A DNA stretch of 64,000 nucleotides from Dipteronia dyeriana. Taxonomy: Eukaryota > Streptophyta > Magnoliopsida > Sapindales > Sapindaceae. This document shows positions 1 through 64,000 of the stretch, in pieces. The notes beneath the pieces were generated by a model. The model had not been told where the DNA came from. It was given only the letters and a program-made list of their open reading frames with translations, and did not search any database. A program made the position numbers and the translations under genes. The stretch spans positions 12,157,096 through 12,221,095 of the forward strand of contig CM065298.1 of assembly GCA_032871835.1 (NCBI GenBank), in the 5' to 3' direction. Numbering within the stretch: the first letter of the stretch is position 1; every line of letters begins with the position of its first letter.

Positions 1-470
1 ACTTTAAACTAACCAAAGATTTCGAGATATTATTCGTATAGGGCCTGAAGCATTTAAAATTTTATGTGAGATTCTAAAAAGAGATGGTGGGCTTCGACCT
101 ACAAAATTGGCGACAATTGAAGAACAAGTTGCTAAATTTCTTTACATCTTATCACATATTGTAAAGAATCGTGCAATTTCTTTTTTCTTTCGTCGCTCCG
201 GTGAAACCATTAGTCGTCATTTTCATAGAGTTTTAAGATCAATTATCACTTTAGAAGACCAATTTCTTCAACAGCCCACTAGATCGAACGTCTTTCCTGC
301 AGTAAGAAGTAACAATAGGTTCTATCCATACTTTAAGGTACATATGTTTAGCTTATAGAAAAATTATAATTTTTAATATTTATTTGTACGTACACCATTA
401 TATTTATTAAATATAACAGGATTGTGTTGGGGCAATTGATGGAACACATGTTCGTGTAAAAGTTTCGAGG
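1..470 (+). pseudogene. PIF/Harbinger transposase-derived (HARBI1/ALP1-like) fragment
   Basis: The N-terminal part of a Harbinger-type DDE nuclease runs in from the left edge. Exon 1 reads in one frame to base 337 (for example RDIIRIGPEAFKILCEILKR, later AKFLYILSHIVKNRAISFFF). It ends at AAG|gtacat. An intron of about 82 bases closes with aacag, and exon 2 starts at 420 with DCVGAIDGTHVRVKV, which holds the first catalytic Asp of the DDE_Tnp_4 family in GAIDGTH. The frame stops at 470, where a CACTA transposon end begins, so the second Asp and the Glu are missing. It could be a transposon copy or a domesticated ALP1-like gene; the interruption makes it a pseudogene either way. The N-terminus lies outside the window. 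Confidence 0.8.
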
Positions 471-907
471 CACTACAAGAAAAATCAACTATTGTGACGT
501 TTTGTTTTCGTCCCAATAGCTCGAATTTCGTCCCTATAGATCTAGATAATGAGAGTAGTATTCTGGATCATGTTTGTAGAGTCTAATTAATTTTAATTTC
601 TATCGGGACAATTATTTTTTGTCTTTTTAGATTCGATTTTGTAGATCAAACCATTACACTACACAACTTCAACTTTCATAAATAATGCAAAACTATTTAT
701 ATATAATGCAAAATGTTATTAATTTTTTTTATTAAAATTAAAATTGTATTGAACAAATTTTAAAAAATTATTACTGGATAATTAAAATTGATTCCAGTAA
801 TCTTTATAATTAGTTTGTATGATATACAAATGGCTATTAAAATTAGTTATTAGATAATAATTTATTAAACTATTAGTTCATTGGTTACAAGAATGAATCA
901 GAAATGA
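471..907. mobile_element. CACTA (En/Spm) transposon terminus and trailing non-coding DNA
   Basis: CACTACAAGAAAAATC at 471-486 is the canonical terminal inverted repeat of plant CACTA elements. The three bases before it (agg) would be one copy of the 3-bp target duplication. No partner end (TTTTCTTGTAGTG) was seen downstream, so the right limit is unknown; the element may continue past the Ty3 insertion at 908 or be truncated. Bases 487-907 are AT-rich and hold no recognisable coding sequence. Confidence 0.6.
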
Positions 908-912
908 AACTC

Positions 913-1558
913 TGATGTAGCGGAAGCTCTATCGAGAAAAACCTGCAAGAAACAATTAGAAATAACCTACTAAAATTTCGTTGATTCGCTCACGAATACC
1001 AAAATATTAGGTTTCAAATTCGTTGATTCACAAAGAATACCGAAATTGGAGATAATTAGAGAAACTCTAAATTTTTATTAATCAAAAAACTGATTAGTCT
1101 TTCGGCTTACATCCTTATTTAAAGCAAATAAAACCTAAACCTAATCGTATTCCTTGAAAAACAAGAAAACGAGCCAAAAAGGGAAAAATTACCAAAAAAG
1201 GAACAAACGAGATTAAAACAAAAACTAATTCTACTAAGAATCCTAAGCATCTCGGAATTGACGGAAGTCGATTCGGACTTGGGAAACTCGATTTATTATA
1301 AAAATGAAACTTTCCTAAAACGGCAAAAACGGTCTTTTCAAGGTCTAAACGATGGATTTCGGCTAAAAAAGGGTATGCCTCACAAGAAAAGCTGTGAATT
1401 TGAAATGTCTTGCCGAAACGCATCAACTGTCAAAATTTCAAGTCATTCCGACTCCGTCGCCCGGACTAGTAGGATTGAAATGGCCATTTTCCTTGGTTTT
1501 TCTCATATCCCACCTCTCCATATAATCTAATGCCAATTGATCTACTGCTGTTGCATCA
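913..1558 (-). repeat. 3' LTR of Ty3 element A
   Basis: Near-identical to 5978-6613 with scattered substitutions and small indels. It is the 3' LTR because the element is read on the minus strand. Confidence 0.92.
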
Positions 1559-1569
1559 TTCTCCCCAGG
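1559..1569 (-). other. Polypurine tract of Ty3 element A
   Basis: On the minus strand the sequence directly before the 3' LTR is cctggggagaa, a purine run in the expected position for plus-strand DNA priming. Confidence 0.65.
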
Positions 1570-1589
1570 TTAGAGAATATTCATCCTCG

Positions 1590-2656
1590 AATTTCCTACA
1601 TTATCCTCATCAGAGGAGTCGCCACGATAAGGAATCAAATGCTTGATATTAAACACATCATGAGTACGAATGTGGCTGGGAAGCTTCAGGCGATAAGCAT
1701 TCGGATTAATTTTCTCCACAATTTCAAGTGGTCATATCTTCCTAGCAGCAAGTTTATTATAATCTCCCACAGCAAACCTGTCATTTGTGAGGACTGCCCA
1801 AACAAAATCGCCCACATCAAACTCCAAGTGACGTTGTTTCTTGTCAACGGCCAGCTTGTATTTTTTTGCCGCCTGAGACAGATTTTCTTGCATCTGTTGA
1901 TGGACCTCACGCAACCCTTGAACGAAATCTTCAGCCTTTCCATGAATCCTAGTTCTGTTCGGCAACTGTAATAAATCAAGTGGGCTGCAAGGAACCAAAG
2001 TGTAAACCGCCTGAAAAGGACTGAATCCCGAACTCCTATTGACAGCATGGTTGTGGGCGAATTCGGCTAGGCTAAGTTGCAGATCCCATGACCGGACATT
2101 ATTCCCTACTAGACATCTTAGCAAATCTCCCAAAGCTCGGTTCACCACTTCCATTTGCCATTTGTTTGTGGGTGATATGCACTACTAAAATCCAACCTGG
2201 TATGGACCATTTTCCAAAGGCTTCGCCAAAAGTGACTGAGGAATCGAGTGTCCTGGTTAGAAACGATTGACGTAGGTAATCCATGAAGACGATACACCTC
2301 CCGAAAGAACAACTGAGCAACCTTTACAGCATCAGTAGTTTTTTTACACGGAATAAAGTGAACCATTTTGGAAAACCGATCAACAACTACATATATGGAG
2401 TCAAAACCCACCCCGCTGTGTTATTGGCAATCCCAAGATGAAATCCATACTCAAATCCGTCCATGGTTGGGTAGGGATGGGTAATGGCATGTAAAAACCT
2501 GCATTAGTTGCTTTCCCCTTGGACAATTGACAAATACGACATCTTTCAACATACTTCTCTGCTTCTTTCCGGATTGTGCCAAAAATAGGACGTCTTGACT
2601 AGCTGAAGGGTACGATATCTGCCCACATGACCCTCACCATGTATTTCCTTAATAAT
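1590..2656 (-). pseudogene. Integrase region of Ty3 element A
   Basis: Pieces in several frames match a Ty3 integrase. A Cys pair of the zinc-binding region lies near 2500-2560 (ERCRICQLSKGK). The core runs about 2142-2411 with [14 protein letters not shown], the second catalytic Asp replaced in IVSNQDTRF (normally SDRD), and AYHPQTNG. The C-terminal part runs 1732-2154 (LAEFAHNHAVNRSSGFSPFQ, then KLAARKIGPLEIVEKINPNA), ending THDVFNIKHLIPY near 1620. At least three frame changes separate these pieces, so it cannot encode a working enzyme. It would have joined element cDNA into host DNA. Confidence 0.85.
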
Positions 2657-3427
2657 TTACAGACGCAAACTATTATCAGGAACATAAAGTTGATTTCCTC
2701 GAAATAAAAACCCATCTACCAACACAAATTTAGAATTTCCCCCCGCTCGTACAGCAACCATCACCTCAGAAAAATATGGGTCCGAATCAAATAATTCACG
2801 AAAAGAGTCAAAACCTGGTACCTGGACGGTCATCGTTGTCAACAAATTAACCCTTCGACTCAGAGCATCAGCCACTCGGTTTGTAACTTCTGCCTTATGC
2901 TTTAGAACAAATGTAAATTGTTGAAGGTAAGCTAACGAAGCTTGTTGGGCAGAAATCTTATCTTGGCTATGGAGATGCCGCAACGAATCATGATCAGTGT
3001 ACAGAATAAATTCACGGTGGAAAAGGTAATGCCGCCAGTGTTTCACCGCCTGGACCACAACATAGAATTCTATATCGTACGTGCTGTAACAAACTAGAGA
3101 ACCTATCAATTTCTCACTGAAATATGCCACCGGTTTCCTAGCTTGACTCAGAACAGCTCCGATGCCCACTTTGGAGGTGTCACTATGCAACTCAAAAGGT
3201 TGAGAAAAATCTGGTAAGACAAGTATGGGGGCTGTTGTCAATTTCTTCTTAATCTGCTGAAAACCTTCTTCTGCTGCGGTTGTCCACTGAAATTTGACTC
3301 TCTTCATACATTCAGTGACAGATGCCATAATGCTACTAAAGTGTGGAATGAACCGGCGGTAGAATGATGCCAACCCATGAAAACTGCGTACCTCAGTAAT
3401 TGTTTTTGGTCGGGGCCACTGCCTCAC
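2657..3427 (-). pseudogene. RT thumb/RNase H region of Ty3 element A
   Basis: This is the longest open frame of the element (about 256 codons). It starts with the RT connection (VRSFHGLASFYRRFIPHFSS), continues through QPFELHSDTSKVGIGAVLSQ, where the first RNase H Asp sits in an HSDTS context, then AYFSEKL, and LYTDHDSLRHL with the TDH motif, and ends NRVADALSRRVNLL with the last active-site Asp. The motifs are well kept, so this stretch alone looks nearly intact, but the flanking RT and integrase are broken. It would degrade the RNA of RNA/DNA hybrids during replication. Confidence 0.88.
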
Positions 3428-3431
3428 TGCC

Positions 3432-4550
3432 TCACCGCCTCACCGCCTCTATTTTGGACTCATCCACCTGTAGTCCCTCTCTAGAAATAATATAACCAAA
3501 AAGTAAAACTTTCGGCATCATAAAAACGCACTTTTTGGCTGCAGCAACAAATCTTTCTCTACGTAGAACACACAACACTTCCCGAATGTGTTGAATATGT
3601 AGCTCAGAATTTGCACTATAAATCAAGATATCATCGAAATATACGACGACAAACTTATCAATAAATGGTCGAAGGGCTTGGTTCATTACTCTCATGAAGG
3701 TGCTCGACGCGTTCGACAACCCAAAAGGCATGACTAGCCACTCATATAAACCCTTTCGCGTTTTAAAAGTTATCTTCTATTCGTCTCCAAGTCGAATCTG
3801 AATCTGATGATACCCACTCTTCAAGTCCAGTTTGGTAAACACATGTGCCCCACTCAACTGCTCTAACAAATCATCAAGTCTCAGAATGGGAAAACGATAC
3901 CTTACAGTGATTTTGTTAATTGCGCGGCTATCCACACACATCTTTCAGGTTCTATCTTTTTAGGGTATTAAAAGGGCGGGTATAGCACACGGGCTAAGAC
4001 TCTCATGAATATGCCCATTCGTGTGTAGCTCCTCAACTTGTCTCCGTAATTCTTCATGCTCAGTAGGACTCATACGGTAATGTGGCCTGTTTGGTAACAC
4101 TGCCCCTGGCTCCAGATCTATATGATGTTGAATATCACGTAGAGGTGGTAGCCCTTTTTGTAATTCTTCCAGAAATACATCAGTGAATTCCGTAATGAGA
4201 GGAGTTACAGCTTTCGAAACTCCCCATTCAACACTTGCCTCTTTTCCTACCAACACATACACCGTTTCCAATCTCTTTACCTCTAACTCGAATTTCGCAT
4301 AGGACAGTAAGTTGGCGTTATCTCCATGCGACTTTGTCTTCTCCAAAGGTTTGTTGGGTAGTAACACAATCCTAGTTTCCTGAAAAACAAAAGAATAAGT
4401 ATTTTTGAACCCATCATGATGAACCCTTCTGTCATATTGCCACGGTCTCCCTAATAACATGTGACATGCGTCCATATTCACTACGTCACACCACATCTGA
4501 TCTTTGTAGTTAGATCCCATAGAAAACGAGATTAATGCCCGCTGTGACAT
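3432..4550 (-). pseudogene. Reverse transcriptase region of Ty3 element A
   Basis: The N-terminal part (3960-4550) carries the pre-RT linker and the start of the RT fold: VLPNRPHYRMSPTEHEELRR, then HIHESLSPCAIPALLIP. After a broken stretch (3740-3960), [20 protein letters not shown] at 3731 begins the palm, with the catalytic box [13 protein letters not shown] frameshift and a stop near 3780-3960 split the two halves. The family role is copying element RNA into DNA; here it is inactive. Confidence 0.88.
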
Positions 4551-4568
4551 GGTTACCTCGTCTCCCTT

Positions 4569-4835
4569 TTACAACCATGCTAGCCTATAAGGTTTTGGAT
4601 GTTTTTTAGTCTTTACCCCTAATTTTTGCACCGCCTCGGCTGACACAATATTCTCACAACTTCCATCATCTATTACAAATCGACACACCTTACCAAGAAT
4701 GGTACAAGTAGACTGAAATATGTTATTTCGAAGCCAATCTCCTTTTTCAGTCCTCGGTGCCAAACAGGTACGTCGCAACATTAGCATTGTTCCAGTGTCG
4801 TCATCTACCAATTCCTCACTCGCCACTTCCTCCAT
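4569..4835 (-). pseudogene. Aspartic protease region of Ty3 element A
   Basis: The sequence reads CTILGKVCRFVIDDGSCENI, a retropepsin active-site block of the kind found in plant Ty3 elements (usually D-G/S-G-S), followed by VSAEAVQKLGVKTKKHPKPY. The peptide is one short frame (88 codons) cut off from gag and RT by stops. It would cut the Gag-Pol precursor. The assignment rests on the active-site block and its position between the zinc knuckle and RT. Confidence 0.75.
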
Positions 4836-4855
4836 AACTGATTACAAGTCTTCAC

Positions 4856-5940
4856 CTATTTTTGCATCTTCCTCGTTAAATTTTGCCATATCAATAAACA
4901 ATACCTTCTTGGCTGGCTTCTGACACTCAGACAATCTGTGACCCGTTTCTCCACATCTGAAACATCGAAATTCGCCCATGGTTTCCCTGGGGTTGGAATG
5001 CTATTTGTTGGGTTTCGTTGTTCAAAATTTGAACTGCCACTGGCACTAACACCTGACCGATTCCCAGTATTTTCGCTAGTACTACTTGCCCTATTTCGAC
5101 TGCTCGGACCTCCTCCAAAATTCAAAAACTGCCCGCTACTAGATTTTCGAGACAACATCTTCTCCAATTGTAAAGCTCTCTGATGTGCCTCTGTCACCGT
5201 TACTGGATCAAAAAGATTAATCATATCAAGGATTGCGTTCGCAATCCGCCACAGTAGCGCGACACTAACTGGTCTTGTGTCTCTTGAATCTCATTTCGTA
5301 CCAACAATTGATAGAACTCTGTGGTATATTTATCAACAGACCTCATTCCTTGACGCAAAATCTTTAATCTCTGGTACATCAACCTCTGAAAATTTTTGGG
5401 TTGAAACTCAGCATGCAACTTTCGTTTCATCTTCTCCCAGTCAGAAATCTTGGGATTTTCCAAACGATTACTATTGAGTTTAAGCTGCTGCCACCATGCC
5501 GCTGCTAGACCCCGGAGTCTCGTGGCCACCAATGTCACTTTCTCTTTCTCAGGAAGTCTCTTGAATTCTAGGATTTCTTCAACAATTTCGATCCACTCCA
5601 GAAACTCCTCCGGTTGTATGCTCCCATGAAATTCTGGAATCTCTGTCTGCATCCCTAACTCTCAACGTCTGAAGTATTCAACTTTGTCATCAGCCCTAAC
5701 ATCAGTCACAGGTGCCCTATGTCGGCGTTGTGGATCCTCTTCCTCTCTGTTGCTTTCTTCCCCTTCATCACTGTCACCACCCGTTTCAGGATTTAGGTTC
5801 TGAAAAGGGTTTTGGTTGGCCCTCATCGTCGCAAGCTGCTCCGTTAATTGTGTAACCTGTCGCTCCAACTACGCCATGCGGTCACATTCGATGGCTTATT
5901 CTACGAGGATCTGGTGTTGTGGGCGTCTTCTCGGTGGCAT
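4856..5940 (-). pseudogene. Gag region of Ty3 element A
   Basis: The first ATG inside the 5' LTR is at 5940 (MPPRRRPQHQ) but a stop follows after about 14 codons. The next piece (5662-5868) is acidic linker; 5221-5652 holds the retrotransposon gag core (IPEFHGSIQPEEFLEWIEIV, then GLAAAWWQQLK). A later frame carries a full CCHC zinc knuckle near 4926-4966 (CFRCGETGHRLSEC). The knuckle sits in a different frame from the gag core, so at least one frameshift is present. Gag would form the particle and bind genomic RNA. Confidence 0.85.
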
Positions 5941-5954
5941 GTTGATGTCCCAAA

Positions 5955-5972
5955 CGAACCACGCTCTGATAC
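5955..5972 (-). other. Primer binding site of Ty3 element A
   Basis: On the minus strand, just inside the 5' LTR, the sequence is gTATCAGAGCGTGGTTCG. It matches the start of the plant initiator-Met tRNA complement (TGGTATCAGAGC...). Confidence 0.7.
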
Positions 5973-5977
5973 GAAAC

Positions 5978-6613
5978 TGATGTAACGGAAGCTCTGTCGA
6001 GAAAAACCTGCAAGAAACAATCAGAAACAATCTACTAAAATTTCGTTGATTCGCTCACGAATACCGGAATATTAGGCTTCAAATTCGTTGATTCACAAAG
6101 AATACCGAAATTGAAGATAATTAGAGAAACTCTAAATTTTTATTAATCAAAAAAATGATTAGTCTTTCGGCTTACATCCGTATTTAAAGCAAATAAAACC
6201 TAAACCTAATCGTATTCCTTGAAAAACAAGAAAAAGAGCCAAAAAAAAAAAATTACCAAAAAAGAAAAAAACGAGATTAAAGTAAAAACTAATTCTACTA
6301 AGAATCCTAAGCATCCCGGAATTGGCGGAAGTCGATTCGGACTTGGAAAACTCGATTTATTATAAAAACGAAACTTTCCTAAAACGGTCTTTTCAGAGCT
6401 TAAACGATGGAATTCGGCTAAAAAAGGGTATGCCTCATGAGCAAAGCTATGATTTTGAAAGGTCTTACCGAAATACATCAGCTGTCAAAATTTCAAGTCA
6501 TTCCGACTCCGTCGCCTGGACTAGTAGGATTGAAATGGCCATTTTCCTTGGTTTTTCTCATATCCCACCTCTCCATGTAATCTAATGTCAATTGATCTAC
6601 TACCGTTGCATCA
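5978..6613 (-). repeat. 5' LTR of Ty3 element A
   Basis: Begins TGATGTAACGG and ends GTTGCATCA, with the TSD aactc directly after it at 6614-6618. It would carry the element's promoter. Confidence 0.92.
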
Positions 6614-6891
6614 AACTCCCACTTCAGTAGAGATTTCTACCCACATTTGGGTTTTATGAGTGAATTTGCCCACATTGTTTGGAACCCTATAGAGTATAGT
6701 CCCACTACCCACTCACCCACATCTCACTATCATCACAACCCTCCCATCGCAATCGAGCATTATTTAATGTTTCGTTTACCACCAGTATTGAACCACTAAC
6801 CTAAAACAAAGCAAAGTTTATCCACCTTGCTATTACTTCGAATTTATTAATTAAAGCATACTATTTACATATAACCTCTATATGTTATTAC

Positions 6892-8743
6892 ATGTTTATT
6901 GATATCATCTATATTGAAGAATTGTCAAAAGAAGAAAGCCGGTTGTTGTTTACACAATTAGCATTTTTTGATAGGTCTCAACAACAATGTGAAAACTTAG
7001 AATATGTTGGTAGAGAAATTATTGGTAAGTGCAAAGGCTTGCCTCTTGCTTTGAAAACCGTTGGGAGTCTCTTACGCTTAAAAAAAAAAACTAGGGAACA
7101 ATGGCAAAGAATATTGGACAATGAGATATGGAAATTAGAAAAGTTTGAAAAAGGTCTTTTCCCCCCTTTACTATTGAGTTATAATGACTTGCCTTCCATG
7201 ATAAAATGATGTTTCTCATATTGTGCTGTTTTTACAAAAGATTATGAAATGAGAAAAGATGAATTGATTAAATTATGGATGGTTCAAGGCTATCTTGGTT
7301 TAAAACAAAATCAAGAGTCGGAGATAGTTGGTGAAGTGTACTTTGACAGGATAGAATTGTGTTCTTTCTTCCAGGATTTTGAAAAAGATGATGATGATAA
7401 TATTATAACATGTAAGATGCATGACATAGTACATGACTTTGCTCAATTTCTGGTTAAGAATGAATGCTCTATAACTGTAACAAGTGATGATGAAGAATCA
7501 AGTTGTTCTTACTAGAATGCTCACCATTTGATGATGACACTCAAGGATGATCAGGCTTCATTTCTTACTAACATAGGTAGCATCTTCAATCTACGCAGCC
7601 TCTTAGTTAGGTGGGAATATAAGGACTCTTCATCAGTAAGTAATTGCCTACCCAGCTTATTTAAACAGTTGACATGTTTAAGAGCATTGGAGTTATGTGA
7701 AGGTTGGACCACCAATCCAATTACTAAGATATCCCAAGTGAGATAGGAAAATTGATGCACTTGAGATATGTGAACATGTCCGAACTTAAAGGTATAAAGG
7801 AATTACCTGAAAGTTTGTGTGAATTGTATAATTTACGAACTTTGAATCTGAGTTTAAAAAAGCGACCACAAGGGATGGGGAAGTTAATCAATCTAAGGCA
7901 TCTGATAAATGATGGGACTGATGCATTCAGTTACATGCCAAAAGGAATTGAGAGACTAGTTTTTCTAAGAACATTGAGTAAATTGGTTGTTGGTGGTGAT
8001 GGTGACAATAGCCAAGTGTGTAGTCTTGATTGTCTTAAAAAGTTGGACTTCCTTAGAGGCTCTCTTGTAATAAAAGGAATGGGAAATGTGATAGATGGAG
8101 CTGAAGCGAAGAAAGCAAACCTCATGAATAAGAAATATCTGCTTGATTTGCAGTTGTATTTCAGTTACGATGATGATGACGACAATGACATAAGTGAGGG
8201 TGAGGCATCATCATCACAATGCCGTTTGCAGATAGATGAAGATGAAGCATCGGCAACTGAAGTATGTAGGAAAGATGAATCAGTTGTTGAAGCATTACAT
8301 GCACCTCCAAATTTAGAGAAATTAGTTTTAAGAGGGTACAGAGGCATCACAATGTCATTTGAATGGATGGGGTCGTTGACTCAACTGAGGGAGTTAACTC
8401 TCAGAGATTGCATCAACTGTGAGCATTTGCCTCCTTTGGGAAAATTGCCATTGCTTGAAAGACTTCAAATAATAGGCATGAGGGGTCTGAAAAGGGTGGG
8501 TAATGAATTTTTGGGAATAAAAATTAATGACTCATCATCATCATCTTCCTCACTTATCTTCTTCCATGTCTTTCTGACTGTGATATTGCTGAATTTCCTG
8601 AATTGAAGGTGCTGCCAAACCATTTTCTTCAAGTGACATCACTGGAGAGATTGAACATCGACTATTGCCCTGTTTTTAAGCAGTGGGCAAAGATATATCA
8701 TCACTTACCTATAACTAGTGACAGTGAGACTACTAGACGGTAA
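6892..8743 (+). pseudogene. CC-NB-ARC-LRR (NLR) resistance-gene pseudogene 1, 5'-truncated
   Basis: The reading begins inside NB-ARC, after the P-loop and kinase-2 boxes: GREIIGKCKGLPLALKTVGS (GLPLA box), CFSYCA (RNBS-D) near 7210 and KMHDIVHDFAQFL (MHD box) near 7420. An LRR of about 280 codons follows (7752-8606: LPESLCELYNLRTLNL, LTQLRELTLRDCINCEHLPP), with a tail reading SLERLNIDYCPVFKQWAKIY up to a stop at 8741-8743. Damage: TGA at 7207 where the paralogue at 50 kb has CGA (Arg), TAG at 7513, a frameshift near 7740 and another near 8565. The CC domain and nucleotide-binding site are absent. The RGA-type family senses pathogens in the cytoplasm; this copy cannot. The last codons (AGACG|GTAAGT) could also be a splice donor to 3' UTR exons. 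Confidence 0.9.
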
Positions 8744-10060
8744 GTTCTTGGTTTTGATCTTGTTTTATTATCATCATCATTGTCATTTTTATTATCGGCT
8801 TGTTGGATTTGGTGAAATGTTAAATATATATGATCCCTGTATTTATCTCCGTGTAAACTAATGTATCCCTAATATTGACCGATATCTAACATCTCTATTT
8901 TTCGGTATGTTCTTGGTTTTGATCTTATTATTATTATTATTATTATTAATTTATTATTATTATTATTATTGATCTAATGAAATGTTAAATATATGATCAT
9001 GTATTTATATTCACGTAAATTAAAAATTAATTTATGTCATGTATTTATATTCATATGAACCAATTTATTATTTATCCCATCACACCTATACCATTAAAAT
9101 TGTTAGTAGAGGGTCGATGTGTTCCCCATCTAAAATACTAAATTAATTATAATAGTTTTAAAAAATAATAAAAAAATTGTTAATTAAAAAATATACACCT
9201 AGAAACATTTAAGTATGACAAAAAAAAATCATTGTGAAACATAACAAAGGAATGAAAAGAAAAAATTTCTAATAATTCTATTGAAATATCTTTATAAACT
9301 TATAAATTAGAAAACTTTTGTGAATTACTACGTAAGAGTAATTTTGTAATCTTTTTAATTTATATATTTGGATGTATATATATATATATATTCACTTACC
9401 CATTGTGCTTCCCTACAGAGACGTTCGATCGTATCACAAGTGTAAGTTCTTCTTGATTTTGATCTAGTTTTATTATTTTTATTATTATTTTCTTTCTAGA
9501 AATTTGAGTTTGTTTGTTTCTCAGGATTCTTGCGGGAAATCGTTTTAAGGAAGCTTGTCTAAACTAACTTGGTTTGCACATGCAACGGTTTTCTCGATTA
9601 ATTTAACACTAAAGTTGATATGTGCTAGGTTGCTTAATTTCATGGCCATCCGTATTGTTTAAGACAATATAAACTTCTATTTATATTGTTGAAAACATGC
9701 AATTTCTCCGACTTCCCTTAAAAAATCTGTTAAATAACGACTGAAATGCTTTTGAAATTTGTTAAATAATTGAATGCAGAAACTTCGGCAAAGCTCTTGA
9801 AGCCATAGAAAATGTGATAGATGAAACGAGAGCCCAGTCTCTTTTCTCATATCTATATTCAATCTATATCATATTCCTACCATCTTCCGGTAACAGTTCT
9901 ATAACTTGCATCTGCATCTTGTTCTGTCAAATTTTATGTAATATCTCTTATCGAATAGAGGAAAAGAAAATTTTATGGGATGTTTGACTTCACTTGGTGT
10001 ATTCAGGATTATAAGGTTGGATTCTACCGGACAAAAGTGAGGAAGTGTTCTGATACGGTG
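8744..10060. other. AT-rich spacer downstream of NLR pseudogene 1
   Basis: No gene is visible. The stretch holds ATT/TTA microsatellite runs (8925-8970), a short TA repeat (9376-9391), and two copies of a phrase like taagttcttggttttgatcttgtttta (8741, 9442), which suggests repeated donor sites of old 3' UTR introns. Confidence 0.4.
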
Positions 10061-10065
10061 TCACA

Positions 10066-10845
10066 TTGTGCCCAGCAAGGAAACTACGGCCTATGTTGGT
10101 TATGGCAGCACAGAAGATTTGGTAAATAAAAGTTCTGGACTGTCAGGAACCTTCTTGAGGTAATTTTACTTAATTCTTTCTTTCCTTCAATCTTCACTGT
10201 TTGTCTTGCTACTATCTAATCAACGTAGCGGACACAGGCAGCTGAAAAAGAGGCTTAATGAAAGAACATCTGAACTTTCATGTAGTATGTGCTGCTGGTG
10301 ATTCCCGTTCTTAATTTAGTATGTGCTGCTGGTGATTCCATATAATTTTTTCATTGTTTTTGATTTGTGTTGTATATCTATTATCTAGATTGGAGGACAA
10401 ATTACAAGAGCAAAGCTAAAAGGAAAGAACTTGAGAATAGATGATTTTCCTAATGCAACAAAGGTATTATACTCTCTGTGGTTATTTTACCTTTGGGTCT
10501 TCTTTCACGCATTTGATAAAATCTTGCTAAAGCAGTGGTTAAAGATGTGATGTGAAAATGCTGCTACAGGACAATCTGAGGATCTGATGGCTGCTGGAAT
10601 TATTGATTTGGCAAAGTTTAGTGACATTCTCTATTGCTTCAGATAATTCTTTAGGAAATGGAAGAGATGCGTTTGTTTATTAAATTGATTCATATAGAAT
10701 TCATGACAATTAACTGCCTAAATATGAACAAACTTATGGTCTTAAATTACAGGTTATACAATTTTTTCCCGGAGAATGCAACTCCTGTTGACAAAAGTAC
10801 CTAAATCTATGGCTGCTGGAAACTCCATGGATAATTTAGATTGTC
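10066..10845 (+). pseudogene. CPN60B: Plastid chaperonin-60 beta (RuBisCO-binding protein) pseudogene, copy 1
   Basis: Five exon-like blocks with GT/AG borders follow the 3' part of CPN60-beta. Block a (10066-10159) reads AYVGYGSTEDLVNKSS, against the family's TTIVGDGSTQEEVNKR. Block b (10238-10304) reads KRLNERTSELS, against KLNERIAKLSGG. Block c (10389-10463) reads KLKGKNLRIDDFPNATK, against ELKEKKLRVEDALNATK. Block d (10570-10616) reads SEDLMAAGIIDLAK, against EDLMAAGIIDPTK. Block e (10753-10845) ends GNSMDNL, against the C-terminal GNPMDNSGYGY. Order and borders match the parent, so this is a duplicated gene rather than a retrocopy. Internal exons between c and d are missing, and stops and a 34-bp duplication in block b break it. 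The family folds proteins, including RuBisCO, in the chloroplast. The match is from memory of the family, not a search. Confidence 0.75.
10283..10339 (+). repeat. 34-bp tandem duplication in the chaperonin pseudogene
   Basis: The 23-base phrase beginning tagtatgtgctgctggtg occurs at 10283 and again at 10317, so a 34-bp unit was duplicated across the end of exon block b. Confidence 0.8.
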
Positions 10846-11571
10846 ACCTGCAACACTGCCCTCGCTATTTTAACTCTTGATATTAAGCTTCAATAGTGTT
10901 GATTGATTAACCTTCTGCTGTTACGATTGTGATAAGGAAAATATTGCTATTTCGACTGTTTATATCAACTGGTACAGCTCCAAGAAGTTCGTGCCATCTT
11001 TTATAACAACATGTAATGAACAACGGAATTTTGATCAGCCCGAGCTTTTTCTGAACATGATGATGAAATGGGATTTGCAGTACAATGAATGAGGTCTAAC
11101 TGATTTTTGTTTTTCCTCTTTCCATTAAATAGTCATGATTAGATTACTGTAATAAGAAAGAAAATTTGTTGATTCATGCTGTCTACAGACGTGTTCAGCC
11201 CTTCTTCTCTGTGTTGACAACTACTGCTCGCAGAGAAATAAGTTGTAGGAAGAAAGAAGTTCTTATACATACTGCTTCATCAGATTGATTGTGAGTGGCA
11301 GATATGATGACAAGAATTACTAGCACAATAAGTATTCATTATGAAGTACTTTTGGTTATTGAATTTTGGGTTGAAATATTAGTACTTTTGCTTACTTCTA
11401 CCCTCCTTATTGTATCATAGTCCATGGCATATTCTAACTCTAACCATGGCAATTGTTGGGAAAGGTTGATACAAGAAGAATAACACCGGACACTGCCCTC
11501 TTGTCGATAAAGAACTGTAAAACGAGATGCAAATGAGGTCATGGGACATGCTGCCTAATATGTAAGCTCAC
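10846..11571. other. Spacer between the two chaperonin pseudogenes
   Basis: No coding sequence recognised. The phrase gttgattgattaaccttctg at about 10896 recurs at about 12846 after copy 2, so the downstream flank was duplicated together with the gene. Confidence 0.5.
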
Positions 11572-12810
11572 CAGTGAAACTATGACCATTGTTGGTGATA
11601 GCAGCACAGATGGTACAAGTGAATAAAAAAGTTACATAGATCGTGAACCTTGTTGACGTACTTGTAATTAATTCTCTTCCATTTTCTTCACTGTTTGGTC
11701 TCCTACGCTCTAGTAATCAATGTAGCACAATGCAGGCAGCAAAACAGGACTAAGAAATAAAGAAGCTTATCGAAAGGGATTGTGAACCTTTCAGGTGGTG
11801 TTGCTGTGATTCAGGTAAAATTATCTGCTTAATTGATTTGATTAATATATGAAATTTCATTCCCATTTTTTCATTGGTTATAAGTTTAGTGTTGCATATT
11901 TAGGTTTAAGTCCAAAAAGAAACGGAGTTTACATAAAAGAAATTCATAGAAGAGGGTGCTGTCATCACATGTAAAATATCCTCAAGCAGCATCTGTGGCT
12001 GCACCATTTTCTGTCTTGCAACAGATTTGAAGCAGAGAGACTCTTGACAATGACGATGAAAAGGTGATAACTTTCTAAACATGGTAAGTCTCTAACCTTC
12101 TTCCCTTTATTTTTAGTGTGAATTTCTATTTGTTAACTATAAATCTTAATTTTTATAGACGATATTTGGTAAAAGGGCGTTGAGCTTACCAAATGAAGCT
12201 AATTGTCACAATGATAGCATTAATCGGGACGGTTTAATTGAAAAGGTATGCAATTCAAGCAGCATCAATTATACAAGTATGCACTCTAATAGTTTAATTA
12301 TGTTATCTTTCTTTCCATTGACAATACCAGGTTTGCTGTTAGAGGAATATACGAGGATCTTATGGCTTATGGTTATATTGATTTTACGAAGGTGAGAGTT
12401 AGATTCTTTATTGCTTAATACATTTCTCAAACAAATGGAAGTGATGTGTTGATGAATGACAATCAACCGCATGTTAATCGCTTAGTCCTATATTACCCTG
12501 TAAGGCGATTGATAATTATGTTAAGCCTATTGTGCAAACTTATGGTTTTAAATAACAGGTTGTGAGATGGTGCTTCTGTTGCAAAGACATTCTTCACAAA
12601 ATATTCTGTGGCTATTGAAACTTAATTTGTAGCCTCTGGAAATTCACCAGGAACATAAACGGCATTGTCAAACTTGAGCTTCATTGCATGGAATGCCACA
12701 CTCAATTGTCAGCGACAGGAGACCTGGCTCCAGAACAACTATGAGCTAGATGAGGCGGGCGGGTGGACAGGACAGAGAGACGATCCCATGGATAACTACG
12801 GTTGTCACCA
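11572..12810 (+). pseudogene. CPN60B: Plastid chaperonin-60 beta pseudogene, copy 2
   Basis: This copy keeps more exons than copy 1. Block a (11572-11656) reads ETMTIVGDSSTDG. Block b (11736-11814) ends in an alternate frame IVNLSGGVAVIQ|gt, very close to the family IAKLSGGVAVI. Blocks near 11941-12063 carry IEEGAVI and ETLDNDDEK (family ETLDNDEQK). The block at 12159-12245 reads GKRALSLPNEA (family VKRALSYPLKL). The block at 12331-12391 reads YEDLMAYGYIDFTK. The last block (12559-12810) has VVR, then ASVAKTFF in another frame, and DPMDNYG near 12787, matching the C-terminal PMDNSGYG. Stops and frame changes occur in several blocks. With copy 1 it forms a direct tandem pair about 1.5 kb apart. 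Confidence 0.78.
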
Positions 12811-15090
12811 GCAACATTGTCTTCTGAATTTCAATCTTCAGTAGGGTTGATTGATTAACCTTCTGTTGTGTTTCTTATCAGGAATATGGAAGTCATTGAA
12901 TGTTAGGCTTATGCAATTCTCAAAGAGCAGCTAACCGATGTTTTAATCTGCTATGACAACATCCACTTGTGAACAACAAGAATAACATTGAAAATCACCA
13001 CACACTTGGATAGGTGTTAGGGTTTGTTTTAGCAGATGGAGTTCGTTGTCACCCATATTTACTATGAGGGTAATCGAGTTGCAGATTGTTTAGAGTCCAG
13101 GAACCTCAAATATCATTACTCTTGCATGGTGCTCCAGGCTTTTGCATTTCATTTATTTATAATAATGTTTGTAACGGGTCTTTATTTATATTTTGTTGAC
13201 TTGTTTCTTTTTTAAACTCGTGTTGTATTTTTTATATTTATTTTAATAATTTGTTGGAATAGGATATATGAGGAGGGTGCTAAGGAGGTGTCAGTCTAGC
13301 TGGGATGTCCCGTTGCATCTACTGATTTCTATTACCAACAACCTTATCCGGAATTTTTTTAAAAAAAAACTTGTTACCACGGTCTACCTGCAGATTAAGA
13401 TACTAATCGTTGTCACTACAGATCTCTAACATTCTATCAGCACTTCCGTCTTTGTTAACAATTACCGATCTTTTGTGTAGTTGATTTGATTGTACCCTCC
13501 TCAAATCCGTTACTCTGGGGTATCAGCCCTCTAATCATATGTGACAATGACATACACCTTTTGGATCTTTTCTGTAAATGTGGCATATTCAGTTCTCAAA
13601 TTCTACATTCAATTCTTTTCTTTATTTCCCTTTCATGTCCATCTATTATAATCTCGAGCATTGTTTTATTAACAAAATTCAGCATCCTGTAGTGTTCTGA
13701 GAAATTTAATCATTCATTACTCATATGATCACCACAGAAAAACAGTTTCATACTTCGTTCAGGTAATTTCTATTATTACTATAGCATTTAGAAATAGTAA
13801 GTACCTCACTGAAAAAAAAAAAAAAGATCATGGGAAATAGTTGAATTCGGATTGCTTGGAGTTGTTTGAGCTCCTTAAAACATGTTGAATAACTCAAAAT
13901 CAGGTTGGTTGGTAACAGATCTAACCCATGCCCGCTTATGGTCACTGGTGTTAACTTCATTCTTAACCTGCGCCACCTCTTCCAATGGAATATATGCATA
14001 GTTGCCGTTAATAGGACCACACACAAAACCAGTGTAGCCTACCAATAATACCATGAATCTGTGACCACTGCAACTAACAATAGCAGCATGGGTGTCGGTG
14101 GGGTCGAAGAAGATCTGCTTACGTGGACCGCCCTGAGGTATGCGAGGTGGGGAGAGGGGGAGGATGAGGAGGAGATGTTAAAGAGGATGAAGAAGAGAGA
14201 GATGGGCTGCGTGGGAGGCTATTGGCTTATGTTTGATTATTTGCCAACAACACCAAGAATCAATGGAGCTGGGTTTTTTGAACGACACCCAAAAATCTAG
14301 TTTCTGGGTTTTCTGGATTTGAGAGATTTTTTTATTTTGATTTTTTAATGGATTTGAGAGATTTTTTTTTTTTAAATTTTTTAATTGATTTGAGAGATTT
14401 TGAGTTTTCTAGAACAACACCCAAAGTTTGATCTCTAACTTCGAATTCTGTACAAATTTCTTCTCTTCCACAATCTGTAATATTAAAACAATTAGTAATA
14501 TTTTTTTTGGGACATTTCCATAAACCTTCTATGAGGTTAATACCAAGATAATACCTAATTAAAAAAAATAATAATCATTTTTAACATCCTCTCCTTCACC
14601 GTCAGTTCAAAGTCCCTTACCGGTCAAAAGGCAAAGGTGGGTTCAACAAGCTGTGCTCAAGTGCCTTTTTTTTTTAATTAATGAACTTCGAGGAAAAAAA
14701 AAAAAGAGTCTAGAATATTATATACTCAAAAATGGCGTCTTGGAATTTAGAGAGTTTGAGTTTGAGATATTCTGGAAATGAATGAAGTTTGCGGTAGGAA
14801 AGAAAAGGCTGAGGTTTAAGTTTAGACTTGCATTTCTGGAGAGTGAGAGAGAATCAGTGTATTGGAGCAAAACTACATCGTTTAAATTGGATTGGGAATT
14901 AAAAAAGAAAGGCAAAATCTGGACCTTTCATTTTTATTAAAGCCAAGTGCACCAGATCTCATAAAGCTCGGTACAAATTCAGCAGAGAAAGGATTCTTAT
15001 CCTTCTTTGATGGGCTTGTGTATTTCACTTTAAAGAAAAATAATTATGGGATTTTGAACCCAAGTTGCCTAAATTTAAAAAAAAAAAATA
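12811..15090. other. Unassigned spacer
   Basis: No gene I can support. At about 13046-13110 a short frame reads THIYYEGNRVADCL, resembling the end of an RNase H-like domain (RVT_3 type, HxYREGNxVAD), probably a relic. A 79-codon open frame at 14061-14300 has no recognised family. A-runs occur at 13813, 14690 and 15075. Confidence 0.35.
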
Positions 15091-15094
15091 GAAG

Positions 15095-16915
15095 GTAAAT
15101 CTAGAAACAACTTCATCATTAATTGATACTCACACCCCATGTTAACTAATTCTAATCTTTAAAAGACTAAACTACCTTTATTCCTTAATAAATAGGTAAT
15201 TTCATTAAAATCCCTATTTTTGGGTGAAATATCGCTTATTTAAATGTTTTTATCATATTAGCATCATAAATCTTTTGTTTTTTCACAATAATCATTTAAG
15301 TCAATTTGACCAAAATACTAAGACTCAGCTCTAATTATATGTATAAAAGTACAATTTTACCTTTGTCATTTATTTTGTTTAAAAAATAAATAATATTAAA
15401 ATGGTTTATAAATATAAATTAACAACAAAATTTTATTTTCTAAAAAAAATAAAAATTGAAAAAAACTAATTGATGGATAATGAAAAAATATAAAGTTAAA
15501 ATAAATAATAAATTGAGTTATATCCAAAAAAAAATTTGGAGATTTTTTTATAATAAAATGTAATGTATGGATAATGGAAAAAATAATAAATTGAAAGTAC
15601 AATTATGAATACTTTTTTATAAAAAAAAACTAATTTTTTTATATCCAATTTTTTTGACGAAATTTAATTTTTTAAATAAGATAAATTGAAAAGAATGACT
15701 CACATAACAACTTAATAACTCTGAGTATTTTTGTTTTTCAAACAAGATAATGTATTTGACTGCTATTAAATAATCTTTATATATGATTTATAAAAAAAAG
15801 TACGTATATTAGTTTACAGTGTTATATATAATTATATCATTATGATTTATTTTAAAATTTTTAATTACCATTTTTTATGAACCACTATAATAGAATCCGT
15901 CAATGATTAACAATCACCCATTTAATATATATATTGAAACATTTAAATTTAAATTTAAATTTCTAAAAGGTAAAGGTCTGATCTTACCTAACTATTAGTT
16001 GAAATAAATATCCATATATATTCTCTATCACAAATGATATCAATAATCCTAGTTTAACTAAAATTTCATCTAGTAACACTTATATATACAAGTCGCGTAA
16101 AAAATTCTTTAAACTCTTCTTGTTGGTTTATGTTTTTAATATAATCTTTTATTGTGTTCTCTTCTTGGATTCGATTGGCATGCATTAACATATACTATGA
16201 CCATCAATTTATCCTATTGTTTTTTTTTGGGTTGTTTTCTTTCTTCATCTTTATTTTTTATACGTATAAAAAGATCTATTCAATATAAAAAGTTGTATCC
16301 AACCTATATTTTAGTAAAAGCACTATAAAATGTTAAATGTTAAAAAATACACCTAATTTAAATTACTAACCCACTTTTTTTTTAGAGATACTAAGCCACT
16401 TATTTAATCCAAAAAAAAATTAACAATAAACTACTAGAGGCATATACATATTCTAAAAAATTAATCATTGGATTCTAATCCAATGGTTCACAAAAATATT
16501 GAAAAGTACTTATAAAATTATAAAATAATAATAATAATAACCCTAGTTGTCCATATCTCAAACCAAATGAAAATATGTTAGAACTAAGGGTGGGCACGAG
16601 TCGGTTCGATTCGGTTTTCGGTTGAAATCGTCCATGACTCACTTATAATTGGTTTTCATTTTTAGTGTTGACCGTTAATATTTTGATCAAATGGACTAAA
16701 ATTATGTATTTTGAAAAAATAAGGGACTTATGTTGCTAATATGATAAAGACATTTAAATAAGTGACATTTTACCAAAAAAAAAGTAAGGACTTTAGTGAA
16801 ATTACCTATTTATTAAGGATCATGGGTAGTTTAGTCTTTTAAAGATATGAATTAATCAACAAGGGGTGTGGGTGTCAATTAGTGATAAAGTTTTTTCTAG
16901 GTGCAAGAGGGCAAA
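15095..16915. mobile_element. Non-coding transposon with long terminal inverted repeats
   Basis: About 230-260 bases at 15095-15330 pair as an imperfect inverted repeat with 16650-16915. The left block includes tttaaaagactaaactacc and ccttaataaataggtaattt. The right block has their reverse complements (ggtagtttagtcttttaaag at about 16826 and aaattacctatttattaagg at 16799). The middle is AT-rich and without coding capacity. The left outer end has lost about 35 bases relative to the right, so no convincing TSD could be fixed. A Mutator-like or foldback origin is plausible. Confidence 0.6.
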
Positions 16916-16929
16916 CCTTAGGAGGTTGA

Positions 16930-18429
16930 GTACAATTTACTCTTTTTTTTTAACTAAAATCTGAATATTTATAAATCTTGATTGGAACTCAAATGAAACC
17001 AAGGCTGCTTCTAAAAAAAATTCCTTAATAGGATAACTTTAGCTTTTCAAAATTTTCCCATAAGAGTGCAATGTAAATTTGTGGGTTATGGCCCATCATA
17101 CAATTTAATACAGTTAAAATCAAATATTAGCTTTCTTTCTATTGAACTCATCTGCTAGACATTCACGTAAGAGAAAATAAATTTAGAAAAACCTTTATAT
17201 CTTAAAATATGCACATATGTATAACATGCTTTAATTAAAATTATGAACTACTAATTCTATCATCACATGCAGGCTATGCAGCCCATCTGACGATACAAAA
17301 GAATTTGTACAAACCCCGTGATTATATGAGAAAATTAGTTTAAAAGCAAATGGATTGTTGGTTTGGTTGGGCTTGGGTATATTTCGGGAGATGGACCTTA
17401 CATTTATGATTTATTTATTGTTGAAAATTATAGAAGTATTACCGATATTTATTGTTGAATCTTATATAAGTATTTTATAGATTTATTACTGTTTTTAAAA
17501 TAACTCTAAGTATTTTTAAATTTTATGATTTGTTTATTGTTAAAAATTAAAGGTTATTAACAATTTAGTCCTTATATTTTGGTAAAACATTAATTTTTTT
17601 TGAACTGGTTTTCTTTTCTATAACTTTTGGTCCCTTACTTTATAAAAAAACATCAAGTTGATCATTCTGTTAGTCAATCGTTAATCTAACTCAATGGTTC
17701 TAGGGATATTTTTATCTTTAAATAAAAAGACCATGCCGCATATCAAAATAATATTAATAATATTTTTTTATCGTAAAATAATAATGTTATTCATCTTGAT
17801 AGACTACCGATTTTTTTCTTTATATATATTTTAAATTTCTCTTTAACAAAAAAGGTATATATAATCCCAAGATTATTGTGGGGTCACTGAATTGGCTTTT
17901 CCCAATGAAAGTATTGTCTTTAAGATCAAACACAAGATCAAATCTCCGATAGACCGAAAAACAACATGTTTTTAACTATTAATAAAATGGGTGGATCGGA
18001 ATTTATTCCAACGGCCGCCCTATCTTACTCTCTAAATTATTTGTCTACCAAAGCCTCTCCAAATCTAAGGAGAGAAGACTTCCTCTCTATTTCATTTTTT
18101 GCACTCCTCAATTAAAGTGAGCGGTAAAGATGATTTCACATCCTTCATGTTTAGTAGTCCATATTCAATATAAGAAAAATATAAGGAGCCATTTTTTTCA
18201 CTTTATGTCATTTTTAGGGAGGTTTGTTGGAATGTTTACTCCTTATATGGCTCCCTTAATATAAGGAAAATATAGGAAGGAAAATATAGGAAGCTTGTTG
18301 GAGATGCTCTAATATGACAACAAATTTCTTGTGTGTTTTGTCATCCAATTTCCATATTCTATAACAAGCTCAGTAACAATGTCCGATGCAATTGTGTAGC
18401 AGCAGTCAAGGTAGGTATTGAGTTGGTGC
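16930..18429. other. AT-rich spacer with a possible small MITE
   Basis: No coding sequence. Bases 18050-18312 start agcctctccaaatc and end gttggagatgctct, a weak inverted pair typical of short hAT-type MITEs, with a repeated ggaaaatatagga phrase at 18265-18292. Support for the MITE is weak. Confidence 0.35.
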
Positions 18430-18434
18430 TCGAT

Positions 18435-18770
18435 TAATAAGTAAAGAATTTGGGAACAGAGGAGAAGAAATAGAAGAAGATAAAGAAGAAGTTTTAGCTG
18501 AATAATTCCATAATTTTATTCAGTTTTTGCCTCTGGCTATTTATAGGCCAGCTACAAAAAACGTTGCAACTAACAAGTCTGAGAACAAAGAAAATAATCA
18601 GGCAATTCACTAAACATGTTTACCACTAACTTATTAACTGGAACCACATCAGTCCCCACTACTCTTCTAACTAAACTGACACCTGACCATTAACTACAAC
18701 AATAACAATAAGGCGATAAACAATCTGACTAAGTCCTTTGCATGAATTGTATGACCACGTGCACATATCA
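18435..18770 (-). repeat. 3' LTR of chromovirus B
   Basis: 336 bp, nearly identical to 22922-23260. On the minus strand it starts TGATATGTGCACGTGG. Confidence 0.9.
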
Positions 18771-18781
18771 TTCCCTCCCGC
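18771..18781 (-). other. Polypurine tract of chromovirus B
   Basis: On the minus strand gcgggagggaa lies directly before the 3' LTR. Confidence 0.7.
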
Positions 18782-18784
18782 TTA

Positions 18785-18955
18785 CAAAACTCTTGTCCTC
18801 AAGAATGAAGTCAGGATAAGTCTTGGAAAATAGCCACTGATTCTCCCAAGTTGCGTCTTCTACAGAAGATTCGTTACACTTAATTAGTATCTCAGTCTTG
18901 GGGCGATAACGTCCCTTCTGAACTGTGCACCGATCCAGGACTGCTGCAAGTTACA
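18785..18955 (-). pseudogene. Chromodomain-like C-terminus of chromovirus B integrase
   Basis: The minus strand reads RYRPKTEILIKCNESSVEDA then TWENQWLFSKTYPDFILED. The family has an ILVKW....ATWE chromodomain core, where the Trp after Lys is usual; here it is Cys. The domain is thought to steer insertion towards particular chromatin. It ends directly before the polypurine tract, as expected. Confidence 0.7.
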
Positions 18956-18959
18956 GAAG

Positions 18960-19900
18960 AATGGTGACGGTGTCTGAAACTGACAAAAGTTGAGGAGAAG
19001 CTGGAGGTGTTGGTCCCAAATATTTACGCAGCAAGCTAACATGAAAAACATCATGGATTTGGGAACCTGATGGCAAGGCTAATTTGTATGCAACGGGTCC
19101 AGCCTTTTCCAAAATTTTGATAAGGTTCAAAGAAGCGAGGTGTGAGTTTTAACGAAGCACGAAAGGCCACTGAATTCTGTCGGTATGGTTGTAACTTCAA
19201 ATAATGAAGCATGAATGCACGGCGGTATTGTAACTAAACTCAGCCCATGGGATCCACTCTAGCCATTTTCATGGTTGTTCTCCTGCAAAGCATAGTAAGT
19301 ATTGTTCCAGAGTGCGATTGACTACTTCGGTTTGGCAGTCTTTGCTGATGGTAACTTGAACTCATGTTGAGTTTGGCCCCCTGCAGCTGGAACAAATTCT
19401 TCCAAAAATAGCTAATAAACACTTTATCACGATCACTTACTATAGAGATGGGAATACCATATAGCTTGACAACATTTGCAACAAAAGCCTTGGCTACGAT
19501 TATTTATTGATGTGAAATGATGCTTAAGGGGAACGAAATGGGCATACTTCGACAATCGATCAACAACTACCATGACCACATTTTTTAAATTAATGGTAAA
19601 GACCCTCTACAAAATCCATCGAGATTTCAGTCCGTATTTGAGCCGGAATGGGCAGAGATTGAAGTAAGCTGGCAGGCCTCATGCAATCAGTCTTGTTTCG
19701 TTGACAAACTTCACGCTCATGTAAGAACTCCTTTACTGTTCTACGCAATCGTTGCCATAAGAAATTGCGTTTAATTTGAGCTAGAGTTTTGTGATATACA
19801 AAATGCCCTACTTCTGAAGTCGAATGACACTCTGAGATAATTGTATTAATCAACGATGAAGTGGGACTCAGAAAAACCTTATTGTGTTAGAACCAAACTC
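18960..19900 (-). pseudogene. Integrase region of chromovirus B
   Basis: The zinc-binding part is at 19590-19853 (GHFVYHKTLAQIKRNFLW, VCQRNKTDC). IPAQIRTEISMDFVEGL follows, where the catalytic Asp sits in MDF. The core continues at 19240-19560 in other frames (LYGIPISIVSDRDKVFISYF, the second Asp in SDRD; then SSYHQQ where YHPQT is usual). The C-terminal part near 18990-19110 reads IHDVFHVSLLRKYLGPTPPA. Several frameshifts separate these blocks. Confidence 0.82.
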
Positions 19901-19972
19901 CATCTCTTTTTTGGTATTGATTGTTGAACTCTTTTCTGATAAGCTCTTATAAAAAGGATCGTGTTTGACTTC

Positions 19973-20644
19973 TTATTGAAGAATGTTCCACCAGTTCGTC
20001 TGAGGTAAGGGAATTGATAGGAAATTGAATTCCATTACACGCGAAAGAGCATAAGCACCATGATTCTCAAGTCCCTTTTTATACTTGATTACATAGTCGT
20101 AACCTAGTATTTTGGGCAGCCAACATATCCATGTTGGAGTTGTTATCCGCTGCTCCATCAGATACTTGAGGCTTCTTTGATTCGCTCTCACTGTAAAGGG
20201 TTTTCCAAACAAGTATGGTCGCCACTTCCGAATGGACTTGACGATAGAGAGCATTTCTTTTTCATATATAGATAAGGTTAACGTAGAACCCTTCAATGCT
20301 TCACTAAAGAAAGCCATTGGCCACCCATTCTGTGAGAGGATTGCAACAAGTCCCATACCACTGGCATCACATTCGATGACAAATCGCTGAGAGAAATCCG
20401 GTAGACTTAAGACTGGTGGTGAAGTCAGTGCCTTCTTTAATTGCTCAAAAGATGTGGAGGCCTCGACTGTCCATTTGAATCCATCCTTGGTTAGAAGTAG
20501 AGTTAATTGTGCCATCATTATGCCAAAACCTTGTATAAACTTCTGATAGTAACCGGCCAAGCCAAGGAACCCACGTACCCCTTTTACGATCGTCAAAATT
20601 GGCCATTCAATGACTGTCCGGATTTTTGATGGATCGACTGCCAC
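19973..20644 (-). pseudogene. RT connection/RNase H region of chromovirus B
   Basis: About 223 codons remain open: VRGFLGLAGYYQKFIQGFG, FVIECDASGMGLVAILSQNG (first RNase H Asp), MAFFSEALKGSTLTLSIYEK with the catalytic Glu block YEKEM, and ENHGAYALSRVMEF. In the last, Ala-Asp-Ala-Leu-Ser has become Ala-Tyr-Ala-Leu-Ser, so a catalytic Asp is lost. TDQRSL is also changed to RANQRSL. Confidence 0.85.
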
Positions 20645-20660
20645 ACACCAAATAATCTAC

Positions 20661-21240
20661 CTATTTTACACCAAAGCAACATTTTGACTCCTTTGAAAAC
20701 AATGTGTTAGCTGCTAGAATATTTAAAACAATACGTAAATGTAAAAGATGATCCTCCCAAGTCTTTGAGTACACCAATGTGTCATCAAAAAAGACTAAAA
20801 TAAACCTCCTGAGATGTGGCCTAAAGATGTCGTTCATGAGTCCCTGAAATGTAGCAGGTGCGTTTGTGAGTCCGAATGGCATTACGACGAATTCAGAATG
20901 TCCTTCATGAGTACGAAAAGCAGTATTCGGAATGTCTTCCTCCTTGACATGAATTTGATGATACCCTGCTCACAAGTCTAATTTCGAAAATAATTTGGCT
21001 CCATGTAATTCATTGAGTAATTCATTAATGATAAGGATCGGATATTTATCCTTCACAGTGATATTGTTGAGTGCCCTGTAATCTACATAAACCGCACGTC
21101 TCATCCGCCTTCTTTACAAGTAATACCGGTGACGAGAAAAGACTGCTGATGGGTCGTATTAGGTCTGCTTGAAGAAGTTCCTTCACCATTTTTTTTTTTA
21201 TTTCTGTCTTCTGGTAATAAAGATATCGGTATGGTCTCAC
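20661..21240 (-). pseudogene. Reverse transcriptase region of chromovirus B
   Basis: Two pieces. 21046-21240 reads MRPYRYLYYQKTEIKKKMVK with [15 protein letters not shown]; 20661-20882 reads [20 protein letters not shown] with the catalytic box [14 protein letters not shown]. The part between them (20883-21045) is frame-broken but still RT-like ([13 protein letters not shown] context). It is inactive as it stands. Confidence 0.86.
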
Positions 21241-21479
21241 ACTAACAGGTTCCGAATGTGGCTGTAAGGGAATTTGATGGTCTTGCTAGCATTTTAGAGG
21301 TAAGTTGGTTAGAGTCTTGAAGACACATCTAAATTCATCGAGTAGTTGCATCAGATCTGTTTTCGATTCAGGGTGTTTGTTGATTAGAGAGGACTGGTTG
21401 TCATTGTAAGTAGTGGGAACGATCTGGAAAACTAGCCCAACTCCTTATAATTGATTAAATTATTTGCTAGACAATGCTT

Positions 21480-22920
21480 CAACTCCTGTACGCCTAAGTC
21501 CCTGAAACGTGCAACTAATCCCTCCATCATTATAGGTCATTACTAACCTTCTGTAATCTGTTTCGATGGGACCGAGTGTTTCGAGCCATTGAACTCCTAG
21601 CACCACCTGACATGTTGCGATGGGAAGGACATAGAAATCTATCGTAACGGAGTGACCTTAGATCGTTAAAGTGAGTACGTGACATTTTTCGACGCATTCG
21701 ATTCATTCACGATTGGCTACCATCACCTGAATTTTTTTGTCACAAATCACTGGTAATCCAAGTTTGTTGACGACAGATTGATCAATGAAATTATGAGTAC
21801 TTCCACCGTCGATCAGAACTGTGACGTCTTGGTTTCTCATTCTCCCTATCACGCGAATGGTCTGTGGATGCTCAATTCCGGCAATAGCGTGAAAGGAAAT
21901 TTCTTGTATGGTTATGTCCTCTTCTTGTTCATCTGGTGGCTCTTCCTCTTCAACTGTGTTGCTGAATGAATTTTCCTAAATCATAAATAGCTTGGGGCGT
22001 GCACAACGATGGCCCAGGACGAATTTGTCATCGCAGTAATAACATAGGCCTTTGTCTCGTCGTTCTCGTGCCTCTTGGCTTGTGATTCGTCGGAATGTTA
22101 CTGGCTGTGTTTTGGGACTGTCTACTGCTTTTTATGGAGGTCTAAAGACTCCTACAGTTGGACTGGGGTTTGGTTTTTATGTTGTTGCTGTTATTGGAGA
22201 TTGATAAGAAAAGTTTGTCCTCCTTTGTAATTGGTTTCTTTCCTCCACGAGACATGCTACACCAATTGCATCAACCAGGCTGCGGGGTTGTTTAATTTTA
22301 ACATCCAACCGTAATCCGTCTCGAAGTCCTGTAATGATCCAGCCAATTAGAAAGTTATCGGGTAAGCCGTTGACCCGATGTAATAATTTCTCAAAGGATT
22401 TCTAGTAGGTAGCTACAGTTGAGGTCTGCTTAAGTCGCGTCAATGCTTCTGATGGGTCCTCATAATCAATAGGGCCGAAGAAGCGAAGCAAAACGGCCTT
22501 AGTGAATTCGCTTCTTGTGATCGGTCCTTGGAATTTCATGAACCACATGCCACTGTAGAGCAATGCCTTCCAAGTGAAAGGATTCTAACTGAACTTGTAG
22601 TTCATGAGCAATACTTTTGAACCCAAAATATTGCTCGGCCTTGTATATCTATTGAATTTTGGAAAGGATGCAATTGGTGCTTGAGTGTGTAGTGCTTCAG
22701 GTTTGGTGCCGCATTGGCTGTTGGATGCTTCATTGGAAGAAAATGGATTGAGGTCTTTTTAAGAACCAGGTTGGCTTGAGTTTTGTTGTAGACGTAAGTC
22801 TTTCAATTCGTTAAGGATTTGGTCAAATCGGGATTCATGGTTGGCAAGGATTTCGTTAACTTCATTGCGGAATTCCTTATGCAATTTTCCATGCATATGC
22901 ATGGGAGCAACCAAATACCA
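21480..22920 (-). pseudogene. Gag and protease region of chromovirus B
   Basis: Read in one dominant minus-strand frame with several stops. From 22900 it holds a coiled N-terminal piece (HESRFDQILNELKDLRLQQN), the gag core near 22350-22580 (MWFMKFQGPITRSEFTKAVL, NFLIGWIITGLRDGLRLDVK), a CCHC knuckle near 22015-22065 (CYYCDDKFVLGHRC), and the protease near 21720-21830 with active-site block LIDGGSTHNFIDQSVVNKLG. The single-frame layout suggests one Gag-Pol polyprotein, as is usual for this group. Confidence 0.8.
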
Positions 22921-22921
22921 C

Positions 22922-23260
22922 CGATAAGTAAAGAATTTGGGAACAGAGAAGAGAAGAAATAGAAGAAGATAAAGAAGAAGTTTTAGCTGAATAATTCCAT
23001 AATTTTATTCAGTTTTTGCCTCTGGCTATTTATAGGCCAGCTACAAAAAAACGTTGCAACTAACAAGTCTGAGAACAAAGCAAATAATCAGGAAACCCAT
23101 TAAACATGTTTACCACTAACTTATTAACTAGAACCACATCAGTCCCCACTACTCTTCTAACTAACTTGACATCTAACCACTAACTACGACAATAACAATA
23201 AGGCGATAAACAATCTGACTAAGTCCTTTGCATGAATTGTTTGACCACGTGCACATATCA
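22922..23260 (-). repeat. 5' LTR of chromovirus B
   Basis: 339 bp. The sequence just inside it on the minus strand (GTGGTATTTGGTTGC) begins like an initiator-Met tRNA primer site (TGGTAT) but then diverges, so the primer call is weak. Confidence 0.9.
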
Positions 23261-23265
23261 TCGAT

Positions 23266-23970
23266 ACACCCGCTAGCGGTTTTCGGCATATGCCATCTGT
23301 GATGCTTTTGATGATAATGATGAACAGAAGGTGAAATATGTCCAATATGACTGTCCATTTATCTATAGATTCATTCGTTTCTTTAGGAAATGAAATAAAG
23401 TGAAGTGCATATATGTTATATATTAAATTAATTCTGGTTGAATTTGTACATGAAAATTAACTGCATGTTTGAAGTTCAGTCCTTACGTTGGATAATTGTG
23501 GTATCAAACTAATGGTCTTAAATTACAGGGTGTAGGATTTCGCCTAGACCATGTCGAACAATAGTCCTCGCTCGCATTAGATACTGTGCTTCTCGGCATA
23601 TGAAGAAACAAGCAACATTCCCTCATGTCTTCCATCTCTATTACTTATACCAAGATCTCACTATGCAACCTCTTAACATCTGTAACCAAGATTGGAACCA
23701 TGGGAATTGGTGAGGTACTGAGATCTAAAAGGTTGTTAAAAGAAGAATGGGATCAAATAGTAGTGTTTGCATACTCAGACTAGAAATAGTGCATTCATGA
23801 AATCCTTTCTAACTTATTTGACCACTCTTAAAGTTCCCTTTCATGTTCATCTATTACTATTACCTTATCCTTATACATTGTTTTCTCATGAATGTTAATA
23901 AGAGAAAATTAATTAATTAAATGAATTGAATAAAATTTCTTTTGAAACTATATGTTCCTAATCTATATTA
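23266..23970. other. Spacer with a chaperonin-pseudogene intron trace
   Basis: No gene. Bases 23374-23530 (tttctttaggaaatg ... aattaactgcatg ... aatggtcttaaattacag) parallel the intron before the last exon of chaperonin copy 1 (10646-10752). The sequence after the acceptor (ggtgtaggatttcgcc) is not recognisable as chaperonin, so only the intron trace is claimed. Confidence 0.5.
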
Positions 23971-23975
23971 GGGGT

Positions 23976-25701
23976 TGATTGGACCATATTTATACCTATT
24001 TGAGATCCTCATTTCCTATCATTTGTTCTCATTTTGTAGTATATTTTGGTTTATAATGTGTTTTATGAGATTTCTATAGGTATCATACTATAAATAAGGT
24101 ATTTGAGCTTAACTGAACAGTTTTAGAGATTTTATGGGCTGAATTTGTGAAGGCACGTGCAGACCACCCAACTTTGGAAAGCCATATCTCCCAGCTCAAA
24201 TGAATCAAGTTAAGATCCAAATATATTCATAAATCTCCTGATGTTTATTTTCTAGCGGTTTTTACGGATTGCAATTTTGATTTTTTTAGAGAGAGTTATG
24301 ATCGTTTCTATAACAGTGCATGTTGTTAGAAACAACTGAAGAAGCAAAGAATCAAGAGATGGCACCAGTGAGACGCTACTCGACCAACACACCATCACCA
24401 GTGCACCTTCTCTAGTAGGTTGGCAATGGTGAAGCACTGGTCTACCAGCACACCCTCACCAGTGCACATTCTCCACCAGCGCCACTTGACTAACGCAAAT
24501 GTCCAACTCAACAGAACTTCTAGGGTTTTGTACCCTACTTGTAAACATATAAATACTCCATTTTTAGCTCTTCTTGAACACCTCTAGCACGACCCTTGAG
24601 CTCCAACTTCTCCCATTACAATCGAAAACCTTAAAGACACCACCTTTCACCCAAATCATTCACATTTCACCTAATCACACAAGTCCTTCACCAAATCACC
24701 CAAATCCTTCAATAAATCGCCATCTAAACTCCAATACCACCTTACCAACCACTCAGTACCCATTTCCTCACTTAGAACAACCACCAAGACCATATTTTGG
24801 AGCAAGAGGAGTCAAGGAGAGAAGAAGTCTAGCACATCCAAGCAAGGAAGGAAGAGTTCTTTACTTAGTTACTCTTTTCCTTTCTCTCTTTATTATTACT
24901 TGTATTTCACTTATGGCTTGTATTTATCTCATATATTGTATGGTCATTCCTTCCATTATGAACTACAGTAATCTTGGCTAAGGCCAAGATGAAACTTTTA
25001 CCATGAATTGCTAATAATGACCACCATTTTATTGATATTGCTAGGGTTTATGTATATGTGTTTCATGTTTTAAATAACATTAAGTTTTTTGCTAGTATTT
25101 AATGTCTATTTGGTTGTTGTGTGATGTATCGAGAGGAGAATCACACAACGTGCTCGATGAAATGCATGATAGAGGTATAGTAAAGTAGAAATGCTTGAGG
25201 CTAGTCTCTATGACTCATTTAGTGAACCTCTAAGCTTAATGAAATTGTGTATATTTTGGATGACCATTGAGAGATAGGTTATTGGTGCATATAAGTATTG
25301 TTTCTATTACTCGAGAGAGAGTAGAGACTAATGGAGAGTGTCACGAGTCTACATACGCACTTGCATAATTTATCCTTAATGGTGTGTCTATAAATTGGTG
25401 AGAATTGGTTAGGTGGATTCAAGGTCTTAACCTAAGTTCCTAATAGTAATACAATCACTTGCTTGTGTGTGACTTTGCCTCGTTTACTTGTTTGTTTAAG
25501 TTTCATTTATTGCATTCTAGTAGTAGTTTAATTTAATTGGTGTTAGTAGTATAATTTAGTCATCAAACATTTGCTTGTCTAAATAGTAGTCAATCAATCA
25601 ATTGTGGTAATCAATCATCAATCCTTGTGGAACAAACTTTATTATCATTGTATTACTCCCACGGCTCCGTACTATTACAAGTGCTCATTTAGGAGTGATC
25701 A
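23976..25701 (+). repeat. 5' LTR of Athila-like element C
   Basis: Matches 44852-46598 throughout. It contains a GC-richer repeated block at 24355-24495 built on cactggt/accagtg phrases, and a CCAAATCMTTCACC-type simple repeat at 24640-24720. Confidence 0.92.
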
Positions 25702-25726
25702 ATTTTTGACGTTGTTGCTAGGGGTT
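25702..25726 (+). other. Decayed tRNA-Asp-type primer binding site of element C
   Basis: TTTTTGACGTTGTTGCTAGGGG sits directly after the LTR. The intact site in element D is TTTTTGGCGCCGCTGCCGGGGA. The differences are largely C-to-T or G-to-A transitions, as expected from methylated-cytosine decay. Confidence 0.7.
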
Positions 25727-25823
25727 GGGCGGTTTATTGATATCAATACTAGTTGATTCATTACTAATTTAGACCTTTTACTATGTGTTCATTTTCTTGT
25801 GTTTGTAGGTGGTTGCTCTTGTA

Positions 25824-25923
25824 TGCATCATAGTACAAGGAGCAACAATTTACAGGATTTGAGGTTCGATCCGGATATTGAGGGAATGGCCCAAAGAAAT
25901 AGAAAGATTCGAAGACTAGCCAT
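25824..25923 (+). pseudogene. Gag of element C, N-terminal piece
   Basis: Reads MHHSTRSNNLQDLRFDPDIE then MAQRNRKIRRLAI. It is collinear with the gag start of element D (TRSNSPQDLQFDPDIEG). It is cut at the insertion site of D (gccat, 25919-25923) and resumes at 40426. Confidence 0.8.
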
Positions 25924-26855
25924 TGATCATGTCAAACTAGACTTGTTGACTCTCACAATAGCACGAGGTCGGAATGATAGTATAGTGACAATGTAGGGGT
26001 CGTTCCCACAGGAAAAAATGTTATGATTATTGGAATTCAAAGGCTTGTTAACTATTTGAACAATCTAAAACATGAGTTTTCAAGAATTGCAATAAAGTAA
26101 ATTAACTCAAACACAAACTAAATTATCTAACTTAAACACTTATCGAAATGTATGGAAAACATGTTAGAACTCGAATCCGCTTTAACCCTCCCAATAGCAC
26201 ACTTGACTCCTTTGCTCCTAATCCGTGCGTGTGCATGCTATAGATTCGTGTTCTCTAAACAAATCTCTAACCTCTATCGATGTATTTGAGATAGTATCTA
26301 TACATACCCTGAATCTTTCTCAAGCAATCCGGACAATATGTATACACCCGTTAAGCACTTAGAATACAAATTGAACCCTATACACTAGCCTAGTGGTTCT
26401 AACACTTTCTTGTCAAGCATAGTGAACATTTATTTAAGCATTGTCAAATACATCTCCTCTCGGTACTTAGCATCCAACCATAGATTGATTACAAATGATC
26501 AATTAAGCAAAAGCCTTAAGCATTCAAAACATCCATATAGCTCCACAAGCATAAAAATAGAGAAATCAAAGAGTCTATCACAAATGAATCAAGGGTTAAG
26601 CATCATCTTGTTCTAACATAAGAATAATTAGCTCATACTATACAAATAGAAACCATAGATGAGCTAACATCAATACGAACCATGAATCGATATAAAGAAA
26701 CAAGAGAAGAAAAGAGTTGACGAGATAAAACTAAGTTGTAGCTTTAATCTCTTGTAGCTTGAGCTTCCCTAGCTTCCTTGAATCCGCCAAACCTTGCCCT
26801 AGCTATTCATAAAACTAAATGACAGGTACGTAAAGCATGAAAAACGAGATTATCA
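25924..26855 (-). repeat. 3' LTR of Athila D, internally deleted
   Basis: 932 bp against 1631 bp for the partner. It matches the outer parts of 38795-40425, but about 700 bases between ccttgccctag (about 26800) and aatgacaggtac (about 26818) are missing, including the GC-rich palindromic repeats. Confidence 0.9.
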
Positions 26856-26869
26856 ATACCCCCAAACCA
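26856..26869 (-). other. Polypurine tract of Athila D
   Basis: On the minus strand tggtttgggggtat precedes the 3' LTR. The same tract (aggtttgggggtat) precedes the 3' LTR of element C. Confidence 0.8.
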
Positions 26870-28590
26870 TAATTTTTGCTCGTCCTCGAGTAAAACCTGG
26901 GATAAAAAATTATAAGAGAACTAAACTATATCTAGATTTACTTTATTTCTTGCTGAATCAATTGAAGAACAATATACGGATTTAGGTGAATCAAAAATCA
27001 GAAAACTAGCATGCTAAGACCATTGAGGAGTGCAGACCAAGGTGCTTCAACACGAAGGATTACAATTCCAAGCTACATTAACTCTAGATCCATAAGTATC
27101 GAACACAAAAGTCATATGACTGCATTTCACCTTGACTCTAAACCTTTCCGGATTCAACTCTCATTTTTCCACACAGATCCTAGGCTCACTCAACAAGCAT
27201 ATGTGCAACATTGGAGTTATGCATGAAAAGATTAAGAAATGTGCACATATGAAAATCTTTGAAAGTTAGTATTTTAGGAGAAGTGAAAAAGTAAACAAGA
27301 ATCAGACAATATCATTTTACCATGGTAACATTTCCAAAAACAAGTCCTTCCCAAGGATCAGCTAGGACTTCTATTTTGTTTGACTGGGTTTATGTCAAAT
27401 TGGGTATGACAAGGCTGGGTTGTTATAGATACAGGTGAGGCTAATGATCGAGCTTGGATATATGAAGTACAAAAATGAGTAACCTTATTTGCTAGCCCAA
27501 TTTTCAAGAGAATTAAGTGGCTCTAAAGGTGTTGATTGCCCCAACTTTTTCATTCTTTGGCATCAATTCATTTTTTTATTTTTTTATTTTTTTTAGACAA
27601 TAAATAAATCTATATCAAGATGGTTCATTTGGATGCATTTCGAACTGCATAATTTGTCGAGCTTCTTTATTTAAGCCTTCATTAGAACAACCAAGTCATG
27701 ATCATAGTACAGGGTTGGTATTGTGTTTAGGATTTGTGATGTAGTGTGTAATATGGCTAGGTAAATTTGCACAGAAAGTTTTAGCACACACGATTATGGG
27801 ACGTGTTTAGGCCATTGTCTCAGGTTTCACACATAAGCCTACTTCATCTCAAAAGGTATAAAACAAGCGGAAATGAAACCATGGCGACAAACTTAATAAG
27901 GAATTACAAACATGCCTGACTCCTAGTGATGCCTCCTAAATGCCTAACGGAAAAGTGTATAGAGAGGTAAATAACATTATCGCTCAAGTGACGCATTTCT
28001 GGATTCTATAGACTTACAGGGTAGTCTCCACTAATGGCCTAAACATTTCAAGCGCACTACCCTCTTCACTGGGACACTATAGAGCCCGACAAGATGTGTG
28101 CAAGCCATGTGGTGCGGCTTTTGTAAGCACAACCCTAGTGGTACAAAGCATGCAACAACTGCCTGAAAAAGGCACAACCCAAAAGCATCTCGTTCGAGCA
28201 GGATTAGTGCTCTGAAATTCTACTTAGCAAGAAAAACAAAATTTTTTGTACAATGTACAATGTTCTCTAAATTTCTATTCCAACACCCCCAAACCAAATC
28301 TAACATTATCCTGAATGAAATTTCGAAGCGAAACTAAATAAATCCGAAAAAATCCGAAATATGCTAAACAAAAGCCAAAATGAGTTATCCATACATTTAG
28401 TAACATATGCTAAGTCTACTAGTTATAATCAGTAAAACAATAATAATATGGAAAAACAAACATAAACACAAAAGTTTGTTAGAGATATCCTGGTAGCAGA
28501 CTGCTAGTGCTATATGTGTCCCTTTCCTCTGTCCTGCCATGCAGCTGCCTCCTCTGCTCGAACCCTCTCAGCCGCTGCTGCAGCCCTCTG
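26870..28590 (-). other. 3' non-coding region of Athila D
   Basis: No coding sequence. It parallels the non-coding 3' region of element C (43030-44840): both hold the phrase ggacgagc..., a block on the exchange of atgcaagacatg/caccttgg-type words, and end in the same polypurine tract. Such long 3' tails are usual in Athila elements. Confidence 0.6.
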
Positions 28591-28596
28591 TGCAGT

Positions 28597-29798
28597 CTAG
28601 TCATCTGAAATTGAGATATCGGTAGAAGATGGGCGAGGTCTCCTCCTTCTCTGATAAGTTTGGAAGCCAGCTTGCCTATGGATGTCAGCAATATCATCTC
28701 TCTGAACTCTCATCTCTTCCTCAAAGAGATCCATCCTAGAATGGATCAGATCTGCCTGCTCCCTCACTACCTGCAGGCTATCCTTAAGGCCAGTCATACC
28801 AAGCTGGATGCCCTCTACAACGCTCAGAATCTTGGCTAGCATGGACTGTGATACAGGGTCCTCGTAGTCCTGGTCCTCTTCCTCTGATTCTCGAAATTCG
28901 AAATCAGGTTCCTCTTCGCCCGGATTGCTGGATGGACCCTCGGTAATCCTTGACCTCATCTTTCCGTTGGTTTTGATTGTAACGTCCTGCCATGATCTTT
29001 TATTAAGGTCCCTCATGAGGTTGATCTTTATTTTATCAGTGGTAATTTTGGGACTCCTTCCTTCTTCAGGGGAGCAGTGATAAGGCTAGAAAAGATGATT
29101 GACCTTGGCTTTGCTTACAAATGCACATTAATCAAGGTTGCCTCTAAAATTGCATTCATTATAACTTGGCATATATCAATCTTTGTCTGATCTTGAATGC
29201 AGCTGAGTAAATATGCTTTCGGCTATGAAACTGTAGTCCTGTGAGTGGTTGGCAGGAAGGAGAAAGTGTTGAAAAGGTTCCAAAATGCCAACTCCTGGGG
29301 AAGCTCTAACTGCTTAAGCATGTGACCATGCTCCCACACATTATCATCTGTCCCTCTGAGCGCTATAGCCAAACTTGACTTAGTGTTATGCCTGCTCTTA
29401 TACCCTTTGCTGAATTGTGGGTAGTCTGATGTGTCAAAGTGAGTGTTGATCTTGGTGGCATTGATCATGGCTGATATGTCTCTTACCAAAACTGGTATAC
29501 CTTTCTTCACTGCCTCTGGTATCATATTGGCATAGAACTCTTTTACCAATGAAACATTGGCGTCCGCCGAGACACTGACAAAATTCTGCCATCCTCGTTG
29601 TGTCACGGTCGTGGGGATTGGTGTGTCCTTGAGTTCCACAAGGTGCATTCCTCTCTCAAAAATAATGTTCGTGTCATTGAGCTTTTCCATTTGTCTCCCA
29701 TAATCACGGTTCCGCACACACTGCTGCGTCACTTTGGATGATGATCAGACAATCCTCTTTCCGGCAAGAGCGGACTTTGTATTCTTCTTGGGAGGCAT
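28597..29798 (-). pseudogene. Athila ORF3 (env-position 'putative plant transposon protein') of D
   Basis: The first ATG at 29798 gives MPPKKNTKSALAGKRIV and then a TGA. The frame continues through QRGWQNFVSVSADANVSLVK and EFYANMIPEAVKKGIPVLVR to the end of the open piece at 29223, typical of the plant domain annotated in Athila third ORFs. A second piece (28597-29016) is acidic (PDFEFRESEEEDQDYEDP) followed by a helical stretch (VVREQADLIHSRMDLFEEEM) and a basic tail. No signal peptide or membrane segment was seen, so an envelope role is not supported. The function of this ORF is unknown. Confidence 0.65.
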
Positions 29799-30452
29799 CT
29801 TTAGTCATGAGATTATTTCCCTATAAAAACAAACCAAGAAAAACACAAAAAACACAAAAAAAAAACCACAACCACTTTAGTTCTATCACTTCAACAAAAC
29901 AATCAACATGACAACCCAAAGTATCTACCTCCTTTTAAGCTTCCATAAAATTGAGGCCAAGCATAATCACAAATATAGCCTAATTTAATGATTATTCTTC
30001 CATCGTATGCGAAAAACTACTCACACAATCATTAAAAACAATTCAATTGCACCCACAATCACCCTAAATTCGGAATTTCTTCAAAAACTCACAAACCACA
30101 CACAAAAATTGCTTAAACAAGCTATAAATACTATATCATGGTATTTCGTGTGTGATTGTGATCTACAAAACCAATAGAAACTCAAGAAAAGTAACTAACA
30201 AGAAAAACCCCCAAAATTTTGAAACCCTAACCTATACAATCATACATAAAACTATGCCCTAGCTTGATTTGATTGAAATATGCTTAATCTAGGACATGAT
30301 TCCATGAATAAAAGATAAAGAGAGAGAGAAGAGGAAGTTACAGTTACATACCGGTTGAATTCGTGGAAGACCTTTGCTTGAGAGAGTTTTGAAAATATTG
30401 GAGAAAGTGTGATAATGAGAGAATGTTTTGTTTCACCTCTTTAAGTTCAAAA

Positions 30453-30680
30453 ATTTTTGTCGAGACGCGGTACGAAGTGCAGTTCACTTCGACACTTCGC
30501 ACCGCACTTACTTACATATGGAGTGGTATAATGCTTGTTTCAAGGCCTAGGTTGCGGTACAAGATGCGGTTCGCATCGACGCAGCGTACCGCAACCTGGG
30601 AAATTAAATTCTTCTGCCCTTATGCACGGTACGTGATGCGGTTCGCACTTTCTTCTGGTGCGGGACGCGTACCCCACTTC
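30453..30680. repeat. GC-rich palindromic repeats between integrase and ORF3 of D
   Basis: Three imperfect units, spaced about 75-85 bases, each pair a ggtac...tgcggttc arm with a ...cgyaccgca arm (30469, 30555, 30629). The same family of units occurs four times in the 5' LTR of D (39966-40240). Confidence 0.7.
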
Positions 30681-30919
30681 TCACTAGCAATGGCATTCTG
30701 AAGGCATTTCATTTGCGTGATTCTTTTCCTAGAATTTTCTTCCTCCTGTTTACACTCCTATACTCTTTCAAAACTCACAAAATCACATCAAATGTGAATG
30801 TCAAAATGGGTGATTCAACATGTAATAAAACCAAAAACAATTATGTCATTCGAAAGGAAACTTAAATTAAACTGAAAACTAAACTTACCATTTACAAATA
30901 TGGTACCTTTCCTTCACTC

Positions 30920-31801
30920 TCAGGTGGGGTCTCGGAGGTGGATTACCTCCATGATTTGTTCCGTCTCATGCTCCAGATAGATTTTCAGCCTTTGTCTTTC
31001 GATCTCCACCATTCGATATGGGAAAACATGCTTCACAGTATATGGCCCTGTCCATTTGCTCTTCAACTTTCCAGGGAAGAGACGACGTCTTGAGTTGTAC
31101 AGTAAGACTTGATTACCCATCTGAATATACTTCTTCACCAATCGATTATCATGCCATTTATTACTTTTCTCTTTGTAAATCTGGGCATTCTCATAAGCAT
31201 CTAGACGCATTTCGTCTAGCTCATTCAACTGGATGAGTCTCTTTACACCAGCAGATCTCATATCAAAGTTTAATGTCTTTACTGCCCAAAAGGCTTTGTG
31301 CTCTAACTCAACTGGAAGGTGACATGCTTTTCCGAACACCAACCTGAAAGGAGACATGCCAATTAGAGTCTTGAAAGCGGTTATGTATGCCCATAACGCA
31401 TCATCAAGCTGTTTTGTCCAATCTTTTCTCTGAACCCCCACGGTATTCTCTAGAATACTTTTGAGTTCGCGGTTCGAGATTTTAGCTTGCCCGTTTGCTT
31501 GTGGATGGTATGGATTGGTCACTCTATGCCTTACACCATATTTTCTTAGCAAAGCTTCAAATTTTTTATTGCATAAATGTGAGCCTCCATCGCTCACTAT
31601 TGCCCTTAGCATGCCAAACCGTGAGAAAATGTGCTTCTTCAGAAATTCTGTGATAGTTTTCGCATCACTTGCTAGAGTGGACACGACTTCAACCCATTTG
31701 GACACATAGTCCACTGCTACCAGTATGTATTGATTCCCGTGTGAATTTGGGAAAGGGCCCATGAAGTCTAGACCCCACACATCAAATAACTCCACCTTCA
31801 A
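30920..31801 (-). CDS. Integrase of Athila D (long open frame)
   Basis: About 293 codons open. The catalytic core reads [20 protein letters not shown] (first Asp in LDF), then [20 protein letters not shown] (second Asp), then [20 protein letters not shown], where the catalytic Glu lies in REL. The tail [13 protein letters not shown] holds the GPF/Y module. The zinc-binding HHCC part lies upstream in another frame (ARSFVEACDRCQRTGNIS near 31830-31890). It would insert element cDNA. The frame starts at an internal Met, so it is part of a polyprotein rather than a separate gene. Confidence 0.85.
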
Positions 31802-32292
31802 AAGAAATTCAATGGCATTTTATCCCTTTTACTGATGTTTCCAGTTCTTTGGCACCGGTCGCATGCTTCTACAAAGCTTCTAGCATCATGAAAAAGAGTA
31901 GGCCAGCAGAAACCCGACTGAAGATTTTTTCATGCTGTTCGGATTCCACCAAAATGTCCTCCACACTCTCTTGAGTGATAATGGCCTAAAACGCTATTCA
32001 TCTCTTCTTTCGGTAAGCACTTTCTTATCATTTCATCTGCGCAAGTTCAGAACAACAAGGGCCCATCCCACAAATACCACTTTACTTCATACAAAAACCT
32101 CTTCTTCTGGTTGTAGTTCATGTCATTTTGCATAATAGCACTAGCTAGATAGTTCACATAGTCGGAAAACCATGGAACCATAATATCTTTCAGAGAAAAG
32201 AGTTGCTCATCTGAAAATTGCTCATTGATTGGAATTACTATCTCTTCCTTCTCGTCTCTTTCTAACCTAGAAAGGTAGTCTGCTACAAGGTT
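31802..32292 (-). pseudogene. RNase H end and integrase zinc region of Athila D, broken
   Basis: Connects RNase H to the integrase core. The minus strand carries DARSFVEACDRCQRTGNIS in a different frame from both neighbours, and further upstream linker words (ADYLSRLERDEKEEIVIPIN near 32210-32285). Stops in each frame show decay. Confidence 0.6.
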
Positions 32293-32547
32293 CTATGTTC
32301 CTTTCTTATCTTTGATTTCCAAGTTGAACTCTTGGAGAAGCAAAACCCATCTTATTAATCGAGGCTTTGCGTCTTTCTTGTTCAACAAATACTTGATAGC
32401 TGGATGATCTATGTACATGATGACCTTTAAACCTACTAAGTACGATCTAAATCCGTCAAATGCAAACACTATAGCCAAAAGCTCTTTTTTTGTTGTTGCA
32501 TAATTGACTTGGGAATCATTCAAGGTTTGGCTTGCATAGTAGATCAC
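32293..32547 (-). pseudogene. RNase H of Athila D, C-terminal half
   Basis: 84 open codons: [60 protein letters not shown], where TDH has become IDH. The first half is in the preceding RT frame (FELMCDATDLTVGAVLG), separated by a frameshift at about 32560. Confidence 0.82.
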
Positions 32548-32568
32548 ATGAAGCCTCTTCTCTTTCTG

Positions 32569-33372
32569 TTACCCCAAAACTGCTCCCACCGTTAAATCAG
32601 TGGCATCACACATCAATTCGAACGGTAAACTCCAATCTGGGGCAGAAATGATTAGAGCTGATGTAAGTTCCATCTTCAAAAGGACAAAAGTTGTATGACA
32701 CCCTGCACCAAATACAAAAGGTGAATCTTTCATTAACAAAGTACACAAGGGCTTCGAAATTTTGGAGAAGTCTTTGATGAAGCGCCTGTAAAACCTGGCA
32801 TGCCCAAGAAAACTCCTAATGCCTTTAACTGACACCGGAGGTGGTAACTTCTCTATCACTTCAATCTTTGCTCTATCCACTTCTATTCCTTGGCTTGAAA
32901 TTCGATGACCGAGCACTATCCCTTCTTTCACCATAAATAGACACTTCTCCCAATTGAGAACAAGATTCGTTTCCTCACATCTCTCCAACACAAATGTCAA
33001 GTTCTTTAAATAGTTGTCAAAGGACGTCTCGAAAACCGAGAAGTCATCCATAAAGACTTCTACAAACTTCTCCACCATATCGGAGAATATTGCCATCATA
33101 CACATCTGAAACGTAGTCGGAGCATTACATAACCCAAACGGCATTCTTTTCTAGGAAAATTTCCTATAAGAACATGTGAAGGTGGTCTTTTCCTGGTCTT
33201 TGAGGTCTATGGGGATTTGGTTATATCCTGAATAACCATCAAGGAAACACTAGTATTCATCTCCCGCCAATCTTTCTGGCATCTGATCAATAAAAGACAG
33301 CGAAAAATGATCTTTCCATGTAGCACTATTCATCTTCTGGTAGTCTATATATACTCTCCATCCTGAAATCTT
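32569..33372 (-). pseudogene. Reverse transcriptase of Athila D
   Basis: The open piece 32569-33144 begins MPFGLCNAPTTFQMCMMAIF and holds the catalytic box VEVFMDDFSVF (FMDD is usual for Athila), then LGHRISSQGIEVDRAKIEVI and the connection FLGHARFYRRFIKDFS. The upstream part (33145-33372) is RT-like but broken (RMPFGLC preceded by stops). Confidence 0.88.
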
Positions 33373-34455
33373 TCAGGTGGGAATCAACTCGTTGTTGGCA
33401 TTTTGTACTACAGTGATCCCACCATTCTTTGGCACTACTTGGACCGGGCTCACCCACGGACTATCCGAAATCGGATATATGATTCCTGCATCTAGAAGTT
33501 TTAAAATCTCTACCTTTACTACCTCTTTCATGTTTGGGTTCAATCTCTTTTGTTGCTCCACTGATGGTTTGAACTGCTCTTCCATCAAGATCTTGTGCAT
33601 AAACAAGGAAGGGCTAATTCCCTTAATGTATGAAATAGACCACCCTATAGCCTTCTTATGCTCTCTAAGAACTCTCAACAGCTTTCCTTCTTCCACTTTA
33701 TTCAACAGAGTTGACAAAATCACCGGTAAAATTTTTGGTTCTTCTAGGAAGGAATACCTTAAGTGAAAAGGTAATTTTTTTAGCTCAAGTAGTGGAGGTC
33801 TTTCTATAAAGGGAGGAATTCTTGGCTTGCTTTGGCCAAGGTCTTCGAATCTCCATCTATTGTTGGTTTGCCACACCGGTATTACATCTAAACTCGACAC
33901 ACACTCCGTTACTTTCTCATCCTTGTCTTCAGTTGTTACGCTTTTACTGATGCAAGCTAGCAAAGGTGCATCCATTTCCTTCATTCTTAGAAGTTCATCC
34001 ACACTTGTATCCATACTCTCTACTCTCAAACAATCATCTACTGGATCCGGCTTCTTCATAATTTTAACCATATCAAATACGACCTTTTCCTCACCAAATC
34101 TTAAAGTCATCTTGTCATCCCTTAGGTCTATCATAGCTCCGGCAGTCTTCAAGAATGGTTTTCCTAAGAGTAAAGATACTTCCACATCTTCCTCCATGTC
34201 TAAAATCACAAAGTCAACTGGGAAGTATAACTTGTCTACCTTGACCAAAACATCTTCCATCACTCCTCTCGGATACTTGATTGATCGATCCACCAGTTGC
34301 AAAGTGACAATGGTTGGCGTCACTTCTCCGACTCCCAACTTTTGAAAAATTGAGAACGGTATTAGATTAATGCTAGCTCCCGAATCAATTAAAGCCTTAC
34401 TGAATTCTGATGTACCAATGGTACAAGGGATGGTGATTTTCCCCGGATCCTTCAA
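33373..34455 (-). CDS. Protease and RT N-terminus of Athila D (long open frame)
   Basis: The longest open frame of the window (360 codons). The aspartic protease block is SKALIDSGASINLIPFSIFQ, followed by VILDMEEDVEVSLLLGKPFL. Downstream comes the RT fold entry: PNMKEVVKVEILKLLDAGII, then YPISDSPWVSPVQVVPKNGG. Upstream, the gag frame is cut off by the solo LTR at 34474. It is one slice of a former Gag-Pol, not a separate gene; the Met is internal. Confidence 0.85.
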   Translation of the reverse strand: MKDPGKITIPCTIGTSEFSKALIDSGASINLIPFSIFQKLGVGEVTPTIVTLQLVDRSIKYPRGVMEDVLVKVDKLYFPVDFVILDMEEDVEVSLLLGKPFLKTAGAMIDLRDDKMTLRFGEEKVVFDMVKIMKKPDPVDDCLRVESMDTSVDELLRMKEMDAPLLACISKSVTTEDKDEKVTECVSSLDVIPVWQTNNRWRFEDLGQSKPRIPPFIERPPLLELKKLPFHLRYSFLEEPKILPVILSTLLNKVEEGKLLRVLREHKKAIGWSISYIKGISPSLFMHKILMEEQFKPSVEQQKRLNPNMKEVVKVEILKLLDAGIIYPISDSPWVSPVQVVPKNGGITVVQNANNELIPT

Positions 34456-35166
34456 TTCGGGTGGAAGATTGTTTGTTAGGTTTTAGATTTGTGTTGGCTT
34501 GATTCCATAACAAAAAGCTATTTGTTTGTATTACTTAGTTGCTTAGGTGGTTCGTGATTAGATCGGTCTTCAATGATGGAAAGCGACTTCGCATGCAAAG
34601 TTCGTCTTCAAGAGGATATATGCTTACTTGGATGCTAAAGTATCAAGATTCTTCCTCCTCTTGCAAGGCGTAGGCACACACACACAAAATTCATACATTT
34701 CTGCATCGTAGCGCATCATTTGGTATAACACTTTCACACACTTGAATTTGAATGATCATGCATTGGTTTGAAAGTAACATGTTTTGGAAAATGCATGATT
34801 ATAGACTATCTCTATGTAGTTTACATTCTTGTGTTGAAATGTGTTTGTTTGTTTATATATTTGTATAACATGGATATTGAACTTGATTTTAATCTTAGAT
34901 TGTTCATGATTGAGTTCCGGTCATTTCGGTTACTCATTCTATTGATTTCAGTTCTAAGTCAAAAGATATTATACTTTCAACTCATGTTGTATACATTGTC
35001 TTCGTCTTCATATATCGAGTCGAATTGTTATTTTTTGGGTTGAGTATCTTATATTTCCATGTCTGTGAGGGAGTCCCGGTTCGTAATTTTTAAACAGATT
35101 CGAATTCTTAGTTTGGAGACCAAAGAACGGTCGAAGAACGCGAGGGGAGCGCAAGGGGTGAGGTGC

Positions 35167-35265
35167 GATGGCTTAAGCCATCACCATGCACCAACCCGAG
35201 ATGGCACGTGGCCATCTCGGCCTCAAGAGTGTTCTTCCCCGAGATGCCCACACGCCATCTCGGGG
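35167..35265. repeat. Cluster of three perfect GC-rich palindromes in the solo LTR
   Basis: A 16-bp palindrome GATGGCTTAAGCCATC (35167-35182); a 10-bp stem CCGAGATGGC with a 5-base loop (35196-35220); a 10-bp stem CCCCGAGATG with a 9-base loop (35237-35265). The two stems share CCGAGATG, so they can also pair with each other. Confidence 0.85.
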
Positions 35266-36068
35266 AGACACTAAGGAAGAGGGCCAAAAAGGTCATTTTT
35301 TCAGTCTCTCTTTAAAACATCTCCTTCTCTCTCATTCATCATAAGTTGAGAAAAAACGAATTTGAAGAACTAGTGCAGAAATTCTCTCAACATTTTGTTT
35401 TTTGTTTTTGTGATAACTTCTTCATTTTAACTCCGAATCACTTGATTCAAAAACCAATTTCGAGTGTCTTGAAGAGATCTACAAAACCTAAGCATTTCCA
35501 GAACCAAAGGATGTCTAAATCTTTCATTGTGATCAGATCTTCAGTTCGTGATTTTCATCTTTGTTGGTAAAATCATCTTCTTCTTAGTTTTCTTCTTAGA
35601 TCTTCTTATTGATTGATGTCTTTTGATTAAGAAGCATGACTAAGATGATTTTGATATCATTTTGTGGTTTGTGATTTGATTTTCAAGTTTAGCTAGATTT
35701 GTGATAAATTGATTGATTTGTGATAAACTTGATAAACATGAAATTGTTTCTAGAAATCTTTTGTTCTTATGCTTGATTGACTATTTCTAGATTTAATTTC
35801 ATTTTCTAAGAACTAGGTCTATATCAATTGGTATATTCATTTCATTGATTTGGTTCTTAGTTGATAACATGCTTAGGTTGTCTAGATGCATTTGTGATTG
35901 ATCTTTGAAAGCATAATCTAGTCATCTAATTGCATGTCCATAGAATTTGTTGATCATCAATTTCTATGTTGAGTGCTTGTTTGTGTTTTGCATTCATGAT
36001 CACTTAGAAGCCTTGTGAAGAGTTAGAAAGTCTCATATCTTAGAGTGATTCTTTGATTTGAGTAATTG

Positions 36069-36310
36069 TAAGTCTTAGCTAGAGTCGGGAGGACTTGGAT
36101 AGCTAAACAAGTGGAAGTCTCGACAAGAGGTGTGAAACCTGGGTTTGTTGAGCAAGGAAGTCTTGGCAAGAGGTGTGAAGCCTCGGATTGTCAAGCAAGG
36201 AAGTCTTGGCTAGAGGTGTGAAGCCTTGGATAGTCAATCAAGAAGTATTGCCTAGGGTCGGGAGGATCCGGATAGGTGAGCAAGAAATCTTCCTAGAGAC
36301 AGGGGGTCTT
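36069..36310 (+). repeat. Tandem repeat of about 46 bp in the solo LTR
   Basis: Four to five imperfect units of the kind gcaaggaagtcttggcaag followed by aggtgtgaagcctyggat. Confidence 0.75.
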
Positions 36311-36628
36311 GGATAGGAAATCGGCTTAGTAGATCACTAGGTTCAAGATAGAGTGAGAGTGAGAGCTTGTAGAGCATGTGTGATTGCTTGAGAGTGCAAC
36401 TCTATTTGAAATACTGGATTTTCTTTTGCTAGTGGTTGTGGTATCAACCTGTGGATGTTTCCTCTTAGAAGGTTTTACCACGTAAATATCTTGTGTTGAT
36501 TTTTAGCATCTTTAATTTCTTCACTTAGTCGATTTGTGTCACTTGAACATTTGCTTTGTCATATATCATTTTGGATATTGTACTAAGTGTTGTATAAGAT
36601 TGCTTGTGTTTTTAAAGAAGATTAAAAT

Positions 36629-36655
36629 CCCCCCCCCCCCCCCCCCCCCCCCCCC
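36629..36655 (+). repeat. 27-base poly-C run
   Basis: Twenty-seven Cs as given. Lengths this long are prone to sequencing and assembly error. Shorter runs occur at 39800-39815 (16 Cs) and 56298-56307. Confidence 0.9.
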
Positions 36656-36697
36656 TCTAGGTATATTTTACACTATAATTGGTTAAGTGAATTTACA

Positions 36698-38673
36698 TTG
36701 TTCTGTAGTATAGCACTACATTCTTCTGTCAAAGTCACCGTTTCGAAATCTTCTAGCTTCCTTTTGTTAGATAGAAGCTTCTTCAAGAACTTTACATAGG
36801 TCGGCATCCGTGCTAGAGCTTCGACAAACGGGATGTTGATGTGCAGTTTCTTGAACATTTCCAAGAACTTTGCAAAGCTCTGAGCATCCTTATGCTTTCT
36901 CAGCCTTTGCGGATATGGAATAGGTGGAACATATGTTTTAACTTGTGGAGGTGTTGGTAGCTCACTTTCTTGATCCTTTTCCATGATCACTTCCTCATTT
37001 CTCAACTCTTCATTCTTATCAACCTCAACTTTCTCTCTATCTTCAATCACAACCTCCTATTTTACCCCAAAGTCCTTCGGTAACTCCACATTCTTTCCAC
37101 TCTTTAGAGTGATTGCTTGACATTGATCTTCCGGATTAGTGATCGTATCGTTGGGAAAGGTCCCTTGTTGCCTCACCTGGGCACCCTTGGCACCCTTGGC
37201 TAACTGACTGACTTGCATCTCTAAATTTTTAATGGAGGCTTGGTTATGTTACGATATCTGGTCCATCTTAGCATCTAGCATCTTAAGTGTGGCATCTTGG
37301 GTGTCCATGCGGCCGTCTATCTTCACCAAGTACTTGGAAAGAAGATCTTCAATTATTGGATTCCTTTCCGCCTCAAAGGCTCGATTCTGGATCTGATAAC
37401 TAGGATTATGTCGGTTGAATACCTGAAGTTGTTGTTGGTTGTTAAAACCTAGAGGTTGTCTCTAGATTTAATTCTATTGTGGTTGTGGTTGTTGTTGTTG
37501 GTTATCCTTCCGTGAGAAATTTGGATGATTCCTCTATCCTGGGTTATACGTGTTTGAATAGAGATTGTTTTGAGGATTCTGAGTTGCTTGTTGGTTGCTG
37601 AAGTTCCTGTTATATCCAACGAAAGCTACTTGATCTGACAAATTTGAAGCAAAGGGGTTCCCATCCTAACATTCGGAACTCATATGTGGTCCTGAACATA
37701 GTTCACAACAAGCAACTATAGCATGACTACTCTCCGCATTCATCCTATTCATTTGCTTAGTAAGTGATTCAAGCTGAGCCTTCACACTTGTCATTTCGTC
37801 AACCTAGAGGACTCCAGAACCCTTTTTCAGCACTTGTCTTTCTTCCCCCCAATGGCTATTAATACTGGCCATTCCTTCTATGAAATCATAGGCCACATCT
37901 GTTGTCTTGGGCATGAGCGACCCTTCTGAAGTTGCATCCACAAAATTCCTAGTTGGACCTGAGATTCCATTGTAAAAGGATTAAAAAATCTACCATTTTA
38001 CCAATCCATTGTGTGGACACTTCCTAATCAGCTCCTTGAATCTCTCCCATGATTCGTAGAGATTCTCCTTTTCAAATGCCACAAAGGAAGTTATGTCATT
38101 CTGAAGGCGGGCATCTTTTCCCGGAGGGAAATACTTGTTCAGAAAATGTTGAGCCAACTGCTCGAATAATTCAATGGAATCAGGTGGTAGTGATTGTAGC
38201 CATGCTTTTGCTCGGTCCTTCAGAGAGAACAAAAACAACTTCATCTTGATGAAGTTTTCTGTTACTCCATTGTAGCAGAAGGTCACACATATCTCGTTGA
38301 ATTTCTGGAGATACTGGTTCGGGTCTTCATGTGGATGGCCATAGAACTGAATCGTGTTCGAGATCATTTGAATCAAAGCTGGCTTGATCTCAAAGTTATT
38401 AGCCCCAGCTATTGGTCTTCTAATGGACGAAATATTCTGGTCCACCCTTGGATTGATAATCTCGTGGAGACTCCTTTGGTCAACTCCCTTGATATCTACT
38501 GATCCTTGGACCAGTTCTGGTTGATCCGCAACGATGGGAGGATTTTGAACATCAGCAGGATTTTCCATTGATCTATTTCTTCGTCGATTTTGGTGATTTC
38601 TCATTGCCGTTCCTTCAATGTCTGGATCAAATTGTAAATCTTGCGGACTGTTACTCCTTGTACGTTGGTGCAT
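36698..38673 (-). pseudogene. Gag of Athila D
   Basis: The start at 38673 gives MHQRTRSNSPQDLQFDPDIE, the same opening as element C. The gag core is in the first open part (37990-38673): ALIQMISNTIQFYGHPHEDP, LFSLKDRAKAWLQSLPPDSI, LNKYFPPGKDARLQNDITSF. A stop at about 37990 is followed by broken pieces. One carries CELCSGPHMSSEC near 37675-37715, the Athila-type short Cys motif. The final part (36673-37050) reads PPIPYPQRLRKHKDAQSFAK and continues to the solo LTR. Confidence 0.87.
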
Positions 38674-38770
38674 ACAAGTGCAACTTGCCTGAAATGATAC
38701 AATAAGAAATTTAAAAGTAAAACGTTCAAATTAGTTATAACCAAATATTTCCACTATCAAATACAACTAA

Positions 38771-38793
38771 ATCCCCGGCAGCGGCGCCAAAAA
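38771..38793 (-). other. tRNA-Asp primer binding site of Athila D
   Basis: On the minus strand TTTTTGGCGCCGCTGCCGGGGA lies directly inside the 5' LTR, an intact Asp-tRNA-type site typical of Athila elements. Confidence 0.85.
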
Positions 38794-38794
38794 T

Positions 38795-40425
38795 TGATTG
38801 TGTCAAACTAGACTTGTTGACTCTCGCAATAGCACGAGGTCGGAATGATAGTATAGTGACAATGTAGGGATCGTTCCCACAGGGAAAAAGGTTATGAAAA
38901 CAGGAATTCAAAGGCTTGTTAACTATTTGAACAATCTAAAACATGAGTTTTCAAGAATTGTAATAAAGTAAATTAACTCAAACACAAACTAAATTATCTA
39001 ACTTAACATTTATAGAAATGTATGGAAAACATGTTAGAACTCGAATCCGTTTTAACCCTCCCAATTGCACACTTGACTCCTTTGCTCCTAATTCGTGCTT
39101 GTACATGCTATAGATTCGTATTCCCTAAACAAATCTCTAACCTCTCTCAATGTATTAGAGATAGTATCTATACATACCTGGAATCTTTCTCAAGCAATCC
39201 GGACAATATGTATAGACCCGTTAAGCACTTAGAATACAAATTGAACCCTATACACTAGCCTAGTGGTTCTAGCACTTTCTTGTCAAGCATAGTGAACATT
39301 ATCTAAGCATTGTCAAATACATCTCCTCTCGGTACTAAGCATCCAACCATAGATCGATTACAAAATGATCAATTAAGCAAAAGCCTTAAGCATTCAAAAC
39401 ATCCATATAGCTCCACAAGCACAAAAATAGAGAAATCAAAGAGTCTATCACAAATGAATCAAGGGTTAAGCATCATCTTGTTCTAAAATAAGAATAATTA
39501 GCTCATACTATACAAATAGAAACCATAGATGAGCTAACATCAATACAAATCATGAAACAATATAAAGAAACAAAAGAAGAAAAGAGTTGAAGAGATAAAA
39601 CTAAGTTGTAGCTTGCGCTTCCTTAGCTTTCTTGAATCCACTAAACCTTGCCCTAACTGATCATATCTTGAAGAACTCGGTCGAGAAATGAAGAGAGAAC
39701 TCCAAAAACGTGAGGAAGCAGAGCTGGTTTGGTTTGTTGATAATTTTCTAGATCCCCTTTCTCTCACCTCTATCTCTTTACTTTAAAGGCAACAAGAAGC
39801 CCCCCCCCCCCCCCCTCACCATCCACTTATGTAGGAGGGCCTCAAAGACATCCTCTCAGCCACTAGGAACATCCCCCGTCAATGTTTAATCAGAGATAAG
39901 ATAGGGGGTCCCACAATAAAGCCACTCCTCTGTTCGCGAAACAGAGTATTCAAGATCTGCCATAATGTGCGGTTCACTTCGACACATCATACCTCACATC
40001 AGTTTAATTTTAGTTGTTGGAATCGTATGTGGTACAGAGCGCGGTTCGTGTTTCCTTCTAGTGTGGTACGCATACCGCACTTGAAGCTTTCTATAATTTC
40101 CTCTGCCATCTCACACGGTACTAAGTGTGGTTCACTTCACCGTCGCGTACCGCGTTTACTTCTAGAATTTCTGTTGTCCTGTTGTACGGTACGAAGTGCG
40201 GTACGCACTTCTTTCTAATGTGGTACGCGTACCGTACTTATCATTTTATACTGAGCTAAAACCTTCTTTTCGCTCCGAAAGCTCCCGGTTTTGCACAAGG
40301 ATAACTCCTGGCTATAGAGGACCTGTTTAAGTATTTAGAACATCAAAAGATGGAGTTTACGAAGAAAACGAGAGCAAAACTATACAAAATGACAGGTACA
40401 TAATGCATTAAAAATGAGCTTATCA
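38795..40425 (-). repeat. 5' LTR of Athila D, full length
   Basis: 1631 bp, starting (plus strand) TGATTGTGTC and ending GAGCTTATCA. It holds four palindromic ggtac units at 39966-40240 and a 16-C run at 39800-39815, all absent from the deleted 3' LTR. Confidence 0.92.
39966..40240. repeat. GC-rich palindromic repeats in the LTR of D
   Basis: Four imperfect units about 70-80 bases apart around gtgcggttcacttcg, ggtacagagcgcggttcg, ggtactaagtgtggttcac and ggtacgaagtgcggtacgc. Each is followed by a partly complementary arm such as gtacgcgtaccgtac. Confidence 0.75.
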
Positions 40426-41480
40426 GCCATAGAGAGGGATGTTGGGGATCAAGATCCCATTATAGATGCATCCTAAGAAAGGCAAAATGAGCAAAACAAA
40501 GAAAATAATAGAGCAATGAGAGATTATGTTATGTTAAGGGTAGACCAAAACATGTCACCAGTTCAACTCCCGATGATAGCCGCGAACAACTTCGAGATCA
40601 AATCCCATGTCTTTCAAATGTTGACAATGATGGGACAGTTAGGTGGTTTACCAAGTGAAGATCCAAACAAGCATTTGAGAAATTCTGACCAAATTTTCTC
40701 AACATTTAGAATCAACGAGGCTACGGACAGTGCGATTCGGTTGAGGATCTTCCTTTTCTCATTAAAGGACTGAGCTAAGGCTTGGTATGACTCATTAGCA
40801 CTAGGATCGATCGCTACTTGGGATGTGTTGGCCTAAGCATTCTTAAACAAGTATTTCCCTCCCGAAAAGACGACACAATTGATGAATGAAATTTATGAAT
40901 TCACCCTATTTGAATCGAAATCCTTGTATGAAGATTGGGAGAGATACAAGGAAGTGTTGAGGAGATGTCCATGTCATGGGATGCCGAATTGGTCAATTAT
41001 AGAGAAATTCTATCGAGGTATGAACTTAACCACTTGCCAATTTGTGGATGCTTCGGCGGGTGGTTATTTGATGAACAAGTCAATGGACGTAGCCTATGAT
41101 TTAATTGAAGATATGTCAATTACAAATAGTCATTAGAGGAATGACAGGAAGGCATGTTGGCAGTCGATCAAATGTCCAACCAAGTTAGCAAGTTGGCAAG
41201 TTGGCAAGCTTTAGTGCATCCCAAGTGAATACGGTGAATTGTGATTTGTGATTTGTGATTTGTGTTTGGGGCCTCATGCAAGTGTAGATTGCCAAGCAGA
41301 AAACCCATTTGCAACTGGATCCATAGAAAAAGACTCCTTTGTGAACTACAACAAAAGTTTTCCTTACCATAACTCCAACAACCAAAATCCCAACCCAAAT
41401 AATAACCCCTATTCCAAGACCTACAATCCCGGGTGGAGAAATCACCCTAATTTCTCATGGAAGGACAACCTACAATGAAC
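40426..41480 (+). pseudogene. Gag of element C, main piece
   Basis: Resumes after the insertion of D: NFEIKSHVFQMLTMMGQLGG, LRIFLFSLKD then a stop (TGA where D has Arg), AFLNKYFPPEKTTQLMNEIY, LYEDWERYKEVLRRCPCHGM, FVDASAGGYLMNKSMDVAYD. The Cys motif CDLCLGPHASVDC is near 41252-41290. Stops at about 40771, 40834 and 41134 make it a pseudogene. Alignment with the gag of D is collinear. Confidence 0.87.
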
Positions 41481-42700
41481 AACACCAAACAACTTTCAAA
41501 CCACTTGGATTCACCTTACCATAACAAGCCCTTCCTAACAAACAACCCCACTTCAAAAATCAACCCCACCAAAATCTAACCGAGAGAAAGCCTACAATTG
41601 AAGACTTGTTGTCCAAGTACATGGTTAAGCTTGATAATCAGATGGAAACCTAAAACTTGGCATTGAAGAAGCTTGATGCAAAGATAGATCAAGTTGTACA
41701 ACATTCTTAAGCTTCGGTCAAGAATTTAGAGGTGCAAATGGGGCAAATGGCCAAGGCAATCCAAGAAAGGCAACAAGATATGTTACCTAGAAATACGAAA
41801 ATCAACCCAAGACCAATGTATGGCATATCATTGAGTAGTGGTAAACAAGTAAAGCTACCTGAGGAATTTAACCAAGAGAAAAAAGTTAAGAAAGAAGGTG
41901 GGGGAAAGAGAGATGAAGATTGTACCTCTAAATTTCATTGAGATGAAGAAAAGAAAGAAGATGATCTACCTAACACATCTTTTGATCTACCTCTCCACCA
42001 CAAGTCAATGCATATGTGCCTCCAATCCCATATCCACAATGCCTCAAGAAACATAAGGATGCTTAAAGTTTCACAAAAGTTTTGGAGATATTTAGGAAAC
42101 TACACATCAGCATCCCATTCGCCGAAACGTTGGTTCAATTGCCAACATATGTGAAGTTTTTTAAAGAGATCCTATCAAACAAGAAGAAGCTTGAGGATTG
42201 TGAAACGGTAGCTCTCACGAAAGAATGTAGTGCTATTCTCCAAAACAAACTCCCTCCAAAATTAAAAGATTTGGGAAGGTTCACAATTCCGTGCAAAATA
42301 GGGAATTTGGAGTTCGGTTAAGCACTAATTGACTCGGGAGTGAGCATCAACTTGATGTCATACTTCGTATTTGATAAGTTGGGATTGGGATAAGTGAAGC
42401 CTACAAAAGGTGATTCTCTAATTGGTGGATCAATCTATCAAGTACTCATATGGAGTTATAGAGGATGTCTTGATGAAAGTGGGTATATTCTTCTTCCTGG
42501 TTGATTTTATAATTTTAGAAGTGAAAGAAGATTTTGAGATCCCACTAATTCTTGGGAGACCATTCTTGAAAACTAGTGGGGCCTTGGTCGATCACAAGGA
42601 AGGCAAATTGATATTAAGGATTTAAGATGAAAAATTTATGTTTGACATGTTTAAGGTCGCCAAGAACCTCTCTCAATATGAAACTTGTTGTAAAGTTGAT
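41481..42700 (+). pseudogene. Gag C-terminus and protease remnant of element C
   Basis: Pieces: MGQMAKAIQERQQDMLPRNT (41738 on), KLHISIPFAETLVQLPTYVK (42094 on), DCETVALTKECSAILQNK, then the protease block ALIDSGVSINLMSYFVFDKL (about 42324-42385, after a TAA where D has Lys) and VDFIILEVKEDFEIPLILGR. It ends at the FDM word near 42640, the same point where D continues into the RT linker. Nothing of RT follows. Confidence 0.82.
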
Positions 42701-44837
42701 GCTTTGAGTCCTTCAAAGGTGGAAGTTTTAAAAAGGAACAAGTAAAAAAAAAACCACTTGAAGCTTGTGTGGTTCAAAATGTGATTAACAAATATGGTGC
42801 AGGATGTCGTAAACCGGTCTCATATGGTGACACGAGCAAGAAGCAAAACTCACATATGAGAGAAAAAAGTGAAAAAGAAGATAAAAGGAAGAGCACATAT
42901 GCAGTCGAAGAAACAAAGAGAGTGAATGGGTTTTAGGTGAGGTCGTTCTATGTCTCACATAAGTTGAAAAGGAAAGAGGTGTTTGATGAGCCCAAATCAA
43001 TAGCCTTGATTGATGACCCAACTTGAAATCACCAAAGGAAGTACGACTCTTGTAAATAGTAGTTTTATTTTCATGCTTTTATATGCAATTTATATTTTTG
43101 TATAGTTCTATGTGTGTGGAGTTGTAATGTGCCTAGCTTATAGGTTTTGGTCGTGCTTGCTTGTCATGTAACATTGTGTTTAGCCTCTTTCCCGCTTTTA
43201 AGCCTACATTGTCCAATTCTTATATATGTACAAACATTGGGGATAATGTTTCGTTTAGGTTTGGGAGTACGGCCATTCAATGACCGACTTTTATTTTGTG
43301 TCTTGCTTGATTGTTTCGTGTGCTTTGTCCTAATTTTTTTTTTTTGCATGATTGCATGTTTTCAAATCAAATTTATACCGTTTTTGAGTTAAAAAAATTG
43401 AGCAACAAGGGTTGCTTGTTGTGATGTTTTTGGTCTGAACCGTTGTAGGAAATTTTTGGTATGCTATGTATCACTTTAGGGTCGTGTTAGCCAAAGCTGC
43501 ACCACATTGCTTACACGCATCCTACAGGACTCATTGTGAGTTAGTGAATGAGGTAGCGCGCCTAAGATGTCTAGATCATTAGTGGAGACTACCCATGTGA
43601 GCTTCATTGCCCTAAAATTGTGTCCACAAGAGTGAATTTCAATTATATTCTCTAAACACTCATCATGTAGATATTAGGAATGAGAAAAATGACCTCTTCT
43701 CATTGAATTGAACATTAAACAACAAATTTTTGAAAGTTGGCATCTTATGATTTATCTTGTTTTCTGCTAGACTTGTACCTATAGAGATGACGTAAGCAAT
43801 GTGTGCTAGCCACTTAAAATTACCCAAACACATTCCTAAACCTTGTGTGTGTACCTAAATGTCCAAAGAATGTGAACCTACACACTAAACTCAACCACCA
43901 TATCCACCTTATGTTACATCTACACCACACTAGACTCAAACTATTGACTTTCTCATAACAATGATCATGTCTTGAAAAAATGAAGATGGAAGCCCCAAAG
44001 AGTAATGTACCAAGATGTATTCAAGTAGCGTGTACTTAGGCTCATTGTGTAAATTGCACCACCTTATTTAAAAAAAAAGCCTTAAAAATACAATGTAAAG
44101 AGTTACCTAAATGTAAAGCAACCACTAAAGTGTACAAAGCTCTTAAAGTCAATAAATTTCCTAAGAGCTAAAAAGGGGAATATACAAATGGTATCAAGGA
44201 AAAGACTATAGCATGATCATTGTCTTACCAATAAAATCATACCCGTCCGACCTCTCCATCACCATCCATCATCAACCTTACTTGCACTTAAAAAGAAGTC
44301 TTAATTGATCTTTAGGAAGGGTCTAGCTCGAAAATAAGAGAGTTCTTAATGTTTGATTCCATTCATGAGGTCTATGTGCATGAAACTATGAGCGTTCTTA
44401 AAAAAAATTCCATATACGTGTAAATTTGAAATTTTTTTGTACATAAACTCAAACTCCCATATGTTTGATGAGTGAGCCTAGGTTCGATGTAGAAAAATAA
44501 GAGAAATCTTGAAAGGCTTAAAGTCCAGGTGAAATGTTATCTAATGACTCTTGTGTTGGATGCTTTTGAAATTAACTACACAAAGAAGTCCGGAATTGTA
44601 ATCTCTAGTGTTGTAGCACCTTGGTTTACATGTCTTGGCATCCCTCTTTACTACAATGTGGGTCGGCCAACGTCGCATCTCATCTCTAGTTGATTCGGTA
44701 GATTTTACATTTGAAGGGTTTGTGGCATGTGCTAAGTGTCATCATGCTTCCTACGAGAGTGGACTAACCTAGTTTTTTTTAGTTTTTACATTTTGTTTTT
44801 TTTTCGTTTTTGTTTTGCTCAAGGACGAGCACAATAT
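42701..44837 (+). other. 3' non-coding region of element C, pol absent
   Basis: Begins with decayed linker words (for example RARSKKQNSHMREKSEK near 42825-42870), then non-coding DNA resembling the 3' tail of D in reverse order of strand. No RT, RNase H or integrase motif was found in any frame. Confidence 0.65.
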
Positions 44838-44851
44838 AGGTTTGGGGGTAT
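44838..44851 (+). other. Polypurine tract of element C
   Basis: aggtttgggggtat directly before the 3' LTR. Confidence 0.8.
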
Positions 44852-46598
44852 TGATTAGACCATATTTATACCTATTTGAGATCCTCATTTCCTATCATTT
44901 GTTCTCGTTTTTTAGTATATTTCGGTTTATAATATGTTTTATGAGGTTTATATAGGTATCATACCATAAATAAGGTATTTGAGCTTAATTGAAGAGTTTT
45001 GGAGATTTTATGGGCTGAATTTGTAAAGGCTTGTGCAGACCACCAAACTTCGGAAAGCCATATCTCTCAGCTCATAATGAATCAAGTTAAGATCCAAATA
45101 TATTCAGAAATCCCTGAATATCTACTTTATATTGGTTTTTATGGATTGCAATTTTAAATTTTCTAGAGGGAGTTATGATAGTTTACGTAACAGTACATAT
45201 TGTTGAAAACCACTAAAGAAGCAAAGAATCAAGAGGTGGCACTGGTGAGGTGCCACTAGACCAGCGCACCCTCACCAGCACACCATCTCCAGTAGGTTGG
45301 CACTGGTGAAGCACTGGTCGACCAGTACACCCTCACTAGCGCACATTCTCCAGTAGGGTGGCGCTGGTGAAGCGTCACCCGACCAGCGTAACAATAGTGC
45401 AAGTATCCAACTCAACAGAACTTGTAGGGTTTTATACCCTACTTCTAAATGTACAAATACCCTATTTTCAGCTCTTCTTAGACACCTCTAGCATGATCCT
45501 TGAGCTCCAACTTCTCCCATTACAATCCAAAACCTCCAAGACACCACATTTCACCCAAATCCTTCACCTTTCACCCAAATCTTTCACCATATCACCCAAA
45601 TCCTTCACCAAATCACCATCTAAACTCTAATACCACCTTACCAACCACTAAATACCTATTTCCTCACTTAGAACAACCACCAAGACCATATTTTGGAGCA
45701 AGAGGAGTCAATAAGAGAATAAGTCTAGCACATCCAAGCAAGGGATGAGGAGTTCTTCACTTAGTTTACTCTTTTCCTTTCTCTCTTTATTATTACTTGT
45801 ATTTCAGTTATGGCTTGTATTTATCTCATATATTGTATGGTCATTCCTTCCATTATGAACTACATCCATCTTGGCTAAGGCCAAGATGAAACCTTTACCA
45901 TGAATTGCTAATAAAGATCACCATTTTATTCATATTGCTTGTATTTATGTATATGTGTTTCATGTTCTAATTAACAATGAGTGTTTGGCTAGCATTTAAT
46001 GTCTCTTTGGTTGTTGTGTGATGTAACGAGAGGAGAAGCACACAACGTGCTCGATGAAATGCATGATAGAGGTCTAGTAAGGTAAAAATACTCGAGGCTG
46101 GTCTCTAGGACTCACTTAGTGAACCACTAAGCTTAATGAACTTGTGTGTATTTCGGATGACCATCGAGAGATAGGTTATTGGTGCATATAAGTGTTGTTT
46201 CTATTACTCGAGAGATAGTAGAGACTAATGGAGGGTGTCACGAGTCTACATACGCATTTGCATAATTTATCCTTAATGTTGTGTCTATAAATCGGTGAGA
46301 ATTTGTTAGGTGGATTCAAGGTCTTAGTCTAAGTTCGTAATAGTAATACAATCACTTGTTTGTGTGTGACTTTGCCTTGTTTGCTTGTTTGTTTAAGTTT
46401 CATTAATTGCATTCTAGTAGTAGTTTAATTTAATTGGTGTTAGTAATATAATTTAATCATCAAACATTTGATTGTCTAAATAGTAGTTAATCAATCAATT
46501 GTGGTAATCAATCATCAATCCTTGTGGAACGAACTTTATTATCATTGTAGTACTCTCACGGCTCCGTACTATTGTGGTTGCTCATTTAGGAGTGATCA
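44852..46598 (+). repeat. 3' LTR of Athila-like element C
   Basis: Matches 23976-25701. Contains a 61-62-bp tandem block (45236-45392, about 2.6 units) built on ggtggcactggtgaag...gaccagcgcaccctcacc. The 5' LTR has a shorter version. Confidence 0.92.
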
Positions 46599-46603
46599 GG
46601 GGT

Positions 46604-47425
46604 GTGCAGTGGATCAGATCTATTGGATTTACCATGATCCAAAATCCAATCCCGACATTACAATAGGATTCGGCCCAAGCATATAATGGAGTTCGATCGG
46701 ATTAAATTACATTTAAATCCGATTCTATTCGAGCTTAAATTCCAATATATACTAAATCGTTCTTAATATATAAAAGTTAAAATATTCTTATAATTAACCG
46801 GAGATTATCTAATTAGCCTGTAGCCTTTTCGTTTTGGTTTTATGATATCTAGTCCCGAAAAAAAATAAACAAATAAACAAAATCTGTGGAGAAAAATTAG
46901 TTTAAAAAAAAAACATTCCAAGTCATTTCCATAAAATCGATCCGACCCGTATCCGCATTTATTGGTTTGATTTTCCAGGTTGTTTGTTTGTGAAGTTTCA
47001 CACTCGCACTTGAATTAAATTGTTGGCAGAGTAGCTTGAACAGGATAAAGAAAGAAACAGTTAAGATTCTTTTCGATCTGTACATTCTAATCCATCTCCT
47101 AACAACTTCGAATCACCAAATGTACCAGTCTTCAAATTATATTCTTTGAGTAAATTTTCAATTCCTTAAAAGCATGCATCAACCCATATTCTTCCCTTGC
47201 ATTTTGCTTCTGGGAATCTGCTTTTTGTGTTTCGTTCTTTGATTTGCAATTGATTTTTGTTTTTTTATATGCATATTTAATTCTTTTTGGGAGATGAGAA
47301 ATTGTGAAATAACGATATATGTTCATGGAGGAAGGAATTTGAAATAGCTTGAACTTTGAGGAAGCAATATATGTCTAAACCACTATCTAAGCAAGGTTTT
47401 ACCTTTTTATTTCATTATGATATGT
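46604..47425. other. AT-rich spacer
   Basis: No coding sequence recognised. It begins gtgcagtggatcagatc, a phrase style common at the edges of plant repeats, but no matching end was found. Confidence 0.35.
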
Positions 47426-47434
47426 TATGAAATA

Positions 47435-48713
47435 GTGGAAATTGCACAAACGCCCCTAAGATTAGCCATAATTACACACGTATGGCACTGTTACGGGTAA
47501 TGATAGAAAAACTACCCGACGTTTGAGAAATGTTGTACAAACATCTTCTACCATTAGTTTTCTCCCGTTAACCTCTAAAGGTCGACATTCAATGGTATAA
47601 AAGGTCTAAAATACCCCTTATGTATATTTTTATACACTAAGAAATACATTAAAATATTAAATAAATACTAAAAAAATATTCTTTATCATCTTCACTTTTC
47701 ATCCGTCATCGGAGAAATTTCATCACTAAAACACAACAAAATTTCATCCAATACAACACAAACATTGAATAAACACAACAAAATCATCAAACAATTCATA
47801 AATTTAAAATCAAAAAAATATGTCTCCCATCTTTTGGAAAATTAGTCAATCATTAAACATCTAGCAAAAAGATTTGAAAACTTTCATACAATACCACACA
47901 ATCATTGAATAAACACAACAAAATCATCAAACAAATGAACAATTCATAAAATATCAAAATAGAAAATTAAAAATGTCCATCTTCCATCTTTTAGAAAATG
48001 GTCAATCGTCAAATATTATACAAAAACAAAACTGCATCTCTGAGAATTTTTCAAGCTTCATTCAACAAATCTCACTCACCAAATCCTTCAATCATTAAAA
48101 ATCTCAGCCTCATCAATCCCTCAATCAAAAAACTTGGGATTGGAGCCTTGGAGGTGCATGATGCATGAGGTTCTGGCAACTGCTAGATCGATGACAAGGA
48201 CCAACCGATTTGGTAGATGAAGTGATGGGGAACACATCGATGACATTTCTGATAAACAGACCAGCCAACTTGGTAGACTACTCCACTTCTGCAAATGGAA
48301 CAAACTGCTCCAAGTAGATCTTGAATTGGATAAACTCCAATTAGAGCTTCACTACTTGAATTGGATAAGCCTCATCTTGAATCGATTTTCTCCGTTTGGA
48401 GTATATCGATTAAAAAAAATGGTGGATAGATAGAGATCCGCTACTTTGATCTCCATCTTATTTTTATTAATTTTAAAAATATATATTTTTAGATAGTAAA
48501 TTTAAAACAATATAAATAATTGTTTTTGATAATTTTTTATTTGGCCGAAAAGACTATATTGCCCTCAATTTTTAGAGGTTGACGGGAGATAACTAACGAA
48601 AGGGGATGTTTGTGTCACATTTCTCCAACATCGGTAGGTTTTATGTCATTACCTCCAAAAGTTCCATATACGTGTAGTTATGGAAAACCTCAGGGAGGTT
48701 GGCGTAATTTCCC
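47435..48713. mobile_element. Mutator-like non-autonomous element
   Basis: A perfect 9-bp TSD tatgaaata (47426-47434 and 48714-48722) brackets imperfect terminal inverted repeats of about 180 bases: left gtggaaattgcacaaacgcc, right end ggcgtaatttccc. The 9-bp duplication is the Mutator hallmark. The inside holds short repeats (acacaacaaaatcatcaaac) and no transposase. Confidence 0.8.
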
Positions 48714-48850
48714 TATGAAATATTCTTTTTGGCCTTTTACATGTACTTTATGTATTGAAAGCATGACAGCGCATTTTCTCTTCACAAATACAATTACCGA
48801 CTCCAAAATTTATATTTCTCCATTTGTCATTGCAATTTCCATCTCAAACT

Positions 48851-50430
48851 ATGGCTGCTGAGGCAATTGTTTCTGTTGTCTTGGATCAACTGATTTCAAT
48901 CATTGGTCGAGAAATACAACAAGAGGTGAGGCTGGTGGTGGGTGTCAAAAAGGAAATCAAGAAGCTTACCAGCAAATTTCGAGCCATTCAAGCTGTGCTC
49001 GTTGATGCAGAGCAAAGACAAATCAAGGACACAGTCGTGGCAGATTGGTTAGACAAACTCAAGGATGCATCCTACGACGTGGATGACGTGTTAGATGGGT
49101 GGAACACAGCAATCTTGAAGTTGCAAATTGAGGGAGTTGAAAATGCATCTATTCCTGAGAAGAAGGTATGCTTTTTCTTTCCCTCTCCTAGATTTTGTTG
49201 CAAAAGAGTTGCTTTACATCATGATATTGGTCTCAAGATAAAAGAAATAAATGAAAGTCTTGATTCAATTGTTAAAGAGAAAGATATGTATAATCTTAAT
49301 ATGATTAGGAGTATCGATGAACCAGAACGATTGAAAACTACTTCTTTTGTTGATGTGTCTAAAATACGTGGCCGAGAGGATGAGAAAAGTAGTCTATTAA
49401 GCAAGTTGTTGAGTGATAGTCATGTAGAAAAAAAAGGCCTCCATATCATCTCAATTGTAGGGATGGGAGGAATAGGAAAAACAACACTTGCCCAACTTGT
49501 GTACAATGATGAAGAGGTGAAAAGCAATTTTGATAAAAAAATATGGGTTTGTGTCTCGGACCCTTGTGATGAGGTTAGGATTGCAAAAGCAATCATTAAA
49601 GGTCTTACAGATTCTGTCTCTAATTTTACAGAGTTGCAATCGCTTTTAATGCGCATTCATGGTAATTAAAACGAAATTTCTTCTTGTCCTTGATGATGTA
49701 TAGACAGAAGAATAATATAAATGGGAACCATTGTACAACTCTCTTAACAATGGTCTCCATGGAAGTAATATTTTGGTTACAACACGTAAATCAGCAGTTG
49801 CACGCATGATGAAATCAACTAATATTATCAATGTTGAAGAATTGTCAAAAGATGGAAGTTGGTTGTTGTTTAAACAATTAGCATTTTTTGATAGGTCTCA
49901 ACAAGAATGTGAAAACTTAGAAAACATCGGTAGAGAAATTGTTGTAAAGTGCAAAGGATTACCTCTTGCTTTAAAAACCGTTGGGAGTCTCTTTCGCTTC
50001 AAAAAAACTAGGGAACAATGGCAAAGAATATTAGATAATGAGATATGGAAATTAGAAGAGTTTGAAAAAGGTCTTTTCCCTCCTCTATTATTGAGTTATA
50101 ATAACTTGTCTTCCATGATAAAACGATGTTTCTCATATTGTGCAAACTTTCCAAAAGATTATGAAATGAAAAAAGATAAATTAATTAAATTATGGATGGC
50201 TCAAGGCTACCTTGGTTCAGAACAAAATCAAGAGTTGGAGATAGTTGGTGAAGAGTACTTTGACATGTTAGCAATGTGTTCTTTTTTCCAGGATTTTAAA
50301 AAAGATGATGATGATAATATTATAAAATGTAAGATACATGACATAGTATATGACTTTGCTCATTTTCTTGTTAAGAATGAATGCTCTATAATGGTAACAA
50401 GTAGTGATGAAGAATCAAGCCTGGGCCATT
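48851..50430 (+). pseudogene. CC-NB-ARC (NLR) resistance-gene pseudogene 2, LRR lost
   Basis: Start chosen at 48851 (MAAEAIVSVVLDQLISIIGR), the usual RGA-type opening; an in-frame Met lies 9 codons upstream. The Rx-type coiled coil has AVLVDAEQRQIKD and VADWLDKLKDASYDVDDVLD. The P-loop is VGMGGIGKTTLAQLVYND (about 49458-49511) and RNBS-A ends KIWVCVSD. Kinase-2 reads KFLLVLDDV and then TAG where Trp is expected, after a frame change at about 49665. RNBS-B is GSNILVTTR; GLPLA, CFSYCANFPKDYEMK and the MHD variant CKIHDIVYDFAHFL follow. After SSDEESS (about 50420) homology to pseudogene 1 stops, and the frame runs into GAG/GAC repeats that encode only Glu and Asp. No LRR is present. It is not functional as an immune receptor. 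Confidence 0.92.
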
Positions 50431-50694
50431 TTTACAAGAATGAGAAGGAAAAGAAGAAGGAGAAGAAGGAGGGGAAGGAGAAGGAGGATGAGGACGAGGA
50501 GGACGAGGACGAGGACGAGGACGAGGAGGGAGAGGAGGACGACGATGACAAGGACCAGGATGAGGACGACAACGAGGACGAGGACGAGGACGACGATTAG
50601 GACGAGGAGGGAGAGGAAGAGGACGACGACGATGAGGACGAGGACGAGGATGAGGATGACAACGAGGAGGACGATGACGACAAAGAGGACAAGC

Positions 50695-50728
<34 letters not shown>

Positions 50729-50744
50729 TGATGAGGAGGACGAG

Positions 50745-50780
<36 letters not shown>

Positions 50781-50900
50781 GACGACGACGATGAGGAGAA
50801 AGAGGAGGACGACGATGAGGAGGATGAGGACGAGGAGGACGAGGAAGGAGAAGGACGATGGGGAGGAGGACGGAGAGGAGGAGTGATAGAGATCCACATC
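50431..50900. repeat. GAG/GAC minisatellite replacing the NLR LRR
   Basis: About 450 bases of imperfect GAGGACGAG units, with AAG-rich edges. It reads as Glu/Asp in one frame, Arg/Thr in another, and Leu/Val or Ser on the other strand. Long open frames on either strand here are composition artefacts. Confidence 0.9.
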
Positions 50901-50909
50901 GTCGAAGAA

Positions 50910-51111
50910 GAAGAAGGAGAAAAAAAAAGTAAATAAGGTGAGTTTTTTAAAAAACATAGAAAACATTTAAAATTACTTGTTTTTTTAAAATTTTCACTAT
51001 TAATACTTATTTGTTTTCCATTTTGTTTGGGTTTTTTAAAAACAAAATGATGAACTCAAATTCAAAATCGTTTTTGAGAAACAAAAACGAAAGCGGATCG
51101 AAAAACAGATG
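50910..51111. mobile_element. Right end of a purine-core inverted-repeat element (copy 1)
   Basis: Similar to 61318-61528 and 61540-61690: tttttaaaaacaaaatg ... aatcgtttttgagaaacaaaaacgaaagcgg, ending gaaaaacagatgtgagaca. No matching left end was found; it sits just after the minisatellite that truncates NLR pseudogene 2. Confidence 0.5.
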
Positions 51112-51582
51112 TGAGACACGCTTACATATTTTGCATCCATTACACATTTTTACAACGTTGACTTTGGGGTGATTAAAAAAATACTGTAATTGATAGCTAT
51201 TACAGGGTTTTATAAGAAAAAAGTCACCAAAATTGTTTTCACTTGACTTTTTAAGGGTCCGTCCTGTAAGCATTTTTCAGTTGTCGTTTTTCAAAAATAA
51301 AAACAGTGTATTTGGTTTCAGTTTCGAATTCTGAAAACGCGTCCGGTAGCATATACTGAAAGTTGTATTTTAAAAATGAAAACAGAAAAAACGTGTATGA
51401 TAGCTTAATTGAAAACTATCAAAAATTCTATCAAAAATTGAAATATCAATTTTTGCATTTTGTTTAATATTATTACAATTATAAACAAATTGATTAAATA
51501 ATTAATCAATATAATTTTTGTATTGTAATTTTTAAATTAACAAAAGTAACACATCACAAATTACTAAAAAAAAAAAAAAACC

Positions 51583-52100
51583 AGTTACATCCCACATTGC
51601 TAGCGAGTGAGATCCATAGTTTGTATATAAGTATTGGTCTCTCCTAACTAAGTAGATGCGTTTTGGGTCATGGGTGAAGGATATTTGCGTGAAGCTCATG
51701 ATCCAAAGCAAATCCGTAAGGGTGAAGGACGCGTGCGTGAAACCTAAAGCAGACAATATCTACTTAGTGGGTCTGGGCTGTTACAAATGTATCAGAGCAA
51801 GCTCGCTATCTGGTGTGGATGTGGATGTGGATTTAGATTTGTGAGTGTGTTTGGACCCTCACGAGGATGTGAGGTCCGAAGGAGGGTAGATTGTCACATC
51901 CCACTCCCACATCGCTAGCGAATGAAATCCATGGTTTATATATAAGTATTGGTTTCTCCTAACTAAATAGACGCGTTTTGGGCCATGGGTGAAGGATGCT
52001 TGCGTGAAGCCTATGATCCAAAGCAAATCCGTGAAGGTGAAGGACGCGTGCGTGAAGCCTAAAGCGGACAATATCTACTTGGTGGGCCTGAGTTGTTACA
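51583..52100 (+). mobile_element. TRIM (terminal-repeat retrotransposon in miniature)
   Basis: Two LTRs of about 205 bp (51583-51785 and 51892-52100) surround a 106-base inside. The first LTR ends gctgttaca and is followed by aatgTATCAGAGC, an initiator-Met primer site with one base lost. The second LTR is preceded by the purine tract ccgaaggagggtaga and starts tgtcacatccca. No coding capacity. The flanking 5-mers do not match, so the left edge may be eroded (agttacatccca where tgtcacatccca is expected). Confidence 0.78.
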
Positions 52101-52108
52101 AATGGAAT

Positions 52109-52134
52109 TGTAACACCCGGTTTTTATTATTATT

Positions 52135-52208
<74 letters not shown>

Positions 52209-53535
52209 AAATAAATTAATAATGAATTATAATATAATAAAATATTTTACTTTCCTGAAATATATTAGGGTTTTATGAGAAAAGTCTTTAAATGTGTATA
52301 TATATAATGAAAAGAAAAACAAAAAACAAAAAAAGAAAAGAAAAAAGAAAAAAAAAAAGAAAAAGGAAGAAGCTGTTTTTGGTTTTCTTTTGGTTTTCTC
52401 TACCTGTCACCAAGCCATTCTTCGCAGAGGAGTGCTGGTAAGTGAAACGTTTATTAGATTTAATAATTCATTTGTGTTATTGCATCAAAACTGATCATCC
52501 ACCTGTCCGGATTGCATGATATTACGTTCAAAGACAAGATGTATTGTTAAACATTGTTTTAATGTCCAAAACCCTTTTAGTACGAAATCTATAGTCGAAA
52601 GATGTCAGACTGTTATTTTACTAGAAAACTTCGATGTTTCAATTTTATTTTAAAGGATTTGTAAATCTTAAAATAAAATACATTGTTGAAATCAAAGGTA
52701 TTTAAATTTCGAGATTTACTTGAAAGAGCTGATGGTATTGGTAAATTATGGAAATTTGTATGTATTGTTTTATTCATGTTTAGTTTCATGCTATAAAATC
52801 TCAAAAATAATTTAGTGTTGTATTCGAAGTGTTTTTCTTGATTGTGACAACAGCACAAGTGGTTTGTATTAATGATACTATCTTGAAGTATTTGAGCCGG
52901 GTCACCGGGATACGAGTGACACTAGATGAATTTATTTGGGCCGGTCACTGGACTACGGGTGACACTATTTAGTATTATTTGGGCTTAGATCACTGAATTA
53001 CAGGTGACACTATTCTGATTCATTTGGCCCAAGTCGCCATACTGCTCCATGAGTTGATTTAAATGTTATTTGATATTTATCATACTGTTTTATACGTTTG
53101 CAAAATCTCTGTATGATAAGTATTTTATTGAGTTAATTACACGTTACAGATTTTTTGTTTGTAGTTCATGATTTATACAAAGTAACATCTCCCTAAAGTA
53201 GTTAATTTCTTGATTTATTAAATATGTCTTGGTTTGTGTGAACTTAAATATCAAATTAATAGCTTACCCATTGCTTTTTGCAGAAAAAAATTCAGTATAT
53301 TCACATTTATATTCTCATTTCATTAGTCTTTAGAGCAGAATAATCAAGTTTATCATTTGTTAGAACATTAAATTGTGATGGTTGGATTATGTTATCTTTT
53401 TGTTATTATAGATTTTCGTGAGGATTTTTAATCCTTGAGATGCTGATATCTTTATTTTGGGTGAATAATTATTGGTAATTAAAATTTGTTGTCATTAACA
53501 CACTAAATCGATCAAATCAAATTTGGGGTGTTACA
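52109..53535. mobile_element. Solo LTR with TGTAACACCC...GGGTGTTACA ends
   Basis: Terminal bases TGTAACACCC and GGGTGTTACA are perfect inverted matches, a style common in plant Ty3 LTRs. 1.43 kb, no coding sequence. No matching TSD, so it may be a rearranged remnant. It contains a tandem at 52895-53035 built on gggtcaccgg...acgagtgacactatt, about 3 units. Confidence 0.55.
52138..52208. repeat. (TA)n(TG)n microsatellite
   Basis: About 24-27 TA units followed by about 10 TG units, inside the solo LTR. Confidence 0.92.
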
Positions 53536-54567
53536 AAATCAAATAATCAATTAATAAAAACTAAAATCTTAAATTATAAATAAGTATTATTTTAATAAAT
53601 ATAAAGTATAGTAATAAAGTATATATAAAAAAAATAAAGGAAATCAGATCGATCAAGAAGAATAAAAGAAGAAAAAGAAAGGAAGAAGATCGAAGAAGAA
53701 GAGGAGGAAGAGGATCGAAGAAGAAGAAGCATCGGAGATGGAGAAGAAAATGATCGGAGAAGAAGAAGGTTCCGAGGAGAAGAAGAAGAGGATTGGAGAA
53801 AAAGAAGGTTCAAAGAAGAAGAATAAGAATAAGAGGATCAGAGAAGAGGATCTGAAAAGAAAAAAAAAATTAAAAAAATGAAAAACAAAAACATGTATTT
53901 TAAGACTCGTCCTGTAAACGTTTTTCAATTGTTTTTTTTCGAAAATAAAAATGAAAATGAAAACAGTATTTTTGGTTTCATTTTCGATTTCTGAAAACGC
54001 ATCTGGTAGCAAATACTGAAAGCTGTATTTTGAAAATGAAAACGGAAAAAATGCGTCTGGTAGGTTAACCGAAAACTATCAAAAATTGAAATATCAATTT
54101 TAGTGTTTTGTTAATATTATTACAACTATAAACAAATTGATTAAATAATTAACCAATATAATTTTTGTATTGTAATTTTTAAATTAAACAAAAGTAATAC
54201 ATCAAAAATTAATTCAAAAAAACATATCAAAAAAATGAATTAATCAAAACTAAACTCTTAAATTATAAATAAATAATTATAATATATATATATATATATA
54301 TATATTATATTATTATATAATAAAAATATAATTGTATATATTATATTAATATATATATATATACATATTATAATAATATATTAAATATTATTACATATAT
54401 TATAATTTATATTAAAATAATATATATATAATTTATATTAAAATAATATATATATTATTTTATATATTAAAAATTATTATATTTTTTATATTTTTTATAT
54501 TACATTTTTATATATAAAACATAATTATAAAATATTATATATATATTATTATATATTATATATATTA

Positions 54568-56344
54568 TGTAAGTTCCTCAATTTTTGATTGGCTCATTTC
54601 ATTGACAACCACATTTGAGGATTAATGTGTAAGGGTAGTTTAGGTCATCACTGCTCAAGACCCAACTCAAGCTTCAGAAGGTATATCACTTGCTTAACCT
54701 TTTCTAAAAAGTTTTTAGTACACACACACACTCTCATGCATGTCTTTGATCATCTTGCATGAATGCTTAATTGCCTTAATTGTGTGCCTCTTTGCCATAA
54801 ATCTTGCTTGGGTGTTTGTTGCATTTAGTTTGCCCTTAGAAGAGTTTTTTCCCCTTGACAGCGGTCGGGACCGCTCCCTGTGCATTGACTCCGCCGCAGT
54901 ATGCACAGCAGTGTTCTTCAGGCGTTGCACGTTGCTGCTACTGCGGCCTGTGCACGTTGCATTCACAGTGGTCTCCCAATCAGAGTTTTCCAGTGATGCA
55001 CCGCTGGCTCTACCGCGGTCTGGACATTGCCTGTACCGCGGTCTAGACAGCGAAGATTCCCATGCGATGCACCGCTCGTGCTACCGCGGTCTGAGCACTT
55101 GCCTAGGCCGCGGCATGCACAACGGTCATGACGGGAATCAGTTTCCTTTTGTCCAAAACGATGTCGTTTCATGTAGGGCTTCTTTATATATGTTCTCTTC
55201 TTCTTCCTTACCTTCTTAGAGCTCAAATAACACACTTTTAGAGAGAGAGAGAGAGAACCTCCCTTAGAGAGAGAAAGCTTCAAGCTTTGGGTTTGACTCT
55301 CCAAACCCTAAACCCATTTTCATCTTGCATTCAAGCATCATTCCAAGCATAGGTTTTCATTGATTGGTAAGTAAAACCACCATTGTTGTTCATTTATTGT
55401 TCTAGCTTACCAAGACATGTCATTTATTGCTTAAATTAGCATTTCTTCATATTAATTGCATATTTATTGAAGTTATGACATGTTTGGGGTTTGATTTGTG
55501 ATAGCTAAGGTTTGTGACCATTTTGCCCTTATAGCTAAATCTCTAAGTTTTGCATTTTGATATAGTTTAGGACTCATTGATTGCATTTTGTGATTGCATT
55601 ATAGTCATTGCCATGCTTAATGACAACTTGTGTTGATATGGCCTTTGTTTGATAACTAGGATATATTGTTGCATAACTATATCTAGTTAAGTCTTTATGA
55701 ACATTCATTTAGACATTGATATCTAGGAATTGTACTTAGTGACATTCTTAAATTCCTAGATAAGCATTTAGTGTTGCCTAGCATTACTTGAATGTTTGAA
55801 TATTTTATCATATTCACTTAGATTGTGTTTGACTCTTCATTGAGGTTAAGTCTTGTGGCTTCGGTGTGAAGTTGTACAAGCAAGGGAAGTCTTGCAACCA
55901 AGGGTTGGTTGACAAGCAATTGGTCGGGTGCCACTGTAAAAGGCCCAAGGGGTAGAGTAGGAGGCGTTCACGCCAAGAGTAGTGTATCAGGGGGTATCAC
56001 TAGGGACTGAACCAAGAGTGGTGAGTGGCAGTGTCTATAGCCTGAGGTTGTCGAGAGTGAGAGTCCGAGAATCACTTAAGGGTGTAACCTTTTATTCATA
56101 TAGTGGATTTTTGTGACCGAGTATGGCACACTTAACAGCCCGTGGTTTTTCCCATTTGGAGGGTTTCCACGTAAACATCAAGTGTTATTTATATTTCCGC
56201 ACTTTATACTTGATGTTGTATGTTTGTTTTATTGGATGAATTTTGAATATTGACTAATCAAGAAAAAATGGTAATTAACTTGATTAAAACCTATTCACCC
56301 CCCCCCCTCTAGGTATAGATATACTCGTTTTTAGGGAACTTTCA
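54568..56344 (+). repeat. 5' LTR of the Copia-type element
   Basis: 1777 bp. A CpG-rich stretch at 54865-55135 repeats ccgcggt/accgcggtctg words amid AT-rich LTR. A GA microsatellite lies at 55241-55256, and a C-run followed by tctaggtatag precedes the 3' end. Confidence 0.92.
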
Positions 56345-56362
56345 ATTGGTATTAGAGCCGAT
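56345..56362 (+). other. Primer binding site of the Copia-type element
   Basis: atTGGTATTAGAGCCGATG follows the LTR; one base differs from the initiator-Met site TGGTATCAGAGCC. Confidence 0.85.
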
Positions 56363-56457
56363 GCCTAGATATACTTAGGTGATATGTGTTCTGTGTGTGT
56401 CTTGCTTGTGAATTTATGTTGTTGCATTTCATGTGCATTCATATAACCCAAAACACC

Positions 56458-57912
56458 ATGAGTATTTTTGAGAGACTAGAGGGTGCTTTGATCTCTGAAC
56501 CACCAATGCTCACCAAGGATAACTACTCCTCTTGGAAAGTGAGGATGGAAGTTTTTTTGTGTGACCTTGATGAGCATGTGTGGATGTGTGTGGAAGAAGG
56601 GTATTCGCCTCCCACGGAGACACAAGAGAATGGGGTTTCTATGCCTAAGCCCAAGTCCAAGTGGACAGTTGACAAACTCGAGGCTGCCGAATGGAACTCA
56701 AAGAGTCTCCGTGCCTTATATTGTGCAGTGGGTGAGAGTCATGCAAAGCTCATCCAAACAACTCAAGATGTTCGAGAAGCTTGGGAGATTCTAAGAGTCA
56801 TCCATGAAGGTAAGTGGAAGAAGAACACAAAAATTAGGTACCTTAAAGATCAAGCTTAAATGTTTTGATTGTGGTGGCTATGGGCACATCTCCATGGATT
56901 GTGGAAACTCAAAGAGCAAGAGTCGAAGATTCAAACCAAAGGCCTACTTTTGTAATGAGAGTGAAGAATGCTCTTCGGGTTCGGAGGGATGTGAAAAGAA
57001 TCACATAGTCTTTCACGCTTTACATAATGACAACTCTAAAGCGGCCACAAGACACCCATCACGCAAGTTCGACATTGAAGAAGCTAGCTTAGATGATGAT
57101 TACCATGAGAGCACAAGTGGTAGAAGCTTCGATAAAGAAAGTTCAAGCTCCAAGAACTTGAGTTGTGAAGGGTTTGATTATGAAGACTTCATCGAAAGTC
57201 TTCAAAGGTCCTTGAAAAAGAAAAATGAAGAAATCAAGGAGTTGAAGATGGAAAATCTTCAACTAATGACCAAGTTAGATGACTCCTTGAAGATGGACAT
57301 AGTTAATGTGTCCAAATATAAGAAAGAGATTGATGATTGCCATCAAAGGATGAACTTGCCAACAAAGATAATTCATTGAAGATCATCAAGGAGAATGAGA
57401 TGAGGTGCCTTGGAGAATTGAAGAAAGCCAAGGTCATGCAACCTCAAGCTCAAGGCAAGAAAAGAGATTTACCTCCACAACATCCTAGGAGGAAGATTGA
57501 TCTTGGAGAGACATCCAAGAATGGCCAAGTGAAGGGGCCAATAAAGAATGGAGCTAATCCTCAACAATCAAGATCTCCACCTCCAAGCTTTCCTCAACTA
57601 AGGAGGCAAGCCAAGCAAGCTCAACCAAGGAAGCAATCTTCTCCAATTCAACAACAAAGGAGAAGAGAATCAATACCACACCAAAGGAAAGCTCAAAGAT
57701 ATAGGAAAGCACCTTTGTCCTCACAAAGGAATGATATGACCCCTCATTTTATTCCTTCATGTCATTTTTATGGTGTTGATGGTCATATTAGACCAAATTG
57801 CTTCAAGTTCATTAACATGTGTAGAACTAAGAGCATGATTGAAAGAAAAAAGGGTAGAGCCAATATGCATGTGTCTAGAAAGCTAGTGTTAATGATCCTA
57901 GGAATAATATAA
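56458..57912 (+). pseudogene. Copia-type Gag, frame-broken
   Basis: The first piece (56458-56859) starts MSIFERLEGALISEPPMLTK, with DNYSSWKVRMEVFL and AAEWNSKSLRALYCAVGESH, as in the UBN2/DUF4219 gag group. It then drops straight from VREAWEILRVIHEG into a different frame with a zinc knuckle (56860-56902: CFDCGGYGHISMDC), so the middle of the gag core is missing. A coiled-coil part follows (LKKKNEEIKELKMENLQLMT). The last piece (57337-57912) is basic and Pro/Gln-rich and ends with a second knuckle at 57760-57801, CHFYGVDGHIRPNC. In this knuckle the second Cys of the CX2C pair is Tyr. Confidence 0.85.
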
Positions 57913-59207
57913 TGATCTTAACCACTAGGAATGACAATGTGTCACCTAAGTGGATTAGAAAAGATGAACCCACATGCCTTTGTGCTAAGGTTTCACCTAT
58001 AGGCTCAACTAGGTCAAATGGACTTGGTAAGTCTATAGGGACTCATATCCCCTCTTGATTTGTTCTGATTGACCCCATATGGGGAGCTCAGGCAAAGAGA
58101 GCAAATTGGCAATGCATTGTGCTCATTGATAATATTTATACTTCTTTATTAATTGCTTGAGATGTTTGGTTGTACATATTTTTTTTAATAAGTGTGCAAC
58201 TTTGCTTTACATGCAATCCATGTCTTATTTATGACCAAACATGCATTTTTGGAATAGGAGAATTAATTGGGAAGTACATTTTGAATGACCTATAATTGAT
58301 CTCCATGACATGTTGATTCTGTATATGACATGCTTTAAAGTAATATGCATTATGAAATTGTTGAATGCTCTAAAATGAATGCAAATATGTGTGTGAAAGC
58401 AATTATGAGACTTCAATCAATAAGGATCTTGTATCCATTTCAAGGATTTTACAATCCAAAAGTCTCTCTCTCTTTACTTGTCAAACAAAGCTACTATCAT
58501 ATGGGCATTTCACCTGGAAAAATTGAAAAGGGCATAATAGTCGCTCATGTCTTGTTTGGCTCATAAAGTTTGATATAGTTGTTCTTAAAATGAATTTCTT
58601 TTACAATCTATATCTTGCTTACACCATGACAAATGGTGAAATTGGTTTGAATTCTTTTGGAAACCCTTGTCATTTTGCTTTGCCAAATACCATGTTTTGA
58701 TCTTCAATACAACTTGTCTTGTATGCAAAGCATTCGTTCACACATTTTTTTTAATAAAAATCCTTGTTTCTCTCCTCTTAATTAAGTTGCATAAATTTGT
58801 TTATATGATTATGCATATGTCTTGTGTCATAAGCTCTCCTTGCTAATGTTTTTTTAAGGGGATACTCCTTTGTCTATCTCATGACAAAAAGGGGGAGTAG
58901 TGTGGATTTAGGGGGAGTTGAGTTTGATCTATTTATGGGGAGAAATTGCATTTTTATTGTATGCATGTTGCTTGTTTCTATTGAATGCAAATTGCTCTTG
59001 TTTTTATGTCTTTGATCACCTCAAATACACTTGTCTTGGAAAGTGTAGTTATTTTGTTTTGTAGAGATGTTGATTCTACAAGAGATGGATGACTTGAAGA
59101 TCTAGTTTATTAGATACTCTTTGTATTGTAGAAAAACTTTGTTGACCCCTGTTTTTGTTTAGTTTATTTGTGAGGATGAATTGTGAGTGGTGGTTTTGTC
59201 ATGAAAT
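57913..59207 (+). other. 3' non-coding region of the Copia-type element
   Basis: After gag the pol start is barely hinted (KWIRKDEPTCLCAK near 57950). No integrase or RT motif was seen. Internal purine tracts aaaagggggagtag (58886 on) and tagggggagttg (58909 on) resemble those found before the 3' LTR in Sirevirus-type elements. Confidence 0.6.
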
Positions 59208-59223
59208 AGCCAAAATGGGAGAT
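59208..59223 (+). other. Polypurine tract of the Copia-type element
   Basis: gccaaaatgggagat directly before the 3' LTR. Confidence 0.7.
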
Positions 59224-60981
59224 TGTAAGTTCCTCAGTTTTTGATTGGCTCATTTCGTTGACAACCACATTTGAGGATTAATGTGTAAGGGTAGTTTAGA
59301 CCATCATAGCTCAAGACCCAGCTTAAGCTTCATAAGGTATATCACTTGCTTAACCTTTTATGAAGAGTTTTTAGTGCACACACACACTCTCATGCATGTC
59401 TTTGATCATCTTGCATGAATGCTTAATTGCCTTAATTGTGTGCCTCTTTGCCATAAATCTTGCTTGGGTGTTTGTTGCATTTAGTTTTCCCTTAGAAGAG
59501 TTTTTTCCTCTTGACGGTGGCCAGGAGCGCTCCCGATGCATTGCCTCAACCGCGGTATGCATAGCGGTGTTCTTCAAGCGTTGCACGCTACTGCTACCGC
59601 GGGCTGTGCACGTTGCATGCACATCGGTCTCCCAAGCGGAGTTTCCCAGTGATGCACGGCTGGCTCTACCGCAGTCTGAACATTGTCTGTACCGCGGTCC
59701 AGACAGCGGAGATTCCCAGGCGATGCACCACTCGCACTACCGCGGTCTGGACACTTGCCTAGGTCGCGGCATGTACAGCGGTCATGATGGGAATCAGTTG
59801 CCCTTTGTCCAAAACGATATCGTTTCGTGTAGGGCTTCTTTATATATGTTCTCTTCTTCTTCCTTACCTTTTTAGAGCTTAAAGAACACATTTTGAGAGA
59901 GAGAGAGAGAACCTCCCTTAGAGAGAGAAAGCTTCAAGCTTTGTGTTTGACTCTCCAAACCCTAAACCCATCTTCATCTTGCATTCAAGCATCATTCCAA
60001 GCATAGGTTTTCATTGATTGGTAAGTATAACCACCATTGTTGTTCATTTATTGTTCTGGTTTACCAAGACATGTCATTTATTGCTTAAATTAGTATTTTT
60101 TTCATATTAATGGCATATTTATTGAAGTTATGACATGTTTGGGGTTTGATTTGTGATAGCTAGGGTTTGTGACCATTTTGCCCTTATAGCTAAATCTCTA
60201 TGTTTTGCATTTAGATATTGTTTAGGATTCATTGATTGCATTATAGTTCTTGTCATGCTTAATGACAACTTATGTGATATGGCCTTTGTTTGATAACTAG
60301 GATATATTGTTGCATAACTATATCTAGTTAAGTCTTTATAAACATTTATTTAGATATTGATATCTAGAAATTATACATAGTGACATTCTTAAATTCCTAG
60401 ATAAGCATTTAGTGTTGCCTAGCATTACTTGAATGTTTGAATATTTTATCATATTCACTTAGGTTGTGTTTGACTCTTCATTGAGGTTAAGTCTTGTGGC
60501 TTCGGTGTGAAGTTGCACAAGCAAGGGAAGTCTTGCAACCAAGGGTGGGTTGACAAGTAATTGGTCGGGTGCCACTGTAAAAGGCCCAAGAGGGTAGAGT
60601 AGGAGGCGTTCACGCCAAGAGTAGTGTATTAGGGGATATCACTAGGGACTGAACCAAGAGTGGTGATTGGCAGTGTCCATAGCCTGAGGTTGTCGAGAGT
60701 GAGAGTCCGAGAATCATTTGAGGGTGTAACCGTTTATTCATATAGTGGATTTCTGTGACCGAGTGTGGCGCACTTAACAGCCAGTGGTTTTTCCCTTATG
60801 GAGGGTTTCCACGTAAACATCAAGTGTTATTTATATTTCCGTACTTTATACTTGATGTTGTAGGTTTGTTTTATTGGGTGAATTTTAAGTATTGACTAAT
60901 CAAGAAAAATTGGTAATTAACTTGATTAAAACCTATTTACCCCCTGTAGGTATAGACACACACGTTTTTAGGGAACTTTCA
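59224..60981 (+). repeat. 3' LTR of the Copia-type element
   Basis: 1758 bp. Same CpG-rich block at 59510-59785. The C-run present in the 5' LTR is reduced to ccccc here. Confidence 0.92.
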
Positions 60982-61687
60982 TATTATATATCGATATTAT
61001 ATATTATTATATAGTATAATATATATAAACTATATTATGATGTATATGATATATTAATATTATATGATATATAATATATATTATTAATATATATTATATA
61101 TTATTATTTTACAATATTATATATTAATTTACTAATTATGTAAATACATATTAATATTCTATATATAATATTATTATATATATATATATATATAATTATA
61201 ATATATATATAAGAGGGGCACTTTGGTAATTTAAAAATCTTGTTCCGTTTTATCCTAATTATATCAAACGTATAACAGTACAATTAATAGTTTAAGATTT
61301 TTTTTATTATAAAAAAAAAATGAAAAACAAAAACGTAAAATGAAAAACAAGAAACAAGTATTTTGTGTTTTTCAAATCTTTCACTTTTAACACTGGTTTT
61401 GTTTTTGATTTTTTTTTTGTTTTTCGAAAATAAATTGAAAAACGGTCAATAAAGGCGTTTTCGAAATCGTTTTTGGAAAATGAAAACGAAAACGGACTGA
61501 AAAACAGCTGCAGGACGGGTCTTATGTTTTTTAATTTTTTTGCCGTTAATATTGATTTTGTTTTTCATTTTATTTTTCGTTTTTTAAAAATAAAATGAAA
61601 AACGGTTAACGAACGTTAATTCGAAATTGTTTTTAAATATAAAAAACGAAAACGGATTAAAAAGCAGTTACAGAACAGGACCTTAAG

Positions 61688-62995
61688 GATTTTAAAAACA
61701 CCGATCTTACAAAACAGTAAGACTATGGAAATTAAAAAATCGTAAAGTTAATTAAAGAACTCAATTTATTTCCCCAATTTCATTCCTTAATAATATTTTT
61801 GTAATTTTTCAAGCTTAAAATTCTTTCAAGCTCCTCCAATTTCATCGAATGGGGATTCAGAGGAGACAAGTCTGGAAGTGAAGCTAGAGGACGTGAACGA
61901 GCACTCCAAAGGCAGACAGAAGTATCTCACTCACACTCCTCGGACTACGGCTACTTCCGCTGGTACTTCTGCAAAGAAAAACAAATATATCATGCATGAG
62001 ATAATTTTCGCTTTGTTGGATGAATTACATAATGTCAGTAAATTATTTGATTGGGATTTGTCCTGTTTTAGTGAACTCTATAACGTTCGTAACTGGCTAA
62101 AAAAATCCGTATGAAGATTGTATGCGAAAGAGAATTTTCAATTTATCGAAAAATTACTTTGGTAAAGCGTAGAGCATTTCAATGTTGCTGTTTTGAGGTC
62201 AATACAGATCTGGCTGCTTGAGTGCCTAAGACTGAGATAGTGGGGAAGAGTGATTACTTTCATGTCAATATGAGGGATTCGCTTGCAACGAAGGCGTGTC
62301 TTGCAGGTTGATTACTTGTTCAATTTTTTCTTCATGGTTGGTTTGTTGAATGAATGTGTTTAAATACTTCAATGTTCGTCGAATGGAATGATTAGTGTTT
62401 TTTGTTAGGTCCATAAGGGTTATTGCTAGATGCAGGTGAACTGTTGGTGAACTGTTTAAACTAAACACCTTGTTGATTTATGTCCAAGACCAGGTTTATC
62501 CCTTATAGCCTCTCTTTACTCTTATTTCTTTCACATGCATCCCAGATGTAAGAAGAAAGAAAATAAGAAGTTGGCTATTATTTTTCCTTATGTGTTTTGC
62601 TTGGTCATACTATTATACAGACACTAAGGTTTCCGTCCAGCCGTCCTCGTCCAGTCGCACCGTCCAACCTTCCCTGTCCAGCTTAGAAGTTCCAGCAACA
62701 GTGCACAAGCTTTGCACTGCCGTGACTGTGGTATGCACCATCTTCTCTCTATTTTTTATGTGTATTTGTGAATAATTTGGTGCTTGTGAGGATTTGACTT
62801 AGGGTATTTAACACATTTGCAGAGTCTAAAAGTTCTCATAAATTTGAAAAATAAAAATCATAAGTAGCAATCTATGTATTAAAAAACCGTGTGAGGCAGC
62901 CACCTCAAGGAGGCCTCGTCCGCCTCTCAGTGAAACCGCATCGGTGCGGCCACACCTGATGCTTTTGTTCAAACTCCTACCTCCGCCGCACGAGG
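61688..62995. other. Unassigned spacer with one open frame
   Basis: An open frame at 61878-62114 (78 codons from Met, open upstream to about 61830) reads MKLEDVNEHSKGRQKYLTHT, then YIMHEIIFALLDELHNVSKL. I do not recognise it. Codon-like quality and an open upstream frame make an exon relic possible, but nothing else supports a gene. The rest shows no structure I can name. Confidence 0.3.
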
Positions 62996-63300
62996 CCACC
63001 GTATATCCGTCCAACAGCCGTCACTCACCCGCCTCGTATATCCGTCCAACAGCCGTCACTCACCCGCCTCTCCTTTCGCTCGGTCGCATTTTTTTTATGG
63101 AGATCTGCTTTCGAACGTAGATGTACATTGATAGAGACAGTTCTGGAGGTCAGTAATGAAGGGAAAGTTTGGTCCACTCCCCTGCCTCTCCTTTCGCTCG
63201 GTCGCATCTTTTTTTCTTATGGAGATCGACGTTTCGAATGTAGATGTACGTTGATAGAGACGGATCTGGAGGTCAGCGATGAAGGGAAAGTCTAGTCAAC
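62996..63300 (+). repeat. Two nested tandem duplications
   Basis: A 36-bp unit (cgtatatccgtccaacagccgtcactcacccgcct) occurs twice from 63000. It is followed by a unit of about 117 bases starting cctctcctttcgctcggtcgca at 63066 and again at about 63184, with a few differences. Confidence 0.8.
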
Positions 63301-64000
63301 GGTGTCTGATTCTAATGTTCCATCGGTGGCGCCCACATGCAGCTTCCGACGGCAGCTGATTCCGATTGTTTCTTTGTTTTCCCATTTATTTAATGTTTAA
63401 CTTATGTTTAAAAAAAAAACTGTTTTAACTTAAAAAAAAATTAAATAAACAAGTTTAGATTATTAAAAATAATATGCCAAAAATATTTTATTCTAAAATC
63501 ATAATTTTGTATAGAAAAAGAGTTTAGAAAGAGTAATAATATACAACTCGCGGAGGCCTTCCCGTCTCGCACCACCTTCCGAGTTTTAAAACTTTGACAG
63601 CAATTGTGTGTGACATGAATTTAAAAATTAGAGTAGGAGTAAATGACTGGTTTTGATACAATAAACAAATTACTTGGTGACTGAGAAACTGCTGTATTTA
63701 TTCTATATGTAATTGTGAATATATAATAGATTTGAAGTTCTATACAGTCCTATCGTTTAAATATTTGTTTCTCTGTTTTGTTTCTTGTTCATTTTCTTCT
63801 GCAAATTTGATTGAGGAAGATGAATCATCTGATTTTCCACTCGACTTCCTTCCGGTCACAGGGTCTATGCATTTCCCTGGATTGGCGACACTAAGAACTG
63901 CATTTCCCTGGATTGTAAGTCATTACGATTATGTGATTGTTAATTCTGTTATGCAAAGGTATTATACTCTACGTGGTTATTTTAACTTCGTGTCTTCTTT
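63301..64000 (+). other. Spacer ending in a chaperonin-type intron trace
   Basis: No gene. Bases 63950-64000 (atgcaaaggtattatactctacgtggttatttta...) match the exon end and intron start of chaperonin copy 1 at about 10454-10506. The phrase gcatttccctggattg is repeated at 63868 and 63901. Confidence 0.6.

Follow-up and report, generated by a model that had tools for sequence, protein, structure and literature searches.

Decayed CPN60-beta gene fragments in a duplicated NLR unit of Dipteronia dyeriana

Plant duplicated pseudogenes, as described from five species, keep their introns, carry disablements, include an excess of tandem and proximal duplicates and, when tandem, show homology in their flanking sequences (PMC7935947). 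Long tandem duplications are known from NLR loci, including the Mla locus of barley Morex, where a duplication unit of 39.7 kb is 99.9% identical between its copies (PMC8290290), and foreign gene sequence is associated with an NLR clade in the case of integrated domains, for example the zfBED-NLR at rice Xo1 (PMC7004385).

The locus examined here lies in a window of 64 kb (the whole stretch of DNA that was analysed) and resembles each of these systems in part. Its two main chaperonin remnants, copies A and B, keep introns and carry disablements as the duplicated pseudogenes do (PMC7935947), but they form a tandem pair within the unit and appear to have been amplified as passengers along with a different gene family. 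As at Mla (PMC8290290), NLRs were duplicated in long tandem units, although the unit on C4 contains a chaperonin gene fragment that offers a neutral comparison sequence. As with integrated domains (PMC7004385), the NLRs of C4 are associated with foreign gene sequence, but here the foreign sequence starts only after the stop of the NLR, is disrupted in A as well as in every B copy counted, and bears no sign of selection. With plastid CPN60-beta genes (Cpn60_TCP1, PF00118), A and B share sequence and intron positions over exons 7–13; unlike those genes they lack the 5' half and an open frame, and are piecewise too worn for the Pfam model. Among the matches listed from the open-access literature (titles and abstract openings), none described pieces of CPN60 within a cluster of NLRs, and the terms Cpn60, NBS-LRR and pseudogene occurred together only in a proteomics paper on rice blast.

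CPN60-beta remnants in the window

The first-pass annotation had proposed that the 3' part of plastid CPN60-beta is present twice, as tandem pseudogenes, beside an NLR relic. Comparison with CPN60-beta proteins and genes confirmed that copies A and B (Table 1) are the decayed, intron-containing 3' half of plastid CPN60-beta, corresponding to exons 7–13. A tblastn search of the 64 kb window with grape CPN60-beta yielded two linked and collinear matches, at 11567–12394 (E=4e-7) and at 10065–10616 (E=1e-3, and 0.002–0.003 with two other plant proteins). The intact protein of the same genome, aligned to window positions 10000–13000, reached 33.1 bits for its best match and 79.8 for the chain, as compared with maxima of 23.5 and 29.5 bits in 200 dinucleotide-preserving shuffles (none of which matched CPN60-beta as well as the real sequence) and with 21.2 and 13.2 for the reversed sequence. 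The gene encoding that protein is located at C7:38.126–38.130 Mb and comprises 13 modelled exons, with a 14th mini-exon visible downstream; the closest match of the protein among the 120 listed is from Xanthoceras sorbifolium (96.5%).

Table 1. Features of the window, in window coordinates
Feature	Position	Strand	Content or basis
NLR relic upstream of copies A and B	6902–8603	+	tblastn, Pfam, DNA identity
Copy A	10060–10930	+	exons 7, 8, 9, scrap of 10, 12 and 13, with introns
Copy A, exon 7	10060–10159	+	
Copy A, exon 8	10234–10297	+	
Copy A, exon 9	10389–10463	+	74% identical to intact C7 gene; borders ctag...gtatta
Copy A, exon 10 scrap	10532–10547	+	
Copy A, exon 12	10548–10616	+	reads NAATGQSEDLMAAGIIDLAK; tblastn and exon comparison
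Copy A, exon 13	10739–10847	+	
Spacer between A and B	10931–11559	+	part of the same duplicated block
Copy B	11560–12890	+	CPN60-beta exons 7–13 with introns, then C-terminal word
Copy B, exon 7	11560–11657	+	
Copy B, exon 8	11736–11814	+	
Copy B, exon 9	11904–11958	+	
Copy B, exon 10	11986–12063	+	
Copy B, exon 11	12170–12245	+	
Copy B, exon 12	12309–12391	+	
Copy B, exon 13	12559–12674	+	
Dispersed-repeat scrap inside exon 13 part of copy B	12679–12727	+	genome-wide DNA search
D-type CPN60-beta remnant	23261–23560 (right end approximate)	+	83% to L043 7669–8157
Second NLR of the same family	48824–50390	+	Rx_N, NB-ARC, winged helix
Start of further A-type copy	63954–64000	+	exon 9/intron 9

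The exons of both copies stand in parental order with borders that agree with the intact gene, and the conserved intron positions bear out a duplication at the DNA level with retention of introns, as had been proposed; this comparison with the intact gene was the check that the first-pass annotation itself had called for. The description of the exons as blocks with GT/AG borders held for their order and for many of the borders: those still splice-like include e7/gt and ag/e9/gt in copy A, and e7/gt, ag/e8/gt, ag/e9, e10/gt, e11/gt, e12/gt and ag/e13 in copy B. Others have decayed (e.g. e12/tt in copy A), and copy A of the window lacks exon 11 and keeps no more than a scrap of exon 10, both of which are retained by the A copies at 11.97 and 12.07 Mb. 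The C-terminal word PMDN, reported as spelled in both copies, is found in copy B only (12785–12796), while copy A reads SMDN. A block at 10604–11964 (L045) aligns across the spacer between A and B, the right part of which is also covered by blocks at 11143–13375 (L042–L044). Exons 1–6 left no trace in 149 kb of C4, and homology of the C7 gene region beyond exon 13 was confined to the exon end and TA-rich repeats. Rfam and tRNA scans of the window returned nothing.

The adjoining NLR relic was likewise verified. It consists of the end of an NB-ARC/winged helix region (6902–7473) and an LRR region (7752–8603, with Pfam LRR_R13L1-DRL21 matches at 7752–8606) in different frames, terminates in a stop at 8604–8606 and, judged against the NLR at 48824, lacks its 5' half. 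Its DNA is 90% identical to positions 49822–50419 in the second NLR, the frame of which changes between 49669 and 49731.

Where two chaperonin pseudogenes had been counted, the window holds at least four remnants. The D-type remnant comprises the 3' part of exon 10 (..AFDDNDEQK, then gtgaaa) and the start of exon 13, and is truncated on the left side by a direct repeat whose end lies at 23261; its match at L043 7669–8157 overlaps an exon 10 match at L043 7650–7740. The further A-type copy (C4:12221049–12221106) runs out of the window to approximately 64042 and resumes near 70695 after an insertion.

Recurrence beside NLR genes

A genome-wide DNA search with copy B gave 33 matches, 27 of which fell on C4:11.63–12.26 Mb, all on the plus strand. 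The other six, all outside this cluster, were repeat scrap of 35–49 bp from the dispersed-repeat segment in Table 1, the only part of B found elsewhere (on C1, twice each on C3 and C8, and at C4:70.7 Mb). The same search with copy A gave 25 matches, 24 of them in the cluster and on the plus strand, and one at C4:10.876 Mb. A and B copies occupy ten places in the cluster, all plus strand; the unit of NLR, A and B is complete and ordered at six of these and partial at four more, and is collinear on one strand across 630 kb. CPN60 pieces follow eight of the nine NLRs placed at C4:11.62–12.21 Mb (the NLR at 11684204 has none within the next 7 kb), at distances of 1–2.2 kb in six of the eight NLR-bearing units; the remaining two have spacings of 6.5 and 13.5 kb. 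The units at 12.233 and 12.256 Mb showed no NLR coding match in the stretch examined.

CPN60 remnants were also found behind two of seven remoter NLRs tested: one on C7 (EPEHVAAGSSMDNSG; scoring 48.2 bits where the best of 400 shuffles reached 35.6) and one at C4:10.879 (111 bits). The flanks of the other five (L054, L056, L058, L059 and L060) contained no significant CPN60 trace; a match behind L056 (KILRTEDAQNATK) was suggestive at 37.4 bits but lay below its own shuffle maximum of 44.6. Since the C7 remnant was found by a search behind an NLR rather than by the genome searches, remnants free of NLRs could have been missed. The first-pass annotation, which viewed a chaperonin fragment in an NLR region as unexpected, was correct that the two occur together; this is explained by their co-duplication and is thus less unexpected than first supposed. 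The annotation did not capture how far the pattern extends: the NLR together with A and B makes up a single compound unit that can be traced to two of the remoter NLRs.

Units near 11.86, 11.97 and 12.07 Mb are spaced 109 and 104 kb apart and are 97–99% identical in B. NLR, A and B all identify the same pair of units as the youngest (p-distances between 11.97 and 12.07 Mb of 0.002 for the NLR, 0.00 for A and 0.03 for B). In older pairs the three distances track one another poorly; they were 0.066 for the NLR and 0.12 for both A and B between the window and 12.15 Mb, and 0.108, 0.08 and 0.10 for NLR, A and B between 11.70 and 11.97 Mb. Copy A of the window pairs with the 12.15 Mb copy (support 100) and its copy B joins the 11.7–12.07 Mb group in the joint tree (support 97), a disagreement between A and B trees which indicates that the unit has not always moved as a whole.

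Ancestry and decay of the copies

In a tree of exons 7–13 built from CPN60-beta sequences, omitting the poorly alignable A copy of L045 (0.49 to C7 and 0.59 to C9b), the A copies and the B copies each formed a clade with support of 100, united in an A+B clade (UFBoot 98) and, together with the intact C7 gene, in a larger clade (100). Among the sequences compared, A and B are thus mutual nearest relatives and the C7 gene is their sister, with a second, diverged CPN60-beta type of the same genome (C9b, on C9) outside; p-distances for eight of the nine copies were 0.31–0.36 to C7 versus 0.41–0.48 to C9b. The tree agrees with the tblastn and exon comparisons in upholding the plastid CPN60-beta identity, and beta-type wording (PMDN, YEDLMAAGIIDPTK) was recognised from CPN60-beta proteins. 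None of eight loci recovered by a PF00118 search of the genome, in which other chaperonins ranked first, is a CPN60-beta gene; four match grape CPN60-beta at 21–32% and four do not match it, and these are probably CCT genes. A CPN60-beta fragment at C3:62.353 Mb (exons 10–11, 91% and 85% identical to C7, with no NLR match within 5 kb) is close to C7 and not of the A/B type; it is unrelated to A and B, and younger.

Pseudogene status is evident from indels common to the B copies and, in copy A, from a frameshift within exon 7. Relative to C7, all eight B copies have exon deletions of 14, 4, 18, 1, 9 and 9, and the six that cover the place have insertions of 1 and 1; five of these eight common indels change the frame. 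Because B's disablements are common to all B copies covering them, B was dead before the cluster grew. Variable sites among the eight B copies number 52/195, 54/196 and 57/193 at codon positions 1, 2 and 3, and 201/752 in introns and flanks, so that codon positions and introns vary equally (27–30%) and there is no codon-level constraint among these copies after death. An earlier alignment of five B copies had introns differing more than exons in six of ten pairs, and a small surplus of third-position differences (4/7, 7/11 and 7/12) in the three young pairs among L042–L044; unlike that alignment, the eight-copy count shows no third-position or intron excess. Between the A copies of the window and L043, differences were 32/136, 19/134 and 20/134 at positions 1, 2 and 3.

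A different pattern is found on the stem preceding the A/B split, where changes at the three codon positions numbered 4, 2 and 12 (comparable sites 124, 134 and 124). This third-position excess (12/18; one-sided binomial p=0.003) indicates that the ancestor of A and B was once functional. The exons of five B copies now differ from the intact gene by K2P 0.41–0.47. Judged from their sequence, A and B give no indication of present function. They combine introns at parental positions with disabling mutations and absence of exons 1–6, as duplicated pseudogenes do; the retained introns rule out a processed (retro-)pseudogene, in which introns are absent.

Association of the fragments with NLRs

We consider it very probable that A and B are duplicated, non-processed CPN60-beta pseudogene fragments that travel as passengers with the segment duplicated in the NLR family. 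The recurrence of CPN60 copies behind NLR relatives points to a truncated copy that came to be linked with an NLR, gave rise to A and B by doubling, and was copied as a passenger of NLR segments. The history we envisage would begin with a second CPN60-beta paralogue that functioned for some time before losing its 5' half and becoming linked to an NLR. The linked fragment would have doubled to A and B, along with C and D pieces, and decayed, and the fragments would have multiplied by unequal exchange and segmental duplication. Maintenance of the duplications, if owed to anything, would be owed to the NLRs, and the fragments, as far as their sequence suggests, would now do nothing beyond supplying neutral homologous sequence.

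The position of the CPN60-beta pieces on the NLR strand, mostly 1–2.2 kb downstream, and their persistence behind NLR copies about 27–30% apart might suggest that they are 3' exons of the NLR gene (as an integrated domain, or as a 3' untranslated part that was retained) and were preserved for receptor function. We regard this as highly improbable: the NLR frame stops at 8604–8606 and the CPN60 part begins only near 10060; the first CPN60 exon of A is frameshifted, whereas an integrated domain would be in frame; the B copies have five frame-changing indels in common and no codon-position bias in their variable sites; and significant CPN60 traces are missing at one of nine cluster NLRs and five of seven remoter ones. 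The pieces may still belong to a 3' untranslated part. It is also very unlikely that the founder NLR was immediately followed by a second CPN60-beta gene, then functional, which served it as a partner (a guarded chaperonin, for instance), in which case the copies would be fossils of an extinct NLR–chaperonin pair whose NLR clade multiplied later while the partner lost its 5' half and died. A further alternative concerns only the first step of the passenger reading, namely that the source copy died on arrival and was never a working paralogue. Loss of exons 1–6, of which none was found, would have killed such a copy at once, but the third-position excess on the stem and the large exon divergence from the intact gene both argue against this, and we consider it unlikely.

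Pack-MULE and Helitron elements capture intron-containing gene pieces, and retroelement frames are frequent in the window. That a transposon of this kind captured and scattered the pieces, their position beside NLRs being secondary, nevertheless has only a slim chance of being correct. A search for inverted repeats of at least 30 bases around A and B (8500–14500) gave a single AT-rich pair (8928/9134); beyond the cluster the A and B searches gave repeat scrap and only the C4:10.876 Mb match, which lies beside an NLR of the same family; the NLR and CPN60 blocks are collinear; and the C3 fragment, which has no NLR match within 5 kb, is not of the A/B type. The first capture of a CPN60 piece may still have been of the transposon kind. 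Degenerate gene pieces that stand in tandem, as A and B do, are also a plausible source of small RNAs, which could act on the intact CPN60-beta gene. Exact matches of the intact CDS to four stretches of C4 (129 kb), however, extend to at most 15 nt in the sense and 13 nt in the antisense direction and are no longer than expected by chance (20 CDS shuffles reach 15 nt), leaving this explanation with next to no probability.

As passengers of the NLR unit, the fragments may be useful in their own right. Selection and conversion acting on NLR coding sequence make NLR clusters hard to date or order, and a dead fragment carried in the unit provides a neutral yardstick inside the cluster, with which duplications could be ordered, breaks and exchanges between units detected, and change in the NLRs compared with neutral change. 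The case tells nothing new of chaperonin or NLR function; as a genomic fossil it is of a common type, though exceptionally clear. It also carries a warning that chaperonin exons in regions like this one can be concealed or fused by annotation. In a Pfam scan of eight single pieces of the copies none matched at E<=1, and the CPN60-beta pieces were detectable only by comparison with plant CPN60-beta.

Exon structure and source of the two CPN60-beta fragments

According to the first-pass annotation, the 3' part of plastid CPN60-beta occurs twice at window positions 10066-12810, with introns present in both copies. A translated search of the 64 kb window with plant CPN60-beta proteins recovered both: copy B (window 11560-12890) gave linked matches to the grape protein P0020 (E=4e-7) and copy A (window 10060-10930) a match to the same protein (E=1e-3), each in protein order. 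When window 10000-13000 was compared with the intact protein of the same genome, the best match scored 33.1 bits and the collinear chain 79.8, against maxima of 23.5 and 29.5, respectively, in 200 dinucleotide-preserving shuffles. A Pfam scan of single blocks from the copies matched none of eight; individually, the blocks lack the length and preservation that Pfam detection needs.

The genome (914 Mb, 78 contigs), in which the window occupies C4:12157096-12221095, contains one CPN60-beta gene highly identical to that of grape (C7:38126272-38129633; 68-96% exon by exon). Spliced alignment resolved it into 13 exons, separated by GT/AG introns, that together encode an open frame of 604 residues; in addition to these, a final mini-exon (GATATGGCTACTAA) lies beyond a further intron. 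Aligned to this gene, A and B both comprise exons 7-13 at the parental borders, with the claimed introns present and many splice letters intact. Because introns and parental borders are kept, A and B were copied at the DNA level and are not retroposed. The C-terminal word PMDN, which had been read in both copies, is found in B; copy A reads SMDN. Copy A also carries a frameshift within exon 7, and in the window it is missing exon 11 together with almost the whole of exon 10, both of which are retained in the A copies at 11.97 and 12.07 Mb. Exons 1-6 (protein residues 1-370) left no trace in seven C4 stretches totaling 149 kb, nor did a DNA search that covered four of the seven recover any.

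Two further copies lie on contig C9, about 26 kb apart (see table), and the diverged one has an open frame from residue 52 onward. Measured against the C7 gene, the fragment on C3 is 91% (exon 10) and 85% (exon 11) identical; its resemblance to A and B is only weak, and no NLR was matched within 5 kb of it. This fragment arose separately and more recently, and it indicates that CPN60-beta fragments also arise independently. Public annotations of Xanthoceras (P0010) and Ficus (P0026) include one protein combining PF03106 with CPN60-beta and one combining CPN60-beta with PF13855 (which we take to be WRKY and LRR domains); these are probably merged models of neighboring genes.

Locations of CPN60-beta copies and of repeats near the window copies
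Feature	Sequence	Position	Strand	Remarks
C9b, diverged second CPN60-beta type	C9	near 65.02 Mb (L041, C9:65016001-65025000)		intron positions as in C7 gene
C9a, partial broken CPN60-beta copy	C9	near 64.99 Mb (L040, C9:64991001-64997000)		internal gap and stop
CPN60-beta fragment	C3	C3:62352998-62353087 and next exon (L061; C3:62.353 Mb)		exons 10-11 with intron
A/B places	C4	near 11.625, 11.707, 11.859, 11.968, 12.072 Mb	plus	
A/B places	C4	near 12.151, 12.167 (window), 12.221-12.228, 12.233, 12.256 Mb	plus	
D-type CPN60 remnant	window	about 23261-23560		
A-type copy, start	window	63954		
Direct repeats	window	912-1565 and 5977-6620		92% identical, 5 kb apart
Direct repeats	window	18437-18771 and 22924-23261		95% identical

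The NLR-A-B unit on C4 and CPN60 remnants behind remoter NLRs

The NLR relic reported beside the copies is indeed present, and the plus-strand order NLR, A, B occurs in full six times (11.70, 11.86, 11.97, 12.07 and 12.15 Mb, and the window). Searched at the DNA level, the window NLR gave 76 matches, which located nine members at 11.62-12.21 Mb, all on the plus strand; eight are 79-100% identical to it and the member at 11622205 is 71% identical. CPN60 pieces follow eight of the nine on the same strand, and are absent from the 7 kb behind the NLR at 11684204. The units at 12.233 and 12.256 Mb have no NLR coding match in the stretches examined.

Genome-wide DNA searches, in which the best candidates alone were scored, returned at least 33 matches for copy B and at least 25 for copy A. 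Of these, 27 B matches lie on C4:11.628-12.259 Mb and 24 A matches in the cluster, all on the plus strand; the other six B matches are 35-49 bp scraps of a dispersed repeat inside B, and the other A match is at C4:10.876 Mb. At least ten A/B places can be counted in the cluster, one of which (12.221-12.228 Mb) has A alone, divided by an insertion. Additional pieces at 11.86 and 11.97 Mb are termed C, from exon 13, and D, from exons 8-10; there is a further D-type match at 12.082 Mb.

We examined the 5-6 kb behind seven more distant family members (NLRs L054-L060) for CPN60 remnants. Clear remnants, in each case on the NLR strand, lie behind two of them: exons 12-13 at C4:10.879 Mb (111 bits), and EPEHVAAGSSMDNSG followed by GTTTTT at C7:12.124 Mb (48.2 bits versus a shuffle maximum of 35.6, n=400). 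A suggestive match in L056 fell below its shuffle maximum, and the L054, L058, L059 and L060 flanks gave no significant trace. Since the two remnant-bearing NLRs share 70-73% identity with that of the window, the NLR-CPN60 linkage predates most of the present cluster.

Decay, exchange and origin of the linked fragments

In a tree of exons 7-13 (omitting the poorly aligned copy A_L045), the A and B clades are sisters (UFBoot 98), joined next by the C7 gene, with the C9 copies outside. Along the common A/B stem, 18 changed sites are distributed 4/2/12 over codon positions 1/2/3 (124/134/124 comparable sites; one-sided p=0.003). This third-position excess indicates that, over part of the stem, the A/B ancestor still functioned as a CPN60-beta gene; that the source copy was dead on arrival is a reading without comparable support.

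No such pattern appears among eight B copies, whose variable sites number 52/195, 54/196 and 57/193 by codon position and 201/752 in introns and flanks. Counts from a five-copy B alignment are noisier: of 10 pairs, 6 differ more in introns than in exons, and the three youngest pairs have a slight third-position excess (4/7, 7/11 and 7/12 differences). Relative to the C7 gene, eight exon indels (six deletions in eight copies, two insertions in six) are common to all B copies that cover them, five of the eight changing the frame, although exact lengths vary with the alignment used. These common disablements indicate that B had died by the time the cluster began to multiply.

The units at 11.97 and 12.07 Mb are the youngest pair in every part (p-distances: NLR 0.002, A 0.00, B 0.03). 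Among older pairs the distances (NLR 0.07-0.11, A 0.08-0.25, B 0.10-0.14) track one another poorly, and the window and 12.15 Mb units differ by 0.066 in the NLR versus 0.12 in A and B. The A and B trees also disagree: window copy A groups with the 12.15 Mb copy (100), and in the joint tree window copy B falls among the 11.7-12.07 Mb group (97). Exchange between units likely lies behind this discord.

Alongside the observed structure, borders, relationships, co-occurrence and shared disablement of A and B, we propose that a CPN60-beta paralogue first lost its front half and that the truncated copy then came to reside behind an NLR, an order of truncation and linkage that we infer. There, on this account, it doubled and decayed, and the decayed pair was afterwards copied together with the NLR segment; selection, where acting, would act on the NLRs. 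Readings in which the pieces form a 3' exon of the NLR, serve as a source of small RNAs or were captured by a transposon are without comparable support. Intron-retaining pseudogenes, tandem and proximal ones included, are described as common in plants (PMC7935947), and long tandem duplications are described at NLR loci (PMC8290290). Searches of open-access literature by title and abstract opening showed no report of a chaperonin fragment as an NLR-family passenger. We regard the fragments as a neat fossil marker of how the NLR cluster grew, and not as a new system.

Rearrangements and retroelements near the copies

The A-type copy at the window's end is split by a ~6.65 kb insertion (window 64042 to ~70695, running into the stretch L046), and its halves have a 7 bp overlap relative to L043 that resembles a target-site duplication. 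In L052 (C4:11627698-11628108), an NLR coiled-coil/NB-ARC piece separates the exon-7 segment of a B-type copy from its tail, as if NLR and B-type CPN60 sequences had recombined. The second window NLR runs into a ~500 bp repeat tract (50392-50966; copies spaced 9-15 bases) of mostly Asp/Glu codons in the NLR frame.

Between the leftmost direct repeats lies a minus-strand frame for reverse-transcriptase RNase H, and the structure (912-6620) looks like an LTR retrotransposon immediately ahead of the NLR relic. The second pair encloses a minus-strand frame of retroelement-like sequence (19973-20644), and the D-type CPN60 remnant starts at 23261, directly where the right-hand member of this pair stops.
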